Assembly: GCA_015061945.1 (NCBI GenBank)
Contig: SUVP01000003.1
Coordinates: forward strand, 186,001-250,000
Length of the DNA: 64,000 bases
Origin: Opitutales bacterium
GTDB taxonomy: Bacteria; Verrucomicrobiota; Verrucomicrobiia; Opitutales; Intestinicryptomonadaceae
Reading direction: 5' to 3'
Below, piece after piece: positions 1 to 64,000 of the stretch. A program made the position numbers and the translations under genes. The notes under the pieces are model-generated. The model was not told where the DNA came from and did not search any database. It saw nothing but the letters and a program-made list of their open reading frames with translations. The number at the start of each line of letters is the position of its first letter. The stretch's first letter is position 1.

Positions 1-630
1 AAATCGGGAATGAAGGGCGGTGGAAGTGTCCAAATTACACTTGCGTGGGGTTTGGCAGTTCTCATTCCAGTGATAATTTTCGCAGATTCTTCAGGAGCAT
101 TGTTTAACCCAGCACTCGCAGTTGCACTCGCTTCCGAAGGCTCGCTTGCGTGGAGTTTAGTTCCAGTGTATATCGTTGCAGAAATCATCGGTGCATTTAT
201 CGGAGGCGTGATTGTCTATGTTTTGTTCAAGGCTCAATTCGACGCAACAGAAGATTCAGGCTTGAAACTGGGCGTGTTCGCAACACGTCCAGCAGTCCCA
301 AATGTACCATTGAATTTCTTGAGCGAACTTGTAGGCACGTTTATTTTGATGTTTACAATTAAAGGAATCGGACATGCTGTCGGTATTTCAGGTGGAATGG
401 ATAAAATATTTGTGTTCGCACTGATTGTGTCAATCGGTATGTCATTAGGTGGATTGACAGGCTATGCAATCAATCCGGCGCGCGACTTCGGACCACGTCT
501 TGCACACGCACTCTTGCCGATAAAAGGCAAGGGGACATCCAACTGGGGCTACGCATGGATTCCGATTATCGCTCCAACAATCGGGGCACTTCTCGCAGTA
601 GGATTATTCAACATCATTCCTTGGAAGTAA
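1..630 (+). CDS. Aquaporin / glycerol facilitator (MIP family), 5' end cut by window
   Basis: The frame is open from base 1 (K-S-G before the first Met at base 10), so the gene begins upstream and only the last 209 residues are visible. MIP-family channel for water or glycerol in the inner membrane. Both half-pore NPA signatures are seen: NPALAVAL early in the fragment and NPARDFGPRLAHALLP near the C-terminus. The Asp after the second NPA (NPARD) is typical of the glycerol-facilitator (GlpF) branch rather than strict water channels, but the selectivity filter cannot be fully judged without the N-terminal part. Several hydrophobic helices lie between the motifs. Whether it transports glycerol or water is inference. 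Confidence 0.93.
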   Translation, partial: KSGMKGGGSVQITLAWGLAVLIPVIIFADSSGALFNPALAVALASEGSLAWSLVPVYIVAEIIGAFIGGVIVYVLFKAQFDATEDSGLKLGVFATRPAVPNVPLNFLSELVGTFILMFTIKGIGHAVGISGGMDKIFVFALIVSIGMSLGGLTGYAINPARDFGPRLAHALLPIKGKGTSNWGYAWIPIIAPTIGALLAVGLFNIIPWK

Positions 631-712
631 TCGCATATTGCAGTGTATAAAGCTTCTCGTTCATCGTCAAAGATAGTGGGATGACTAAAGAAAGATATAA
701 AAGCGATAGGGT

Positions 713-740
713 AAAAAAATAAGAGCCTAAATAGGCTCTT
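713..740 (-). terminator. Rho-independent terminator of tRNA-Pro
   Basis: Perfect 9-bp inverted repeat AAGAGCCTA/TAGGCTCTT with a two-base loop at 721-740. Read on the minus strand it is followed by ATTTTTTT (713-720). It lies just downstream of the minus-strand tRNA-Pro gene. Confidence 0.8.
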
Positions 741-766
741 GATTAAAGTTTAAAACATCAAAATTA

Positions 767-840
767 TCGGGCCACCGAGAGTCGAACTCGGGACCTCTTG
801 CACCCCATGCAAGCGCGCTACCAGACTGCGCTATGGCCCG
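767..840 (-). tRNA. tRNA-Pro (anticodon GGG)
   Basis: Minus-strand cloverleaf with acceptor stem CGGGCCA/TGGCCCG, T-loop GTTCGACTC and anticodon stem CTTGC/GCAAG around the loop ATGGGGT, which gives anticodon GGG (proline). The discriminator base is A. No CCA is encoded; the following bases are TAAT. Confidence 0.96.
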
Positions 841-903
841 TTGTTTATTGAAAAAATAAAGCTACTTTCTTTTACTCTCTTTGCAAGTTTTTTTTGTACT
901 TAT

Positions 904-2028
904 TTAGTACAACATTTTGTAGAATCGGGCAACTCGCTTTGTTATTGAAGTCAACGCTTGGGCTGGTGTGATTCCAAGTCTGTCGCAGTATTCTTCGATT
1001 CCTATCGAAAGCCCACCATTTTCGCCAACGATAATTGCTTCGTCGCCAACTTGGATTTCATCAAAATCGCTGACATCAATCGTCGCTTGGTCCATCGAAA
1101 CTCGACCGATGACATTCGCTTTTTTTCCACGAATTATTACACTCATTTTTTCGCTTGAATCTCGTGGAACGCCGTCGCCGTAGCCGACCGAAAGCAATGC
1201 AACTTTTGTATCTTTTTCAAGCGTGTATGTTCTGCCGTAGCCAACAGTCGCTCCCTTTGGCAAATTCTTGATTTGGCTGACCGATGTCCTGAAAGTCAAA
1301 ACGTGTTCTGGCTCAAAACCCTTTAATATCGACTTTTCCGACGGTTTCATCCCAAACAAAACAAGCCCAGCACGCAACGCACAATCAAACGGAATTTGCG
1401 AGATATCGCAGACATCGCTGTGATGCAAATAAATCTTTTTTTCTTTTGAATCTATTTTTTCTTTGGCGTGTTTTAGAAATTGTATGTCTGCATTTGCTCC
1501 TTCATTTGGGGCACCTGTACCTGTCCCTAAAAGGCACAATGCTTCGAGATTTAAATATTTTGATTCAAGCAGTGCATCGAGCATAAGTTCGGCTTCGCTC
1601 GCCGACGGAAGTGTGCAATCGGTTGTAGGTACACGCATATGAACATTTATCGATGTGTCGAGTTCTTCAGCGATTTTTTCAAAACGCTTGAGTTCTTCAA
1701 GGCTTGCCAAAACGGGCGTTAGCGAGTTTTCAAAATATGCACGCTCCTCGCCTGCTAACGATGAGGACATCACAATAACACGCCAGCCCGAACCGACCTC
1801 ACGAACTTGTACGCCTTCAGAAACATTTGTAACTGCGAATGCGTCGGCTCCGCTCAACATCAGACGCACGACCGACGCAGATACGCCATATCCGAATGCG
1901 TCGGCTGAGACCAACGCAATGTATCCACGTGTTTTAGGCATAAAAAATCTGAGCTTACCCAAGTTGCGTTCTAACGCACATAGGTCAATTCTAACAGAGC
2001 ATCTTAAATGTGTGCTTGAGCCTTCCAT
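904..2028 (-). CDS. Alanine racemase family protein lacking the PLP-binding lysine
   Basis: Fold-type III PLP racemase relative of about 374 residues, the usual Alr length. The N-terminal signature that should read V-K-A-[DN]-A-[YF]-G-[HY]-G reads ALVSADAFGYG: the Schiff-base Lys is Ser41 (codon TCA at 1908-1906). The usual [KR]-[IM]-D-T-G-M-x-R-L-G stretch is degraded to RVPTTDCTLPS, removing the carboxylate-binding Arg. Other landmarks remain: CALRAGLVLFG (the pyridine-contacting Arg region), SVGYGDGVPR (second catalytic Tyr) and VIGRVSMDQ. Without the lysine it is unlikely to be an active racemase, although the frame is intact. The ATG at 2028 fits the family N-terminus; a longer frame to 2097 would lie inside tsaB. 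It overlaps the tsaB 3' end by 25 bases. Possible roles are a pseudoenzyme or a regulator; this is inference. Confidence 0.85.
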   Translation of the reverse strand: MEGSSTHLRCSVRIDLCALERNLGKLRFFMPKTRGYIALVSADAFGYGVSASVVRLMLSGADAFAVTNVSEGVQVREVGSGWRVIVMSSSLAGEERAYFENSLTPVLASLEELKRFEKIAEELDTSINVHMRVPTTDCTLPSASEAELMLDALLESKYLNLEALCLLGTGTGAPNEGANADIQFLKHAKEKIDSKEKKIYLHHSDVCDISQIPFDCALRAGLVLFGMKPSEKSILKGFEPEHVLTFRTSVSQIKNLPKGATVGYGRTYTLEKDTKVALLSVGYGDGVPRDSSEKMSVIIRGKKANVIGRVSMDQATIDVSDFDEIQVGDEAIIVGENGGLSIGIEEYCDRLGITPAQALTSITKRVARFYKMLY

Positions 2029-2645
2029 TTTACATATTCTCTTTTTGTTAACGATTTTGCGTCGGGTGGCATATCGCAAGGCGAGAGAAGCTCGCAATGT
2101 TGTTGCAGTGTCTCAAAAATTTGTGCAGGCGATGGTTGCACTTCTTCAAATTCCGACAATTCTTTTGGTAAAATTTTTCGCTGTTTTAAAATATATTTTT
2201 TATCTTCTGCCGAGTTATCGATTTCTGAAATTTCAATTTCTTTTTGTTCGATAATATCGCCATTTGCAAAATTAACAATATTCGCAAAACCTTTTCGCGA
2301 TGGCGTGAAAAGCGAGAATTTATCGGGCGTTGCGGGGATACTTGCAACTGCAAAACTTGCAACTTTCATAGAATCCCACTCGAGAACTTTTGCGTTGTGA
2401 AGCTTTGCGAGTGTCGATGCAAATACGCTTGCAAAACGTTCGCCCAACATCGACCCAGGACCTGTACAGATTGCGTAATTTTCGATTTTAGAAAAATCTG
2501 AACATATCTCAGACATCGCTTGCGAAACAGTTTCGAGGGCAGGGGCAGTTGTTGTAAGCTCTTTTGCGAGTTGATTATTTTCAACAAACGCAAGCTTGAC
2601 GTTGTCGCCACTGGCATCAATTATTAGTGTAGGTTTGCTAAACAT
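2004..2645 (-). CDS. tsaB: tRNA threonylcarbamoyladenosine biosynthesis protein TsaB
   Basis: ASKHA-fold partner of TsaD and TsaE in forming t6A37 on ANN-decoding tRNAs. Seen: N-terminal LIIDASGDNVKLAFVE (the ASKHA phosphate-1-like strand), the family motif CTGPGSMLGERFAS (usually GPGSFTGLR), and a C-terminal LTKREYVKW that fits the usual xPxYxR ending. Length of 213 residues is normal. The ATG at 2645 gives the family start; a longer frame to 2678 would run into rpoN. The start codon lies one base from the rpoN stop, so translation is probably coupled. Divergent in its middle, as is common for TsaB. Confidence 0.88.
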   Translation of the reverse strand: MFSKPTLIIDASGDNVKLAFVENNQLAKELTTTAPALETVSQAMSEICSDFSKIENYAICTGPGSMLGERFASVFASTLAKLHNAKVLEWDSMKVASFAVASIPATPDKFSLFTPSRKGFANIVNFANGDIIEQKEIEISEIDNSAEDKKYILKQRKILPKELSEFEEVQPSPAQIFETLQQHCELLSPCDMPPDAKSLTKREYVKWKAQAHI

Positions 2646-2646
2646 T

Positions 2647-4020
2647 TTAATAACGCTTTCGTAAATTTTTTGGAGCAATCCCCAACTCTTCTCGATATTT
2701 TGCGACAGTTCGTCGGGCGATTGTTATACCTTCGCTCGATAGTATTTCTGCGATTTTAGAATCGCTCAATGGCGAGCGTGTCGATTCATCTTCAATCATC
2801 TGTGCGATTTTATTTTTAATCGATTTGCTCGATATATTTTCGCCTGATTCTGATTCATATCCACCGCTAAAAAATATCTTTAATGGGAAAAGTCCGAATG
2901 GTGTTTGGGCGTATTTTTCGGCTATTGCACGTCCGACTGTGGTTGCGTGTATATCGAGCAAGTCGGCAATATCTTGCATAGTCATCGGCTTTAGAGCATC
3001 GATTCCATTTTCAAAAAAATCTTGTTGTTTTGCGAGTATTGCGTTGGCGATTTTCTGAAGCGTTTTTTGTCGCATCTCGATTGCGTCCATAATCAACTTG
3101 CCGTCGCGAATTTTTTCTTTGATATATGCTTGTTCTTCTGCACGAAGTTTTCCGAGCATTGCCATTTTGCGATACTCTTGGTTTATCTGCAAGCGTGGAT
3201 AGTTTTCACGCGAGAGTTCTGCGACCCAATCGCCGTCGGGAGTTTGCGAAAATATTATATCGGGCAAAATGTATGATTCAGCTTGATTTTCAAAATCAGA
3301 CGCTGGTGATGTTTTGAGTTTTGCAATTTCAGCGATTGCATTTTCAACATCAGCCGTACTGCGATTTTCTATTTTTGCGATGTCTTCAACCTTGCGTTTC
3401 ATCAAGAGGTTGTAGTGCAATTCCAAAATTCTATATGCAAGACTATTGCCGAGTTGCTTGTGTTCGAGTTGAAGCATAAGCGAGTCTCTCATATCGAATG
3501 CACCAATTCCCGACGGTTCGCTTTCTCGCAAAAGTTCGAGAGCTTCGTTGATTGATTTTTCGTCAAAACCATTTGCTTTTGCGTTTGCGATTGCATCGGG
3601 TAAGAGGAAACCACGTTCATCGAGCGAGCCAGTTAGGTTCACAAACGCCTTTGCGACATTCTCATTTTTTGCGTCGAGATTTGCTTCGGTCAACAGATAT
3701 TCTTGAAGCGACAATTTGTCGGGGATTGAATTTAAGACAAAATCTTTTGTTTTTTGTGCGTCATTATTTTGTTGTGCCGAGCTTTGCGTGTCATCGTCGA
3801 AATCGTCGTCGGGGAATGGATTTTCGCCGATTGTCTGCGGACGTTCCGATTTATCGACATTTGACAATTCTTCAAGGAGAGGATTTGTGTTGAGTTCGGC
3901 GTCGACAATATCACGCAACTCAAGGGCACCAGCCTGTAATATTTCCAGACTGCGTTTGAGTTGAGGCGTGATAGCAAGCGATTGATCTTGCCTTAATGAT
4001 TGTTTAAATTCTGTCGACAT
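2647..4020 (-). CDS. rpoN: RNA polymerase sigma-54 factor RpoN
   Basis: Sigma-54 directs polymerase to -24/-12 promoters and needs AAA+ enhancer-binding activators. Seen: Gln/Leu-rich activator-interacting region I at residues 1-50 (QSLAITPQLKRSLEILQ), an acidic region II (about 60-90), the core-binding domain, and at the very C-terminus the RpoN box ARRTVAKYRE (435-444), which reads the -24 element. Its 457 residues are normal. First gene of the minus-strand rpoN-tsaB-alr group. An independent start of transcription is likely because a terminator for the upstream gene lies at 4066-4100. No activator gene is seen in this window. Confidence 0.97.
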   Translation of the reverse strand: MSTEFKQSLRQDQSLAITPQLKRSLEILQAGALELRDIVDAELNTNPLLEELSNVDKSERPQTIGENPFPDDDFDDDTQSSAQQNNDAQKTKDFVLNSIPDKLSLQEYLLTEANLDAKNENVAKAFVNLTGSLDERGFLLPDAIANAKANGFDEKSINEALELLRESEPSGIGAFDMRDSLMLQLEHKQLGNSLAYRILELHYNLLMKRKVEDIAKIENRSTADVENAIAEIAKLKTSPASDFENQAESYILPDIIFSQTPDGDWVAELSRENYPRLQINQEYRKMAMLGKLRAEEQAYIKEKIRDGKLIMDAIEMRQKTLQKIANAILAKQQDFFENGIDALKPMTMQDIADLLDIHATTVGRAIAEKYAQTPFGLFPLKIFFSGGYESESGENISSKSIKNKIAQMIEDESTRSPLSDSKIAEILSSEGITIARRTVAKYREELGIAPKNLRKRY

Positions 4021-4065
4021 TTTCTTATATCAATAATCACTTCCTTTATTTTTCTTACAAGTAGA

Positions 4066-4100
4066 AAATAAAAAAAACGCCCGAATTTTTTTCGGACGTC
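4066..4100 (-). terminator. Terminator after the GHKL-ATPase gene
   Basis: Hairpin ACGcCCGAA / TTCGGaCGT (one internal mismatch) at 4077-4099. On the minus strand it is followed by TTTTTTTT (4070-4077). It separates the large AT-rich gene from rpoN. Confidence 0.75.
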
Positions 4101-4112
4101 TTTTTGAATTTA

Positions 4113-7100
4113 TTAATATACATTAGGTTTTAATTCAATTTTCCAATTCATTGGATATGCTTTAAATTTAGAATTGTTGTAAAAGTCGTCTTCATTTATG
4201 TATTTGAAAAAATTGGGTATAGAATGAATTGACTTATCTGAATTAGATACAAGAGTTAACTCATAACATCCTTGTTTACTGTATTCTTCCCCAACTTTTC
4301 GCTCGTTATCACTTAAATAAAAATAATTTTTATTAAATGTTTTTATTTCTACGAATATTTTTTTCCCATTTTCATTTTCATATGTTAGATCATATCCATA
4401 TCCGTCACTATTTTGGTCGCGTGATATTTTTTGTACATTAGTGTATATTTTCTTGTATTCATTGAATACAATATCTTCATTCAAATTTCCTATTTCATTA
4501 TTTCTTGCATTGTTTTTTTGTGCGTTTCCAATGTGCTTTCTTTGTATATTATTTTTATTATGTTGTATATTCTTTTCTGATGTAATATGCAAAGGAATGA
4601 TTTTATATGAATTCTCTTTTATGTAATCTATTTTATTTTTTTCTATAGGGGTGATTGTTGTAAAATATAAACAGCTTTTTTCGCTTTCATTTAGGGTATA
4701 CCCATATGGTAAATTAGAATTAGATTCGTTTTCTTTACGTAATTCTTCGACTTCAATGATATTTTCAACCATTTGTAATTCAAGATTCCAAAATTGTTTT
4801 CTAAATTCTTCTTTAACTATTTCACGATAATCAACTATTAACGTTTTATCGTAATAATCATGTTTATCTTCTATACAATTTATTATATTTTGATAGTTGT
4901 CAATGTATCGCAGGTATTCTGTATATTTTTTGTTTTTCTCGCAGTGCTTCCATAATATATGTTTTGCGAGATCCTTATGTTCGGAGACAAAAGATTCTAA
5001 TTCTTTTTGATGGTAACTATATAATTTTAGTTTTTCGTTAGATATTTCATTGAAATCATTTAATGTAATATTATATTTTTTTATAATATCTATAATTTTT
5101 ATAGTTTCGTTAAGTCTCGTTGATTGTAATTGAGAATTAATAAATTCTTTTTCATTATTATCTTTTATTTTATCTAAAAGTTTACTTTTTAAGCACTCTA
5201 TTCTTTCTTCTGATTTGTTTTTTAATTTTAATAATCTGAATGATTCTTCCAAAATATCCCCGTAATTTTCTGGATCAATGAATTTATCTTTTGAGGTTAT
5301 AAAGCTTTCAAATAGAAGTTTATCTTCTTTCTTTGAGGTTAATTTAAATAATAATGTGTAAACATAATATAATGTATTTGAAGATATTTTATTATGATCA
5401 GATGTGCTAATGCAAAAAGTACTATTATTTATTTGCAGAATATCGTTTTCTTGCGTGAAATATATATTATCGTCTATTTTATATTTTGAATAATTGTCAA
5501 TTATCTTTATTGTCAGATTTTGAATCTTGTTTGCAACTTCCTGCTTCTTATCTTCTTGGAATAATTCACTTCTTAATAATCTAAATGCTAATATATAAGG
5601 TTTTAGATCATCTATTAATATATAAGGCAATGTTTTTTGTTTTGGGGATAATTCAATTTTGCTGGTGAATTCTTTAATATTAAAAAAGTCAATAATATCT
5701 TTTGTCTTACATCTTTCTTGTGGGAAATCTAAAATATTTATCTCTTTTTGAATGCTTGCTGGCAATGGATTTCTAACTAAGTATACATCATTCTTATCTA
5801 CATATTTATTAGATTTTGTGTATAATTTAAAATTACCAAAAATTGGTTCTCTATTTTTTGTAAAATTATAAACTGCATCTGTATAAATTTCATTAGAATG
5901 TTTGCCATCAGGAAGGATTTGATCTAATTTTTTGATTATATCCGACAGATAATCTTGCGAGAAATCACTTATATCTGATGTTGCACCAACTTTTTTCAGT
6001 AAATTGTGTTTATCTTCCTTATTTATATCTTTTAATATTTCATCTTCTATATTAAAACTAGATAATTCTGGATGATTTTTATTTATAGCATTGGCATATG
6101 CTTTATCTAAGAGATAATTATTAAAGTTCTTTGATTTTCTTATTTGATATGCGATGAAGGTTGGAATCGTTTTCCATTCACTATTTTTCCAACCTCCTCT
6201 TTCTCCTTTATAAGTTAGGTGAAATGCCTTGTTTTCTAATTCACCTTTGAGTTCTTCTATTTCGTTTATTAAAAAAATGATATGTTCAGGTTTTATTTTT
6301 TCTAATAAATTCTTGTCAAGTTCTTTAACAGGGTTTTTATGAGAATCAAAACAAATGTACCAAATTTTTTCGGTTGATTCTGTATTTAAATTTAATTTAT
6401 CTGCTATATATTTACCATATTCATTGTGTATATTGAATTCTATTTGATTTCTTCCTTGATACGGTTTTTTTTCGGAAATCTTCAAATATACGTTTATTTT
6501 TAGTTCTTTTAAGAATTCTTGAATATCTTTTTTGTTTTGTTTTCTTAGACTATTGGTAATTTTTATATAATCTCCTTGTGTACGAATATTCCCAAAAATT
6601 AAATTTTCGTGTTTTGAAATGGGAAAGTCTTTGGTTAAATATACTTCGTCTATATATGACAATGTGTTTGCATTTGTTGTTACAGGTACACGTACATTTG
6701 GAAGAGAAAAACGAGATTTGATAGATGTTTTGCTGTATACATAGTATAGAAACTCAAACATTTGATCTATAATATTACGATCACTTCGGGTTAAACGTTC
6801 TCCCTTTTTTTTGTTTATTTTTTTATTTGCTATATTAATTATAACTTTTAAAAATTCACTTTTTTCGTAAACAGAGATATTGTCTCCAAATATTTTAGAA
6901 TCTTTCAGTTTTTTGGCTAACTCTCTGCCCGGTGTTTCTTCTTCTTCTAATTTAAATATTTTTATCAGATATGTGTATAGTTTTTTGTTTAAAATTTTAA
7001 TTTCTTTGTCCGCGTATTCTGGAAGATTTTTATCTATTTTACTTATGAAAATATGAGTATTTTCTTTTATTGGTTCATTGTTTTTATCTAATAAAATAGG

Positions 7101-8534
7101 TATGAATATGCCTTGATCTTTATAAAGTTCTTCTGTTATCAGTAGATATATTAATTTAGATAAATTCTCATTAGACAAACCTTCTGAAATTTTGCATATT
7201 TTATTTACAAAAGTGTCATCGTCATACCTATTCCATACGTCTATTTCATCTTCAGTGTCGTATGGTTTTATGTGTTCAGAAAAATATTGTATCGTATCGG
7301 GATTTTCTAATAAAAAACCTGCAAACGAATTTCCGTAATTTTTTATCTCATCTTGAGATCTATATTTATTATCTACGCAAGGATATATTTTTGCAGTATT
7401 TGCGATTTCTTCTAATTTGGCATAGAATCCCAGTTTTTCTAGGTTGTCATAAGGAAAAATATCTTTGGTGCCAATAATCATATTATAGGCATCCCAGTTT
7501 GATTCTTTGTTATCGGTGCGTTTAATTATTTCTTTAGATAATAAATTTAATATTTTTAATATTATAAATTCATTTTCTTTTTCTTTATCATTAACAATAT
7601 CATTTCTATCTGCTGTTAAATTAAATCGACCATGTATAATTAATGGTAGGTCAAATTTTATATTGGTTGGCAGATAAGAAAATATATGCCGATGTTCCTC
7701 CGGTAATTCCCCGTTTAATGGATAAGCTATACCTATTTCTATTTCTTTTTTATAATATTTTATTTTTTCTTTTTTTATATACCAATCTTGAACTATTTCT
7801 TCTTCTGAGTCAGAAAGGTTGTAAGTGTTTTCTGTAAGCTTTTCTTTTTTTATTGTTCTTGTTTGAGTGCCATCGGATATTACAATCGTCCTTATCTTTT
7901 TTAGGAATAAAAGTAAATAACACGATAGATCCGTTAATTCGTTGCGTAAATCATTTTCACACTCTTTTTTTACAACTATTGTAATTTTTGTAGTGAAAGA
8001 GTTTGATTGATTTGATTTTCTACAATTAGGTAACAAAAGAAGAGGGATTTTATTTATATTATTTCGGATATCATCGTTTTTTTCTATTTTATCTCTATAT
8101 TTTTCATAGAAAATTTTTCGATTTTCTTCTTTAAATTCAATAATTATATCGTTAGAACATATTGTTATATCATTTGTAACATTGAGTAGCGATCGAAACC
8201 CCAAACCTTTTTCGCCAATATTTTCGCTTCCTGTTTTTGATGATAAATCTGTATAAATTAACGATCTAAATCCTTCATTTGAAAAAGGATTTCCTCCATT
8301 TATAAAGGACATTAATGTGTTATTGTTTTTATCTTTTTCAATTTTTATATGGAGATAATCAGATTGTGCGTCATCCGCATTTTGAAGCATTTCAAGAAAG
8401 ATTCTTCCATTGTATGAATCTATAGTTCCTTTTGTTCTATTTATTTCTTGAATCAGTGGATTGTGATCGAAAAAGATAGCATCATATCTTTTATTTAAAA
8501 TATTTTCTATTTCTTTTATGTTCAAATTATTCAT
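4113..8534 (-). CDS. Large GHKL (sacsin/Hsp90-like) ATPase with C-terminal NOV_C/DUF3883 nuclease-like domain
   Basis: About 1473 residues. The N-terminus is a GHKL ATPase: N-box FLEMLQNADDA (E48, N52, D54), G1 box INGGNPFSNEGFRSL (about 79-92) and G2 box IGEKGLGFRSL (107-116), as in sacsin and plant NO VEIN proteins. A long Lys/Asn/Ile-rich middle of unrecognised sequence follows. The last 125 residues match the NOV_C (DUF3883) pattern, which looks like a PD-(D/E)XK nuclease fold: GNLNEDIVFNEY, then GYD (D1382), VEIKT (E1396, K1398) and the FYLSDNE motif. Proteins of this build are often found near restriction and defence genes, so an anti-phage role is plausible but not shown. Base composition is far more AT-rich than its neighbours and it sits alone between two terminators, suggesting acquisition. 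ATG at 8534 chosen; ATG 8567 adds a hydrophobic stretch, and TTG 8579 is possible. Confidence 0.82.
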   Translation of the reverse strand: MNNLNIKEIENILNKRYDAIFFDHNPLIQEINRTKGTIDSYNGRIFLEMLQNADDAQSDYLHIKIEKDKNNNTLMSFINGGNPFSNEGFRSLIYTDLSSKTGSENIGEKGLGFRSLLNVTNDITICSNDIIIEFKEENRKIFYEKYRDKIEKNDDIRNNINKIPLLLLPNCRKSNQSNSFTTKITIVVKKECENDLRNELTDLSCYLLLFLKKIRTIVISDGTQTRTIKKEKLTENTYNLSDSEEEIVQDWYIKKEKIKYYKKEIEIGIAYPLNGELPEEHRHIFSYLPTNIKFDLPLIIHGRFNLTADRNDIVNDKEKENEFIILKILNLLSKEIIKRTDNKESNWDAYNMIIGTKDIFPYDNLEKLGFYAKLEEIANTAKIYPCVDNKYRSQDEIKNYGNSFAGFLLENPDTIQYFSEHIKPYDTEDEIDVWNRYDDDTFVNKICKISEGLSNENLSKLIYLLITEELYKDQGIFIPILLDKNNEPIKENTHIFISKIDKNLPEYADKEIKILNKKLYTYLIKIFKLEEEETPGRELAKKLKDSKIFGDNISVYEKSEFLKVIINIANKKINKKKGERLTRSDRNIIDQMFEFLYYVYSKTSIKSRFSLPNVRVPVTTNANTLSYIDEVYLTKDFPISKHENLIFGNIRTQGDYIKITNSLRKQNKKDIQEFLKELKINVYLKISEKKPYQGRNQIEFNIHNEYGKYIADKLNLNTESTEKIWYICFDSHKNPVKELDKNLLEKIKPEHIIFLINEIEELKGELENKAFHLTYKGERGGWKNSEWKTIPTFIAYQIRKSKNFNNYLLDKAYANAINKNHPELSSFNIEDEILKDINKEDKHNLLKKVGATSDISDFSQDYLSDIIKKLDQILPDGKHSNEIYTDAVYNFTKNREPIFGNFKLYTKSNKYVDKNDVYLVRNPLPASIQKEINILDFPQERCKTKDIIDFFNIKEFTSKIELSPKQKTLPYILIDDLKPYILAFRLLRSELFQEDKKQEVANKIQNLTIKIIDNYSKYKIDDNIYFTQENDILQINNSTFCISTSDHNKISSNTLYYVYTLLFKLTSKKEDKLLFESFITSKDKFIDPENYGDILEESFRLLKLKNKSEERIECLKSKLLDKIKDNNEKEFINSQLQSTRLNETIKIIDIIKKYNITLNDFNEISNEKLKLYSYHQKELESFVSEHKDLAKHILWKHCEKNKKYTEYLRYIDNYQNIINCIEDKHDYYDKTLIVDYREIVKEEFRKQFWNLELQMVENIIEVEELRKENESNSNLPYGYTLNESEKSCLYFTTITPIEKNKIDYIKENSYKIIPLHITSEKNIQHNKNNIQRKHIGNAQKNNARNNEIGNLNEDIVFNEYKKIYTNVQKISRDQNSDGYGYDLTYENENGKKIFVEIKTFNKNYFYLSDNERKVGEEYSKQGCYELTLVSNSDKSIHSIPNFFKYINEDDFYNNSKFKAYPMNWKIELKPNVY

Positions 8535-8597
8535 AATAATATATACTAAATATTGGCAAATAATCATAATCAAATTCAAAATCTTGTAAAGGTAATA

Positions 8598-8630
8598 AAA
8601 AATGAGGTAGTATTCTACCTCATTTTTTAT
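8598..8630. terminator. Bidirectional hairpin terminator
   Basis: Perfect 10-bp stem AATGAGGTAG/CTACCTCATT around TATT (8601-8624), flanked by T-runs on both strands. On the minus strand it ends the ADP-ribosylglycohydrolase transcript (stop at 8640) and insulates the large ATPase gene. Confidence 0.82.
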
Positions 8631-8639
8631 TGCCTATTT

Positions 8640-10250
8640 TTATTTCAAATTCCTGAAAGTTGCTACTGTTTGATGCAGTGGAGGGAATTGTTTGTGGGCA
8701 TTTTTTAGTACGAGTTTTACTTTATGTTTGCCGTGGGGAAGGTCGTAGACTTCGTAGAGCCAGTCTCGGCGGAATCTGTGTTCTTCAAAACTATAGTTTG
8801 CGTCTATTTGTTTCTTGCCATCGAGGAAAACTTCCACTGTTGCACAGTTGCCTTTGATATGCCATTTTTTCGACATATTCTTATGGTGAGTTGGCGTATC
8901 TGTGTTATAAATTGCAACGCCTGTGCCTTCAAATTCTATTTCTACAACTGGGTTTTCTTTTGTGATAGCAGGCAACTTTTCTCTTGAAATGTTTAAGTAT
9001 CCAGCGATTGCTCCGCTTTCGATATATTTTTCAAACACCTTTGGTATTCTCGGATTTTTGACAGTCCCAAATTCAAATCCATTTTTTTCGTAGGGAAGTG
9101 CGTCGGGTAAGACTACATCTATCTCAAGCTTTTCTTTAAAGATGTTTACCCCGTTTGACTTCAAAACATTCAAAGCGTGCATATAGCCAGTTGAATAGGT
9201 CTTCGCGAGAGTATAATTTGTGCCTCTAAAGTAATGAGTTTTTTCCACTGGTTCGATATATTTACGCCACTTTTCAGGAAGATTGGAGTATCCAGAAATT
9301 ATTGCGAGAATACCACAAGCTGTCGACGGATTGCAGTCGGAGTCTAAGCCACAACGTGTAGAAATATCTGCTGTTTTATCGAAATCTCCGTTGCCATAAA
9401 GCAACCCTATAACAACGTATGCGAGATTATACGGAGCATAAATTCCTCCCTTGCTTTGTGGTATATACTTATCGTGAAAAGTTTTCCAAGCAAGCTTCCA
9501 ATCGGTCTTATTTTCTTTGTAGTGGGCAATGATATCGTTGACGACTGCGTATGTTATACTTTCTTTTGGGAGAATTTTTGAAGCATATTCAACAACGTCT
9601 TGTGGATTATCGAGTGCAAATGCGAGCGAACACATACTCGCAATGTACGCACCGCAATAATAACCATCGCTTGCGTTAATTGCTTTGCCGGCAACTTCAG
9701 CAAACTTCAATGCAGACTTCACATTTGCAGGCGACATCAAGCCAGCGTAGTCTGATTCAATTTGGAAATCGATATCATCCGAGCGACTATTATTTCGCCA
9801 AGAAGTAGGAACATTAGGGTCTATATTGCCGTCAAAATAATTTATTCTCGCTTTTAAATTTGCACACCAAAGTTGGAAATTTGATTCAGCAAGAGCTTTC
9901 TTAAATTCTTTGCGAGGGGCGTTTAGTCCGAATTTTTCGTAGACCGACATAAATGTAATTCCCACATACAAGTCGTCATACAGAGAACCTAATACTCCGT
10001 TGATACGATTGTTTAAAGCAAATTGTTGCCAGTTTATTTTTTTATCGTCGGGAATTATTTTGTAGTTGAATTTAAACTCGGTTGGTCCACCGTATGTGCA
10101 ACCGATAAACTTACCAGCCCAACCTCCACGAATTTTGTCGTAGAGTTGCTCTTTAGTAAGTTCGATTTTTTTCGGAAGTTCGCCAGCAACCGACGTTATA
10201 GCAAAATACAGCGATGATAATCCGATTGCGATAAGTGTTTTAGCCGTCAT
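8640..10250 (-). CDS. Secreted ADP-ribosylglycohydrolase (DraG/ARH) family protein
   Basis: Metal-dependent N-ribosyl hydrolase fold, 536 residues. Residues 1-22 form a Sec signal peptide ending VAG. The catalytic part is visible: IRGGWAGKFIGCTYGG (about 42-57), the acidic pair in GSLYDDLYVG, RSDDIDFQIE, and the C-terminal metal site GLDSDCNPSTACG. About 180 further residues include a beta-rich tail (VEIEFEGTGVAIY ... HGKHKVKLVL) that resembles a carbohydrate-binding module. The signal peptide makes an intracellular DraG role unlikely. It follows a ribokinase gene by 24 bases, so release of ribose or a riboside sugar from an extracytoplasmic substrate is a reasonable inference. Exact substrate unknown. 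Confidence 0.85.
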   Translation of the reverse strand: MTAKTLIAIGLSSLYFAITSVAGELPKKIELTKEQLYDKIRGGWAGKFIGCTYGGPTEFKFNYKIIPDDKKINWQQFALNNRINGVLGSLYDDLYVGITFMSVYEKFGLNAPRKEFKKALAESNFQLWCANLKARINYFDGNIDPNVPTSWRNNSRSDDIDFQIESDYAGLMSPANVKSALKFAEVAGKAINASDGYYCGAYIASMCSLAFALDNPQDVVEYASKILPKESITYAVVNDIIAHYKENKTDWKLAWKTFHDKYIPQSKGGIYAPYNLAYVVIGLLYGNGDFDKTADISTRCGLDSDCNPSTACGILAIISGYSNLPEKWRKYIEPVEKTHYFRGTNYTLAKTYSTGYMHALNVLKSNGVNIFKEKLEIDVVLPDALPYEKNGFEFGTVKNPRIPKVFEKYIESGAIAGYLNISREKLPAITKENPVVEIEFEGTGVAIYNTDTPTHHKNMSKKWHIKGNCATVEVFLDGKKQIDANYSFEEHRFRRDWLYEVYDLPHGKHKVKLVLKNAHKQFPPLHQTVATFRNLK

Positions 10251-10274
10251 ATTTTCTCGTCCCCCATTTTAGTC

Positions 10275-11171
10275 TTATTTAGTTTTCATCAACTTCAAAA
10301 CTTCTTTTTGTGTAGCGTATGATTGTGCACCAACCTTTGTAACTTTTAAAGATGCCGCAGCGTTCGCAAATGTTATTGCTTGGTCGATTTTATCGAACAT
10401 CTTAAGACCTGCCATAAATGCACCAGTAAAACAATCGCCCGCACCTACTGTGTCTATTGGGCGAACTGAGAATGTTGAAAATCTTTGTTCGCCGTCGTTA
10501 TTAAACAATGCACAACCACGTTCGCCAAGTGTAACAATAACATTGCCGACGCCTTTTGAAAGCAACGATTCTGCCGCAGTTTTCATCGATGTAAAGCCAC
10601 GTTGAACTTGCAAGATTTCGATTTCATTTGGTACGAGCCAATCTACATTTTTCAAAATTTCATCTGAAAGAAGTTTTGCTGGGGCAGGTGTTAGGATTGT
10701 CGTGCAACCTGCTTTTTTTGCGAGTTTCAAACCTTCTTCAACAGTATCAATATTTGTTTCGAGCTGGAATGCGACGTGTGAGAATTGCGAGAAATCAATA
10801 CTCTGCATATCTGCTGGCGAAAGTTTCAAGTTTGCACCAGGAGCAACTGTGATAATATTCTGACCTTCTTTGCCCACTGTAATCAACGCAACGCCAGTGT
10901 GCGAGCCTTTGAAAATTTTGACAAGCGAAGTGTCCATTCCTTTATTTTGCAGATATGCGAGATAATCGCGACCTATACTGTCGTCGCCCATTCCAGCACA
11001 GAAGAGAGTGCCTTCGTACAAAGTCTTTGCAGCCATTGCTTGATTTGCACCTTTACCACCTTCGTGTTGAGCAAAAACTCCACCGAGGACTGTTTCGCCC
11101 ACGCGTGGGATTTTTGGTGATTTAACAACCATATCCATATTTGCACTACCGATTACTAATATCTTTTTCAT
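10275..11171 (-). CDS. rbsK: Ribokinase
   Basis: PfkB-family sugar kinase, phosphorylating D-ribose to ribose-5-phosphate in the cytoplasm. Seen: N-terminal IGSANMDMVVKSPKIPRVGET, the sugar-binding HEGGKGANQAMAA (about 36-49), the internal MGDDSIGRDYL, and the C-terminal anion-hole/base motif DTVGAGDCFTGAF. Its 298 residues are normal. It is the first gene of a two-gene unit with the secreted ADP-ribosylglycohydrolase, which would supply ribose if that enzyme cleaves ribosides. No ribose transporter is seen nearby, so another pfkB-type sugar cannot be excluded. Confidence 0.92.
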   Translation of the reverse strand: MKKILVIGSANMDMVVKSPKIPRVGETVLGGVFAQHEGGKGANQAMAAKTLYEGTLFCAGMGDDSIGRDYLAYLQNKGMDTSLVKIFKGSHTGVALITVGKEGQNIITVAPGANLKLSPADMQSIDFSQFSHVAFQLETNIDTVEEGLKLAKKAGCTTILTPAPAKLLSDEILKNVDWLVPNEIEILQVQRGFTSMKTAAESLLSKGVGNVIVTLGERGCALFNNDGEQRFSTFSVRPIDTVGAGDCFTGAFMAGLKMFDKIDQAITFANAAASLKVTKVGAQSYATQKEVLKLMKTK

Positions 11172-11284
11172 AAATTTTTTTCCTTTTTTCTCATTTTATT
11201 GTCGAACATTCTTTTATACAAGTAACAAAAAAGTCAATAGCTAAAGAGCGATTTTTTTAAATTTATTTTTGCGATATTAACTTT

Positions 11285-12148
11285 TTATTTCAGATTGTTT
11301 CTGAAGAATTTTCTTTGTTTGCGGACAAGTGCGATTGTGTTTGCTTGAATTTCTTTCTGAAGTTCCGATAAATCGCTCTTGTTTTCTCGAATAAATGCGA
11401 TTGTTTCACGATATCCTATTGCCGACGATGCTGACGGATTTTCCAATATGCCCGATTCAATCAGACTCTTTGTTTCGTCGACAATGCCGTCGTCAATCAT
11501 TTGTTTTGTACGCAGTTGAATTCTCGCAAAAAGTTGTTCATCGGGGAAGTCGAGAATAGTGAGGTTGCGTTCAAAGTCGCCAAGTGGACATGGCAATTTT
11601 TTGAAATCGTCAAGGAGTTGTTGGGCTGATTTTCCCGAAGCCAAACATCTTTGATATGCGTTTTTGACACGTCGTGGATTGAGAATATCCACGCATTGTG
11701 GAGCGTTGGGGTCGAGTTCAAGTAGGGCTTGTCTCAAACCTTCGTCGCCAGATTGAAGTTCTATTTCATCTGCCTTACGCAGTACTTCGTCGGGGATTTC
11801 AAGGTTATCGGTAACTGCCGAAAACCACGCTTTCAGATAAAATCCACTACCACCTGCAATTATTGGTTGTTTGCCTCTTTGCAAAATATCGGCGAGAGCT
11901 TTTTTTGCGTGTTCGATATATTTGCTGACATCAAATTTTTGCGATACATCGGATACATCAATCAAGTGATGTTTAACCCTCTCTTGCTCGTATTTTGTGG
12001 GCTTTGCGGAGCCGATATCCATTCCTTTATACACCAAAACGCTATCGCAAGAAATTATTTCTCCGTCGACTTTTTCAGCGAGTTCTATTGCGGTGGATGT
12101 TTTTCCACAACACGTCGGACCAGTGATTATTGTGATTGGGATTTTCAT
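11285..12148 (-). CDS. miaA: tRNA dimethylallyltransferase MiaA
   Basis: Transfers the dimethylallyl group to A37 of tRNAs that read UNN codons. Seen: P-loop ITGPTCCGKTSTAIELAE (usually GPTASGKT), the DSVLVYKGMDIGSAKPT segment (canonical DSxQxYrgmdigTaKP), HHLIDV, and GGSGFYLKAW (canonical GGTGLY). About 287 residues from the ATG at 12148, which overlaps the nth stop as ATGA; a longer frame to 12178 would run inside nth. Translational coupling with nth is likely. Confidence 0.95.
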   Translation of the reverse strand: MKIPITIITGPTCCGKTSTAIELAEKVDGEIISCDSVLVYKGMDIGSAKPTKYEQERVKHHLIDVSDVSQKFDVSKYIEHAKKALADILQRGKQPIIAGGSGFYLKAWFSAVTDNLEIPDEVLRKADEIELQSGDEGLRQALLELDPNAPQCVDILNPRRVKNAYQRCLASGKSAQQLLDDFKKLPCPLGDFERNLTILDFPDEQLFARIQLRTKQMIDDGIVDETKSLIESGILENPSASSAIGYRETIAFIRENKSDLSELQKEIQANTIALVRKQRKFFRNNLK

Positions 12149-12774
12149 TTTTTGCGGAGTTTTTGGCAAATCTGACAATACGTTTCAGGCGTCTTGCAAC
12201 TGCGTGCGGAGCAGTGTTCACGTCCGTAATAAATAAGTTGCAAGTGGAGGTTGTGCCATTTTTCTTTTGGAAAGATTTTTTTCAAATCGGCTTCCGTTTG
12301 TTCGACACTTTTACCCGATGTAAATCCCCACCTTGTTGCAAGACGATGAATATGCGTGTCCACTGGAAACGCTGGCTGACCGAATGCTTGCGACATCAAT
12401 ACAGATGCCGTTTTATGCCCAACTCCTGCGAGTGATTCAAGTTCTTCAAATGTATTTGGAACTTCGCCACCATATTTTTTGCATAGCGTTTGCGACATCA
12501 ATTTTATATTTTTCGACTTCGACGGAGCGAGTCCACAAGGGCGTATAATATCAAAAATTTCCTGTTCGGAAAGTTTCGACATTTCCTTTGCAGTGCTTGC
12601 TTTTTTAAACAAAATTGGTGTAATTTCGTTGACACGTTTATCTGTGCATTGTGCCGACAAAATCACCGCAACGAGAAATGTAAAGTTACTTGTGTGATTG
12701 AGTGGAATCGACGGATTCGGATAAAGTGCGTCGAGCCTTTCAATTACAAAGTTAGCTTTTTGTTTGATTGTCAT
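12145..12774 (-). CDS. nth: Endonuclease III (Nth), DNA glycosylase/AP lyase
   Basis: Removes oxidised pyrimidines and cleaves AP sites. Seen: ILSAQCTDKRVNEI, the helix-hairpin-helix with catalytic Lys LAGVGHKTASV, and the catalytic Asp in PVDTHIHRLATRWG. The C-terminal four cysteines that should hold the [4Fe-4S] cluster are spaced C-X4-C-X6-C-X2-C (HCSARSC...YCQIC), not the E. coli C-X6-C-X2-C-X5-C; a similar layout may occur in other lineages, so a cluster is still possible. 209 residues. The ATG lies directly on the lacZ-like stop codon, so it is probably co-transcribed with that gene and with miaA. Confidence 0.94.
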   Translation of the reverse strand: MTIKQKANFVIERLDALYPNPSIPLNHTSNFTFLVAVILSAQCTDKRVNEITPILFKKASTAKEMSKLSEQEIFDIIRPCGLAPSKSKNIKLMSQTLCKKYGGEVPNTFEELESLAGVGHKTASVLMSQAFGQPAFPVDTHIHRLATRWGFTSGKSVEQTEADLKKIFPKEKWHNLHLQLIYYGREHCSARSCKTPETYCQICQKLRKK

Positions 12775-16605
<3,831 letters not shown>

Positions 16606-16681
16606 TCAACGCAAAAAAAATTAATGAATAAAGAAAGAAGAACGAGAATAAAAAAGTAGAGATATAATGTAAAAAATATAA

Positions 16682-16710
16682 TTGACTAAAATCTGAAAAA
16701 TTGGGATAAA
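16682..16710 (+). promoter_or_regulatory. Sigma-70-type promoter of tRNA-Thr
   Basis: TTGACT at 16682-16687 and GATAAA at 16705-16710 with a 17-base spacer. Start of transcription would be about 16717, some 11 bases before the tRNA. Confidence 0.6.
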
Positions 16711-16727
16711 AGGAGCTTTAAAACATC

Positions 16728-16800
16728 GCCGGAATAGCTCAGTTGGTAGAGCAACGCTTTCGTAAAGCGTGGGTCGTCGGTTCGAGTCCGATTTCCGGCT
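16728..16800 (+). tRNA. tRNA-Thr (anticodon CGT)
   Basis: Acceptor GCCGGAA/TTCCGGC, D-arm TAGCTCAGTTGGTAGAGCA, anticodon stem ACGCT/AGCGT around TTCGTAA (anticodon CGT, reads ACG), T-arm GTCGG/CCGAT with TTCGAGT. Discriminator T; CCA is not encoded. Confidence 0.97.
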
Positions 16801-16811
16801 GTGATGTAATT

Positions 16812-16838
16812 AGCCTGTAAATTTTTACAGGCTTTATT
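16812..16838 (+). terminator. Terminator of tRNA-Thr
   Basis: Perfect 10-bp stem AGCCTGTAAA/TTTACAGGCT with a TT loop, followed by TTATTTG, starting 12 bases after the tRNA. Confidence 0.85.
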
Positions 16839-17006
16839 TGTATCTTGGTTTTATCGAATAATGACCAATGTAGAATGTTTATCAACGCTCGTTTAATCCT
16901 ATTGACACTCCCTTAAATTAAGTATTCTATTGGAAATGTTAAAATAATACAATCTGCAAGAATGATTTATTTATCAATTTATAATCTATAAATATTAGAG
17001 GAAATT

Positions 17007-17840
17007 ATGAAAAATATTATCAAAATTCTTATCGGGATATTCGTGTTGTTCTCGCTTGTTGCGTGTGCATCATTAGATTCTAAACCGAAACAACCAAGAA
17101 AAATTGCTGTTCAAATGTGGTCGTTGCACGACGTATCTTTGAAAGAAGCTTTGGAAAAATTGAAAGGCTTAGATATCGATGGTGTGGAGTGTTATCCAAA
17201 CCAAAAGATTGGTGGAAAATATCCAAATGTGCCGTTTAATCAAAATATCACCGCCGAACAAAAAGAATATGTTAAGCAGTTGTTCAAAGATAATGGCTTG
17301 AAAATGGTTTCATTTGGGGTCGCAAAAGGCGAAAAGGAAGATGTTATCGAAGCTCTTTGTAAGTTCGTTTCAGAATTTGGGGTAAAGCGTATTATCACCG
17401 AAGACCGTGTTCTCGCATTTCCTCTCTGGCAAAAGTATGGCGAAAAATATGGTATTACAATGTGTCTGCACCACCACGCTCTCGACGCATACAATCAGTA
17501 TTACGATACATACGTTGTCAACAAATACACCGCACCATACAGCAGAATCAAATCAAATCCTGACGTTGGGCATTGGGTTCGTTCGAACATCAGTGCGGTT
17601 CAAAGCATAAAAGATTTAAAGGGAAACATCGGATCGATTCACATCAAAGATGAAGACGCTTACGGAAAAATGGATAGCAAGGCAAAAATTTTGGGTGAAG
17701 GTTTTGTGAACATACCTGAAATTCTTAAAGAGCTCGATAAACAGGGCTACGACGGCTACTTTGTTATCGAGTACGAAGATCAGTGGGGCAAAAATGTTCC
17801 TTTGATTAAAGCATGTGTCGATTATTTGAGAAAAAATTAG
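17007..17840 (+). CDS. Lipoprotein of the sugar phosphate isomerase/epimerase (xylose isomerase-like TIM barrel) family
   Basis: 277 residues. A type II signal peptide ends in the lipobox LVAC with lipidated Cys20, followed by S/D, so it is exported and lipid-anchored. The rest is an AP-endonuclease-2/IolE-like TIM barrel: KIAVQMWSLHDVSLKEALEKLK, GVECYPNQ, ITMCLHHH (about 151-158), NPDVGHW, SIHIKDEDAYG and GYFVIEYEDQW, which supply the usual Glu/His/Asp metal ligands. Such secreted isomerase-like proteins are common next to glycan-use genes in Verrucomicrobiota and Bacteroidota. Substrate unknown. A good ribosome site (AGAGGAAATT) precedes the ATG. A TTGACA at 16902-16907 is the best promoter candidate. 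A terminator follows at once. Confidence 0.85.
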   Translation: MKNIIKILIGIFVLFSLVACASLDSKPKQPRKIAVQMWSLHDVSLKEALEKLKGLDIDGVECYPNQKIGGKYPNVPFNQNITAEQKEYVKQLFKDNGLKMVSFGVAKGEKEDVIEALCKFVSEFGVKRIITEDRVLAFPLWQKYGEKYGITMCLHHHALDAYNQYYDTYVVNKYTAPYSRIKSNPDVGHWVRSNISAVQSIKDLKGNIGSIHIKDEDAYGKMDSKAKILGEGFVNIPEILKELDKQGYDGYFVIEYEDQWGKNVPLIKACVDYLRKN

Positions 17841-17863
17841 TAAATAATTATAACAACAAAAAT

Positions 17864-17892
17864 TTGAGGGTGTAACACACCCTTAATTTTTG
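17864..17892 (+). terminator. Terminator of the lipoprotein gene, running into the CRISPR array
   Basis: Stem AGGGTGT/ACACCCT (extended by TTG/TAA) around AAC at 17864-17886, followed by TTTTT at 17887-17891. The T-run forms the first bases of CRISPR repeat 1. Confidence 0.72.
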
Positions 17893-18252
17893 ACTTTACA
17901 ACAAATTGTTCTTTCTTAAATTTATTCCGTGAAGTACGCAAAGAACGCCGTGCGTTTTGACTTTACAACAAATTGTTCTTTCTTAAATCCAGCTTTGATA
18001 TTGTGCGATGTCGGAACATGTTTTGACTTTACAACAAATTGTTCTTTTTTAAATTGCTGGAGCAAAAATCAGAGGCAACACTGCAGTTTTGACTTTACAA
18101 CAAATTGTTCTTTTTTAAATTGCTTATCTCGAACTCACAAACAAAAGCATTGTTTTGACTTTACAACAAATTGTTCTTTTTTAAATTGTTCGATATATCT
18201 GTTGTGTTCTGGGATTAGTTTTGACTTTACAACAAATTGTTCTTTTTTAAAT
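17887..18252 (+). CRISPR. Type II-C CRISPR array, six repeats and five spacers
   Basis: Six copies of a 35-36-base repeat (GTTTTGACTTTACAAC, then AAATTGTTCTTTTTTAAAT) start at 17887, 17954, 18020, 18086, 18152 and 18218, a period of 66 (67 for the first). Spacers are about 30-32 bases and all differ. Repeats 1 and 2 carry TTCTTAAAT instead of TTTTTAAAT, and repeat 1 has T for the first G, so the left end is the more diverged one. The repeat contains a short palindrome AACAA-A-TTGTT. Pairing with the anti-repeat at 18297-18316 shows that crRNAs are read on the plus strand. TTGACT inside each repeat could act as a -35 element, as repeat-borne promoters are known in type II-C, but the match is weak. 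Confidence 0.97.
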
Positions 18253-18257
18253 TAGTG

Positions 18258-18286
18258 TTGACATAATAGAATAAATAGTCGATACT
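18258..18286 (+). promoter_or_regulatory. tracrRNA promoter
   Basis: Consensus -35 TTGACA (18258-18263), 17-base spacer, and -10 GATACT (18281-18286). Predicted start about 18293, just before the anti-repeat. Confidence 0.75.
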
Positions 18287-18292
18287 TAGATT

Positions 18293-18373
18293 ATAATTTA
18301 GTTGTAAAGTCTTAACTGATATTGCCAAATTTTATGCTCTGCATAGCACCTTGAAATTTGGCATTTATTTTTT
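18293..18373 (+). ncRNA. tracrRNA of the type II-C system
   Basis: About 80 nt. The anti-repeat GTTGTAAAGTC (18301-18311) is fully complementary to GACTTTACAAC of the CRISPR repeat. AAC (18314-18316) pairs with the first GTT of the repeat after a two-base internal bulge (UU/UU), and AATTT (18295-18299) adds further pairs to AAATT with one bulged A. This lower stem, bulge and upper stem is the standard crRNA:tracrRNA layout. It is followed by a nested hairpin: outer stem GCCAAATTT (18324-18332)/AAATTTGGC (18354-18362), inner stem ATGC/GCAT, then a T-rich tail that ends transcription. It has its own promoter, and its terminator meets the cas2 3' end. Confidence 0.88.
18324..18373 (+). terminator. 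tracrRNA terminator hairpin
   Basis: Nine-bp stem GCCAAATTT/AAATTTGGC with inner ATGC-TCT-GCAT, followed by TTTATTTTTTAT. It overlaps the last bases of the convergent cas2 gene (stop at 18372). Confidence 0.75.
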
Positions 18374-18773
18374 ATATGAACAGAGATTGGTCGTTATCAG
18401 TCTCTGTTTTATTGTTTGTATTAGAGTTCATTAATGAGTCAAAGAATTCTATTTGGTCGGGGACCTTTTCGATCTTTTTAGGCTTTCTGCATATAAGTTC
18501 ACTCATACCCCATTGCCTATCTGTAAAAAATAAAAGACGTATATCTCCTGTTGTCGGAGCATAGCTTTTTACTCGATCGTAGTATTTTGTCATTCGTTCA
18601 AGTGATACACATGGACGAGAGTATACAGAGTATTGTATCATTATAAACCCATCGTCTAACAAGGCTTTTCTAAATCGATTAGCTTCCTTGCGTTCTTCTT
18701 CTAAAAGAACTGGTAGATCAAATATTGCCATTAACCATCCCATTCTGAACGGACTTTTCTTTTCGTTTTTCAT
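18372..18773 (-). CDS. cas2: CRISPR-associated endoribonuclease Cas2
   Basis: 133 residues; joins Cas1 in the spacer-integration complex. Ferredoxin-like fold with the conserved strand MGWLMAIFDLPV (Asp19 is the usual metal-binding residue), then EEERKEANRFRKALLDDGFIMIQYSVYSR, typical of the type II Cas2 family. The charged C-terminal tail (about 110-133, Asn/Thr-rich) is longer than usual. Its ATG overlaps the cas1 stop as TAATG, so it is translated with cas1. Last gene of the cas9-cas1-cas2 operon. Confidence 0.95.
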   Translation of the reverse strand: MKNEKKSPFRMGWLMAIFDLPVLLEEERKEANRFRKALLDDGFIMIQYSVYSRPCVSLERMTKYYDRVKSYAPTTGDIRLLFFTDRQWGMSELICRKPKKIEKVPDQIEFFDSLMNSNTNNKTETDNDQSLFI

Positions 18774-19657
18774 TAATCAAGTTTTGGTGTCCAAATATAA
18801 TCGGCTTTTTTATATCTATAAGCATTTGCAACACTTTCGCAGACAATGTCTGATGCGTCCAAGAGTTTTATAGTTGCTCGTCCTTTTCTTACCCGATAAT
18901 CCTTTAAAAATCTTCCAAAAAATACAGACCACAACTTTATTGTTGGTTGATCTGTTGATAGCATAAACTTGTACAGGGCGTAATCAACAAATGCTCTAAA
19001 TGGTTCTATAATGTCATATACAAGGGGCGTGTTTCTATAGTATGTTTTATGGTTAACGCCTAATAGGTAATTTAATCCGGCAACAATTATACTTCTGTGG
19101 ATAATTCCCCCCATAATACCATAGCCATAGTTTAAGAATATATTTATTTTAGAAGTTTCGTCTTCGGGATTTCTACGTTGCCCATATTCGCCTAATTGTG
19201 GGAAATAATGTTTCCAATATTCACGGGCAAACCATGCTTCGTTTAATTCTACTTTTGGGCTTGAAAACATTTTTTCTATTCTTGAATTTTTTATTCCTAT
19301 TAATTTTAAACAATTAACATTATTTTCTATTTTGGAAAATAGAAGTCTTCGCCATATCGCAGAGTTTAAATTTTTATTACCCGAAGATTGATTTAAAACT
19401 ACTCGTGTATCGTATGTACGCTGATTTGGGGTTGTTATTCCAACAGGTTTAAAATTTTTACAATGGATCATTATTGCATCAGCGTCAGTTAAGGCAGAGA
19501 TGACAGCACCACTTATTGCAGTTGTTTCGTTTAATAAAACAACTGCACGCAGATCCTCTATTGCTATTTTTCCAATAACTTCGTTATTTTTCTTACAGAC
19601 TAATAGACCACGCTCTTTACTGAGTTTGCATCCGTTAATATATGATAACTCATTAAT
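18773..19657 (-). CDS. cas1: CRISPR-associated endonuclease/integrase Cas1, start codon non-standard or frameshifted
   Basis: Integrase of the adaptation complex. The first in-frame ATG is at 19471 (232 residues), but the same frame stays open and Cas1-like for about 62 codons upstream: ERGLLVC, then GKIAIEDLRAVVLL, matching the usual N-terminal beta-domain. With it the length is about 294, normal for type II Cas1. No ATG, GTG or TTG exists in that stretch; the only candidates are ATT at 19657 or a frameshift. The ATG that overlaps the cas9 stop (TAATG, 19655-19651) opens a different frame of 17 codons beginning MSYHIL. Catalytic residues are present: Glu in NEAWFAREYW, His in GVNHKTYY, Glu in YDIIEPFRAFVD. 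So the protein core looks functional, but whether the 5' end is intact is open. Confidence 0.88.
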   Translation of the reverse strand: MNELSYINGCKLSKERGLLVCKKNNEVIGKIAIEDLRAVVLLNETTAISGAVISALTDADAIMIHCKNFKPVGITTPNQRTYDTRVVLNQSSGNKNLNSAIWRRLLFSKIENNVNCLKLIGIKNSRIEKMFSSPKVELNEAWFAREYWKHYFPQLGEYGQRRNPEDETSKINIFLNYGYGIMGGIIHRSIIVAGLNYLLGVNHKTYYRNTPLVYDIIEPFRAFVDYALYKFMLSTDQPTIKLWSVFFGRFLKDYRVRKGRATIKLLDASDIVCESVANAYRYKKADYIWTPKLD

Positions 19658-22600
19658 GATTTATTGTAATACGAGTCATTCCTGCTTTCATTATGTAGTT
19701 TATGTTTATTGCATTTTGTTCTTCACCATTTGAATTTGTAAGGACAATTCTTCCTTCTGTTTTTATCGTATTAAGTGAATAAATTCCTGATGGTATTATA
19801 AACTCATCTTTATTATTTACAACATCGTTTTGTATATGTACAAGGCACCCACTCTTAAAGAAACCTACAATTTCAAGAAAGTCTGGATTGTTTTTTAATT
19901 CTTTTTCAAGTTTAGTCTTTGATGCGTGGGCGTATATTGGTTCAACCTTATACTTATTTGATTTTGTCTTCCAAATAATTTGTCCTTTATGTGTGTTACC
20001 TTTGCGATATGCACCACAGCCATCTTTTGATAAATTCTTAAATTCAGTTGGTTTTCCAACATATACAAGGATACGTTTTATAAGAGCTCCTTTTCCGAAC
20101 TTTGATGGCATTCTTACGGTGTCACAAAAGTTTATCCAATCTTGTTCTGATGGATTTGTATTTACAAAGTCTCTTATAATTTGGCGTGTTACGGGGTTGA
20201 TGATGTCATCTTTGTTTACGAGCTTTTGCAATGCACTAAGATCATACTTCGGATTTCTCCCTTTATAGCCTAAAGATTTTAAATCAAACTTTCTAACAAT
20301 GCATTCTTTTTTGCCAACTTTTCGCTTAGAATAAATAGTTTCTTCCAAGCGTGGTTTCATCTTTGCAACATTGTTTGGAATAATTTTATCCAAATAAGAT
20401 CTAAATATGCCCTCTATATTGTTTCTTATTTCTATAGGGAAAATTTCAGAAAATTTTATTTTCTTAATATCTTCACCCACTGGAGCAAAACATAGGCACA
20501 TAGCATCCAACGCATGGTGTTTTTTGTTTTTTCTATTCTTTTCGTCTAACTTTTCTGTTTTTATTATGCGTTCGGTATTTGATAATGCTTCTTTTTCTAT
20601 TTCTTCCAAAATATTCAAATATTTTCTCAAAAAACCTGTTTCATTAATAGCTTTTATTAAGTCATCTGATTTCTTTAAATATTTTTTCACAGATTCGTTA
20701 TCGGAATCTGAAGATAACTTTTCTTTTAATTCGTTAATATATGTTAAAGCTTCTTCTGATGTTATATCTTTATGTAAAATCCTATTTAATTTATATGCAC
20801 TTCTAATTCTTGAGGTCATTCCACCTGAAACGGTAAAAACACGTTTTTTACCTTCAGTTCCGCCAAATTGGAATCCAAAATGTATACATACAATCTTTTG
20901 TGCAAGCTTTGCAATCCACGCTGTTTCAGCAAGAGCTGTGTATTTTTCTACAAGTTTTACGGCATTTTCTTCCAGTAGTAATTGGCAACGTTTTGCTCCA
21001 AGTAACTTTTTTCTTGTGTTAACTCTATCTACATACGATGTCCATTCCGAAGTTCCCCCAAGCCATTCAAATGGTGTTTTGTCGCCTTTTTCCTTGTTCG
21101 TTTCTTTTCTCGTTAAGACATAATTATATATTGCATCTGGACCGCCTCTGCTACGAGGAACGATATGTTCGATTTCAAGATCAGGGATTTCCGATGGCAT
21201 AAATGTGTCGTTTTTTTTGTATAAGCAGACACCCCCTTGCTTTTCAAATAGCTCAAGTTTCAAAAGCATTTTGTTGCCCTTGAACTTTATTTCATCAAGC
21301 TTTTCAGCAAGTTTAAGTTTTTCTTTTCTACGTTTCTGCATTTTTTCATGCAGATCATCTTTATCCTTTTTGCTAATGAAGTCGTCTCGAACAAATTCAA
21401 GTATAATTCTATCAGGAACGCCAAACTGCGATTCAAGATATTTTATGCGTTCATAGAAAAATGATAATCTGTGGCGTACAATAGGGTCATTTTGTGAGCC
21501 TATAAGTTTATTTATTTTTTCTGCCGAATTACCAATACTCTGTTGTGTGTAGTTGAATGTTTGAATATCTGGAATGTAAATATTATTCCATTGAATATCT
21601 CCCATCAATTTGATGAAATCTAAATCTTTTGCAACAATCCCTTTCTTTAATTCTGTATTGGTAATTGTTGATAATTTTTTTGTGTGAAATTCCGATGGCT
21701 TTGTTCCTGAAAATATTAATTCTTTCAACAACGCCATTGCTGGACGAGAAAATGATGTTCTACCCGATTCTTTTGGTGTATCTATTTCAGATTGGTTTTC
21801 ATTAAGAATTTCTGCGGAAATCGATTTTAAAAACTTTTTTAAATTCGTTTTTGATATTTTATACTTGTTTTCCTGTCCGATCTTAAATAGTTTTTTAAAG
21901 TTTTCAAAATCTAAAGATTCTATATTCAGATTTCTGAAAAATCTTAGATTCAATAGTTTCATCGCAAGGGTGATTTCATAATAAAGAAGATCATTCTCAT
22001 TCTTTATTTCATTAAGTTTTTTTACCTTACAAACATTAAAACGAGGTATAAGTTTACACTTATTTATAATACGATTGTCAAAACGTGGAATTTTTTGACC
22101 TAATGCTGTCCAATCACTTTCAGTGCCTCGTTTTAAATTGAATCTTTCTCTTAATTGAGGATTATAAGAGGCATATGCTTTTTCTGTGATGCCATACAAG
22201 ATAAATAGAGCCTTGTTCTTTAGTTTTGGATATTGAATCGATGCCATCTCAACCAGTCGAACAAATTCCCGCTCTACATATGAACGTGGAACTACGTATC
22301 CTTTAGCTTTGTCTGCATTGTGATCAATACGCAACGAAACTTTTGTAGGGTCGGTCGGATTCCACAAACCCATCTTGAAGGCTTTAAAGAAACACGGATA
22401 ATTGTATTTCGAGTATTCTTCTGTTGAAAGATTAGAAAGATTTGAGAGCATTTGATCCTTTTCTTTCTCGAAAAGCTGAAGCTTCTGTGAATATTCTTCT
22501 TCGGAGTTATTTTTTTCTGTCTCTGTCTCTTTCCAAGGAATATCTGCGTCATATCCACGATTTTGAATCGCAGAGTTTAGTGCCTTAAAAATTTGCCAGC

Positions 22601-22994
22601 TTTCAAGCTTTTCGCCTAATATAAGTTTACAACGCAATGCTATTGAATTATAACAAATTGTTTCATCAGCCGACGGAAATTCTTTTTCCAATCTAATATC
22701 TCCAAGGGATAATAACTTCCATTGTCCATCGACAATTCCAACTTCTCTTCGTTTTAAGATTTCAATACCTGCATCTTTCAAACACTTTTCAAGAAATGCT
22801 TCTCTTGCTTTATGAGCAGCACGTGTACGATATTGTCGGCGGGCTGTTGCGGCAGTTTTGATTTCAGCAAAATCTGCATCGATTAATAATGATTCGACGT
22901 GTTTAAATTCATTACCAATTCTAACCGCTTCGCCAAGAGAACCTTTCCCAATATCGAAACCCCATACGTTATTATCATTATCAAAATTTTTCAT
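19653..22994 (-). CDS. cas9: CRISPR-associated endonuclease Cas9 (type II-C)
   Basis: 1113 residues, in the size range of compact II-C Cas9. RuvC-I WGFDIGKGSLGEAV (Asp14); arginine-rich bridge helix at about 46-70 (ATARRQYRTRAAHKAREAF); RuvC-II RIILEFVRD (Glu533); HNH LEIEHIVPRSRGG with His610 preceded by Glu609 instead of the commoner Asp, then Asn in LTRKETN; RuvC-III KKHHALDAMCLCF (His827, Asp830). All nuclease residues are therefore present. No csn2 or cas4 follows, which supports II-C. The C-terminal part, presumably the PAM-interacting domain, is not recognised further. The start at 22994 has no clear Shine-Dalgarno sequence. A TTGACA promoter lies about 80 bases upstream. Confidence 0.98.
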   Translation of the reverse strand: MKNFDNDNNVWGFDIGKGSLGEAVRIGNEFKHVESLLIDADFAEIKTAATARRQYRTRAAHKAREAFLEKCLKDAGIEILKRREVGIVDGQWKLLSLGDIRLEKEFPSADETICYNSIALRCKLILGEKLESWQIFKALNSAIQNRGYDADIPWKETETEKNNSEEEYSQKLQLFEKEKDQMLSNLSNLSTEEYSKYNYPCFFKAFKMGLWNPTDPTKVSLRIDHNADKAKGYVVPRSYVEREFVRLVEMASIQYPKLKNKALFILYGITEKAYASYNPQLRERFNLKRGTESDWTALGQKIPRFDNRIINKCKLIPRFNVCKVKKLNEIKNENDLLYYEITLAMKLLNLRFFRNLNIESLDFENFKKLFKIGQENKYKISKTNLKKFLKSISAEILNENQSEIDTPKESGRTSFSRPAMALLKELIFSGTKPSEFHTKKLSTITNTELKKGIVAKDLDFIKLMGDIQWNNIYIPDIQTFNYTQQSIGNSAEKINKLIGSQNDPIVRHRLSFFYERIKYLESQFGVPDRIILEFVRDDFISKKDKDDLHEKMQKRRKEKLKLAEKLDEIKFKGNKMLLKLELFEKQGGVCLYKKNDTFMPSEIPDLEIEHIVPRSRGGPDAIYNYVLTRKETNKEKGDKTPFEWLGGTSEWTSYVDRVNTRKKLLGAKRCQLLLEENAVKLVEKYTALAETAWIAKLAQKIVCIHFGFQFGGTEGKKRVFTVSGGMTSRIRSAYKLNRILHKDITSEEALTYINELKEKLSSDSDNESVKKYLKKSDDLIKAINETGFLRKYLNILEEIEKEALSNTERIIKTEKLDEKNRKNKKHHALDAMCLCFAPVGEDIKKIKFSEIFPIEIRNNIEGIFRSYLDKIIPNNVAKMKPRLEETIYSKRKVGKKECIVRKFDLKSLGYKGRNPKYDLSALQKLVNKDDIINPVTRQIIRDFVNTNPSEQDWINFCDTVRMPSKFGKGALIKRILVYVGKPTEFKNLSKDGCGAYRKGNTHKGQIIWKTKSNKYKVEPIYAHASKTKLEKELKNNPDFLEIVGFFKSGCLVHIQNDVVNNKDEFIIPSGIYSLNTIKTEGRIVLTNSNGEEQNAININYIMKAGMTRITINH

Positions 22995-23070
22995 AGTTTT
23001 ATGAATTAATAGATTATTAGAAATAGAATGTTCTTTTTAATATGCTAATAATTAAGAACATTTGAAGAAA

Positions 23071-23098
23071 ATTTTAAATTTTAATTTTACTTTGTCAA
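23071..23098 (-). promoter_or_regulatory. Promoter of the cas operon
   Basis: On the minus strand TTGACA (23098-23093), 16-base spacer, TAAAAT (23076-23071). Leader of about 70 bases before the cas9 ATG. Confidence 0.65.
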
Positions 23099-23137
23099 TA
23101 ATATTTATTATTAAAATAAAATTTAGATACTTCTGCT

Positions 23138-23611
23138 TTATTCAGTTATTATATCTGCAGTTTTAAATTTTATGACTTTTGCAAGTTCTGAAAGCGATAG
23201 TTCTACTTGGTAGCCGATTTTCCCAGCACTGAAAACTATTGTCGGGCATTCGAGTGCAGTGGCGTCTATTGTAGTTTCAAAAAATTTTTTCATTCCGACA
23301 GGCGAACAGCCTCCGTGGACGTAATTTGTGGTCGGTAATAAATCTTTCTGCTTGAGCATTTCTATCGATTTTTCTCCAACAGCAACTGCAGCTTTTTTCA
23401 AATCGAGTTCTTTTGCTACTGGAATTACAAACACAAAATTTTTTCGAGATTTTCCGATTGTCACCAACGTTTTAAAGACGCAACTTTCGTCTTTACCTAT
23501 TGTCTTTGCGACTTCAACACCACTGATTGCACCGGTACTTGAGTAAGTGTGAAATTTAAAATTTATTTTCTTTTGCTCAAAAATTCTGACTACATTTGTC
23601 TTTTCGTTCAT
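23138..23611 (-). CDS. ybaK: YbaK/EbsC family Cys-tRNA(Pro)/aminoacyl-tRNA deacylase
   Basis: 157 residues. Trans-editing domain that hydrolyses mischarged tRNA, mostly Cys-tRNA(Pro). Seen: FHTYSSTGAISGVEVAKTIG, the conserved DESCVFKTLVTIG with its functional Lys, AVAVGEKSIEMLK, and HGGCSPVGMKKFF (family motif GGxSPxG). The C-terminal GKIGYQVELSLSELAKV is standard. It stands alone, divergent from the TVP38 gene and upstream of the cas promoter; no link with CRISPR is suggested. Confidence 0.93.
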   Translation of the reverse strand: MNEKTNVVRIFEQKKINFKFHTYSSTGAISGVEVAKTIGKDESCVFKTLVTIGKSRKNFVFVIPVAKELDLKKAAVAVGEKSIEMLKQKDLLPTTNYVHGGCSPVGMKKFFETTIDATALECPTIVFSAGKIGYQVELSLSELAKVIKFKTADIITE

Positions 23612-23700
23612 ATCTTAAAAACGTATTCCAACTTTGCTTTGATACAAACAAAAACTTATTATCTTGCGGATTTTATCTTTATTATTTTATAGTGCTTGGG

Positions 23701-24354
23701 ATGTTGAAAACAATTTTCAGGATTTCTTTGCTTGTTGCGTTGATTGTTTCGGTCGAAGTATTTTTCGGCTGGAGCGAGTTGTTTGTACTTGTCGAGCAGA
23801 CGGCAAAGAATAACGAAAATAGTCTCGCTATATTTTTCTTGCTGATGTCGGTAGGTTGTGCGTTTGCGTTTCCGCTTTCATTTTGTTATTTGTTTGCAGG
23901 GGTTGCGTTCGGATTTCTCAAAGGGTGGGGCGTGTGTTTTGCGGTACTCGCCGTGAGTTCGACAATCGGATATTTTCTCGGTCGATTTTTTGTACCTAAA
24001 AATGTGGTTGAAAAATTGTGTTTGCGTTTCGGTATAGATTCAAATCCGAGAGGGCGTGCGATGTTCAATGCAAACTTTCTTGTACGCGTAATTCCCGGGA
24101 TTCCGTATTGGCTTCAAAATGTGATTTTGGGCGGATTGCGTTCCGACTTTCTCTTGTATATTGTCGTAAATTTATTTGCTCAAGGTGCGATTGCAGGGGC
24201 TATGAATTACTTTGCATCATCTCTTGCAGAAGAGGGTCTTGCGAAGTATTTGGCGTTTGCGATTCTCGTTTTGGTGCTCTCAATTTTTCATATTGCGGTA
24301 AACATTGTTTACAAAAAATCCACTAAACAGACGAAAGATAAAGTTTGTTGTTGA
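23701..24354 (+). CDS. TVP38/TMEM64 family (VTT-domain) membrane protein
   Basis: 217 residues from the ATG at 23701. Five to six hydrophobic segments. The VTT/SNARE-associated core is seen as CAFAFPLSFCYLFAGVAFG followed by SSTIGYFLGRFFV and RVIPGIPYWLQN (about 120-142), as in DedA-like lipid scramblase or flippase-type proteins. First gene of a four-gene plus-strand unit with an acyltransferase, a FabZ-like dehydratase and a flavoreductase, so a role in handling the lipid product of the cluster is possible. It could also be a general envelope gene that happens to be next door. Confidence 0.85.
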   Translation: MLKTIFRISLLVALIVSVEVFFGWSELFVLVEQTAKNNENSLAIFFLLMSVGCAFAFPLSFCYLFAGVAFGFLKGWGVCFAVLAVSSTIGYFLGRFFVPKNVVEKLCLRFGIDSNPRGRAMFNANFLVRVIPGIPYWLQNVILGGLRSDFLLYIVVNLFAQGAIAGAMNYFASSLAEEGLAKYLAFAILVLVLSIFHIAVNIVYKKSTKQTKDKVCC

Positions 24355-24386
24355 ACGAAAATTTTGTTCTGTTTGACTTATTTCCG

Positions 24387-25169
24387 ATGAACCCGATTCA
24401 AAAGTTTTGGTGGTATTTTAGAGGATTTATTTTATTTGTCCTCTATGTATTGCTGAACATATTACTCGTGGCTTTCACATTGCCATTTTTATTTTGTTCA
24501 CAAAATACTCGTGCAAAGATAATTTCAAAGGCACTCCGATTAGTACTTTGGATTGTGTTCGACAAAGGAATATCGTCGTTTGGTGGATATAATATTTCTG
24601 TGAAAGGTAAGGAAAACATTTGCGAGAATGGTGCAATTTACGTTTGCAATCACGCATCGCTTTTTGATCCGTTTTGGGCGATGACTTACATTCCCAATGC
24701 TGGAGTCCTGATAAAATCGAAGTACGCAAAAATTATGGCAATTTGGTATTTGGTAAAAGTTTTCGATTTTATAGCGATAGATTCGCTTTCGCCATCGGCA
24801 CTCGCACCTGTTGTCGAACAAGCACAACGTTCGCTTGCAAATGGTCGAAATTTATTGATATTTCCAGAGGGTACTCGCACTATGACTGGGCGACTTGGCG
24901 ATTTCAAAAGTCTCGCTTTTAAGTTGTCGAAAAAGACAGGAGCACCGATTGTTCCAATGACAATTTGTAGCGATGTCCCATTTTTTGCAAAGTTCCAAAA
25001 GACAATAATTCCAGAGGAATTTGCAAATCTGACAGTGGAATTTTTGCCAGCACTCAAGCCAAATGATTTTCGTGATGATAAGGCAATGCTCGCATCGACA
25101 CATCGAATAATATCGAAAAATTTGCGTGGCAGATTGTTTGAAAAAACTTGCAACAATCTCGAAAAATAA
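24387..25169 (+). CDS. Lysophospholipid acyltransferase, PlsC family
   Basis: 260 residues from the ATG at 24387 (family-like start MNPIQKFWWYFRG; an upstream TTG at 24345 is less likely). N-terminal membrane helix, then the acyltransferase motif I VCNHASLFDPFW (H-X4-D) and motif III FPEGTRTMTGRLGDFKSLAFKL, and motif IV GAPIVPMTI. It would transfer an acyl chain from ACP or CoA to a glycerol-type or glycolipid acceptor at the inner membrane. APE-type clusters regularly contain such an enzyme. Thirteen-odd bases separate it from the FabZ-like gene. Confidence 0.9.
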   Translation: MNPIQKFWWYFRGFILFVLYVLLNILLVAFTLPFLFCSQNTRAKIISKALRLVLWIVFDKGISSFGGYNISVKGKENICENGAIYVCNHASLFDPFWAMTYIPNAGVLIKSKYAKIMAIWYLVKVFDFIAIDSLSPSALAPVVEQAQRSLANGRNLLIFPEGTRTMTGRLGDFKSLAFKLSKKTGAPIVPMTICSDVPFFAKFQKTIIPEEFANLTVEFLPALKPNDFRDDKAMLASTHRIISKNLRGRLFEKTCNNLEK

Positions 25170-25184
25170 AATATTACTTTTGTG

Positions 25185-25631
25185 ATGATACTTGGAAAAT
25201 CAGACATAGAAAAATATTTACCGCATCGTTCACCCTTTGTTTTTGTCGACGAAGTGCAGTCGCATATTGTGGGAAAATCTATCCAAGCAACGCTTTTTCT
25301 CGACGAAAATTTGCCCTTTTTTAAAGGACATTTTCCGAACAATCCCATTATGCCAGGCGTATTGATTACAGAGTCGCTTGCACAAACTTGCGGGTTGTTG
25401 CTCGCTTTAGACGAGAAAGAATCGGGCGTTGAACGCGATTGTGCAAAGGTGTTTTATTTGGCGACAAACAATATGAAGTTTTCAAAAGTCGCAAGGGCAG
25501 GCGATACGCTCATCTTGAAATGTTCGCTTTCAAAAAAGTTTGGTACGCTTGCACAATTTTCTGTTGAGGCGTCAGTTGGTCGCGATAAAGTTGCATCAGG
25601 TGTGATAGTTTTAGCCGAGCCAAATTTATAA
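25185..25631 (+). CDS. FabZ/FabA-like 3-hydroxyacyl-ACP dehydratase
   Basis: 148 residues from ATG 25185. Hot-dog fold. LPHRSPFVFVDEV is the FabZ N-terminal signature and FKGHFPNNPIMPGVLITESLAQ carries the catalytic His and Glu. It would dehydrate 3-hydroxyacyl-ACP to the trans-2-enoyl-ACP; with no enoyl reductase in the cluster this would leave double bonds, that is, a polyene. Because house-keeping fabZ usually sits with lpx genes, this copy is more likely dedicated to the cluster. One base separates its stop from the next ATG. Confidence 0.93.
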   Translation: MILGKSDIEKYLPHRSPFVFVDEVQSHIVGKSIQATLFLDENLPFFKGHFPNNPIMPGVLITESLAQTCGLLLALDEKESGVERDCAKVFYLATNNMKFSKVARAGDTLILKCSLSKKFGTLAQFSVEASVGRDKVASGVIVLAEPNL

Positions 25632-25632
25632 A

Positions 25633-26691
25633 ATGAAAGTATTGTTAGTTCGAGGCAATCCAAGAAAAACAGGCGTTTGCGAGCGTCTTGCCGATATTTT
25701 TGTCGACGGACTAATCGCTGGTGGAGCCGATGTTTTTGACTTTGATACAACAACAGCAAAAATTTCTCATTGCAAGGGATGTTTAACTTGCAATTTTGGC
25801 GAAGTCGGGCGATGCGTGATAGGCGACGATATGCTTGAAGCTTGCGATTATCTTTCATCTGCCGATGCTCTTATTTGTGTTTCGCCAGTTTATTTTTATG
25901 CGATGAGTTCGCAAATGAAAATGTTTTTTGATAGATGTTTTCCGTTTGTGCGTGGATATAGTTATAATGCAGATTTGCAACGCAATGAAAATAGTTTGTC
26001 GTTTAAGAAAATTGGTAAAAAGTTTTTGACAATTTCAGTTGCGTCGGGGCGTTTAAGTTCATCGTTTAGTTCGATGTCGCATACTTATAAAACAATCGCA
26101 CAAGCTCTTGGGTTTGATTATTGTGCTGATATTAAACGTGGAGAATCTGTCTATTTTTCGGGCTTGGGAGACGATTCTGTTAGGGTCGGGAAAGTGCTTT
26201 CAGCTTTCAGGAAAGCTGGCGAAACCTTTGCAAAAACTGGAAATATTGAGAGCGAGCTTGTCGACCAAATGGAAATGGAACTTGCCCCTAATGATGAGAT
26301 TTTTTCAAAACGTGCAAAAGTTTTTTGGGAGCTTTCAAAACATCAAAAAGTTGGCGAGCGTGAAACTGCCGACTTAAAAGCTGAATTACGCAAACTCGCA
26401 AAAAAGATGCAAAACAGCATTGCGAAAAATTATCCAGAAAAAACTTTTTCTATCAAATATTCATTTATCGATATGCGAGAATCATTTTTTGTCTCTATCG
26501 ATTCTCAAAAATATAAAATCGAAAAAAATGTGGAACAATCTTCTGCAGACGTAGAAATACGCCTAACTTCGACATTGTTTTACGATATAATCGCAAACCT
26601 CCGCGACATATCATCGGCAATAAAATCTAAGAAATTAACGTATGTTGGCGATTCCTATTTGTTCTCGCTTTTTGCCGATTCAATAAAATAA
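25633..26691 (+). CDS. NADPH-dependent FMN reductase (iron-sulfur flavoprotein-like) fused to an SCP2-like lipid-binding domain
   Basis: 352 residues. N-terminal flavodoxin fold: LLVRGNPRKTGVCERLADIF (FMN phosphate loop), CKGCLTCNFGEVGRCVIGDDM (cysteine-rich motif typical of multimeric flavodoxin/ISF proteins), SPVYFYAMSSQMKMFFDR. From about 255 to the end is a second domain, with KTFSIKYSFIDMRESFFVSID, ADVEIRLTSTLFYDII and the closing KKLTYVGDSYLFSLFAD, that fits the SCP2 sterol-carrier pattern. SCP2 domains hold hydrophobic chains, so the reductase may act on a lipid or polyene substrate. The fusion is not a standard member of APE clusters as far as I know. Ends two bases before the convergent fabG. 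Confidence 0.83.
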   Translation: MKVLLVRGNPRKTGVCERLADIFVDGLIAGGADVFDFDTTTAKISHCKGCLTCNFGEVGRCVIGDDMLEACDYLSSADALICVSPVYFYAMSSQMKMFFDRCFPFVRGYSYNADLQRNENSLSFKKIGKKFLTISVASGRLSSSFSSMSHTYKTIAQALGFDYCADIKRGESVYFSGLGDDSVRVGKVLSAFRKAGETFAKTGNIESELVDQMEMELAPNDEIFSKRAKVFWELSKHQKVGERETADLKAELRKLAKKMQNSIAKNYPEKTFSIKYSFIDMRESFFVSIDSQKYKIEKNVEQSSADVEIRLTSTLFYDIIANLRDISSAIKSKKLTYVGDSYLFSLFADSIK

Positions 26692-26693
26692 AT

Positions 26694-27428
26694 CTACACG
26701 CACGCAGTCAAACCGCCGTCGACGATTATTGTTTGCCCTGTGATGTATGAGGAGTCGTCGGAAGCGAGAAATACTGCAACATTTGCCACTTCTTCTGGTT
26801 TGCCAAAGCGTTTCAGTGTAATTTTTTCAACTTGGGCTCTCGCAATTTGTCGAGGGATTTTTGCGGTCATATCTGTTTCGATAAACCCTGGGCAAATGGT
26901 ATTCACACGAATAGATTTTGTGCCGAGTTCAGACGCTAACGAGCGAGCAAACGCACACAATGCACCTTTGCTTGCAGAGTAATTTGTTTGTCCTGCAACG
27001 CCAACGAGTCCAGAAACTGATGATATAAAAATTATCGAGCCACTGCGTTGACCGTACATTTTTTTTGATGCAAGCTTTGTCCAACGAAACGCTCCGAGCA
27101 AATTAGCATCGAGTACAGAAGTGAAGTCGGCTTCGGGCATCATCGGCAAATATCCGTCTTTTGTTATACCTGCGTTATTGACGAGAATATCGATTTTTCC
27201 GGCGTCAGCAAAGATTGTATCGAATGTTTTTTCGATAGCCGATGTGTCGGTTTGGTCGCACTTAAATGCGATTGCGTTTGTCTCTTGTTCGAGTTGTTTT
27301 ACGGCATCGGATTCACTTCTGTAAGTAAAATAAACTTTTGCACCAAGTTCAGAAAATTTTTTTACTATCGACGCTCCAATCCCACGCGAACCGCCTGTTA
27401 TAATTGCAACTTTGCCTTTGAGTTTCAT
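26694..27428 (-). CDS. 3-oxoacyl-ACP reductase, FabG family SDR
   Basis: 244 residues. Short-chain dehydrogenase with NADP site [17 protein letters not shown], and the catalytic Ser-Tyr-Lys (ISSVSG ... [13 protein letters not shown]). [14 protein letters not shown] and [14 protein letters not shown] are typical of FabG. It would reduce 3-oxoacyl-ACP in the elongation cycle. Last gene of the minus-strand ACP-GcvT-thioesterase-FabG unit; its ATG overlaps the thioesterase stop (ATGA). Position with the KS, ACP and DH genes suggests a cluster-specific ketoreductase (ApeQ-like). Confidence 0.93.
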
Positions 27429-27847
27429 TTTAATTGAAGATAACGCTTTCTAATTTCATCGGGCGGATTGCGGACAAGCTCGCCAGTTTGCGAGTTTATC
27501 AAAACGCAAATACACTCGCAAAAAGCGTGTGTTGTTTTTGTTTGTTCGTTGATAAGTTCGTGCGTAAATTCAAGGCGACCAGTGTATGTTTCATCAATTT
27601 TATGACGTGTTATTACCACGAGTTTTTCATCATTACGCACTGCTTGTTCAAATGTATAATTGCATTGGCGAACAGCGACAGCCACGCCCAATTTCATCAT
27701 ATCAGAAAACGGCATAATGTCGTTCATCACTTGAAATCTACCACGTTCAAACCAGTCGAGATAAACGCTGTTGTGGACAACTCCCATCATGTCGAAGTCT
27801 CGAAAAGTTGGGATTATTTCAAGCTTTCTGATAATTCTTCGAGGCAT
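27425..27847 (-). CDS. Acyl-ACP/acyl-CoA thioesterase, 4HBT hot-dog family
   Basis: 140 residues from the ATG at 27847. YbgC/FadM-like hot-dog: [25 protein letters not shown] holds the catalytic Asp and the usual GVVHNxxYxxW motif. Such a thioesterase (ApeK-like) is a standard part of aryl polyene clusters, releasing or editing the chain. The start is placed next to the upstream gene's stop (27849); a longer frame to 27871 would overlap it. Confidence 0.9.
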
Positions 27848-27848
27848 T

Positions 27849-28931
27849 TTAATCTTCCATCGGAGTGCCAAGACTCAATGCGATAAACGGTGGACGCGAA
27901 ACAGTTTGTATGTCTTCGTCTCCATTTGGTGTGCGTGCGTACGCAAAGCCAGAGGCGACATATTCAGCATCGAAAATGGCAGTTGCCAAGAATGTATTAG
28001 GGATGTGGCTTTTTGCCGACGAAACAATTTCACCGACGCAGACATCGCCGTCATAAATTTTTTCGCCGACAGAAATAGGTGCAGAGCTTTTCATTCCCAC
28101 CAATTTTCTTTTCAAGCCATTTTGACGTTTTTCAAAAATTTTCTCGCTCCCGATAAAAGATTCTTTTTCAAAATCGATTGTCCATTGCAAGCCGAGTTCG
28201 AGAGGGCAACCGACGTTTTTGCCTTCGGCGTGAATGTTAAAAAAGTTGCCTTCAAGACGTGCAGTTTGGTGTGTATCAAATCCACAAAGCATTCCATTAT
28301 GGGCGTTGAGCGATTCAATAATTTTGTCAGCGAGCTTTTCTGCAATCGCATTCGGGGCGAGGAATTGATAACCGTACTCTCCCGTTTTTCCACTCCGTAA
28401 AAGATATACGTCTTCGCCTTCAAAATCGTATTTTTCTACTGATAAGAATGGCAAATTCAAAATGTCGGAACCAAAAATATCTTTTGCAATTTTCCACGCA
28501 AAAACTCCGTCGACCGATAGCAGAACGTGTGATGTCGTGATGTCGGTCGCCCCCGAATTTTCCGAGCATAGCGGGGCAGATGCACCTTCCGAGACTTCTT
28601 CTGCAATGACAATTAACTTATCATCGATATCCGCAACAAAAACGTCTGCAACAACATTGCCATTGTCGTCGGCAAGAATAGTATTTGCAATTTTGCCGTA
28701 TCGTAATTTGAGAATATCTGCCGAGAGAATCGAATCGAGAAAATCGAGACCGTCATTTTCATCGTAGATGAATTTTTTAGTAAACGAGAAATCGCAGAAA
28801 ACGGCGTTCGAACGCAAAGTAGATATTTCTTTTTGCGAGTCTCCAAAATTCTTCACACATTGCACACCCGAAATCTCGCCGAAAACAGCGTTCAACGATT
28901 CCCATTTATTTTTTAAAATTAGTTCGTGCAT
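27849..28931 (-). CDS. GcvT-like aminomethyltransferase/YgfZ-fold protein
   Basis: 360 residues. The T-protein fold is seen from KFIYDENDGLDFLDSIL through GKIANTILADDNGNVVADVFV (region of the folate-contacting Asp), LLRSGKTGEYGYQFLAP (canonical SRTGYTGExGfE) and LGLQWTIDFEKESFIGSEKI, with the C-terminal barrel KRKLVGMKSSAPISVGEKIYDGD. It is translated with an ACP gene (13-base overlap) and a thioesterase, not with other glycine cleavage genes, so a normal glycine-cleavage role is unlikely. A folate-dependent methyl or one-carbon step on the ACP-bound chain, or a structural role, is possible; this is inference. Confidence 0.8.
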   Translation of the reverse strand: MHELILKNKWESLNAVFGEISGVQCVKNFGDSQKEISTLRSNAVFCDFSFTKKFIYDENDGLDFLDSILSADILKLRYGKIANTILADDNGNVVADVFVADIDDKLIVIAEEVSEGASAPLCSENSGATDITTSHVLLSVDGVFAWKIAKDIFGSDILNLPFLSVEKYDFEGEDVYLLRSGKTGEYGYQFLAPNAIAEKLADKIIESLNAHNGMLCGFDTHQTARLEGNFFNIHAEGKNVGCPLELGLQWTIDFEKESFIGSEKIFEKRQNGLKRKLVGMKSSAPISVGEKIYDGDVCVGEIVSSAKSHIPNTFLATAIFDAEYVASGFAYARTPNGDEDIQTVSRPPFIALSLGTPMED

Positions 28932-29209
28932 TGTTTATCCTGTTCTTGAATTATGAAGTCTGCAAGAGTGTTGAGCGAACGCAAAATATGCGTTCCGTCT
29001 TCTGGCATTTTAATCGAAAAATTGTTTTCAACGCAAAGTACGATTTCAAGAATGTCGAGCGAATCAAGCCCGAGCCCCGAGCCGATAAGCGAGACATCAT
29101 CAGAGAGGTCGTCGGGCGAATATGGGAGGTCGAGATTTTCCGCAAGCTTTTCTTTCAGTGCTTGGCAGACTTCTTTGCGTCTTTGCAATTTTGTTTTGTC
29201 GATTGGCAT
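28919..29209 (-). CDS. Acyl carrier protein (cluster ACP 1)
   Basis: 96 residues. The 4'-phosphopantetheine site is GLGLDSLDILEIVLCVE, with Ser in the DSL triad. Acidic helix II follows as usual. First gene of the minus-strand unit, overlapping the GcvT-like gene by 13 bases. Together with the ACP at 33339 this gives the two-ACP composition seen in APE/flexirubin loci. The N-terminus (KTKLQRRKEVCQALKEKLAENL) is a helix longer than in FabC/AcpP. Confidence 0.93.
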   Translation of the reverse strand: MPIDKTKLQRRKEVCQALKEKLAENLDLPYSPDDLSDDVSLIGSGLGLDSLDILEIVLCVENNFSIKMPEDGTHILRSLNTLADFIIQEQDKQCTN

Positions 29210-29266
29210 ATTGTTTATTTATATTTGTAAAAAATTCAAAAATACGCACTATTAACGTATTGTTTT

Positions 29267-29282
29267 ATATCTGATTAGATAT
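29267..29282. promoter_or_regulatory. Inverted repeat in the divergent ACP/glycosyltransferase promoter region
   Basis: ATATCT-GATT-AGATAT, six-bp perfect arms, in the 111-base gap between the divergent minus and plus operons of the polyene cluster. It could be an operator; no regulator gene is visible in the cluster. Confidence 0.35.
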
Positions 29283-29320
29283 TGAAGCAAACGCAACTCC
29301 ATTTCAAGACAAATGACTAA

Positions 29321-30031
29321 ATGAAAATCTGCACGATAATTCCAACATACAATCATCGCATTAGGCTTGGCGAAATCATAAATGCTTTGCCAAATGACGT
29401 GTGTGCTATTGTCGTCGACGACGGCTCTAATCCACCGATTGAAATTGATTCTATGCGTGCAAAACTTTTTAGGTTTGAAAAAAATCGTGGCAAGGCGGAA
29501 GCATTGAAATTTGCTTTTTCTAAAGCCTTGGAAATGGGGTTTACTCACGCAATTACGCTCGATGCAGATGGACAGCATAAGCCGTCGCTTGTTCAGGATT
29601 TTATTGAGTGTGCCGAAAAAAATCCTGATGCACTGATTTTAGGTGTACGCGATTTTAATAATCCATCGATTCCACCAGCCCGAAGATTTATGAATAAATT
29701 TTCAAACTTTTGGTTTTGGGCAGAAACAGGGAAGAATGCTGGCGATACGCAGTGTGGTTTTAGGTGCTATCCGCTCGCACAAATTTTGTCGCTGAATATG
29801 GATTTTGGAGGTTTTGTTTTTGAGACAGAATTACTCGTAAAAGCATCGTGGGCAGAAATAGAATTTAAAGAAATAAAAATACCTACAATTTACGATTCCG
29901 AAAGCGTTGCAGGCTCGCATTATCGCCCAATTGCCGACACATTTAAGTTCACAATGATGAATACAAAATTATTTTTTGCCTCGATTTTCTTATCAAGAAA
30001 TCGTCTAAAAAATATGTCATTAAAAAAATGA
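29321..30031 (+). CDS. Glycosyltransferase family 2
   Basis: 236 residues, GT-A fold. CTIIPTYNHRIRLGEIINAL, the nucleotide-contacting VVDDGSN, and the metal-binding ITLDADGQHKPS (DxD-type DAD). CGFRCYPLAQI follows, as in dolichol-phosphate-mannose-synthase-like GT2 enzymes. No transmembrane tail. A GT2 of this kind is a usual member of APE/flexirubin-type clusters (ApeJ-like), where it may attach a sugar or anchor the polyene. Its stop overlaps the exporter start as ATGA. First gene of an eight-gene plus-strand operon. Confidence 0.9.
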   Translation: MKICTIIPTYNHRIRLGEIINALPNDVCAIVVDDGSNPPIEIDSMRAKLFRFEKNRGKAEALKFAFSKALEMGFTHAITLDADGQHKPSLVQDFIECAEKNPDALILGVRDFNNPSIPPARRFMNKFSNFWFWAETGKNAGDTQCGFRCYPLAQILSLNMDFGGFVFETELLVKASWAEIEFKEIKIPTIYDSESVAGSHYRPIADTFKFTMMNTKLFFASIFLSRNRLKNMSLKK

Positions 30032-32424
30032 AATTTGTAAAAAACGCAGTAGCTTTTTTCGTTAAGCAGAGAATTCTTTTTTGCGGAATTTTTTTGCTGT
30101 CTGCTTTTTTGACTTTCTTTGCGATGTCGCATGCGAACTTTTCGGAAAATGTTTACGATATTTTGCCAGTGTCAGACGATACTGTTCATGCACATTTAAA
30201 AGCTACAAAATTTTTCGGACAATCGAAAACGCTTTACTTTAATATTTCTGGAGAGAATGCATCGGCAGTGTCAGATATTCTTTCAGAAAAACTTTCTGCA
30301 ATGCCTGAAATAAAAGAGGTTTCGGGGACAATGGCAACGCAAGACTTTAGAAAAGTAGTACAGGCATTGTTGAAATTTACACCCGAACTTTTTACTAATG
30401 AAGACGAAATTTTACTCCGTGAAAAAATCAAAAAAGATGTACTCGAAAAACGCTTGAACGATTTTAAAAAGAAGCTTTCGGGCGTAGGTGGATTTGGTGT
30501 TAGCGATGTACTCATCGCAGATCCAGTTGGCGTATTGGACATCTTTTATCAGAAGCTAAAAAAATCATCCGACTTAGATGTTGCGTCGTTTTCAGACGGA
30601 AAGATAATATCAAAAGACGGCAAAAATTTTTTGATTTTAGCAGAGGGCAATTTTGATTCTTCCGATTCGCAAAAAAGTGCAGAACTAATTTCTAAAATCG
30701 AAAAGATTTTAAAGAAACTAAAAAACGATTTTCCGTCAGAAAAAATAGCGTACGCTGGCGGGTATAGAATTGCAACTGACAATGCGAAAATAGCAAGCAG
30801 AGATTGTTCAATGTGCTTTGTGCTTACGATTATTTTAATGTCGGCAATTTGTTTTTTTGCATTTCGTTCTCGCATTTTTATGTTGTTCGCGGTTGCTCCG
30901 TCGCTGTTGGGAAGTGCGATTGCGTTTGCGTTTATGTCTATTTTTTACGGGCGTGTAGCATCTATTTCTGTGGCATTTGCGTCGATTGCAGTCGGGGTGT
31001 CAATAGACTATGCAATTCATATTTTGTATAAATTAGATTCGCTTGGGAAACTCGATTTATCAAAAGTTGCTGATGTTGCAAGTACGCTTGCTCGCCCAAT
31101 AGCAATGACTGCTGGCACGACCGCAATGGCATTTGTTATAATATTTTTTTGCGGTAGCGAAGGGTTTTCTCAACTTGGAATTTTTGGTGTAGTTGGAGTG
31201 ATAACTTCGGCGTTATTAAGCGTGTTTGTTATGCCAGCATACGCAGTTGGGTTGGGAAAAATATCGTCAAAACGAAGATTCTTTGATTTGCTTGCGAAAG
31301 GAATTTTTCCGCTTTTCAAAAATTACAAATTATCGATAGTTGTGATTGTAATTTTATCTCTATCGACGTTGCCTTTTTTGTTTAATCTAAAAATAAATGG
31401 CGATTTTTCGAGCCTTAGTGCACTCACTACAAACGCTCGTGCAGACGATGTTTTAATACGCAATGTGTGGCGTGATGCTGTATCGAAAACATATATTCTT
31501 ATCGATACAAAAAATGCAGAACTCACAAAAAAAGAATCTAAAAAAATTGAAAAGTGGCTCGCCGAAAATGGCGTAAAATATTTTCCTATTTCTAATTTAG
31601 TGGTCGATTCAAATACTAAAAATGAAAATATAAAAAGGTGGCACGATTTTTGGAATGACTCAACGCTTGCGGAGTTAAAGAAAAACTTTTTGCTTGCATC
31701 AAAAAGTGTCGGAATGAGTGCAAAAGCATTTGAGAAATCCATATCAAAATATCCGACTCTCGCAGATGAAAAATTTGATGTTTTAGCAGATGGTAACTTA
31801 TCAAAAATTTTTAAGGGCAAACTTTCAGCCGATGGAGTTATCGCTCTTTCAGTAGTTTTGCCAGCGTCATTTGATAAGGTAGAGTTTTCAAAAAAATTAA
31901 AAGAATTTTCGCCTTGCAGCGATTACATCGAATCCTCTTTCTTGGGCGAGCATATCGCAAAAATTACATTTGATTGGTTGATAAAATTTGCGATGTTGGC
32001 ATTTGTCTTTGCGTTTGGATATATCTATTTTATATCGCATAAAATTAAATTTGTTTTTGCGGTGTTGTTGCCAGTTGTTTTTGGGTTGGCGTGGTGCTTC
32101 GGAATTTTGGGTATGTTGGGAATTCAGATAAATATTGTCAGTGCAATTTTTGTGATTTTTGCAGTTTGTGTCGCACAAGACTACTCTGTGTTTTTACTCC
32201 ATTCATCTACTTCGGATGAAAATAAAATTTCTACATTGGCGTCAGTTTTACTCTCTGCAATAACTACAATTTTTGCATTTGGTACACTCGCAATCGCAAA
32301 GCATCCGATGTTGAATTCGCTCGGTATTTCTGCGGGTATTTCGATATTTTCGATTCTATGTGCGTGCATTTTGTTTTCATCAATATCGTCAAAATGGTTA
32401 GGAAAAAAGCAAGATGAAAGATAG
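30028..32424 (+). CDS. MMPL/RND-superfamily lipid exporter
   Basis: 798 residues. Two halves, each with one N-terminal membrane helix, a large periplasmic loop and about five clustered helices. Conserved stretches: FYGRVASISVAFASIAVGVSIDYAIH in half one and INIVSAIFVIFAVCVAQDYSVF in half two; the Asp in GVSIDYAIH and AQDYSVF are at the proton-relay positions of MMPL proteins. In APE clusters the equivalent exporter (ApeM) moves the polyene lipid to the outer membrane with help from the LolA-like protein, also present here. Overlaps the next gene by 11 bases. Confidence 0.92.
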   Translation: MKFVKNAVAFFVKQRILFCGIFLLSAFLTFFAMSHANFSENVYDILPVSDDTVHAHLKATKFFGQSKTLYFNISGENASAVSDILSEKLSAMPEIKEVSGTMATQDFRKVVQALLKFTPELFTNEDEILLREKIKKDVLEKRLNDFKKKLSGVGGFGVSDVLIADPVGVLDIFYQKLKKSSDLDVASFSDGKIISKDGKNFLILAEGNFDSSDSQKSAELISKIEKILKKLKNDFPSEKIAYAGGYRIATDNAKIASRDCSMCFVLTIILMSAICFFAFRSRIFMLFAVAPSLLGSAIAFAFMSIFYGRVASISVAFASIAVGVSIDYAIHILYKLDSLGKLDLSKVADVASTLARPIAMTAGTTAMAFVIIFFCGSEGFSQLGIFGVVGVITSALLSVFVMPAYAVGLGKISSKRRFFDLLAKGIFPLFKNYKLSIVVIVILSLSTLPFLFNLKINGDFSSLSALTTNARADDVLIRNVWRDAVSKTYILIDTKNAELTKKESKKIEKWLAENGVKYFPISNLVVDSNTKNENIKRWHDFWNDSTLAELKKNFLLASKSVGMSAKAFEKSISKYPTLADEKFDVLADGNLSKIFKGKLSADGVIALSVVLPASFDKVEFSKKLKEFSPCSDYIESSFLGEHIAKITFDWLIKFAMLAFVFAFGYIYFISHKIKFVFAVLLPVVFGLAWCFGILGMLGIQINIVSAIFVIFAVCVAQDYSVFLLHSSTSDENKISTLASVLLSAITTIFAFGTLAIAKHPMLNSLGISAGISIFSILCACILFSSISSKWLGKKQDER

Positions 32425-33277
32425 TAAAATTCAGTGGACTGGCAAAACGTACGGCGGATATTTTGGCAATTGGTGTTTCTTGAAACTTTTGAAATTTGGG
32501 ATGTATCCGGCATATTTGTTGCTTGTTTTTGTGGCGTCGTATTTTCAGATTTTTCGACCAACTGCGTGCAAAGGTGGTGTGATATTTTTAGAAAAAGTGT
32601 TGGGGCGGAAAGTCGGCAGATTCTCATTTACACTTTATAAACTTTTATTTTCGTTTGGCGTATGTTTGCTCGACAGAACAGCGTATTTAATAGGTAGCGA
32701 CAAAATAAAAATTATTGACGACGCTGAAATATCGATAAAAGAAATTCTCAGTTCGGGTAAAGGAGTGATTGTGCTAACTGCACATATCGGAGGCTGGGCG
32801 ATATCTGCAACTCAACTTGAAAAATATGGTCGCAAACTTTTCATAGCAGGTGTGGATACTGAAGATTCACGTTTGCGAGAGCTTGCAAAGTCGGTGCAAA
32901 AACGTGGTAAGTCGGCAATCAATACCGATGGTGCAATGGGAAATATTCAAGCGTATTCGATTTTGCGTGCGGGTGGAATTGTCGCAATGCACGCTGATAG
33001 ATATGCTGGTGGACGCTTTGTAGATGTCGAGTTTTTTGGCAAAAATGTAAAAGCTCCGTTGTCGCCATACGCACTTGCAAAAGCGTCTGGCGTGCCGATT
33101 GTACAAACGATATGTGTTCGTGAAAAACTTTTTACTTATAGGATGAAAGCGTTGTCGATTATCGATGCAGAAAAAAAATCTCCAGAAGAGTGTGCCGAAA
33201 TATTTATGAAAAATATGGAATCTGCGTTGCGAGAGCATCCATACCAATGGTTTAATTTTTACGATTTCTGGGCGTAA
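32414..33277 (+). CDS. LpxL/HtrB-like acyltransferase, catalytic Glu replaced
   Basis: 287 residues. Resembles lauroyl/myristoyl acyltransferases and the predicted acyltransferases of APE loci: KGVIVLTAHIGGWAISATQL, then GGIVAMHADRYAGGRFVDVEFFGK (LpxL: ...D...G....FFG) and SPYALAKASGVPIV. The usual H-X4-E/D (GHYGNWE in LpxL) reads H-I-G-G-W-A, so the acidic partner of the His is Ala. Either another residue serves or the enzyme is altered. The N-terminal segment has one or two hydrophobic helices for membrane association. Co-transcribed with the exporter. Confidence 0.85.
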   Translation: MKDSKIQWTGKTYGGYFGNWCFLKLLKFGMYPAYLLLVFVASYFQIFRPTACKGGVIFLEKVLGRKVGRFSFTLYKLLFSFGVCLLDRTAYLIGSDKIKIIDDAEISIKEILSSGKGVIVLTAHIGGWAISATQLEKYGRKLFIAGVDTEDSRLRELAKSVQKRGKSAINTDGAMGNIQAYSILRAGGIVAMHADRYAGGRFVDVEFFGKNVKAPLSPYALAKASGVPIVQTICVREKLFTYRMKALSIIDAEKKSPEECAEIFMKNMESALREHPYQWFNFYDFWA

Positions 33278-33338
33278 ATAGGCTTGCGAGGTAAGCCGTA
33301 AAATGTAAAGATTACTCTAAACAAAAATTTTTCAAAAT

Positions 33339-33602
33339 ATGGATAAAAAAACTCTTATTGACGATATTAAAAATAAACTCGTTGTGGCACTCAATTTGCA
33401 AGGCGTTTCCGCTGATGATATCGACGAAAATTCCGAACTTTTCAGCGATGATGGGCTCGGGCTTGATTCAGTTGATGCACTCGAGTTGGTCGTTATGGTC
33501 GAACGTGAGTATGGTGTTGTTGTCGATGAAAACGATGATAGAAAAACAACATTTGCAAGCGTATCGTCATTGGCAGATTACATCATTTCTAAAAAGAGTT
33601 AA
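33339..33602 (+). CDS. Acyl carrier protein (cluster ACP 2)
   Basis: 87 residues. GLGLDSVDALELVVMVE carries the phosphopantetheine Ser in a DSV triad, and ENSELFSDDGLGLD is the usual acidic lead. Stop and next start overlap as TAATG with the ketosynthase gene, so ACP and KS are made together. A small hairpin (GGCTT/AAGCC at 33280-33296) sits in the 61-base gap upstream. Confidence 0.95.
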   Translation: MDKKTLIDDIKNKLVVALNLQGVSADDIDENSELFSDDGLGLDSVDALELVVMVEREYGVVVDENDDRKTTFASVSSLADYIISKKS

Positions 33603-35728
33603 TGGCGTGCAGTCCAGCAGTTGTTGCGGTCGGGCTAAATTGTTCGGCTGGTTCAAATGCCGAGGAATCTTTTCGTTCGGCATTTTTAGGCAATGACGCA
33701 TTGCAAAAACTTTCACTTTTTAAAAGCCCGAGACACAGCGAAAGATTTGTCGCACAAGCCGATTTGAAAAACTCAAAACGCCTTTCGAGATGTACACAGA
33801 TGTTGTATTTGGCTCTCGATGAGGCATTCGAAAAAATCGATTTAAAACAAATTTCGGCGGATAGAATTTCAGTTTGGTTGGGAACAAGTATTGGCGGAAT
33901 TTTCGAAACCGAAAATATGCTGATAGAATCGCGTCAAACTGGAGAGAAAAATTTTTCAGCACTTTCAACGTACGAATGTTCGACCTTGGCAGAGATTGTT
34001 TCAAAACGCATAAAAGCTAAAGGCGAATGTACCGTTTTTTCAACAGCATGTTCAAGTTCATCGCTCGCAATTGCCGATGCGTGCAATGCGATTGTACAAG
34101 GTGATTGCGATGTCGCAGTGGTTTGTGGGGCAGATGCACTTTCGCGTATAACGGTAAATGGATTTGGTTCGCTTTTGCTTTTGTCGGATAAAAAATGTTC
34201 GCCTTTTGATAAAAATCGAAACGGAATAAATTTGGGCGAAGCTGGCGGAGTTATGGTTATTTGTAGCGATGCGATTGTGCGTAAGTTGAGTTTAAAACCT
34301 CTCGCATATTTGTCGGGCTGGGCGTGTTCTTGCGACGCATACCACGCAACTGCTCCGCATCCGACAGGCGATGGTGCGTTTGATGCGTTTAAAAAATCTT
34401 TGGAAAAATCGGGAATGAATGCTGGTTCAATTACCCATTACATCGCACACGGAACGGCAACGCAAGGTAACGATACTTCTGAAGCGTCGGCAATGAAAAA
34501 CTTTTTTGGCGAAGATTGTTTGCCAACATTTTCATCGATAAAGAGAATTTTTGGACACACTCTCGGCGCGAGTGGAATTGTAAATGCGATTCTTTCAGTT
34601 AAGGCAATTGTCTCTGGGAAACTCCCTAAAAATAGCGGTTTTGAAACGATTGACGAAAATATAGGAATACCTCCGTTGACGGAATCAAAGACGCTTGATG
34701 TGGAAAATATTTTGTCGGCATCATTAGGTTTCGGGGGAAATAACGGAGTGTCGCTTTTTTCAAAGTATCCGAAAAATATTAAGGATTTTAATAAAAAACG
34801 CTTATTTGTTTATGGTGTGTCGTTGCTCGGGAATGGTGGAATTTTCCCAGATGCAGAACTTCTAAAAGAAATATCGCCACTAAAAAAACGTAAGTGGGCA
34901 CACTTGCAAAAAATGGGTTTGCAAACGGCAAAAGAAGCAATGCAAGATATTGTGCCAAATGTGCAAGGCGATAAAATCGCAGTGTGTTGGGGTACTGGGC
35001 TTGGTATGACTTCGCAAACAGCATCGTTTATCGAAAATGTAATCGATAAAAACGAAGCTGAACCGATGCCAACTGCATTCACAAATTCTGTCCACAACGC
35101 AGTTTCATCATTAATTGCTGTGCAGAGTGGGTACAAAGGACTCAACAGTGCGACAACTGCAAAAGAGATTTCTTTTGAATCGGCATTATTGCAGGCGATG
35201 CGAGAAATTTATTCAGGCGATGCACTCGCATCGATAGTCGGTTCTGCTGATGAATATTCTCATTACGCATCTGATTTTCTCGCATCGAGAAGTGCTAAAT
35301 ATTCTCGTGCTGATTCATCGAAAGTATCTGATTTTTCTGTCGCATATTTTATCGGTGATGAGCAGTGTTGCGATAGAACACCACTTGCAGAAATATTGAC
35401 AGTTGATATTGCACGACGGGCATACAATGTTGAATTAGAAACTAATCGCATTGTGCGTTTGTTGAAAGCCAACGGACTTTCGCTTGAAAGTATTTCGTAT
35501 TGGTCGATGCTCGATTGTGTAAATAATTTTCAAGAAAAATGGATGTCGGCTTTGTCCGAAAAATTGGGCGTTTGCGAGTTTGCGAAGCCATTAGGAAAGT
35601 ATGGTGCAAATTACTCTGTTTCGGGGGCGTCGATATTTGAATCACTTTCTGAAAAAGGAAAAACTTGCGTTCACTATTCACTGTCATCAACAAATATGTC
35701 GGCGATAACAATATTTAAAGTGTTATGA
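33602..35728 (+). CDS. Ketosynthase fused to a degenerate ketosynthase-like half
   Basis: 708 residues. Residues 1-395 are a complete FabF-type KS with Cys150 in FSTACSSSS, His283 in IAHGTATQGND and His319 in RIFGHTLGASG. Residues about 400-708 are a second thiolase-like half, with FTNSVHNAVSSLIAVQSGY and the preceding GTGLGMTS, matching the ketoacyl-synt_2 (PF13723) type found as separate proteins in APE clusters. Its nucleophile position lies in GLNSATTAKEISFE, without Cys, so it is probably a non-catalytic or length-setting partner. Fusion of the two on one chain is seen directly; its role is inference. Linked by TAATG to ACP 2 and by ATGA to the LolA-like gene. Confidence 0.88.
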   Translation: MACSPAVVAVGLNCSAGSNAEESFRSAFLGNDALQKLSLFKSPRHSERFVAQADLKNSKRLSRCTQMLYLALDEAFEKIDLKQISADRISVWLGTSIGGIFETENMLIESRQTGEKNFSALSTYECSTLAEIVSKRIKAKGECTVFSTACSSSSLAIADACNAIVQGDCDVAVVCGADALSRITVNGFGSLLLLSDKKCSPFDKNRNGINLGEAGGVMVICSDAIVRKLSLKPLAYLSGWACSCDAYHATAPHPTGDGAFDAFKKSLEKSGMNAGSITHYIAHGTATQGNDTSEASAMKNFFGEDCLPTFSSIKRIFGHTLGASGIVNAILSVKAIVSGKLPKNSGFETIDENIGIPPLTESKTLDVENILSASLGFGGNNGVSLFSKYPKNIKDFNKKRLFVYGVSLLGNGGIFPDAELLKEISPLKKRKWAHLQKMGLQTAKEAMQDIVPNVQGDKIAVCWGTGLGMTSQTASFIENVIDKNEAEPMPTAFTNSVHNAVSSLIAVQSGYKGLNSATTAKEISFESALLQAMREIYSGDALASIVGSADEYSHYASDFLASRSAKYSRADSSKVSDFSVAYFIGDEQCCDRTPLAEILTVDIARRAYNVELETNRIVRLLKANGLSLESISYWSMLDCVNNFQEKWMSALSEKLGVCEFAKPLGKYGANYSVSGASIFESLSEKGKTCVHYSLSSTNMSAITIFKVL

Positions 35729-36306
35729 AAAAGTTTTATTTAAGCTTATATTTTGTATTTGTATTTGTTGCAAATTCTTTCGGTTTGACGGTTGCGATGA
35801 AGTTTGAAACGTCGAAATACATAGCGATTATGGAATCGGCGATAAAAGGCGAGGCGTGTTTTTTTTCTGATGAAAACGGAAATGTTCGTTGGCAAACAAT
35901 CTCGCCATACGAATCTGTTATGCTTTTAAATAGCAAGGGAGTTTTTCAATTTGAAAAGCAAAAAGGGAACTGGCGAAAGCTCGATTCAAAATTTGGTGGA
36001 ACAGTAAAACGCATAGTTGATGAAATTCGCAAAATTATAGTTGGCGATTTTGGAGATTCTTATGAAGTAAAAAAAATTGCTGATTCCGTAGAGCTGATTC
36101 CAAAAAATTCTTCAGCAAAAAATTTTATTTCTAAAATAAAAATCACACTCAAGCAAGGTACTCAAATCCCAACTATTATTGAGTTTGTGGAGGTTAGTGG
36201 TGATAGAACTGTTATGAAAGTTGTGGAAATTTCGCAAGATGCAAAACTTGATGCATCGATTTTCGACGATACAAAAATTGGAGATTTTATTTACCCCAAA
36301 AAATGA
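35725..36306 (+). CDS. LolA-like periplasmic lipid carrier
   Basis: 193 residues. Signal peptide 1-20 (ends NSFGLTVA). The body reads as an alternating beta protein with DENGNVRWQTISPYESVMLLN and YEVKKIADSVELIPKN, like the LolA relatives of APE clusters (ApeL-like) that are thought to ferry the lipid through the periplasm. Starts inside the KS stop (ATGA) and ends inside the next gene's start (ATGA). Confidence 0.8.
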   Translation: MKKFYLSLYFVFVFVANSFGLTVAMKFETSKYIAIMESAIKGEACFFSDENGNVRWQTISPYESVMLLNSKGVFQFEKQKGNWRKLDSKFGGTVKRIVDEIRKIIVGDFGDSYEVKKIADSVELIPKNSSAKNFISKIKITLKQGTQIPTIIEFVEVSGDRTVMKVVEISQDAKLDASIFDDTKIGDFIYPKK

Positions 36307-36815
36307 AAAAAATCGTAGCAGGTATATTTTTGTTTTTTTCGGCAGTAGGTCTATTTGCTGGAAACAATTTGCTTTTTTCGTTTGCTGGTCAATCGTACAT
36401 TCAACGTGGCGTGTTGACTTTTGATGATAGAGAATTTGCAATCACAGTTTATGTGGTTTCAACTGCAGATAAAAAAAAGATGATAATGGAATCGCAAGCT
36501 GGGCGTCTTGCACATATTGAGCTCGATTCACTTGGCGATGTTATCGTTTGCGAGGGCGGGAAGTTATTTCCAAAAAGTTTTGTTGAACGCTTTGTATTGC
36601 CGAATTTTAGGGCGATTATGGGTTTTACAAAGTTTTTTAACCAGCCGTTAATGTATTTAAAAAATGGTAAGGTTTGCGAGATTCATTACGATGATGTTGC
36701 AATCAATTTTTGCGACAATTTAAACACATCGCCGAATAATCTCGCATGCGTAGAAATAGTTTCGCCATCATACAAAGTTGATTTAAATTTTGTTTCTCGA
36801 ATTTCAAAAAGGTAG
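36303..36815 (+). CDS. Secreted LolB/DUF3261-like protein of the polyene cluster
   Basis: 170 residues, signal peptide 1-20 (ends GLFAGNN). It looks like the small outer-membrane-side partner (ApeN/DUF3261-like) of APE loci: FAGQSYIQRGVLTFDDREFAI, a beta-rich middle, and KNGKVCEIHYDDVAINF near the C-terminus. No lipobox Cys. Sequence identity to any one family is not obvious to me, so the call rests on position between LolA-like and KS genes, size and secretion signal. Confidence 0.65.
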   Translation: MKKIVAGIFLFFSAVGLFAGNNLLFSFAGQSYIQRGVLTFDDREFAITVYVVSTADKKKMIMESQAGRLAHIELDSLGDVIVCEGGKLFPKSFVERFVLPNFRAIMGFTKFFNQPLMYLKNGKVCEIHYDDVAINFCDNLNTSPNNLACVEIVSPSYKVDLNFVSRISKR

Positions 36816-36823
36816 AAAATTTT

Positions 36824-39220
36824 ATGTCGGCATTTATTACAGGAATCGGAATAATATCGCCAATCGGTTGCGATTGTGCGACAGTGTTGGAATCGTTGCG
36901 TCAGAAACGCGACGGAATCGGGACAGCAACGAAAATCGACGCATCAAAATTCCACTCGCAAATTTGTGGAGAGGTTCACGACTTCGATTGTGCGTCGAAT
37001 ATGTCGCAACCCGAGCTCGAAACTTACACCGACCCATTCATACGTTTTGCAATCAATGCTGGCAGAATGGCTGTTCGAGATGCGGGGCTTGAGGCACTTC
37101 CAAAGTCGACAGCAATTGTCGTAGCATCGTGCAATGCTGGCATGAACTCGGGAGAAAAAGAGTATATCCGCAAGTTTGAAAATAGTGCGGAGCCATTTAA
37201 TCGTTCGATTTCTACGCAATCGGAATTTTATGCTTTGTGCAAAGCTATGGCACACACAATGCAGGTTTCGGGAGAATGTTATATGGTCAATACTGCCTGT
37301 TCTGGCTCGACTGCTGGAATTGGATTAGGGCAGTGGCTCATTGATAGCGGACAATATGATTGTGTTATTGTTGGAGGGAGCGATGCGATGTCGCTTGCAA
37401 ATTATGCTGGCTTTAGTGCGATTAAAGTTGTTTCCGACGAAAAAATTGCTCCGTTTTCGACACCAGTTGGAATGAATATTGGTGAGGGCTCGGCATTTTG
37501 GATTCTTGAAAGCGAGGCTACCGCACGCAAGCGAAATGCTCGTGTTTATGGGAAAGTTATCGCACACGCCACAACAGGTGATGCACACCACCCGACGCAG
37601 CCAGACCCGCGTGGAGATGGAGCATATCGCACGATGCGTAATGTTTTGCAAAATGCTGGCGTGAAGTTGGAATCTATCGGTTGTATCAATGCACATGGTT
37701 CGGGTACGTCGGCGAATGACAAGGCGGAATCAAAAGGTATTGCGAAATTTTTAGCAGGTGCAAAAGTGCCGATAACATCGACGAAATCGTATACTGGACA
37801 CTGTATGGGGGCTACTGGAATCATTGAAGCGACTTGTCAACTTCTCTCGATGAATGATGATTTTATTCCACCGACACTCCGCAACATTGGTGTTCGTGCG
37901 GGTTGTGAAATTGAAGCTGTCAGTGGCGACGGTATCGAGGGAAAGTACGATTGTTTTCTTTCTGCGAATTATGCGTTTGCTGGCAACAATGCTGGGATTA
38001 TCGTCGCTAAAGAAAATTTTGAAGACTACAAAAAAACATCGATTCAGAAAAATCAACGAATAGTTATCACCGGTGCTGGAACTATTACATCACTCGGATT
38101 GGGCTTTGATGAAAATCTTGCACGCTTGGCAAATGGAGATTCTGGAATCAAGAAGATTGAGCGATTTGAATCGGAACGATACGCTGGGCTTGCGGAACTC
38201 CCAAATTTACGAGCTTTTGACAGACGACTCGATTTCAGCGGAATGAATTTGATAAGTACTTATGCGACTATTGCGACGAAATCGGCTCTCGACGATGCGT
38301 CGGTGCGTATGCGTCGAGATATATCTGAGGATGTCGGGATTGCGGTTTCTACTTGCAGAGGTTCGTCCGAGACGGCACATATGGAAGGCGTGTTCGCCAA
38401 CGAAGATAGACGTGGCGACATCGCATGTTTTTCAAACGTAACAGCGAACTCGACTGCTGGATGGGTCTCGAAAGCACTTGAAATAAAAGGTGCAAGTATA
38501 ACACTTGCATCGGGACAAAACTCGGGGCTTCAAACTCTCGCATATGCGTCGGATATTGCAAGGGCGGGCGAAGCAAAAATTTCTGTGGCAGTTTCGGCTG
38601 ATGAACTTTACAAACAAATGATTGACGCATACGAGGAAATTGGCAATTTGCATATTGGTGCGGTTGAGCATGATTTCCATCTGAATTATTCGTCGTATTA
38701 TAAAGGCGTTTTAGGCGAGGGTGCTGTCGCAGTTGTTGTTGAAACTTTGGACAACGCAGCCGCACGAGGTTCGAAAATTCTCGGTGAAATTCTTGCATAT
38801 TCTTCGACTATGGATTGCGTAGATTTTCTTGAACCCAATCTGACAGGTGTTGGTCTTGAACAGGCAGTTCGCAATGCGTTGGAATCGGCAAAACTTTCTC
38901 CAACGGACATCGACCTTGTTGTCTGGAGTCCACGTGGTTGTGCACACGACGCATCGGCAATTTTAGTTCGCGACAAAGTGCTTGGGAAAATCCCAATGTT
39001 GACGACATCGTTGCACACAGGATACATTGAAACTGGTTCAATTTTGCACTCGCTTATGTGTGCGTTGAAATCTTTTGAGAAAGGTTTGCCGTTGTGGAAA
39101 CAACGTACAGGTCTTGCATCGTTTGACGATTTACCATTACCTGAAAATCCTAAAAAAATATTGTGTTTGGCGTCGAGCCATATGGGCAACAATTATGCGA
39201 TGATAGTCGGACGCGAGTAA
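36824..39220 (+). CDS. Ketosynthase-chain length factor (KS-CLF) fusion protein
   Basis: 798 residues. Residues 1-400 are a full KS: Cys159 in VNTACSGSTAG, His291 in INAHGSGTSAND and His326 in YTGHCMGATG. Residues 410-798 form a second thiolase domain starting IVITGAGTITSLG. Its nucleophile Cys is Gln565 in LASGQNSGLQ, and both His are lost (WSPRGCAHD, TGYIETGS). A Gln at that place is the hallmark of KS-beta/chain length factors of type II polyketide synthases. The two subunits, normally separate heterodimer partners, are one chain here. It would build the carbon chain and set its length. Last gene of the plus-strand operon; its stop abuts the convergent KS III gene. Confidence 0.9.
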   Translation: MSAFITGIGIISPIGCDCATVLESLRQKRDGIGTATKIDASKFHSQICGEVHDFDCASNMSQPELETYTDPFIRFAINAGRMAVRDAGLEALPKSTAIVVASCNAGMNSGEKEYIRKFENSAEPFNRSISTQSEFYALCKAMAHTMQVSGECYMVNTACSGSTAGIGLGQWLIDSGQYDCVIVGGSDAMSLANYAGFSAIKVVSDEKIAPFSTPVGMNIGEGSAFWILESEATARKRNARVYGKVIAHATTGDAHHPTQPDPRGDGAYRTMRNVLQNAGVKLESIGCINAHGSGTSANDKAESKGIAKFLAGAKVPITSTKSYTGHCMGATGIIEATCQLLSMNDDFIPPTLRNIGVRAGCEIEAVSGDGIEGKYDCFLSANYAFAGNNAGIIVAKENFEDYKKTSIQKNQRIVITGAGTITSLGLGFDENLARLANGDSGIKKIERFESERYAGLAELPNLRAFDRRLDFSGMNLISTYATIATKSALDDASVRMRRDISEDVGIAVSTCRGSSETAHMEGVFANEDRRGDIACFSNVTANSTAGWVSKALEIKGASITLASGQNSGLQTLAYASDIARAGEAKISVAVSADELYKQMIDAYEEIGNLHIGAVEHDFHLNYSSYYKGVLGEGAVAVVVETLDNAAARGSKILGEILAYSSTMDCVDFLEPNLTGVGLEQAVRNALESAKLSPTDIDLVVWSPRGCAHDASAILVRDKVLGKIPMLTTSLHTGYIETGSILHSLMCALKSFEKGLPLWKQRTGLASFDDLPLPENPKKILCLASSHMGNNYAMIVGRE

Positions 39221-39221
39221 T

Positions 39222-40313
39222 TTAAGCGTCGGCTAAACATTGTGATTGTGGCTTTGCGGGGGAGTCAGAATAATCGTCGCAAGTGAGTGCGAGTTTGAAA
39301 TCATCACTCCAATCAATAATAGATGCTCCCCACGAAAGACCAACGCCAAACGCACATATGACAACACGCATTCCACTTTTTAATCGACCATTTTTAACGG
39401 CATCAGCAAGTGCGATAGGAATACTTGCTCCACCGCAGTTGCCTATATCGTGCATTTTGAAATAGACTTTTGATGCTGGAATTTTCAAGCGTTTTGACGC
39501 ACTCGATACCATCATTTCACCGGCTTGGTGGAAGATAAACAAGTCGATATCGTCGATTGAAAGCGATGCCTTATTAAGCAATTTTGTAATTGTTTCGGGA
39601 ATAGTTTTGTATGCGAATGCAAAAATACTAAATCCGTTTATGTACATATTTGCGTTTGTTCTGATATTGCCGTCATCGTCTTGTTTTTCGATATCATCTT
39701 CACGTGTGTGAGGTTTACGCATTGCAGATGCAGGGCAAATAAGATTGTCGAAACCAGCGCCGTCAGAACCAAACTCAAATTCAATAAATGATTTTTTCTC
39801 TGACGTCTCAAGAAGTACGACAGCCCCAGCGTCGCCGAAAAGTGTGATAGCACTTTTGTCGAGCGGATGAATCAATTTTGATGGAGTATCGGCATTGATG
39901 ACAAGTGCTTTTTTTGCCAAGCCTGTTGTTATCCACGACGACGCCGTTGCGATTGCGTAAGGGAATTGCGAGCATCCCAAGTTGATGTCAAAGCTCGCAC
40001 ACGATTTTTTCAAACGCAGTCTATCTTGCATAATACAAGCGGTTGACGGCATTATGTAATCAGGCGTTTGTGTCGCAAAAATCAAGAGATCAATTTCGTT
40101 GCGTAGTGTCGGTCTTTTTTCAAAAAGAAGTTCGCACGCTTTAAAGGCGAGGTCTGAAGCACAGACGTCTTCGCTCGCAACCCGACGTTGTAGAATCCCA
40201 GAAATACTTTCTATTTTTTTCATAGCGTCGGCTCCGAATCTCAAAGCGAGTTCTTCGCTTGTGAGTTTCTTGTCGCCTGTTGCATACGAAATTGCTGTGA
40301 TTGCTACATTCAT
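39222..40313 (-). CDS. 3-oxoacyl-ACP synthase III (FabH-like)
   Basis: 363 residues. Thiolase fold with FabH triad: Cys114 in NLGCSQFPYAI, His262 in IFHQAGEMM and Asn292 in DIGNCGGASIP. ATQTPDYIMPSTA is the usual FabH/KS III lead. It would start a chain by joining a short acyl-CoA with malonyl-ACP. The loop at about 198-222 (KPHTREDDIEKQDDDGNIR) is longer and more charged than in E. coli FabH. Since the cluster lacks an aromatic starter ligase, this may be the starter enzyme; this is inference. It lies in convergent contact with the KS-CLF gene. Confidence 0.92.
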   Translation of the reverse strand: MNVAITAISYATGDKKLTSEELALRFGADAMKKIESISGILQRRVASEDVCASDLAFKACELLFEKRPTLRNEIDLLIFATQTPDYIMPSTACIMQDRLRLKKSCASFDINLGCSQFPYAIATASSWITTGLAKKALVINADTPSKLIHPLDKSAITLFGDAGAVVLLETSEKKSFIEFEFGSDGAGFDNLICPASAMRKPHTREDDIEKQDDDGNIRTNANMYINGFSIFAFAYKTIPETITKLLNKASLSIDDIDLFIFHQAGEMMVSSASKRLKIPASKVYFKMHDIGNCGGASIPIALADAVKNGRLKSGMRVVICAFGVGLSWGASIIDWSDDFKLALTCDDYSDSPAKPQSQCLADA

Positions 40314-40355
40314 CGTTTTTATCTTTTGCAGATTATTTGTAATGTCGAGAATTTT

Positions 40356-43300
40356 TTAATCTTCGCTACGTCCAAACATTTTGAAGACAGCAGGTGTTAC
40401 TACAATGCTCAAGAGAGTTGACGAAAATAATCCACCGACAATCATTACTGATACGGGGTAGAGCAATTCTTTTCCTGCTGAATCTGGATTGTACATTAGT
40501 GGAATCAACGCAAAACCTGCAGTTAGAGCGGTCATCAAGATTGGATTGAGTCGCTCGAGAGTTCCACGCAGAATCATTTTTTCGTCGAAACTTTCGCCTT
40601 CTTCGTTCATCAAGTGCAAGTAGTGCGAAACGAGCATAATCGTATTACGCGAGGCAATGCCGGCAAGTGCGATTATCCCGACAAGCGACGCTACCGACAT
40701 CGTGCCGATAAAATACCACGTTAACGCAATTCCACCTGCGAAAGCAATCGGAACAGCCAAGAGAATTTGAAGCGATAAGTTTATACTTTTGAAATACGAA
40801 AGCAACAGTGCGAAAATTGCGAGCATAGCAAAAGCGAAAAGAATTGTTATACGTTTTTCGGCATCGATGCGACTTTGGAATTGTCCTTCGACAACCGCAT
40901 AGCAGTCGGGGTTCTTTCCAAGCTTTTCGCTAATCAAATTGCTGATTTTTTCAGCGAGTTCAACCGAACTTATATCTGAAACATTCAACGATATTGCTAT
41001 GCGACGTGTGAGTTTTTCACGATTGATTTGGTTTGGCCCAGCACTTTCGATAACTTTTGCAAACGATGAAAGTGGATACGCACCTTGCTCGGTTGGGATA
41101 AGTAGTTGCGAGATTTTTTCAACATTTGTAATATCGGTTTCATCGAGTCTAACAAAGACGTCAAAGAATGCATCGCCCTCGAGTACATCGGCTACTTTTT
41201 TCCCACCGAGTGCATCTTGTAGAAGATTATTTAAATCGCCCAACTTAATTCCGTAGAGCTTGATTTTTTCACGGTCGGGTTCTATACGGATTTGTTTTGT
41301 AGCGTTTTGGCGTTCAACATTTACATCTACTGCACCTTTTATTTTCTTGATTTCAGAGGCGAGTTCTTCGGCTTTCGAGGCAATTACATCCAAATCTTTT
41401 CCGTAAACTTTTACGGCAATTTGCGATTGAATTCCACTCAACATATAATCGAGTCTGTGTGCCATCGGTTGACCAATAGAGTAGGTTATACCTACAACAC
41501 CGTCGAGAGTTTTTCGCATATCGTTTATCACTTGTGTGTGTGGACGCTTCGATTTATTGAACTCGATATTGAACTTTACAATGTTGACGGGTTCAGCGTG
41601 GTCGTCGCCTTCTGCACGTCCGATTTTGCGTGCAATAGATTTTATTTCTGGAATACGCATCAATGCTTTTTCGGCGACAGACGCAATTTCATTTGAGCGT
41701 TCAATAGAGCTATCTTGCGAAAGTTGGAGGATTACCAGAGAGCTACCTTCGTTGAGTGGTGGTATAAAATCTCTACCCATCATCGGCAAAAGAGCGAACG
41801 ACATTGCTGTCAACATTGCCGATACAAATAGTGCAATTTTCGGGAATCTAATCGACGGTAAAATCAACAAATATTTTGCGAGAAATTTTATTGCACACGA
41901 TATAAATGGTTCTTTGCGTACTTTGTCGGAAACGCCTTTTAATAGGAGAGAGCAGAGTACTGGAACGAGCGTCAGTGCGACAATGAACGATGCAATCATC
42001 GAAACAATCACAGCTTCGGCGAGTGGACGGAACATTCTGCCTTCAATTCCGCTGAGTCCCAAAGTAGGCAAGAAGACGATGACAATTATCGCTGTCGCAT
42101 AGAAAATCGATGCACGAATTTCTACGCAAGCGTCGAGAATAACAAGGGCTGTATTGCGTTTATTTGCAAGAGTTGCGTTTTCGCGTAAGCGTCGATAAAC
42201 GTTTTCAACGTCGACAATAGCGTCGTCAACGAGCATACCTACTGCGACAGCGAGTCCACCGAGTGTCATCGTATTTATCGATGAGCCAGTAGCGTAAAAA
42301 TAAATTAACGCAATCGCGAATGAGGATGGAATTGCGATAATCGTAATGAGCGTTGTTCGCACGTTGAATAGAAAAATGAACAAAATAATAAAGACCATTA
42401 TTGCACCGTCGCGTATTGCATCTTCGACATTTGAAATCGCTGTGTTGATAAAATCATCTTGTCGATAAACGATTTTCAACTCGACTTTTTCAGGCAGTGT
42501 TTTTGAAATTTCAGCGATTGCATTTTCAACCGCTTTTGTAATTTTCAGCGTGTCGGTATTAGGCTGTTTTGTGAGGGTTAGCACGATGCCGTTTTTTCCG
42601 TTGACGGCAGCGTCTCCACGAAGTTGGGCTTTGTCGATTCTAACTTGTGCGACATCTTTTATGAGTATTGGTGCATTCTTTTGCGTGCGGACAACCGCAT
42701 TTGCGATATCGTTTATATCCGTACTTCTGCCAATATTTCTGATTGTCAGTTCCGTCCCTTTGTTGCTGACAATCCCACCGCCAGTATTGTTTTGTGCAAC
42801 TTGTGCAGACTTACATATCTCGTCGATTGTAATTCCGAGCGACGCCATTTTTTGTAAGTCGGGAATTATTCTATATTGTTTTACTCCACCGCCAGTTGAC
42901 AACACTTGCGAGACACCTTCGATTGATGAGAGTCGGCGTGCAACATCGTAATCGGCGATAGTGCGAAGTTGAATTGGCGAGATGTTGGGATTTTCCGAGC
43001 CTAACGACATCACTATAATTTCACCCATAACCGATGCAATCGGTGCGATTGAAATAGACACGTTTTCTGGAATTTTATCACCGAGCGTTTGCAGACGCTC
43101 TTGAACGAGTTGACGCATATTGTAGGTGTCTGCATTCCAATCAAAATCAATATTGATTAGCGACAAACTTGGGCTGTTAGCTGTGCGAATTCTCTTTACC
43201 CCGTTGAGACCTGCGAGTGCATTTTCAATCGGAATCGCAACGAGCTTTTCAACTTCTTCAGGTGCGTACCCAGGGGCTTCGGCGACAATTGTCGTTATAG

Positions 43301-43439
43301 ATTTATCGAGGTTTGGCAAAATGTCGACGGGCAATTTGAAAAGGGCACTCACACCGCCACACATTGTAATCACTGCCAACGCCAGCGTTAGAAATCTGTT
43401 CGCCAAGCAGTATTTAATTATTGCTGAAAATATTTTCAT
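40356..43439 (-). CDS. Heavy-metal efflux RND permease (CusA/CzcA family)
   Basis: 1027 residues. Inner-membrane proton antiporter with 12 helices and two large periplasmic loops. Seen: first helix then LPVDILPNLDKSITTIVAEAPGYAPEEVEKLV, PIENALAGLNGVKRI, helix-4 proton relay GGLAVAVGMLVDDAIVDVENVYRRL, and GIASRNTIMLVSHYLHL in the second half. This places it in the heavy-metal (HME) RND group rather than AcrB. The exact ion (Cu/Ag or Co/Zn/Cd) is not decidable by eye. Start overlaps the adaptor stop as ATGA. Third structural gene of a CBA operon. Confidence 0.93.
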   Translation of the reverse strand: MKIFSAIIKYCLANRFLTLALAVITMCGGVSALFKLPVDILPNLDKSITTIVAEAPGYAPEEVEKLVAIPIENALAGLNGVKRIRTANSPSLSLINIDFDWNADTYNMRQLVQERLQTLGDKIPENVSISIAPIASVMGEIIVMSLGSENPNISPIQLRTIADYDVARRLSSIEGVSQVLSTGGGVKQYRIIPDLQKMASLGITIDEICKSAQVAQNNTGGGIVSNKGTELTIRNIGRSTDINDIANAVVRTQKNAPILIKDVAQVRIDKAQLRGDAAVNGKNGIVLTLTKQPNTDTLKITKAVENAIAEISKTLPEKVELKIVYRQDDFINTAISNVEDAIRDGAIMVFIILFIFLFNVRTTLITIIAIPSSFAIALIYFYATGSSINTMTLGGLAVAVGMLVDDAIVDVENVYRRLRENATLANKRNTALVILDACVEIRASIFYATAIIVIVFLPTLGLSGIEGRMFRPLAEAVIVSMIASFIVALTLVPVLCSLLLKGVSDKVRKEPFISCAIKFLAKYLLILPSIRFPKIALFVSAMLTAMSFALLPMMGRDFIPPLNEGSSLVILQLSQDSSIERSNEIASVAEKALMRIPEIKSIARKIGRAEGDDHAEPVNIVKFNIEFNKSKRPHTQVINDMRKTLDGVVGITYSIGQPMAHRLDYMLSGIQSQIAVKVYGKDLDVIASKAEELASEIKKIKGAVDVNVERQNATKQIRIEPDREKIKLYGIKLGDLNNLLQDALGGKKVADVLEGDAFFDVFVRLDETDITNVEKISQLLIPTEQGAYPLSSFAKVIESAGPNQINREKLTRRIAISLNVSDISSVELAEKISNLISEKLGKNPDCYAVVEGQFQSRIDAEKRITILFAFAMLAIFALLLSYFKSINLSLQILLAVPIAFAGGIALTWYFIGTMSVASLVGIIALAGIASRNTIMLVSHYLHLMNEEGESFDEKMILRGTLERLNPILMTALTAGFALIPLMYNPDSAGKELLYPVSVMIVGGLFSSTLLSIVVTPAVFKMFGRSED

Positions 43440-44656
43440 TTTGCGTTATCCTTTCTTTTTCCGAAGAAGCTCGCTAAAATAAAAATTAAATTCAATAGCA
43501 ATGACGCACCCAAGATAGTGTAAACAAGATTGTGCAAATATTCTGAATCTATTTCGATGTGTGAGAAGAATCCGTCTGAATATTTGTGTTCTTTGTTATG
43601 TTCTTTTTCGGAATGTCCACAACCTTCGCTATGTTGATGTTCTTTCTTGTGGTCGTTGATATGTTCTTTTTCAGAATGTTTGTGTTCGTTTGTTTCCTTT
43701 GCATGTTCATGTTTATGCTCCTTTGCATGTGGCATAAATTGCAACTGATATGCACCGTTTGTTGCTACAACTTCATTTGCGTGTATACCATGCAAAACTT
43801 CAACATATGTGTCGTCAGATTTTCCCAATACAACATTGCGTCTTTCGTAAATCCTGTCGTTCGGGCAGACCTGTACAAAGGCTGAATAATTGCCGTGTCC
43901 ACCGAGAAGTGCATTTTTATTTATGGCAACTTTTACAGGTTTATTATCTATGACGATTGCAAAAGAAGCTCGCATAGATTGCTTGATAAGCCCATCGGGA
44001 TTGTCTATTTCAAAATATGCTCCGAGTGTCGAAGTGTTGGAATCAACTTTTGATGCGAATTTTACGAGCTTGCCGACGTATGTTTCTTCTGGATACGCTT
44101 CAAATCTTATGCGTGCCGTTTGCCCGATTTTCAGCTTTGCTATTGCCGATTCCCATACGTTTGCAACTGCATAAATTTTTGAAGTATTTGCAATTTTTGC
44201 AATAGACTGATTTGGCGATACCGGCGTGCCAAGCGATACGTTCAGCGATTCCACTATACCTGAAATTTGTGCGTATAGCGTTGTCGACGGCGGGGGATTA
44301 CCGAAGAGCAAGCTTTCGATTTTTGCAATCGGTGCACCTTTTTTTACGAATGAATCGGGCTTTACATAAAGTTCTACAACTTTGCCTTCTATTCTCGACG
44401 ACACTTCCGCTTCTTGTTCTGGGATATTTTGAGCAGTTCCCAACGCAGTTATTATTGTGTCTATCTTTCGAGAAGAAGCTTTTTCTGTCTTGAGATTTAT
44501 GTTGTGTTCGGCTTCGTGCGGTATTTGTATTATCTTGTGTGCGTGCGAAACATCAGACGACGGAGCATCGCCATGGTTGCAACCTTCGTGTTGTGCAAGG
44601 GCTGTTTGCGTAAAAATAGCTAATATTAAAATGTATGTTTTAATGTTGAGTTTCAT
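43436..44656 (-). CDS. Efflux RND periplasmic adaptor with His-rich tail and C-terminal membrane helix
   Basis: 406 residues. Signal peptide 1-21, then a short His motif (GCNHGDAPSSDVSHAHK), a barrel-sandwich/lipoyl-like pair (EGKVVELYVKPDSFVKKGAPIAKIESL, GTPVSPNQSIAKIA), beta-barrel and membrane-proximal parts ending LQFMPHAKEHKHEH. After about residue 305 comes an insert of some 55 residues rich in His, Lys and Glu, then at about 370-400 a hydrophobic helix (LVYTILGASLLLNLIFIL) and basic tail. Usual CusB/CzcB proteins end without such a helix. The His-rich loop may bind and pass metal; the helix would anchor the adaptor next to the pump. Both are inference. Confidence 0.9.
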   Translation of the reverse strand: MKLNIKTYILILAIFTQTALAQHEGCNHGDAPSSDVSHAHKIIQIPHEAEHNINLKTEKASSRKIDTIITALGTAQNIPEQEAEVSSRIEGKVVELYVKPDSFVKKGAPIAKIESLLFGNPPPSTTLYAQISGIVESLNVSLGTPVSPNQSIAKIANTSKIYAVANVWESAIAKLKIGQTARIRFEAYPEETYVGKLVKFASKVDSNTSTLGAYFEIDNPDGLIKQSMRASFAIVIDNKPVKVAINKNALLGGHGNYSAFVQVCPNDRIYERRNVVLGKSDDTYVEVLHGIHANEVVATNGAYQLQFMPHAKEHKHEHAKETNEHKHSEKEHINDHKKEHQHSEGCGHSEKEHNKEHKYSDGFFSHIEIDSEYLHNLVYTILGASLLLNLIFILASFFGKRKDNAK

Positions 44657-45909
44657 TATTTTTCCTCTTTTGTATTTTTAAATTCTGATGCTTTTAAATT
44701 TGATGCACTCGCAGATAGTTGTGCAATTATATTTGTCCGACGTATTTGCAACTCGAAGAGATTTTTGCGAATATTGAGAACTTCGATAATCTCTGTTTGT
44801 CCTAATTTTTGGGCTTTGAGAAGGTCTGTTTCCGACTTCTTTACGAGTGCGATAGTTTCGTCATCAAATTGTTTCAGTGCTTCTGAATATTTATTGAATC
44901 GCATTTGCCAAATTCTGATTTCGTTTCTGATATCAATTTCTTTGGATGTTGACAAAGTTTCGGCACGTCGGCGAGAGGCGAGTTTTTCTTGGATAGACCC
45001 GTCGAAAGAATTGAAAGGCAAGGGGATTGAAAGTGCAATGCCCAATGCGTCTTCGTTTATGAGTCCACGAGGTTCGTCTTCGCGACGTGAGCGACTATAA
45101 AAAATTCCAATCTCTGGATCTTCAAATTTTTTAGCTTTTATGAGTGCTATTTGTGCTTTTGTACTTTCTTCAGCAAGCTTGAACATTTGGTAATCTGGAC
45201 GGTTTTCCAGCAGTGTCGATGAAAATTTTACGTTGGGGTTTTCTGCTGGAGCAAGCGTTTCGGCAATAGATAATTTTTGCGAATGCGAAAATCCCAAAAG
45301 CGTTTCGAGTTCGATTATTGCCGATTCAGCGTCAATTTCATCTTGTATGATTTCGTTCTTGTAGCGAGCCGATTCACTCCTTGCAAGATTCACTGATATT
45401 GGCGATGCCTCGCCACGTTCGGAAGCTTGTCTGATTGTTTCGATTATATCGTCGAATACTTTGAGTGCGTCTTTTTTAGTTTTCAGCACAGCCAACTTCT
45501 CTTGTGCATTTATGTATGCAAGTTCGACTTTTAGTGCGAGCGAACGCATCGCTTGGGCGTATTCCATTTCAGCCAAGCGGACATCTATTTGCGACACATC
45601 AGTTTCTTTCGAGAGTCTATTGGTTAGCGGGAATTTTTGCGATATTCCGACCGAAAATTCAAACTCGTCGCCGTCGCGGATAATTTTCGTTGTGCCGTAT
45701 TCAAGGCTTAACGATGGGTTTTCAAGGCGACCACTTTGATGGAGTCTACCTTTAGCTTCATCTATCCCGATTTTTACTGCACGCAGTTCGAGATTATTTT
45801 TCAGTGCAAAATCGACAGCACCTTGTTTTGTTAAACTGATTGTTTTTGTTTGGGCAAAGCACGTCGCTGAGACTGCAAGCACAAGTATAATAAATTTTAG
45901 ATATTTCAT
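44656..45909 (-). CDS. TolC-family outer membrane efflux protein (CusC/CzcC type)
   Basis: 417 residues with signal peptide 1-19 (ends TCFAQ). Two TolC repeats with long helices: LTKQGAVDFALKNNLELRAVKIG and LNIRKNLFELQIRRTNIIAQLSA. Outer-membrane duct of the tripartite pump. First of the three CBA genes; stop and next start overlap as TAATG. Confidence 0.92.
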   Translation of the reverse strand: MKYLKFIILVLAVSATCFAQTKTISLTKQGAVDFALKNNLELRAVKIGIDEAKGRLHQSGRLENPSLSLEYGTTKIIRDGDEFEFSVGISQKFPLTNRLSKETDVSQIDVRLAEMEYAQAMRSLALKVELAYINAQEKLAVLKTKKDALKVFDDIIETIRQASERGEASPISVNLARSESARYKNEIIQDEIDAESAIIELETLLGFSHSQKLSIAETLAPAENPNVKFSSTLLENRPDYQMFKLAEESTKAQIALIKAKKFEDPEIGIFYSRSRREDEPRGLINEDALGIALSIPLPFNSFDGSIQEKLASRRRAETLSTSKEIDIRNEIRIWQMRFNKYSEALKQFDDETIALVKKSETDLLKAQKLGQTEIIEVLNIRKNLFELQIRRTNIIAQLSASASNLKASEFKNTKEEK

Positions 45910-45975
45910 AAATCTTCCAAGTTGTAATTTACAAACGTACCGTCAGACAAACGGCAAACTACACTTGTCAGATTA

Positions 45976-46374
45976 TCAAATTAAAAGGGGTAAGGTGGGC
46001 GACACAATCAATGGCGGAGGTAGTCCCGTCTTGATTTTAAAATTCTTAAATATGTCGCAATTTGGTTCTACTACAAAATTGAATTGATATGCCAGCTCAA
46101 GTGAAAAGCATGATATATCTTTGATTTTTATGAGTTGGCTTGTGTCGGAAAAATCTTTTTCAGAAAAGCCAGCCAAGACAAAATCGTGGCAGTGGTTGTG
46201 TACGTTAAGTGTTGGTGAATCGGCGTCAGTATGAGTGTGCGAGCAACAATGTTCTTGCGAGAACTCGATATGAACGCCATCGGCACATTCACACGCAACG
46301 AGTGCAAGCGATGTCCCCGCAATCGAATTGATTGCGATGATAACCACCATTAGCACTCTCAAAAACATTTTCAT
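45976..46374 (-). CDS. Small secreted Cys/His-rich protein upstream of the metal efflux operon
   Basis: 132 residues. Signal peptide about 1-26 (ends SLALVA). Then CECADGVHIEFSQEHCCSHTHTD and VHNHCHDF: five Cys and several His within about 40 residues, a likely metal-binding patch. The rest (FSLELAYQFNFVVE, LPPPLIVSPTLPLLI) is hydrophobic or proline-rich. Family not recognised. Position 66 bases before the TolC-type gene on the same strand suggests a metal-sensing or metal-delivery partner of the pump. Confidence 0.75.
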   Translation of the reverse strand: MKMFLRVLMVVIIAINSIAGTSLALVACECADGVHIEFSQEHCCSHTHTDADSPTLNVHNHCHDFVLAGFSEKDFSDTSQLIKIKDISCFSLELAYQFNFVVEPNCDIFKNFKIKTGLPPPLIVSPTLPLLI

Positions 46375-46415
46375 TTTTAAAATATTCTCTCAACTTCTTT
46401 CGACATTGCAAACTT

Positions 46416-48740
46416 TTAATTGTTCTCCTTCTTTTCTACAATTTTATTGCCGAGAATTTTTATGTTAGACGTAGAGCTGTTTTCATACCAAACTCCAAAT
46501 TTGTTTGCCAGGTCAGATTTTTCAAATTCATTACCGACAATTATTATATCTTTCGCATGAGTTGCAAAGAATCCGTTGCGATATTCTTGCGGAAATTTAC
46601 GGGATTTTGTGTTCTTAAATTTGTTATCGGCAAATATGATATTTTCTGCAGAACCGATTGTTGCAAGCATTCCATAGTTATTTATAAAAGTGTTATTCGC
46701 AAACAGTGCGTTTCTGATAACTGGATATTTTGATTGTTCTGATGATGGGTCGATTTTCAAATATGCTCCCATAAATATTTCACGTTCAAAGCCCCAATTT
46801 TCGTTGCCTCGCGGATTACATTCTTCAAAAGTGCAGTTGCGGACAACTACATTATTTACCCCATATCCTTCGCACCAACTGTTGTTCGTATATCCGGTTT
46901 CGAGCTTTATTGCTCCCATTTCATTGCGTTTAAATTTGCAATTTTCTATTGTAACATCACGTGCTAAAACGAGTATTCCTCTCGCACGATTGTGGTGGAA
47001 ATAGCAATTTCTCACAATTATATTATGCGTATTGTGTTTCTTATTAAAGATTACATAATTGCCATTTTTTGAATTTGGGATTTTCTTATCGAACACAAGT
47101 TCATATTTCTTTTTGCCAATTTCTTTTTTTGCTTTTAGCGTAGCAGTAAAGTTCAGTGGCGAGTAATCGTTATTTCTGAACTCGATTTTATCGCCGATGT
47201 TTCCGTATGAATGACGGCTTTCTATGCTATTTTCTGACAGACGTGTTCCGTAGGAGCTATTGTCGTGGAAGTTTATGCAGTCGTCGGCACCATAGGAGAA
47301 ATCGCAGTTCTCAAGCTTGATATACCCTTGCGAGCTTGCGACGTGTAAGTGGTCTGCTGTCGTTGTGATAATACGTTTCTTGTCGTTTGGCGGGATAATT
47401 TTTACATTGTCGAACAACGTATATTTTTGTTGGTCTCTTATTCCAAAAGCGTGTCCAGCACAGGATAGCATTGTAATATCCGATAATGTTATATGATAAT
47501 TACTATCCATTGTCATATTTGTCATATCGTAGTAGAAATGTTGTACACGCAATAAAAATCCTTTTTTTGCAGATTTTTGGAAAGCTTGTTTGCCGTAGAT
47601 TCTTATTGTGTTTGGGGTGAGCCATTCAAATTTTGGTTCGGGATGTCTGCCTTTGTGCATATCGTAGATGAAATTTGTTTCGCGTTCAAGACCGACTGAA
47701 TTTTCCTTTGCATCCCATGGTGAGCACATCGCAAAACGCAGATAATTTGGGTATTGTGGGTGCTTCTTGTAATGTACAAGTTTGAAATCTATATATTCTT
47801 TTTCTTTGTTGACGTCGATAATTTCAGCGAGGCTCGCAAGCGGGGAAGTCTCCCAATCCCAATCTATTTTCAAATTGCAAATTTTAAAGCGAGTATTTTG
47901 CTGGATATAAAAGTTGGGGTTTCGGCTATATTTGCGGAACACAAAAGTAGCTCCGTTGCCGTCGAAGACAAAATCTTCCATTTGGGAAATTATGATAGTA
48001 CCGTCTTCAAATAGATTGTATCGTGCATCTTTTTTAAATACCAGTTTTGATGCTTTTACTTTTTTGCAATAGGCGAGTGCTTTTTTTATCGATTTAAATG
48101 AGACATTCTTTTCGGGTACAATCCCAAAACGACTTGCTTCGACAACCTCGCCTGTCGGATTATTGGGTTGGTCGATTGAAAATTCCTTTGCACCTGTCGG
48201 GATATTTTCGCTTGGTATTCCTTCAAATTTCGTATAGTCGTTTTTTATAGAGATAAATTTTATTGAGTCATCTTCTTTTATCGAAAAATCGGAAATTTTA
48301 CATTTTAGATTTTTATGCACCATAAAGCTGGGGGCGTATTTTTCAGCGTCTTCGGGTGTTTTGAATTTTATGAATATGTCTTGCGGAACTGCTGATGACG
48401 GCACGTTGTATTTGATTATATCGGTGCCATCTATGTATGGAACATCTACCATATTGCGAATCAAAAAGTGTAGGAACGATTTGTCGTCGCCATTGCTCGC
48501 ATGAACTTTCATCTTCAGTATGTAGCGAGTATTTGGTTTCAAAAGTCCTGTTTTTAAAACCAACATAGGTGCGAAGCTTCGAATTTTTACACCAGTTGTG
48601 TCAAATTCTAATACTTTGGAATCGCTCGAGATTGTGCAAAATCTTGATTGGTTTGCAACGTCTTGCTTATCGAAATTTTCAATCGCAAAGCTTGTACCCG
48701 TTAACAACAAAATTATACAAATAACCCTTACAATATTCAT
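46416..48740 (-). CDS. Secreted right-handed parallel beta-helix protein, GH110-like
   Basis: 774 residues from ATG 48740 (a GTG three codons upstream is possible). Signal peptide about 1-20. N-terminal beta-sandwich with carbohydrate-binding look (about 30-150). Then a long parallel beta-helix with many N-x-x-[FI] coils: CADDCINFHDNS-like segment (FSYGADDCINFHDNSS), NRARGILVLARDVTIENCKF and GAIKLETGYTNNSWCEGYGV. These resemble the motifs of GH110 alpha-1,3-galactosidases, though I cannot prove the family from memory. It would act on terminal galactose of host glycans, matching the secreted GH2 enzyme. It could be another polysaccharide lyase/hydrolase on the same fold. Confidence 0.7.
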   Translation of the reverse strand: MNIVRVICIILLLTGTSFAIENFDKQDVANQSRFCTISSDSKVLEFDTTGVKIRSFAPMLVLKTGLLKPNTRYILKMKVHASNGDDKSFLHFLIRNMVDVPYIDGTDIIKYNVPSSAVPQDIFIKFKTPEDAEKYAPSFMVHKNLKCKISDFSIKEDDSIKFISIKNDYTKFEGIPSENIPTGAKEFSIDQPNNPTGEVVEASRFGIVPEKNVSFKSIKKALAYCKKVKASKLVFKKDARYNLFEDGTIIISQMEDFVFDGNGATFVFRKYSRNPNFYIQQNTRFKICNLKIDWDWETSPLASLAEIIDVNKEKEYIDFKLVHYKKHPQYPNYLRFAMCSPWDAKENSVGLERETNFIYDMHKGRHPEPKFEWLTPNTIRIYGKQAFQKSAKKGFLLRVQHFYYDMTNMTMDSNYHITLSDITMLSCAGHAFGIRDQQKYTLFDNVKIIPPNDKKRIITTTADHLHVASSQGYIKLENCDFSYGADDCINFHDNSSYGTRLSENSIESRHSYGNIGDKIEFRNNDYSPLNFTATLKAKKEIGKKKYELVFDKKIPNSKNGNYVIFNKKHNTHNIIVRNCYFHHNRARGILVLARDVTIENCKFKRNEMGAIKLETGYTNNSWCEGYGVNNVVVRNCTFEECNPRGNENWGFEREIFMGAYLKIDPSSEQSKYPVIRNALFANNTFINNYGMLATIGSAENIIFADNKFKNTKSRKFPQEYRNGFFATHAKDIIIVGNEFEKSDLANKFGVWYENSSTSNIKILGNKIVEKKENN

Positions 48741-48787
48741 AGCACACACATTAAAAAAATTTTTCTCAAATGCAATCCATTTCTCAA

Positions 48788-49346
48788 GGCAGACGTAGTC
48801 TGCCAGACGAGTCTGCCAGACGAGTCTGGACTTCGGACCAGACGGAGTCTGGACTTCGGAACTTCGTCCCTCTCGACGTTGTTCGCAATGGCTATAGCCA
48901 TTGCTTATTCTGTTTTCTTATCGCATTGGCAGACGTAGTCTGCACTTCGGAACTACGTTCCTCTCGACCTTGAGCGCAATGACTATAATCATTGCTTATT
49001 CTGTTATCTTATCGCACTGCTTTGCAGTCGCTTGGTTTTACCATAACCTGTTATCTTATCGCACTGCTTCGCAATCGCTTGTTGGCGGATGTGCGAGAGT
49101 TTTCATTTAAAAAAAAGACATATTGATTTTTGTAGAATAAAAGAGCAAGCTATTGCGAAGCAATGCGGTGTGATAACAAAAAAGCCACGATTATAGTCGT
49201 GGCGTTCAACGTCGAGAGGAGCGAAGCTCCGAAGTCCAGACTGCGTCTGGTTGCGAAGCAATGCGGTGTGATAACAAAAAAGCCACGATTATAGTCGTGG
49301 CGTTCAACGTCGAGAGGAGCGAAGCTCCGAAGTGCAGACTACGTCT
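48788..49346. repeat. Cluster of composite palindromic repeats (four main copies, two orientations)
   Basis: A unit of about 98 bases combines palindrome A (GCAGAC-GTA-GTCTGC type), a conserved linker (ACTTCGGA, then CCTCTCGAC), palindrome B (GCAATGGCTA/TAGCCATTGC, or GCCACGA/TCGTGGC) and an AT-rich tail with TTATC. Two copies read plus (about 48826-48925 and 48929-49030) and two read minus in tandem (49153-49250 and 49251-49346, nearly identical). Extra CAGACGAGTCTG palindromes precede the first. Palindrome stems differ between copies but keep pairing. No coding region in 48750-49350 is credible. Confidence 0.85.
49274..49301 (-). terminator. Terminator within the palindromic repeat, after the first PEP-CTERM gene
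   Basis: On the minus strand GCCACGA/TCGTGGC followed by TTTTTTGTTAT, 50 bases past the stop at 49351. The second copy repeats it at 49176-49203. Confidence 0.7.
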
Positions 49347-49350
49347 GCTG

Positions 49351-51078
49351 CTATTTTCTTCTGCGATAGATTGCAAAGCCGAGTGCAAGACCGCCGAAAA
49401 TCATCGCCCATTCTGCTGGCTCTGGTACTGCTGTCGAGAAGATGACTGAAAGCGAGTTGCCGTCGGACACAAAGTTCATATTGTAGCCCAAGTTATTTGT
49501 TGCAACTGTTTGCTTGTAGAATTCGTTTTCATCTTCAAGTGTATCGGCTGTGAAGATTTTATATTCTTTGTTCAATTCTACATCATCAGTCAAAGTAAAG
49601 TCGATGTTGAATGCACTTGCAATTGTTATTCTCTTTGCTGTGATAATGTCTTGTTCTGTTCCAGAAATATCGAACAAGAGTTTTGCTTTTTCATTCAAGG
49701 CAATCACATTTACGTTCAATTCGCCAAAATTTGTATCTTCCGAAACAATACCGAGGTAACCGCCGTTATTTTCAAAGAAAACATTTGTTGAAGTGAGTGA
49801 TTTACCATTTACATACAATGTGCCTGAACGAGCCGAAATTGTGCCGATTCCTGTATTTGTGCCACGCAAGTATTGTGTACCTTTGTTGTTACCGCCCGTC
49901 ATCAAAATTTTGATTCCATGAAGGGTTCCACTATATGAATATTCTTTCCCTTCGGCTGTTGCCAAAATCATATAGGTCAAATTGCCTGTATCTTTAACGT
50001 ATGTGCTGATACTACCTGTTCCGCTGATACCTTTTATATCAACAACAACGCTATTGTCTGAATTTGTTGCTTCATTATTTAAGAATACCGATGGGGTTTT
50101 GTTATCGGCAGAATTCATTGTGAGAACGTCGATATAAACGTTTCTTGTCAATTTAGATGCATTTTCGTTTGATTCAGTGATACCCAAAGAAAGAGTTGCT
50201 TCACCTGTAAGGGTAATATTCTTTGCTGTGAGCTTGCTACCTCTTGCCAAGATTTTTGAAGTTCCTTCAAGGTTGATGTCGCCACTAAATGTTGTTGTTG
50301 TAACTTTTGTTTCGAGGTACCCTGCGTCTTTTCCCGATATCGCATTGGCGTTTAATGTTGTACCATAGATATAGTTCTTTGAAGAACCATTCATCGAGAT
50401 TGTACCAGTTGCATTTGTTGTATCGGCATAGATGTACAATTTGCCCGATGCGTACGAGTTTATATCTTTTGTTGTAACGTTCTTGATATTGCCGTCTGAA
50501 GAACCTAGATAAAGTGTACCTGTTGCAGTGCTATCAGAGGTTGCCGAGCCGATGTTAATCGCATTACCTACTGTAAAATTTGTCATCGTGCGACCGGTAT
50601 AATTTTTATTTGCTTCGGTATTTACACCTTTCCAAGTTACTATTGCATCATATTGGTCTAAAACCAAATTTACATCGCTCTTTGCTTCAAAACTAACAGG
50701 GGTTGTGTTTGCTGCGGTTGCAGTTGGCGATACTGTAACCTTGAAACCGCTTTTCGGATCCTTTGAATTATAAAGATTTTGGAATGTCAACGAATTTACA
50801 ATGCCAAATTTTGCAATATCACCAGAATTATCCCAAAGAGCATACCCAATATTCCAGCTTGCTTGAGATGAGCCTATCGATGTTTGCACTTCCATTCTTT
50901 TAACGAAATCGATATAGATATTATCTGATTCGCTTCCTTCTGCTCTGTTTGGAGTCCAACCTGTAATAGTACCTGATGCACCCCATCCAGCCGATGTTAG
51001 ATAGTAGTCCGTCGCTGATGCGGTAAGCGAGGCTCCCATAACTAATGCTGAAATCGAAATTTTTGCAATATTATTCAT
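49351..51078 (-). CDS. PEP-CTERM sorting domain protein with autotransporter-like beta-strand repeats
   Basis: 575 residues. Signal peptide 1-22 (ends TASATD). A long Thr/Asn/Ser/Gly-rich region with repeating short strands (TGTLYLGSSDGNIKNVTTKD and similar), low in Cys. It ends with VPEPAEWAMIFGGLALGF and the basic YRRRK: PEP motif, membrane helix and Arg cluster that direct processing by an exosortase. So it is exported and likely released to, or anchored at, the surface. The paralog at 54847 shares the pattern and the VIFSTAVPEP junction. No exosortase gene is in the window. Divergent from the AraC gene, 130 bases away. Confidence 0.92.
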   Translation of the reverse strand: MNNIAKISISALVMGASLTASATDYYLTSAGWGASGTITGWTPNRAEGSESDNIYIDFVKRMEVQTSIGSSQASWNIGYALWDNSGDIAKFGIVNSLTFQNLYNSKDPKSGFKVTVSPTATAANTTPVSFEAKSDVNLVLDQYDAIVTWKGVNTEANKNYTGRTMTNFTVGNAINIGSATSDSTATGTLYLGSSDGNIKNVTTKDINSYASGKLYIYADTTNATGTISMNGSSKNYIYGTTLNANAISGKDAGYLETKVTTTTFSGDINLEGTSKILARGSKLTAKNITLTGEATLSLGITESNENASKLTRNVYIDVLTMNSADNKTPSVFLNNEATNSDNSVVVDIKGISGTGSISTYVKDTGNLTYMILATAEGKEYSYSGTLHGIKILMTGGNNKGTQYLRGTNTGIGTISARSGTLYVNGKSLTSTNVFFENNGGYLGIVSEDTNFGELNVNVIALNEKAKLLFDISGTEQDIITAKRITIASAFNIDFTLTDDVELNKEYKIFTADTLEDENEFYKQTVATNNLGYNMNFVSDGNSLSVIFSTAVPEPAEWAMIFGGLALGFAIYRRRK

Positions 51079-51208
51079 GGATATACATAAAAATATGAAT
51101 ACTAAGATATGTCAAACGTTTTTTTATTTTTTCTTGCATAAAAATTTTTTTCATTTTAGGTATATCGGGAAAAACAGGTATATCGTATTTTAATCACCAA
51201 TACACACG

Positions 51209-52162
51209 ATGAAACAAAGCGTTTTACAGCACGAAAAATATATTTGGCAACTTTTTGACGACAATCAGTTGCGACTTCTCCCCAAAGGCAATAAAGTTAG
51301 CTATTTTTCAAACAATAGCTCTACAAGATATATGCCCGCAAACCTTATCAATAGCGGAACTCATACTATCACTGTCCCCGAAACGTTGCCGACCGATATT
51401 CTCGCAAAACGTGGTATTGTATCAGGTGGCTTTGCCGAGCATACAAAGGGATATTATCACTCTCGCAAAAATAAAAAATTTACAGATATTCTGTGTGTTA
51501 CAAAAGGTTTTTTGTCGGTAAAGTATGACGGCAATAAATATAAACTTAAAGTTGGCGAAGCACTCATTATTCCACCGAATCGCCTTTGCGATTCATACGT
51601 TGAATGTTCCAAGACAAATGTATTTTGGCTACACTTCAAAAATAACGAGTATTGGAACGGCATTTTTGGAACGGAAATTCAGATAAAACAATTTGCACGT
51701 TTTGAGGATATCCACTCGATTATGCATGTTTATCTCAACGAAGTTTACGGAAAACGTCGTTCTATGTTAATTCTTGAATCGTTGGCAGATACGCTTGCAG
51801 AACTTATCAAGGGAGAGTTTGTGCAGTTTCAAAGAGCATCGAAAATAGAACTGTACGAAAGATTTACGGATATGCTTTCTGAGATAGAACGCAATCCCGA
51901 CAAAGAATGGAAATCCAAAGATGTCGCAAAAAAACTTTGCATTTCTGTAAAACGTCTCGACGAGTATTGCTTGTCGCACACGTCGCAAACTTTTACTAAA
52001 TTTGTACTCAAGACAAGGATGAAAATTGCGTTCGAGATGTTAAAATCAAAATCTCTAACTATTTCAGAAATAGCATCAAGGGTAGGGTATTCAACGCCGT
52101 TTTCGTTCTCGAGAATTTTTAAAGCGTATTACGGGCAATCGCCTAAAAATTTGCTCATATAA
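51209..52162 (+). CDS. AraC family transcriptional regulator
   Basis: 317 residues. N-terminal cupin-type sensing domain (FTDILCVTKGFLSVKYDGNKYKLKVGEALIIPP, about 90-130) and a C-terminal double helix-turn-helix (WKSKDVAKKLCISVKRLDEYCLSHTSQTFTKFV, then SLTISEIASRVGYSTPFSFSRIFKAYYGQSPKNLL). Ligand probably a sugar or glycan breakdown product. Divergent from the PEP-CTERM gene at 49351-51078, so regulation of it is possible. Its 3' end overlaps the convergent dehydrogenase gene by 34 bases. Confidence 0.93.
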   Translation: MKQSVLQHEKYIWQLFDDNQLRLLPKGNKVSYFSNNSSTRYMPANLINSGTHTITVPETLPTDILAKRGIVSGGFAEHTKGYYHSRKNKKFTDILCVTKGFLSVKYDGNKYKLKVGEALIIPPNRLCDSYVECSKTNVFWLHFKNNEYWNGIFGTEIQIKQFARFEDIHSIMHVYLNEVYGKRRSMLILESLADTLAELIKGEFVQFQRASKIELYERFTDMLSEIERNPDKEWKSKDVAKKLCISVKRLDEYCLSHTSQTFTKFVLKTRMKIAFEMLKSKSLTISEIASRVGYSTPFSFSRIFKAYYGQSPKNLLI

Positions 52163-53073
52163 TAATAGGCGATGTCGATTAGGCGTTGGCGTGCCTCCTT
52201 TGTAGTCCACGCATTGTGTGGGGTGATATAGCAGTTAGAAGCCGATAACAATGGATTGTCAGCAGGCGGAGGTTCTGCCGAAAGTACATCAACCCCAGCA
52301 AAAGCGATTTTCCCAGACTTTAACGCATCAGCCAACGCTTGTTCATCGATAAGTCCGCCACGACCAGTGTTGATTATCCACGCACCATTTTTCATCTTTG
52401 TGATATTTTGTTGATTGATAATCTTTTCTGTTTCTAAATTGAGCGGACAACAAAGTGCGATTATATCCGATTTTTCAAAGAGGTCGTCAAGAGATACATA
52501 GTTTGCAAATTGGTCAGTTTTACCGACTTCAAGTCTTGGTGTAAATGCTAATACATTCATAGAGAAAGCGTTAGCGATTTGTGCTGTCTTTTTGCCTATT
52601 GCACCGTATCCGATTAACCCAAGAGTCTTGTTTGCAAGCTCTGTTTGTTTTGTCAGTCAAAAGCAGATGTCAGGCGAGCGAGTCCACGCTCCGTCTTTGA
52701 CAGCTTGCGAGTGCGTTTGTACGGCATTTGAAATATTCAATATATGAGCAAAAATGCACTGTGCCACGCTATCGGTACCATATTCAGGCACATTATTTAC
52801 TTTAATTTGGAACTCTTTTGCAGATTCAAGGTCAATATTATTCACTCCTGTTGCGAGAATACCCACATACTTGAGCTTTGGCAAGTTTTCAAATTGTTTT
52901 CTTCCGAGTATAACTTTGTTGGTTAGAATAATATCTGCATCTTTTGCACGTTCGATAACAAGTTCGGGTGGGGTACGGTCGTAGGCGATAACTTCGCCGA
53001 GTTGCTTAAAGATGTCCCAATTTAAATCGTCGCGGACAGTTGTGTAGCCATCGAGAATAACAATTTTTTTCAT
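52129..53073 (-). pseudogene. D-2-hydroxyacid dehydrogenase (glycerate dehydrogenase-like) interrupted by an in-frame TGA
   Basis: One reading frame of 314 codons with a single TGA at codon 139 (52659-52657). N-terminal part MKKIVILDGYTTVRDDLNW, VGILATGVNNIDLE, VPEYGTDSVAQ; the C-terminal part has the NAD fold TLGLIGYGAIGKKTAQIA, catalytic Arg in INTGRGGLIDE, Glu in GVDVLSAEPPP and His in ITPHNAW. Homologs read ...DFCFW..., and here ICF is followed by the TGA in place of Trp (TGG to TGA) while the frame and the sequence around it are preserved. Neighbouring genes use TGA as stop, so standard code applies. A recent nonsense mutation, a sequencing error or read-through can explain it. Divergent from the HAD gene. 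Confidence 0.85.
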
Positions 53074-53138
53074 AGTCGATATTATTTATTTGAAATTATT
53101 GATGTCGACATTTCAATAACACTTTAAAAAATTTTGCA

Positions 53139-53786
53139 ATGAAATATAAACATATAGTTTGGGATTGGAACGGCACTATCATAGATGATGTTAAGCTTAG
53201 TGTCGAGATATTTAACGAAATGTGCGATACTTGTGGAATCGCTGGTCTCGATTTGGACGAGTACCAACGCAAATTTAAAATTCCAGTTAGCGACTTTTAT
53301 GTCGAACATGGTTTTGAGTACAATAAGTTCGACTTTGATAAGATAAGTATTTATTATGTAGAACAATACAACAAACGTAGGTTTAATTGTCCACTCCACG
53401 ATAATGTTGTTGAAATTATGCAATTTTTGAATGAATCGGGCGTGTCGCAAAGTATATTGTCGGCATACGAGCAAAATTACTTGCGTGAGTGTGTGCAACA
53501 TTATGATTTACATAAATATATGGACAACGTTTTCGGTTTGGATAATATCTTGGCTGGCTCAAAAGCGGGATTGGCAAAAAGTTTGGCGGAACGTATCGAC
53601 GCAAAAGGGAATGAGATTTTGATGATTGGCGATACTACTCACGACAAAGACGCATCCGACGCAATGGGTGCAGATTGTGTTTTTGTCGCAAAAGGTCATA
53701 ATAGTGCCGATAGACTCGCCAAGTTGGGCGTGCCAGTGTTCGACTCGCACGCAAAGTTGTTAGAGTTCATAAAAGAGTGCATTTGA
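53139..53786 (+). CDS. HAD-superfamily phosphatase (phosphoglycolate phosphatase-like)
   Basis: 215 residues. Motif I WDWNGTIIDD (nucleophile Asp; the second acidic residue is Asn, as in many PGP-like DWNGT enzymes), cap domain (about 20-80), motif II ILSAYEQN (Ser), Lys in GSKAGLAKSL, and motif IV MIGDTTHDKDASDAMG. It would hydrolyse a small phosphate ester. The gene is 65 bases from the divergent dehydrogenase; the pair could act on glycerate/glycolate compounds, which is inference. Confidence 0.88.
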   Translation: MKYKHIVWDWNGTIIDDVKLSVEIFNEMCDTCGIAGLDLDEYQRKFKIPVSDFYVEHGFEYNKFDFDKISIYYVEQYNKRRFNCPLHDNVVEIMQFLNESGVSQSILSAYEQNYLRECVQHYDLHKYMDNVFGLDNILAGSKAGLAKSLAERIDAKGNEILMIGDTTHDKDASDAMGADCVFVAKGHNSADRLAKLGVPVFDSHAKLLEFIKECI

Positions 53787-53814
53787 TATTTATAAAAAAA
53801 TCTTACAAAAAAGA

Positions 53815-53820
53815 TTGACT
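53815..53820 (+). promoter_or_regulatory. -35 element of the PEP-CTERM gene at 53855
   Basis: TTGACTTA, the same 8 bases as before three other PEP-CTERM genes. The -10 is unclear (TTCTAT at 53840-53845 with a 19-base spacer). Confidence 0.4.
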
Positions 53821-53854
53821 TAATTTTTGTATCTGATTTTTCTATATATCAATT

Positions 53855-54715
53855 ATGAAAAAATTACTCGTATTATTTTTAACTCTTTCAGCAGGTTTAT
53901 TATCTGCTCGCACGCTCCCTAATGGAGAAAATATTACCACACATGTTGTTGAAACAGAAAAGATGTTGGTAGATGCTGGTTCGCTAACTATCTCTGGTGA
54001 GGGTGCTTTGCTTGAATTTAATATTAATTCTGCACCTCAGTATTCGTTGGCGATGAAGGGTTCTTCCGAATTACTAATCACAAATGGAGGTTCTCTTGAT
54101 ATGAATTCTCCAAGTTCCTCCGCAGGTGGTATTCAGCTGAATACCTCTTCTGTCATGACAATAGATTCAACTGCAGGCGAAGTTTATACAGATAAAGTTG
54201 CACTGGCTTCTGCTAAGGCGGTTCTGAACATTAACAAAGAAAATGCGATGGTATCGTGTTCATCGGGTGTTCCTTATGTTTATCTTACGCTTCCATCTAA
54301 TGCAACAGTTAATTTGAATGCTTCACACGCATTTAGATTGGACGTTCGTAATGGTATAACACCGACAATAAAATTTGCTAATGGAGCTGTTCTTTCTGTT
54401 ATGTCATGGGAATATAATGGAACATCAGCTTCACTAAAACTCGTAGATTTTGTAGATAATTCAATCTTCTTTAGTACTGGCGATAATGATGACTATATTT
54501 ACTCTTATGAAGAAAATGTTCTCACCATTAAAAATGGTTCATCTACAAAAACAATTTCTATTCTTAATGAAAGTGGTCAGGCTTTTGAAGGATTAGCATT
54601 GCATGCAACAGAAGGTGGATATTTTCTCGCAGCAGCAGTGCCAGAGCCAGCAGAATGGGCGATGATTTTCGGAGCATTGGCACTCGGGCTTGCAATCTAT
54701 CGCAGAAGAAAGTAA
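53855..54715 (+). CDS. PEP-CTERM sorting domain protein (short paralog 1)
   Basis: 286 residues. Signal peptide 1-18 (ends LLSARTLP). Middle is a beta-strand-rich, Ser/Thr/Asn-rich stretch with SLTISGEGALLEFNINSAP and VMTIDSTAGEVYTDKV. Ends AAVPEPAEWAMIFGALALG and YRRRK. The motif IDSTAGxVxxxKV also occurs in the paralog at 56876, where the same place reads LTIDSTAGDVSIRKV. Function unknown beyond secretion; possibly surface or matrix protein. Confidence 0.88.
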   Translation: MKKLLVLFLTLSAGLLSARTLPNGENITTHVVETEKMLVDAGSLTISGEGALLEFNINSAPQYSLAMKGSSELLITNGGSLDMNSPSSSAGGIQLNTSSVMTIDSTAGEVYTDKVALASAKAVLNINKENAMVSCSSGVPYVYLTLPSNATVNLNASHAFRLDVRNGITPTIKFANGAVLSVMSWEYNGTSASLKLVDFVDNSIFFSTGDNDDYIYSYEENVLTIKNGSSTKTISILNESGQAFEGLALHATEGGYFLAAAVPEPAEWAMIFGALALGLAIYRRRK

Positions 54716-54741
54716 TCAAGAAAACATAAACTTTTCAAAAG

Positions 54742-54773
54742 AGACATTCTGAAATTCGGAATGTCTTTTTTTG
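54742..54773 (+). terminator. Terminator of PEP-CTERM gene at 53855
   Basis: AGACATTC/GAATGTCT stem (54742-54749, 54759-54766) followed by a T-run. Confidence 0.85.
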
Positions 54774-54782
54774 TAAATATAC

Positions 54783-54811
54783 TTGACTTATTTATTCATC
54801 AAAAATATTTT
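54783..54811 (+). promoter_or_regulatory. Promoter of the PEP-CTERM gene at 54847
   Basis: TTGACT (54783-54788), 17-base spacer, TATTTT (54806-54811); shares the TTGACTTATTT block with the other PEP-CTERM promoters. Confidence 0.5.
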
Positions 54812-54846
54812 TTAATTAGAATTTTAATAATTGGTAAAGTCGTACT

Positions 54847-56727
54847 ATGAAAAAGTTATTTATTTCATCACTTATCATCGGTGCAACTGCGTTTGCATTT
54901 GGTGCAGATAATTACAATATTGGTGCATCGTGGAGAGGTTCTGGCGGTGTAGATGATTGGTCAAATGGCAACGCTACATTCTCTGAAGACGATGCGATAT
55001 TCGATTATCAGTACTATATGCAGGCAACAGGTATAACAACTCCAGGTAATTGGGGTGTAGACTACTGGTTGTATAGTGAAAATACGTCCCTTAAGCCATA
55101 CTACTCGCCATCTTCTTTGACATTCCAAAATTTGTCATACGAGAAAGATGGTGTTTTAACAGCTTCTAAGCTTTATTTAACGTCGAAAGCCACTGGGAAA
55201 ACTACACTCACAGTTGCGAACGACATCACATTCAAAATGGATGCGTCAAATACATCGGTAGTTTTCCAAAACACAAGTTCAACACAAAGATTTGGTTTGA
55301 TTAGTGCTGGTGGAGATTTCAATATTGGTACAGCAGACCAAGCTGAAGGTGTTAAAGGTACACTTGCAATCGGCGGATCAGGGTCTAACATAAAAGAGCT
55401 TAAAATAACAGGTGCGACAAATGTAAGAACAGGTGGTACACTCAGAGTTTTTGCAGACACATATACAACGGGAAAAATCACACTTGACACAGCATCAAGC
55501 TTAATAATTGGCGACGGAGACACATACGGCAATACCCTTACAGTAAACGGTTATAGTTCAACTGGTACTTCGTCTGCTAAAATCTATGCAAATACAGTTA
55601 ACATTACAGACACTATCAGTTTGACGAATACAGAGACATCTACGAGAACTACAATTTATGCTGACTCGCTCTCGACAAAAGATATTGTAGCATCAGGTAA
55701 TGGTTGGCTCTATTTCTACGCTAAAGATGTTGAGACAAATACAACATTCAATGTAGATGGCAATATCACACTTAGCGATAATGCAAAAATAATGTCGCAA
55801 AATGGTACATCGTTCGGTAGCAATAATGTCAGAGCAGACATCACTATGAGTGGAACATCGATGTTGTCGTTTGGTTTCGCAACAAGTGAAAAATTATCAA
55901 GAAACGTTTACGCTGGTGTTATCACTCTCAATGGTGTAAGTACAGATTCAAGACCAACTATCAATTTGATAAACATAACTGCAAGACAAGATAGCCATAC
56001 TACTTGGGATATAAAAGGATTGTCTGGTACACAAGGTAATATTACAATTTACACTCCTGGTACTAATAATACGGCAAGTCTCATATTGTCAATCGATGAA
56101 GGCAAAACGTATTCATACAGCGGTGTTATACAAAATTTACATACTATTATGACTGGTACAAATAGCAAGGGTGTCCAGTACTTGAGAGGAAATCTTTATA
56201 ACATCGGGACATTAGAATCAAGAGGTGGTACGTTGTATATAAATGGTACACACCTTACAGGAACGAAAATTAGATTTAACAATGGTTCTGGTAAATTGGG
56301 TATAGTTTCAGAAAATTCTGATTATGGTGAACTCAATGCGGCATCGATTGAACTCAATTATAGAGCTACATTGTTGCTCGATATTTCAGATTCTGTTCAA
56401 GATATAATCACAGCAGATGGTATAAGTGTTTCGGCAACTGAAGTTGGCGGTGCATTAAAAACATTCCATATCGATTTCAATTTGGCAGACGATATCGTTT
56501 TAGATAAACAATATAGAGTCTTTACCGCAAAAAGTACACTCAATACTAACGGCACTTCGCTCGATTTGATTACATCGACAAATAACTTGGGCTATGATGT
56601 TGAATTTAGCGTTGCTGATAATTCACTTTATGTCATATTCTCGACAGCAGTACCAGAGCCAGCAGAATGGGCGATGGTTTTCGGAGCATTGGCACTCGGT
56701 TTTGCAATCTATCGCAGAAGAAAATAA
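54847..56727 (+). CDS. PEP-CTERM sorting domain protein (long paralog with beta-strand repeats)
   Basis: 626 residues. Signal peptide 1-20 (ends AFAFGADN). Long low-Cys region of Gly/Thr/Ser/Asn-rich strand repeats (GNITLSDNAKIMSQNGTS, GGTLYINGTHL), like passenger domains. Same build as the protein at 49351: both contain YLRGxxxxIGTxxSRxGTLYxNG near residue 430-470 and end VIFSTAVPEPAEWAM...YRRRK. So the two are paralogs flanking AraC, dehydrogenase and HAD genes. Confidence 0.9.
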   Translation: MKKLFISSLIIGATAFAFGADNYNIGASWRGSGGVDDWSNGNATFSEDDAIFDYQYYMQATGITTPGNWGVDYWLYSENTSLKPYYSPSSLTFQNLSYEKDGVLTASKLYLTSKATGKTTLTVANDITFKMDASNTSVVFQNTSSTQRFGLISAGGDFNIGTADQAEGVKGTLAIGGSGSNIKELKITGATNVRTGGTLRVFADTYTTGKITLDTASSLIIGDGDTYGNTLTVNGYSSTGTSSAKIYANTVNITDTISLTNTETSTRTTIYADSLSTKDIVASGNGWLYFYAKDVETNTTFNVDGNITLSDNAKIMSQNGTSFGSNNVRADITMSGTSMLSFGFATSEKLSRNVYAGVITLNGVSTDSRPTINLINITARQDSHTTWDIKGLSGTQGNITIYTPGTNNTASLILSIDEGKTYSYSGVIQNLHTIMTGTNSKGVQYLRGNLYNIGTLESRGGTLYINGTHLTGTKIRFNNGSGKLGIVSENSDYGELNAASIELNYRATLLLDISDSVQDIITADGISVSATEVGGALKTFHIDFNLADDIVLDKQYRVFTAKSTLNTNGTSLDLITSTNNLGYDVEFSVADNSLYVIFSTAVPEPAEWAMVFGALALGFAIYRRRK

Positions 56728-56751
56728 TCGGATCTTTAAATTTTGCAGAAA

Positions 56752-56781
56752 AACGTTCCAAAAAATTGGAACGTTTTTTTG
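56752..56781 (+). terminator. Terminator of PEP-CTERM gene at 54847
   Basis: AACGTTCCA/TGGAACGTT with AAAAAT loop and T-run; the block from stop codon to T-run is nearly identical to that after 57901. Confidence 0.9.
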
Positions 56782-56817
56782 TATCAATTTGATTGAAATA
56801 TTATTTTCAAAAAAATA

Positions 56818-56846
56818 TTGACTTATTTTTGGCATCTTTCTATTTC
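56818..56846 (+). promoter_or_regulatory. Promoter of the PEP-CTERM gene at 56876
   Basis: TTGACT (56818-56823), 17-base spacer, TATTTC (56841-56846). TTGACTTATTTTTGGCAT is identical to the copy at 57991. Confidence 0.5.
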
Positions 56847-56875
56847 TTGTTTAGCTTTCAACAAAATATAGTATT

Positions 56876-57901
56876 ATGAAGTCATATATTATCGCTCTAT
56901 CATCGTTAATTGCGTTTTCAGCATCATCGTATGCATCACTTTCTATTGTGGAAGATACATATGTTGATCCAAAAGATAAAACAGGTAATACTTATACAAC
57001 CGCAACAACTAAAGTTAGCGGGACAGGTACTGTTGCTGATTTTGGTTCTACACTTTCATATAAGTCGATGTGGTTGAATGGTGCAGATATTACACTTAAT
57101 GATTCTACTAAAAAACTATTAATTACTGCTACAAACAAGGACTCGGGTGGATTGTCTGTTTCAAAAGGTTCAGCTTGGTACGATGTTGTCTGCCAAGGTT
57201 CAAACAAGATAACTGTAAAAGATGGTGGTACGATTTCATTATCAGCTTCTAATGGATTGACAATTTATGATAGTGATGGAACTTCAACTCTTGATTTGAC
57301 TATTGATAGCACTGCAGGTGATGTTTCTATTAGAAAAGTTTACATAAACAATGGTTCGATGCTTACTGTAAATCTTCATAAGGTAAATGCGTTGGGTGCA
57401 GGTTCTCAACTTGGAAGTGCATGCGGTGGAAAGCATCTCACTGTGAATATGGATTGCGACCAAAATGTCGCTCTTGATTTTCGTGCAGGTACAAAAAATG
57501 CATTTAATATCACAAACGGAGCAACAATGACCGTTTCGGGTTGGGGTTATATTGCAAATGGTGCAACAACTTCATCAATCATACTTGCTGATGGTCTTAA
57601 AAATGGTTCTATTCTTTTTGCTAACACATCTAAGTATTGGAGTGAAGATTCTTGGGACGAAGAAAATTCTGTATTTACAGTTAAAGCTGAAGTAAAAGAA
57701 GATGGCGTTGTTACTGGATATAAAACAATGGCTATTTCTTTTGTTGACGAAAATGAAGAACAACTCAAAAACTTATCTTTTTCTGCAGTTGAAGGCGGTT
57801 GGCTTCTCACAGGAATGCAAGCAGTACCAGAGCCAGCAGAATGGGCGATGATTTTCGGAGCATTGGCACTCGGACTTGCAATCTATCGCAGAAGAAAATA
57901 A
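56876..57901 (+). CDS. PEP-CTERM sorting domain protein (short paralog 2)
   Basis: 341 residues. Signal peptide 1-20 (ends SSYASLS). Strand-rich middle with KDGGTISLSASNGLTIYD and LTIDSTAGDVSIRKVYINN; near the C-terminus a Glu-rich piece (DEENSVFTVKAEVKED). Tail VPEPAEWAMIFGALALG...YRRRK. Closest in pattern to the proteins at 53855 and 58029. Its 3' flank is nearly the same DNA as that of the preceding gene, a sign of local duplication or gene conversion. Confidence 0.88.
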   Translation: MKSYIIALSSLIAFSASSYASLSIVEDTYVDPKDKTGNTYTTATTKVSGTGTVADFGSTLSYKSMWLNGADITLNDSTKKLLITATNKDSGGLSVSKGSAWYDVVCQGSNKITVKDGGTISLSASNGLTIYDSDGTSTLDLTIDSTAGDVSIRKVYINNGSMLTVNLHKVNALGAGSQLGSACGGKHLTVNMDCDQNVALDFRAGTKNAFNITNGATMTVSGWGYIANGATTSSIILADGLKNGSILFANTSKYWSEDSWDEENSVFTVKAEVKEDGVVTGYKTMAISFVDENEEQLKNLSFSAVEGGWLLTGMQAVPEPAEWAMIFGALALGLAIYRRRK

Positions 57902-57925
57902 TCGGATCTTTAAATTTTGCAGAAA

Positions 57926-57955
57926 AACGTTCCAAAAAATTGGAACGTTTTTTTT
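57926..57955 (+). terminator. Terminator of PEP-CTERM gene at 56876
   Basis: AACGTTCCA/TGGAACGTT hairpin, loop AAAAAA, then eight T. Confidence 0.9.
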
Positions 57956-57990
57956 GTATCAATCCGATTGAAAAATTTTTCCGAAAAATA

Positions 57991-58019
57991 TTGACTTATT
58001 TTTGGCATACTTTTTTTAT
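57991..58019 (+). promoter_or_regulatory. Promoter of the PEP-CTERM gene at 58029
   Basis: TTGACT (57991-57996), 17-base spacer, TTTTAT (58014-58019). The distance to the ATG at 58029 is short, so the leader would be only a few bases. Confidence 0.45.
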
Positions 58020-58028
58020 GTTAACGCT

Positions 58029-59006
58029 ATGAAATTTAAAACGTTATTTTCTACATTATTTTTCACAACTCTTTCTTCAGCGTTGTTTGCTGGCTTTACC
58101 GCAACTGACGCAGTTTCTGAAGGCTCAAACCCCGTAAGTGGTGGAATGAGTTTTAGTGGTTCTGGCTCTGTTGATGAATTGATTACAGCAGGTGGCTCAA
58201 ATGAGTACTATTTTATCAGATTTCAAGGCACTAATATTAACTTTGATTCTGACAAAGATCTCAATACAACTGCTACAAATGTTCAGCTTGGTACATCTAA
58301 ATACTCATTCAAAATTGAAAATGCAACTACAACTTTGAATTTTACAGGCAAAGGTGCTTTGAATTTAGCAAATTCAAGTAGTAGTGGTGGTATGTATATA
58401 TCACAAGCTACAACAATGAACTTTGAAAAGGGTTGTGGTGGTTTACAAGCAGGTAAGATTGCAGTAGCAAATACAAATCTTTCAGTATTTAATATTAACG
58501 AAAAGAATGCTATTTACAGTAATACAAAAATTGATCCAGTTCTCTGTTTGGTAGGTATAGCTGTTAGATTTAATTTGACTGCTGACCAAGCATTTTCAAT
58601 GGATTTAAGACATAATTCAACAGTTAATGTCTCTGCAACAGCAGGATCAAATTTAATATTTTCTGATGTAAATCAGATTGTACTACAAGATGGAAACGCC
58701 CCTGTTTCAAAAATAAACTTCCTCGAAGATTTTGAAGGTGCAGTTCTTATCGATACAAATTCACTCACATCGTTTGATGTCGAAAACAAACAAGTTCTTG
58801 TCAACGCAGGTGGTAAAGATAATTGTGTTTTGAACTTTACTGCTGATTCGGGCTTTGATTGGGACTCAATTACATGGACAGAAGACTTTATCTACGAAGG
58901 AAACTCGTATTTGAGAATCGGGGTAGCAGTACCAGAGCCAGCAGAATGGGCGATGATTTTCGGTGGTATTGCACTCGGGCTTGCAATCTATCGCAGAAGA
59001 AAATAA
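58029..59006 (+). CDS. PEP-CTERM sorting domain protein (short paralog 3)
   Basis: 325 residues from the ATG at 58029, which begins the signal peptide (MKFKTLFSTLFFTTLSSALFAG). A longer frame to 58002 would start inside the promoter. The middle has TLNFTGKGALNLANSSSSGGMYIS and repeated short strands. Tail VPEPAEWAMIFGGIALG...YRRRK. Together with 53855 and 56876 it forms a small paralog set. Confidence 0.88.
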   Translation: MKFKTLFSTLFFTTLSSALFAGFTATDAVSEGSNPVSGGMSFSGSGSVDELITAGGSNEYYFIRFQGTNINFDSDKDLNTTATNVQLGTSKYSFKIENATTTLNFTGKGALNLANSSSSGGMYISQATTMNFEKGCGGLQAGKIAVANTNLSVFNINEKNAIYSNTKIDPVLCLVGIAVRFNLTADQAFSMDLRHNSTVNVSATAGSNLIFSDVNQIVLQDGNAPVSKINFLEDFEGAVLIDTNSLTSFDVENKQVLVNAGGKDNCVLNFTADSGFDWDSITWTEDFIYEGNSYLRIGVAVPEPAEWAMIFGGIALGLAIYRRRK

Positions 59007-59021
59007 TTAAAAGTTTTTATC

Positions 59022-59052
59022 AAAAAAGCTCACAGAAATGTGAGCTTTTTTT
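59022..59052 (+). terminator. Terminator of PEP-CTERM gene at 58029
   Basis: AAGCTCACA-GAAA-TGTGAGCTT followed by a T-run (59026-59052); also an A-run upstream, so it may serve the convergent gene at 59061 as well. Confidence 0.85.
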
Positions 59053-59060
59053 GTGAAGTT

Positions 59061-59954
59061 TTATTTGATTATTGCATCGATTAAAACTGGGTTGTGGTCG
59101 GAAGGGCGTACTCCGTTTATAGATTTATCAAAAGTTTCGTGTGTTAAAACTTTGATGTTTTTCGAGACAAAAATGTAATCGATAGGGGGGTGTGCAAGGC
59201 GTTCTGGGCTTGGTGGGGTCAGTCCGAAGAATGTTGCATTAGAGCCTTTGTGGGCAGTAAGTGAAAGGTCTTGCGAATTGTTAAATTCTTTTGATTTTAC
59301 AAAATTTTGGATAGTTTCTTTTTTGCCTGTGTTAAAATCGCCAACAATTATGAACGGCGTATTGCCAGCAATTTTGGGGACTTCGGTCTTTAGCAATTCA
59401 AAAGATTTTACACGATCTTCTTCATTGCGACTGTTTAAATGGAGATTGAAAAAGTAAAATTCTTTTTTTGTTTTTTTGTCTTTAAATTTTGCCCAAGTGC
59501 AGAATCGATTTTGTTTTTCGCCTTTGCCACCCCAACCATCAGACTTTTTTTCGGGAGGGTAAGGGTTGGGCCCAAACCAAAATGTACCGTTTGAAATTTT
59601 TTTAAGGCGATTGTTGCGATAAAATATCACATTGTTCATTGCCCAAGCTCTTGTGAGTCGTTTAATTTTTGGTTCGTTGAAAACAACACTCCACGAAGCA
59701 TCGAGGTTATTCAAGATGTAATCGACTTGTGGAATGTCGCATTCTTGGGCTCCGCAGACATCAAATTGCAAGTCTTTGAACGCTTGTACGAGATGCGGTT
59801 TACGTTCTTGCCATTTGTAGCCTTTGCCGTCGTATAGAATATTGTAGGTGGCAACTTTTAGGGATTGTTCGTTAGGTTGCGAGTCTGCCTGACACGCAGA
59901 AAAAGCAAAGGTGATAATTGCAGACAATAGGGTTTGTAAGAACAATTTTTTCAT
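59061..59954 (-). CDS. Exported endonuclease/exonuclease/phosphatase family lipoprotein
   Basis: 297 residues. Signal peptide with lipobox FSAC (Cys20 or 21), so probably lipid-anchored. EEP fold: KVATYNILYDG (Asn), VCGAQECDI (Glu), FFNLHLNSRN (His), IIVGDFNTGK (Asp, Asn), PIDYIFVS (Asp) and SDHNPVLI (His) are all present, so it is likely active. EEP enzymes cleave phosphodiesters or phosphomonoesters of nucleic acids, inositol phosphates or sphingolipids; the substrate cannot be told. Third gene of a minus-strand operon with PHP and tyrosine-phosphatase-like enzymes. Confidence 0.9.
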   Translation of the reverse strand: MKKLFLQTLLSAIITFAFSACQADSQPNEQSLKVATYNILYDGKGYKWQERKPHLVQAFKDLQFDVCGAQECDIPQVDYILNNLDASWSVVFNEPKIKRLTRAWAMNNVIFYRNNRLKKISNGTFWFGPNPYPPEKKSDGWGGKGEKQNRFCTWAKFKDKKTKKEFYFFNLHLNSRNEEDRVKSFELLKTEVPKIAGNTPFIIVGDFNTGKKETIQNFVKSKEFNNSQDLSLTAHKGSNATFFGLTPPSPERLAHPPIDYIFVSKNIKVLTHETFDKSINGVRPSDHNPVLIDAIIK

Positions 59955-59957
59955 AGA

Positions 59958-61043
59958 TTATTTTTCTAACATAATTTTTCTGAACGCCAAAATTTCAGCA
60001 TCTGTGATACCAGCCGACTTCAAAAACCTTTCAGTTTTAGTTGCAGTAGATTCTTTTTCGGTGCCGAATTTTTTGATATTTTCTACAATGGGAAAATAAC
60101 GTCGTTGTGGAGCAAATGCCATATTGTTTGTTGCAAAGATTGTGAATTGCCAGTCTTTTTCAAGTTCGTCATCAGATACACCCAAAACAGCGTTCAAGAT
60201 ATAGCAAAGTGTTCCGGTTCTGTCAGCACCAGCTTGGCAATGGATTGAAATAGGATAATTATTTTTGTCGCAAAAAATACGGAAAAGTTGAGCGTAATTT
60301 TTCTTGCCATTTTCTGTGAAAGTTTGTGCATAACATAGAGCAGGGATATGAACCCATTTGACATTTTTACCGAGTGGCGATGCTTTCATATTTGCGACTT
60401 CTTTTTTTGAACGCAAGTCGAGGTCGGTTTTTATCCCGATTGAATTTAACAGAAATTTTTTGCCGTCGGGCTTAATTGTATCTTTGCCAGCCGTAGTGCC
60501 GTCTTCACTTGGGCGATTAAATGCGACACTTCTAATGATGAGATTTTGTTTTATGCGTTTACCATTCAGCCCAACTCGACCACCCAAATCGCGCGCATTA
60601 CCAATTCCGTCAATCTTTAGCACGCGAGGAGCGAGGTCTTCGGTTGTGAAAGTTCGCGTTTTAGAAATGTCGTTTTTGCCAAGAACTCGCCAATAATATT
60701 TTTGAGCCATCTTCAGATTTTGAAGTCGGTAATATTTTTTCTTCGTCTTAATTTCAATAGGATTTTTGAAATCTGGATTTTCTGAAATCTGCAAAGTGAA
60801 AGTTTCTTTTGAGTCGGAATTCCACGCAAATTTTATAGGATAATATCTACACTCGAGTGGCTTTCTATACTTTTCATCGCACATTAACGCATTACGTTCT
60901 TTACTCGATTTATTGAGGAATAATCGCGATAATTTTGAGTGTCTCGACACAACAGCATTTTCGAGAGGGGCAGTTAGTTCGATTTTTGCAAATGCACTTA
61001 TCGATATAATCAGTGTCGCAAAAAGTAGTGATAATTTTTTCAT
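59958..61043 (-). CDS. Exported tyrosine/dual-specificity phosphatase-like protein
   Basis: 361 residues. Signal peptide 1-19 (ends SAFAKIE). N-terminal fibronectin-like part (about 25-140, with LQISENPDFKNPIEI and YYWRVLGKN). The phosphatase domain contains GIGNARDLGG (typical lead of Y_phosphatase3), DLDLRSKKEV and the P-loop ISIHCQAGADRTGTLCYIL (Cys and Arg of C-X5-R). Substrates of such secreted enzymes include phosphotyrosine or phosphoinositides. The start overlaps the PHP gene stop as TAATG. Confidence 0.9.
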   Translation of the reverse strand: MKKLSLLFATLIISISAFAKIELTAPLENAVVSRHSKLSRLFLNKSSKERNALMCDEKYRKPLECRYYPIKFAWNSDSKETFTLQISENPDFKNPIEIKTKKKYYRLQNLKMAQKYYWRVLGKNDISKTRTFTTEDLAPRVLKIDGIGNARDLGGRVGLNGKRIKQNLIIRSVAFNRPSEDGTTAGKDTIKPDGKKFLLNSIGIKTDLDLRSKKEVANMKASPLGKNVKWVHIPALCYAQTFTENGKKNYAQLFRIFCDKNNYPISIHCQAGADRTGTLCYILNAVLGVSDDELEKDWQFTIFATNNMAFAPQRRYFPIVENIKKFGTEKESTATKTERFLKSAGITDAEILAFRKIMLEK

Positions 61044-62479
61044 TATGCGATTAAGTTTTTGTATGAATTTTTTGCGAGTTCGGAATATTTTTTCAAATTT
61101 GCTCGATTCTCTTTTGTGTCCTTTTTATTCATCACAATTTCACGAAGAATCTTCCCTTGAGCTTGAATCAATTTTGAGTGTTCGGGAAAGTAATAATCAA
61201 AAAGGAAATACGCAAAACGTACATATCGGTCATCTCCATAGGCGAGCGGAGCAATGCGACCTTTTTCTGTCGCATTAGTGCAAGCGTACTCGACAACAGC
61301 AATAGAACGATGATTCATAATTGCATCTTTGATGTCTGCAATCGAGTTTGACGAAGCAAATACAATCGAATAACCTTGACCTTGGTCTCGAACATCGTGT
61401 CCATCAGATGTGCCAATAACTGGATATTTTATTCCTTGAGCTCGAAGTTCTGCATAATTGATTAGTGCTCTCGAAATTGACATTTCCGCACAGCCATAAT
61501 TTATCAATTCATAAACGTCGAAAATTTTGCGTTTGCAAACTTCGTCCCAAAGTTTCTTTGGCATTTGATTATAATAAAACGAGCCGACCGAACCTCTCGA
61601 CCAGTATGGGTGGTTGAAAACTGCAAGACCGCCGAGTTTTCTAATAATCTCGCATTCAGCCTGAATTTTTGCGATATCCTTTCTTTCTCGAAAAGTAAAT
61701 TCTTTGTCGGATATATCTTTCATTATAACATCGACACGTCTATAAAATTGCGGAATATGCGAGTCGATATATTTTGTTACGCTTTCTGTTGCACCAATGT
61801 TGTGGATATGCGGATGTGCTCTATGGCATTCTTCCGCACAATAAAAAGCCATTGAAGTATCAAAAGGTTCAAAAAGATTTTTCATATCAACCGATGGCTG
61901 ATAGCGTCCGTGATCAGAGAGCGATTGGAAGTCGAACCCACATTCATAATTGCGAAGTGCGACGTTTTCGGGGGTATCTTTTCCGTCGGAACGTGTCGAG
62001 TGAATATGGAAATCGCCACGGAGCGGAATGAGCGAAAGCATATCGGCATTGAGTGCGTACGCATGCAGAACGGCGAGTGTCTTGGGGTAGAGGTGCGATG
62101 GCGTATCTTTGGGGATTTTCTTTTCAAATATTCTGAAGCAATAGCATTGTTCTCTGCCAAATTTTACTTTGAAAACGATTCTATTTTGTTCGAGTTTAAA
62201 ATTTAGTGGAGTTCCGAAGGCTCGGTTAAAAAGTGTTCCGTCTATTTCAGACGCACCGTCGTCGCCAACAACTGTCAAAAATCCTTTTGCGACTTTGTCT
62301 TTTAGGTTTGACGGGAAATTTATTGATACATCGTATTCTTTGCCTACTTCAAAAATTTTTTTCGACAAATTGAATCCAGCGACAACCGATTTATTTTCTG
62401 CACCTGATAGGGATGTCGGTGAGAATGTAGCAATCGCACCAGCGGAGGCAATCTTCAATAAAAATGTTTTTCTGTTCAT
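61043..62479 (-). CDS. Exported PHP-domain phosphoesterase
   Basis: 478 residues. Secretion signal 1-27 (MNRKTFLLKIASAG; only one Arg of a Tat pair, so Sec is more likely). Beta-sandwich lead about 30-140, then the PHP metal site: RGDFHIHSTRSDGKDTPE (H-x-H), QSLSDHGR, CHRAHPHIHN, VFNHPYW and GTSDGHDVRDQG. All usual ligands are present. Predicted metal-dependent phosphoesterase. First gene of the three-gene operon. Confidence 0.88.
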   Translation of the reverse strand: MNRKTFLLKIASAGAIATFSPTSLSGAENKSVVAGFNLSKKIFEVGKEYDVSINFPSNLKDKVAKGFLTVVGDDGASEIDGTLFNRAFGTPLNFKLEQNRIVFKVKFGREQCYCFRIFEKKIPKDTPSHLYPKTLAVLHAYALNADMLSLIPLRGDFHIHSTRSDGKDTPENVALRNYECGFDFQSLSDHGRYQPSVDMKNLFEPFDTSMAFYCAEECHRAHPHIHNIGATESVTKYIDSHIPQFYRRVDVIMKDISDKEFTFRERKDIAKIQAECEIIRKLGGLAVFNHPYWSRGSVGSFYYNQMPKKLWDEVCKRKIFDVYELINYGCAEMSISRALINYAELRAQGIKYPVIGTSDGHDVRDQGQGYSIVFASSNSIADIKDAIMNHRSIAVVEYACTNATEKGRIAPLAYGDDRYVRFAYFLFDYYFPEHSKLIQAQGKILREIVMNKKDTKENRANLKKYSELAKNSYKNLIA

Positions 62480-62839
62480 ATCTTAAAAAAATTATATAAA
62501 AAGTAGGTAAAAACAAGAATATAAAACGTTAGATTTTTTTCAAAAAAAGCTTGCACACGCAATTTAAACCTACACTATATCTAAAAATAGGCGTTAGAGT
62601 ATCGAACGATATTTCGGGGTCGGGCTACCAAAAACCATAGGAACCATAATTAGCCGTGGGGGTTGTTAGTTTAATTTTCCCTTGTTTTTATTAGGGTGAA
62701 ATACGATTTCTGGGGCATTTGCGAGATATTCCGCAATTCCTTCAAACGAAGGTTTAACGGTGTTTTCGGCGACGGGCTGAGAATTCGGATTACAAAGTTG
62801 TATTCCCCAAAAAATTGCGAAAAATAGAAAGATAAAAAA
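62480..62839 (+). other. Gene-free region upstream of rpsO, possible long leader or small RNA
   Basis: About 360 bases without a credible reading frame. It has several short inverted repeats (TATCG-AA-CGATA near 62600, CCCT/AGGG around 62680-62697) and G-rich runs (TTTCGGGGTCGGG, GTGGGGGTTG) unlike the AT-rich average. A possible -35 TTGCAC near 62551 could start a transcript into rpsO. I do not recognise an RNA family. Confidence 0.4.
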
Positions 62840-63112
62840 ATGTCAAAACACAATACAATCGATAAAGCTGCTATCATCAAGGAATATCAGCTCTCTGACA
62901 AAGATACAGGTTCATGCGAAGTTCAAATCGCAATTTTGAGTGCTCGCATTGCACACCTCACAAACCACTTGGCTTCAAATAAGAAAGACTTCCACTCACG
63001 TCGTGGTCTTATCGCTATGACAAGCCTCCGCAGAAAGCTCTTGAACTACCTCAAGGCTAACTCGCTCGATCGTTATAACAACATCATTCAACGTCTCAAG
63101 CTCCGTAAATAA
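62840..63112 (+). CDS. rpsO: 30S ribosomal protein S15
   Basis: 90 residues, full length. Core motifs: [23 protein letters not shown], then [21 protein letters not shown], which contact 16S rRNA helix 22 and the S6/S18 site. Followed by pnp, the standard order in many bacteria. Confidence 0.98.
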
Positions 63113-63141
63113 TGGTGCAAATGTTGAAATAATTTTTCAGA

Positions 63142-63176
63142 GGGCAAGCTTATTATTTGATAGGCTTGTCCTTTTT
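63142..63176 (+). terminator. Terminator between rpsO and pnp
   Basis: GGGCAAGC / GGCTTGTCC stem (one G-T pair) with TTATTATTTGATA loop, then TTTTT. Partial read-through is usual at this site. A second short hairpin TTCGG-GTTAT-CCGAA lies in the pnp leader near 63218. Confidence 0.7.
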
Positions 63177-63296
63177 GATTTTTAGCAAAAATAATCTCGT
63201 ATTTTTGTTAAATTTTCGGGTTATCCGAACAAAAGAAAATCGCTGTAAAATCAGAACGTCCGATCCGTTCAACAGCACAAATAGGAAAGAATAAAA

Positions 63297-64000
63297 ATGG
63301 AACAACAATATAGCGTAGAGGTAAAAGACCTCGGCATAAAAATCTCGACAGGTACAATCGCAAAACAAGCGAATGGTTCTGTCACAATCTCACTCGGCGA
63401 AACTACTTTGTTAGTTAACGCCACAGCAGCTGGTGCACTCAGAGACGGGCAAGACTTCTTCCCATTGACAGTTGACTACCGCGAAACATACTCGGCTGCT
63501 GGTAAATTCCCTGGAGGCTATTTCAAGCGTGAAGGTCGTCCAAGCGAAAAGGAAATTCTTACATCGCGTCTTTGCGACCGTCCACTTCGTCCACTTTTCC
63601 CAAAAGGCTTTATGAACGAAGTTCAAGTTATCGGTTTGCTTCTCTCAGCCGATATGGTCAATGAGCCAGACATCCTTATGGTTAACGGTGCGTCTGCTGC
63701 TATGCTCATTTCTGATATTCCGTGGAACGGACCAGTTGGTTGCGTACGTCTCGGTGAAATCGACGGACAATTTGTTGTAAACCCAACTCACGAGCAAATG
63801 CTCGATTCAACTCTCGACCTCATTTACGTCGGTAACGAACGTGAAATGATGATGATTGAAGGTTCGGCTGAACAAATCCCAGTTGACCGTTTTGTTGAAG
63901 CCTTGGAATTTGCTCAAAACGAAATCCAAAAGATTATCGAAGCACAAAAGGAACTCGCAAGACTTTGTGGAAAACAAAAACGTGAATTCCCGCTTATCGT
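63297..64000 (+). CDS. pnp: Polyribonucleotide nucleotidyltransferase (PNPase), 3' end cut by window
   Basis: The visible 234 residues start at ATG 63297 after AGGAAAG. RNase PH-like first core domain: [52 protein letters not shown] (phosphorolytic core), [18 protein letters not shown] and [20 protein letters not shown]. Phosphate-dependent 3'-5' RNA decay. The frame runs off the window end. Confidence 0.98.

Follow-up and report, generated by a model that had tools for sequence, protein, structure and literature searches.

Clusters of the aryl polyene (APE) type are among the most widespread gene clusters in bacteria, and their products have been identified in few groups of organisms. The flexirubin clusters of the Bacteroidota are built on a logic of KS/CLF, ketoreductase (KR), dehydratase (DH), MMPL and Lol functions, which is also that of the cluster described here. 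APE products are polyenes, and in the pathway of Escherichia coli, ApeH is the predicted loader of 4-hydroxybenzoate (PMC8253772). Anammox bacteria are the only known source of ladderane lipids, and ladderane-type clusters that antiSMASH detected in MAGs of the Verrucomicrobiota had no lipids to match (PMC9902471). Radical SAM enzymes occur in the Kuenenia clusters alongside altered paralogues of FabF and proteins resembling desaturases (PMC2649909).

In this article, a gene cluster is described from the window, that is, the whole stretch of 64,000 nucleotides analysed from an Opitutales bacterium, which was placed on contig C2 of a genome of 2.5 Mb in 15 contigs (G000). Judged by its genes, the cluster is a variant of the APE/flexirubin-type polyene lipid clusters, distinct from the APE members, and its tailoring chemistry is uncertain.

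Gene content and likeness to described clusters

The cluster occupies positions 23596(23701)-40313 of the window and comprises 17 genes according to ORF calls and Pfam (Table 1), the sixteen-odd genes listed in the original prediction all being present with their domains. Rightward runs at 23701-26691 and 29321-39220 enclose a leftward run from 29209 down to 26694, the KAS III gene is also leftward, and adjacent genes mostly share 1-23 bases, an operon-like arrangement. The VTT ORF has a possible earlier start (TTG, 23596), and the gene is counted as a cluster member because it adjoins the PlsC gene in other members (L047/L076 and further ones). The FabZ-type DH is the sole DH of the cluster. 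Regarding the predicted export set, the MMPL exporter and the LolA-like carrier were recovered, whereas the "LolB-like" label holds by position only: the protein is kept in 10 members, has no match in Pfam or in a PDB profile search of its family, and gives a single-sequence AlphaFold model with a pLDDT of 38.

A type II CRISPR-like locus lies immediately before the cluster (17886-22994), with six repeats, each about 36 bp long and spaced at 66-67 bp, a Cas1 match (18773-19471) and a Cas9-like protein of 1113 aa containing HNH_4 and RuvC_III (19653-22994). Positions 40356-45909, directly after the KAS III gene, are taken up by a gene for RND efflux (ACR_tran, 1027 aa) together with two more leftward ORFs, and the same three genes flank the cluster in L042 (G298).

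Table 1. Genes of the cluster, with window coordinates, strand and supporting matches
Product	Position	Strand	Support
VTT (DedA-type) membrane protein	23701..24354	+	PF09335, 36 bits, above cut-off
PlsC-type acyltransferase AT1, ApeD counterpart	24345..25169	+	PF01553; ApeD match, E 1e-8
FabZ-type 3-hydroxyacyl-ACP dehydratase	25182..25631	+	PF07977; NF000582 FabZ, 116.2 bits vs cut-off 113
Iron-sulfur-type flavoprotein with C-terminal SCP2-like lipid-binding domain	25633..26691	+	PF03358, Pfam
Ketoreductase (FabG/ApeQ-type SDR)	26694..27428	-	PF13561 and PF00106; ApeQ, 118 bits
4HBT-type thioesterase (TE), ApeK counterpart	27425..27871	-	PF13279; ApeK, E 1e-5
GcvT-like folate-fold protein	27849..28931	-	PF01571, 112 bits
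ACP1	28919..29209	-	PF00550; overlaps GcvT-like gene
GT2 glycosyltransferase, counterpart of ApeJ N-terminal half	29321..30031	+	PF00535; ApeJ, 118 bits
MMPL/RND-type lipid exporter, ApeM counterpart	30028..32424	+	PF03176; ApeM, E 2e-11
LpxL-type acyltransferase, counterpart of ApeJ C-terminal half	32414..33277	+	PF03279; ApeJ 280-549, E 4e-5
ACP2, ApeE counterpart	33339..33602	+	PF00550; ApeE, 45% identity, E 2e-18
KSa, fusion of ApeO-like KS and half-size ApeC-like CLF	33602..35728	+	ApeO, 171 bits; C-half matches ApeC structure 7f28_A (E 1e-4) and PF13723
LolA-like carrier	35725..36306	+	PF03548, 32 bits vs cut-off 23.6
Predicted secreted protein, LolB/ApeN position	36303..36815	+	Named by position only
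KSb, KS-CLF fusion	36824..39220	+	
Dedicated KAS III (FabH-like)	39222..40313	-	PF08541 and PF08545

The cluster proteins were compared by blastp with the Ape proteins of E. coli CFT073, only the ape ORFs being used of a CFT073 stretch that includes unrelated neighbours (one of them annotated as an enterotoxin), and 10 cluster genes were matched, to ApeD, ApeI (weakly), ApeK, ApeM, ApeO and ApeQ among others; two genes correspond to parts of ApeJ, and both ACP1 and ACP2 lead to ApeE. These matches bear out the APE-like elongation, transfer and export machinery that had been predicted. In common with the ape cluster are homologues of ApeD, E, J, K, M, O and Q, an ApeC-like CLF, a LolA-type carrier and the organization as a single cluster (PMC8253772). 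The differences are the lack of ApeH, ApeB and ApeG counterparts within the cluster, the fusion of KS with CLF, and the additional KSb, KAS III, GcvT-like and flavoprotein genes. Among the features that define APE clusters, the ApeO-type KS with a half-size ApeC CLF is represented by KSa, though fused and outside the ApeO clade, and the KR, DH, TE, two ACPs, acyltransferases and export set are present, with the LolB/ApeN counterpart assigned by position. No AMP-binding gene, and hence no ApeH-type AMP ligase, is found among the 17 genes, and because this feature is missing from the locus, the cluster is not classed as an APE member.

None of the 17 genes encodes a tyrosine ammonia lyase, a FlxY-type ligase or dialkylresorcinol functions as expected of a flexirubin cluster, and the match between the cluster KAS III and the DarB model is poor (49 bits, cut-off 550), although a related gene stretch in another MAG (G308, discussed below) shares the FlxY-like ligase and aromatic ammonia lyase of flexirubin clusters. 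With the ladderane-associated FASII clusters of Kuenenia and Desulfotalea, the window cluster has in common the presence of several KS paralogues whose active sites are altered (PMC2649909), but it contains neither a ladderane-type (TIGR04072) radical SAM enzyme nor a desaturase, its export and anchoring genes are of the APE type, and B12-radical SAM enzymes and a CrtI-like protein occur in its relatives only.

The predicted KS and CLF functions are present, but as two fusion proteins instead of separate genes. KSa (708 aa) consists of a KS half, in which the Cys and both His are found, followed by the half-size CLF; its best-scoring Ape protein is ApeO (171 bits against 111 for ApeR), and in the tree KSa takes a long branch of its own, outside the ApeO of E. 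coli and of G295. KSb (798 aa) joins a KS to a CLF-like half of full size that lacks the active Cys. In an alignment of 15 orthologues, the first half keeps the Cys and both His, while the position of the Cys in the second half is taken by Q, H, P, E, L, S, Y, D or A; L027 and L028 share a clade with KSb in the tree. The cluster KAS III was correctly foreseen as a FabH-like KS III, its Cys-His-Asn set being intact. A second KAS III gene of this genome is located at G000:C10, so the cluster copy looks dedicated, and its interpretation as the housekeeping FabH was rejected. Another small KS locus (L098, G000:C2:271-275 kb), past the end of the window, encodes a DH-like protein of 162 aa, a KS of 420 aa and an additional protein of 426 aa.

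Distribution among relatives and the question of the starter

KSb occurs in 14 of 19 family genomes (12 of 14 in the same genus, both members of a second genus and none of three in a third), G296, which matched no query, being left out of consideration. The cluster gene neighbourhoods likewise recur in 14 of the 19 genomes, indicating that the gene set is not a chance assembly. SCP2 and TE are absent from some members. KSb is also present in two distant MAGs, one of Verrucomicrobia and one of Victivallales, and a search of 289 genomes across the phylum returned only FabF-level matches outside the family. Beside a shortened KSb-ACP1-GcvT-KR series, L027 carries a group II intron maturase (RVT_1, GIIM; 8437-9738). 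No report of a GcvT-containing cluster of such type was found in the open-access literature searched.

Among the genomes without KSb, G295 (a member of the genus) and G291 have the canonical APE genes instead, including an ApeH-ApeI fusion (L095, L100, L096), and the two cluster types therefore look like alternatives. They belong to the same family of bacteria and share the envelope-lipid logic, but the set of G295, which has counterparts of ApeC-K, M and O-R, lacks GcvT, KAS III and the KSb fusion.

The original prediction described the cluster as devoid of an ammonia lyase, AMP ligase and methyltransferase, and none of these (the last sought as SAM methyltransferase) is encoded by the 17 genes. 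Its broader claim that an aromatic starter module is missing stands for the cluster itself and agrees with the lack of aromatic ammonia lyase (PF00221) and UbiC-type chorismate lyase in all 19 family genomes; against it stands an AMP ligase gene (410 aa, G000:C4:10239-11471) overlapping an SDR gene (9517-10242), at least 130 kb from the cluster. Orthologues of this pair are present in 12 of the 14 KSb-containing genomes, the exceptions being G299 (80% complete) and G303, as well as in G293, in which a GcvT gene of the cluster type lies at the end of a contig; the pair is absent from G291, G292 and G295, which have neither KSb nor GcvT (G296 not counted). In G298 (L080) and G300 (L081) the KAS III, AMP ligase and SDR genes form an unbroken run; in G289 and G290 about 300 bp separate KAS III from the AMP ligase, and in most other members KAS III resides inside the main cluster, so that KAS III bridges the two loci. 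As the genomes are relatives of one another, these counts lack independence. Since the AMP ligase-SDR pair tracks the cluster and adjoins KAS III in four relatives, the starter module has probably been split off and is not missing, with this pair as the candidate. Three other AMP-binding loci examined in the genome were set aside, two being Aas/acyl-ACP-synthetase-like and one PaaK-like, with none near KS genes.

The same linkage would also suit a true aryl polyene cluster, in which the distant ligase loads an aromatic acid, obtained by environmental uptake or through an unrecognised route, and an ordinary aryl polyene is made. This alternative, which we regard as unlikely though worth serious consideration, gains from the aromatic ammonia lyase and FlxY-like ligase found in G308 on the same stretch of about 50 kb as the KSb-GcvT core, and from the PaaK-type ligase of the window genome, although the latter does not track the cluster, as it is also present in G292, a genome without KSb. 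It is weakened by the absence of both lyases from the 19 genomes, by the weak likeness of the C4 ligase to ApeH (21%, E 4e-4, blastp), and by the ApeH-like ligase of the canonical-APE sister genomes, which is quite different.

Proposed pathway and nature of the chain

The pathway proposed here draws on gene content, conservation, neighbourhoods and homology as observed, from which the product, starter and reactions are deduced. On balance, the locus is likely to be an APE/flexirubin-type type II PKS cluster making an envelope-anchored, probably polyene, acyl lipid. A starter acid would be activated by the AMP ligase and SDR encoded at G000:C4 and condensed with malonyl-ACP by the cluster KAS III. 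KSb and KSa would then iterate on ACP1 and ACP2 together with the KR and the FabZ-type DH, giving conjugated double bonds. The chain could be transferred to a membrane anchor through the TE, the PlsC- and LpxL-type acyltransferases and the GT2, and the resulting lipid could reach the outer membrane through MMPL, LolA and the LolB-position protein.

The polyene character is deduced solely from the absence of an enoyl reductase (ER) gene from the cluster, and an enoyl reductase of the host FAS could act on the chain. The predicted "polyene or unsaturated lipid with a non-aromatic start" is thus favoured in its first part by the absent ER gene, while the sequence does not decide between an aromatic and an aliphatic start. 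A product other than a polyene, namely a fatty acyl chain modified by hydroxylation, branching or partial unsaturation and destined for lipid A or a glycolipid, appears improbable: the FabZ-type DH, the PlsC- and LpxL-type acyltransferases, the GT2 and priming by KAS III would all serve such a product, but the KS-CLF pairs and the MMPL/LolA export are APE-like, APE products are polyenes (PMC8253772), and the cluster lacks an ER gene.

Putative tailoring genes and radical SAM fusions

The GcvT-like protein and the flavoreductase-SCP2 fusion that had been predicted are both present, the flavoreductase now being refined to the iron-sulfur type. The GcvT-like gene is found in all 14 KSb-containing genomes and adjoins the ACP1 gene in each of the 16 loci covering it, and no GcvT-family gene occurs in three genomes without KSb. 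It is the only GcvT-family gene of the window genome, yet it scores 111.6 bits against the NCBIfam GcvT model, for which the cut-off is 300, placing it outside that family. A role as the glycine cleavage T-protein was rejected on this score and because the genome contains no GcvP. Asp96 of Thermotoga maritima GcvT aligns with an acidic residue in 9 of 10 orthologues, Arg227 aligns with a His in the window protein, and an AlphaFold model from three sequences has a pLDDT of 54. In the flavoprotein, the motif CX2CX2CX(5-9)C of the iron-sulfur-flavoprotein type is invariant in 9 orthologues, among which the SCP2 part is confined to the window, L028, L047 and L060. Both proteins most likely tailor the ACP-bound chain by one-carbon or redox chemistry; of the predicted "unusual tailoring", co-occurrence and adjacency lend support to the role, but not to a particular chemistry.

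In three genus members (G299, G301 and G294) and in L028, a B12-binding/radical SAM domain of about 440 aa forms the N-terminal part of the KSb protein (L043, L047, L048 and L028), with an identical fusion boundary in all four. Relative to the G299 copy, identity is 71-72% for G301 and G294 and 57% over the compared part for L028. The domain scores 42 bits against TIGR04072 (cut-off 360), and no relative of it was found in the window genome or among the 17 genes. The radical SAM label requires three changes on the KSb tree, and the simplest reading would be a single ancestral fusion followed by losses, including that in the window lineage.

L028 lies on contig G308:C303 of the Victivallales MAG, in a gene stretch of about 50 kb (L072-L074) that may represent one cluster or two neighbours. 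It contains a KSb-ACP1-GcvT-TE-KR-AT-DH-flavoprotein series, the aromatic ammonia lyase, the FlxY-like ligase (425 bits, against a cut-off of 520), LolA, MMPL, several KS genes and a CrtI-like protein, together with a separate radical SAM enzyme of 540 bits, above the TIGR04072 cut-off. BtrH-like and ABC transporter genes are also located there. A degenerate ladderane-like pathway that has lost its B12-radical SAM enzymes, although compatible with the shared fusion boundary and with the TIGR04072-level enzyme and CrtI-like protein in one stretch of G308, is very improbable for the window cluster, given the lack of such a domain in its genome, the low TIGR04072 score of the fused domain and the fact that ladderane lipids are so far known from anammox bacteria alone (PMC9902471).

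For the APE/flexirubin-type pathway favoured here, a more specific role of the GcvT-like protein, namely folate-dependent one-carbon addition to or removal from the ACP1-bound chain, ancestrally coupled to the KS-CLF-fused B12-radical SAM domain, is proposed as a speculative and rather doubtful extension. If true, it would imply an oxygen-independent decoration or cyclisation of polyene lipids and bacterial envelope lipids of a new class. At the sequence level, polyene and ladderane-like lipid pathways are linked by the fusions of B12-radical SAM to KS-CLF in close relatives and by the G308 radical SAM enzyme of ladderane type. Furthermore, a single genus whose members carry either the canonical or the rebuilt set offers a natural comparison for the effect on lipids of the extra genes, namely those for the GcvT-like protein, the flavoprotein and KAS III.
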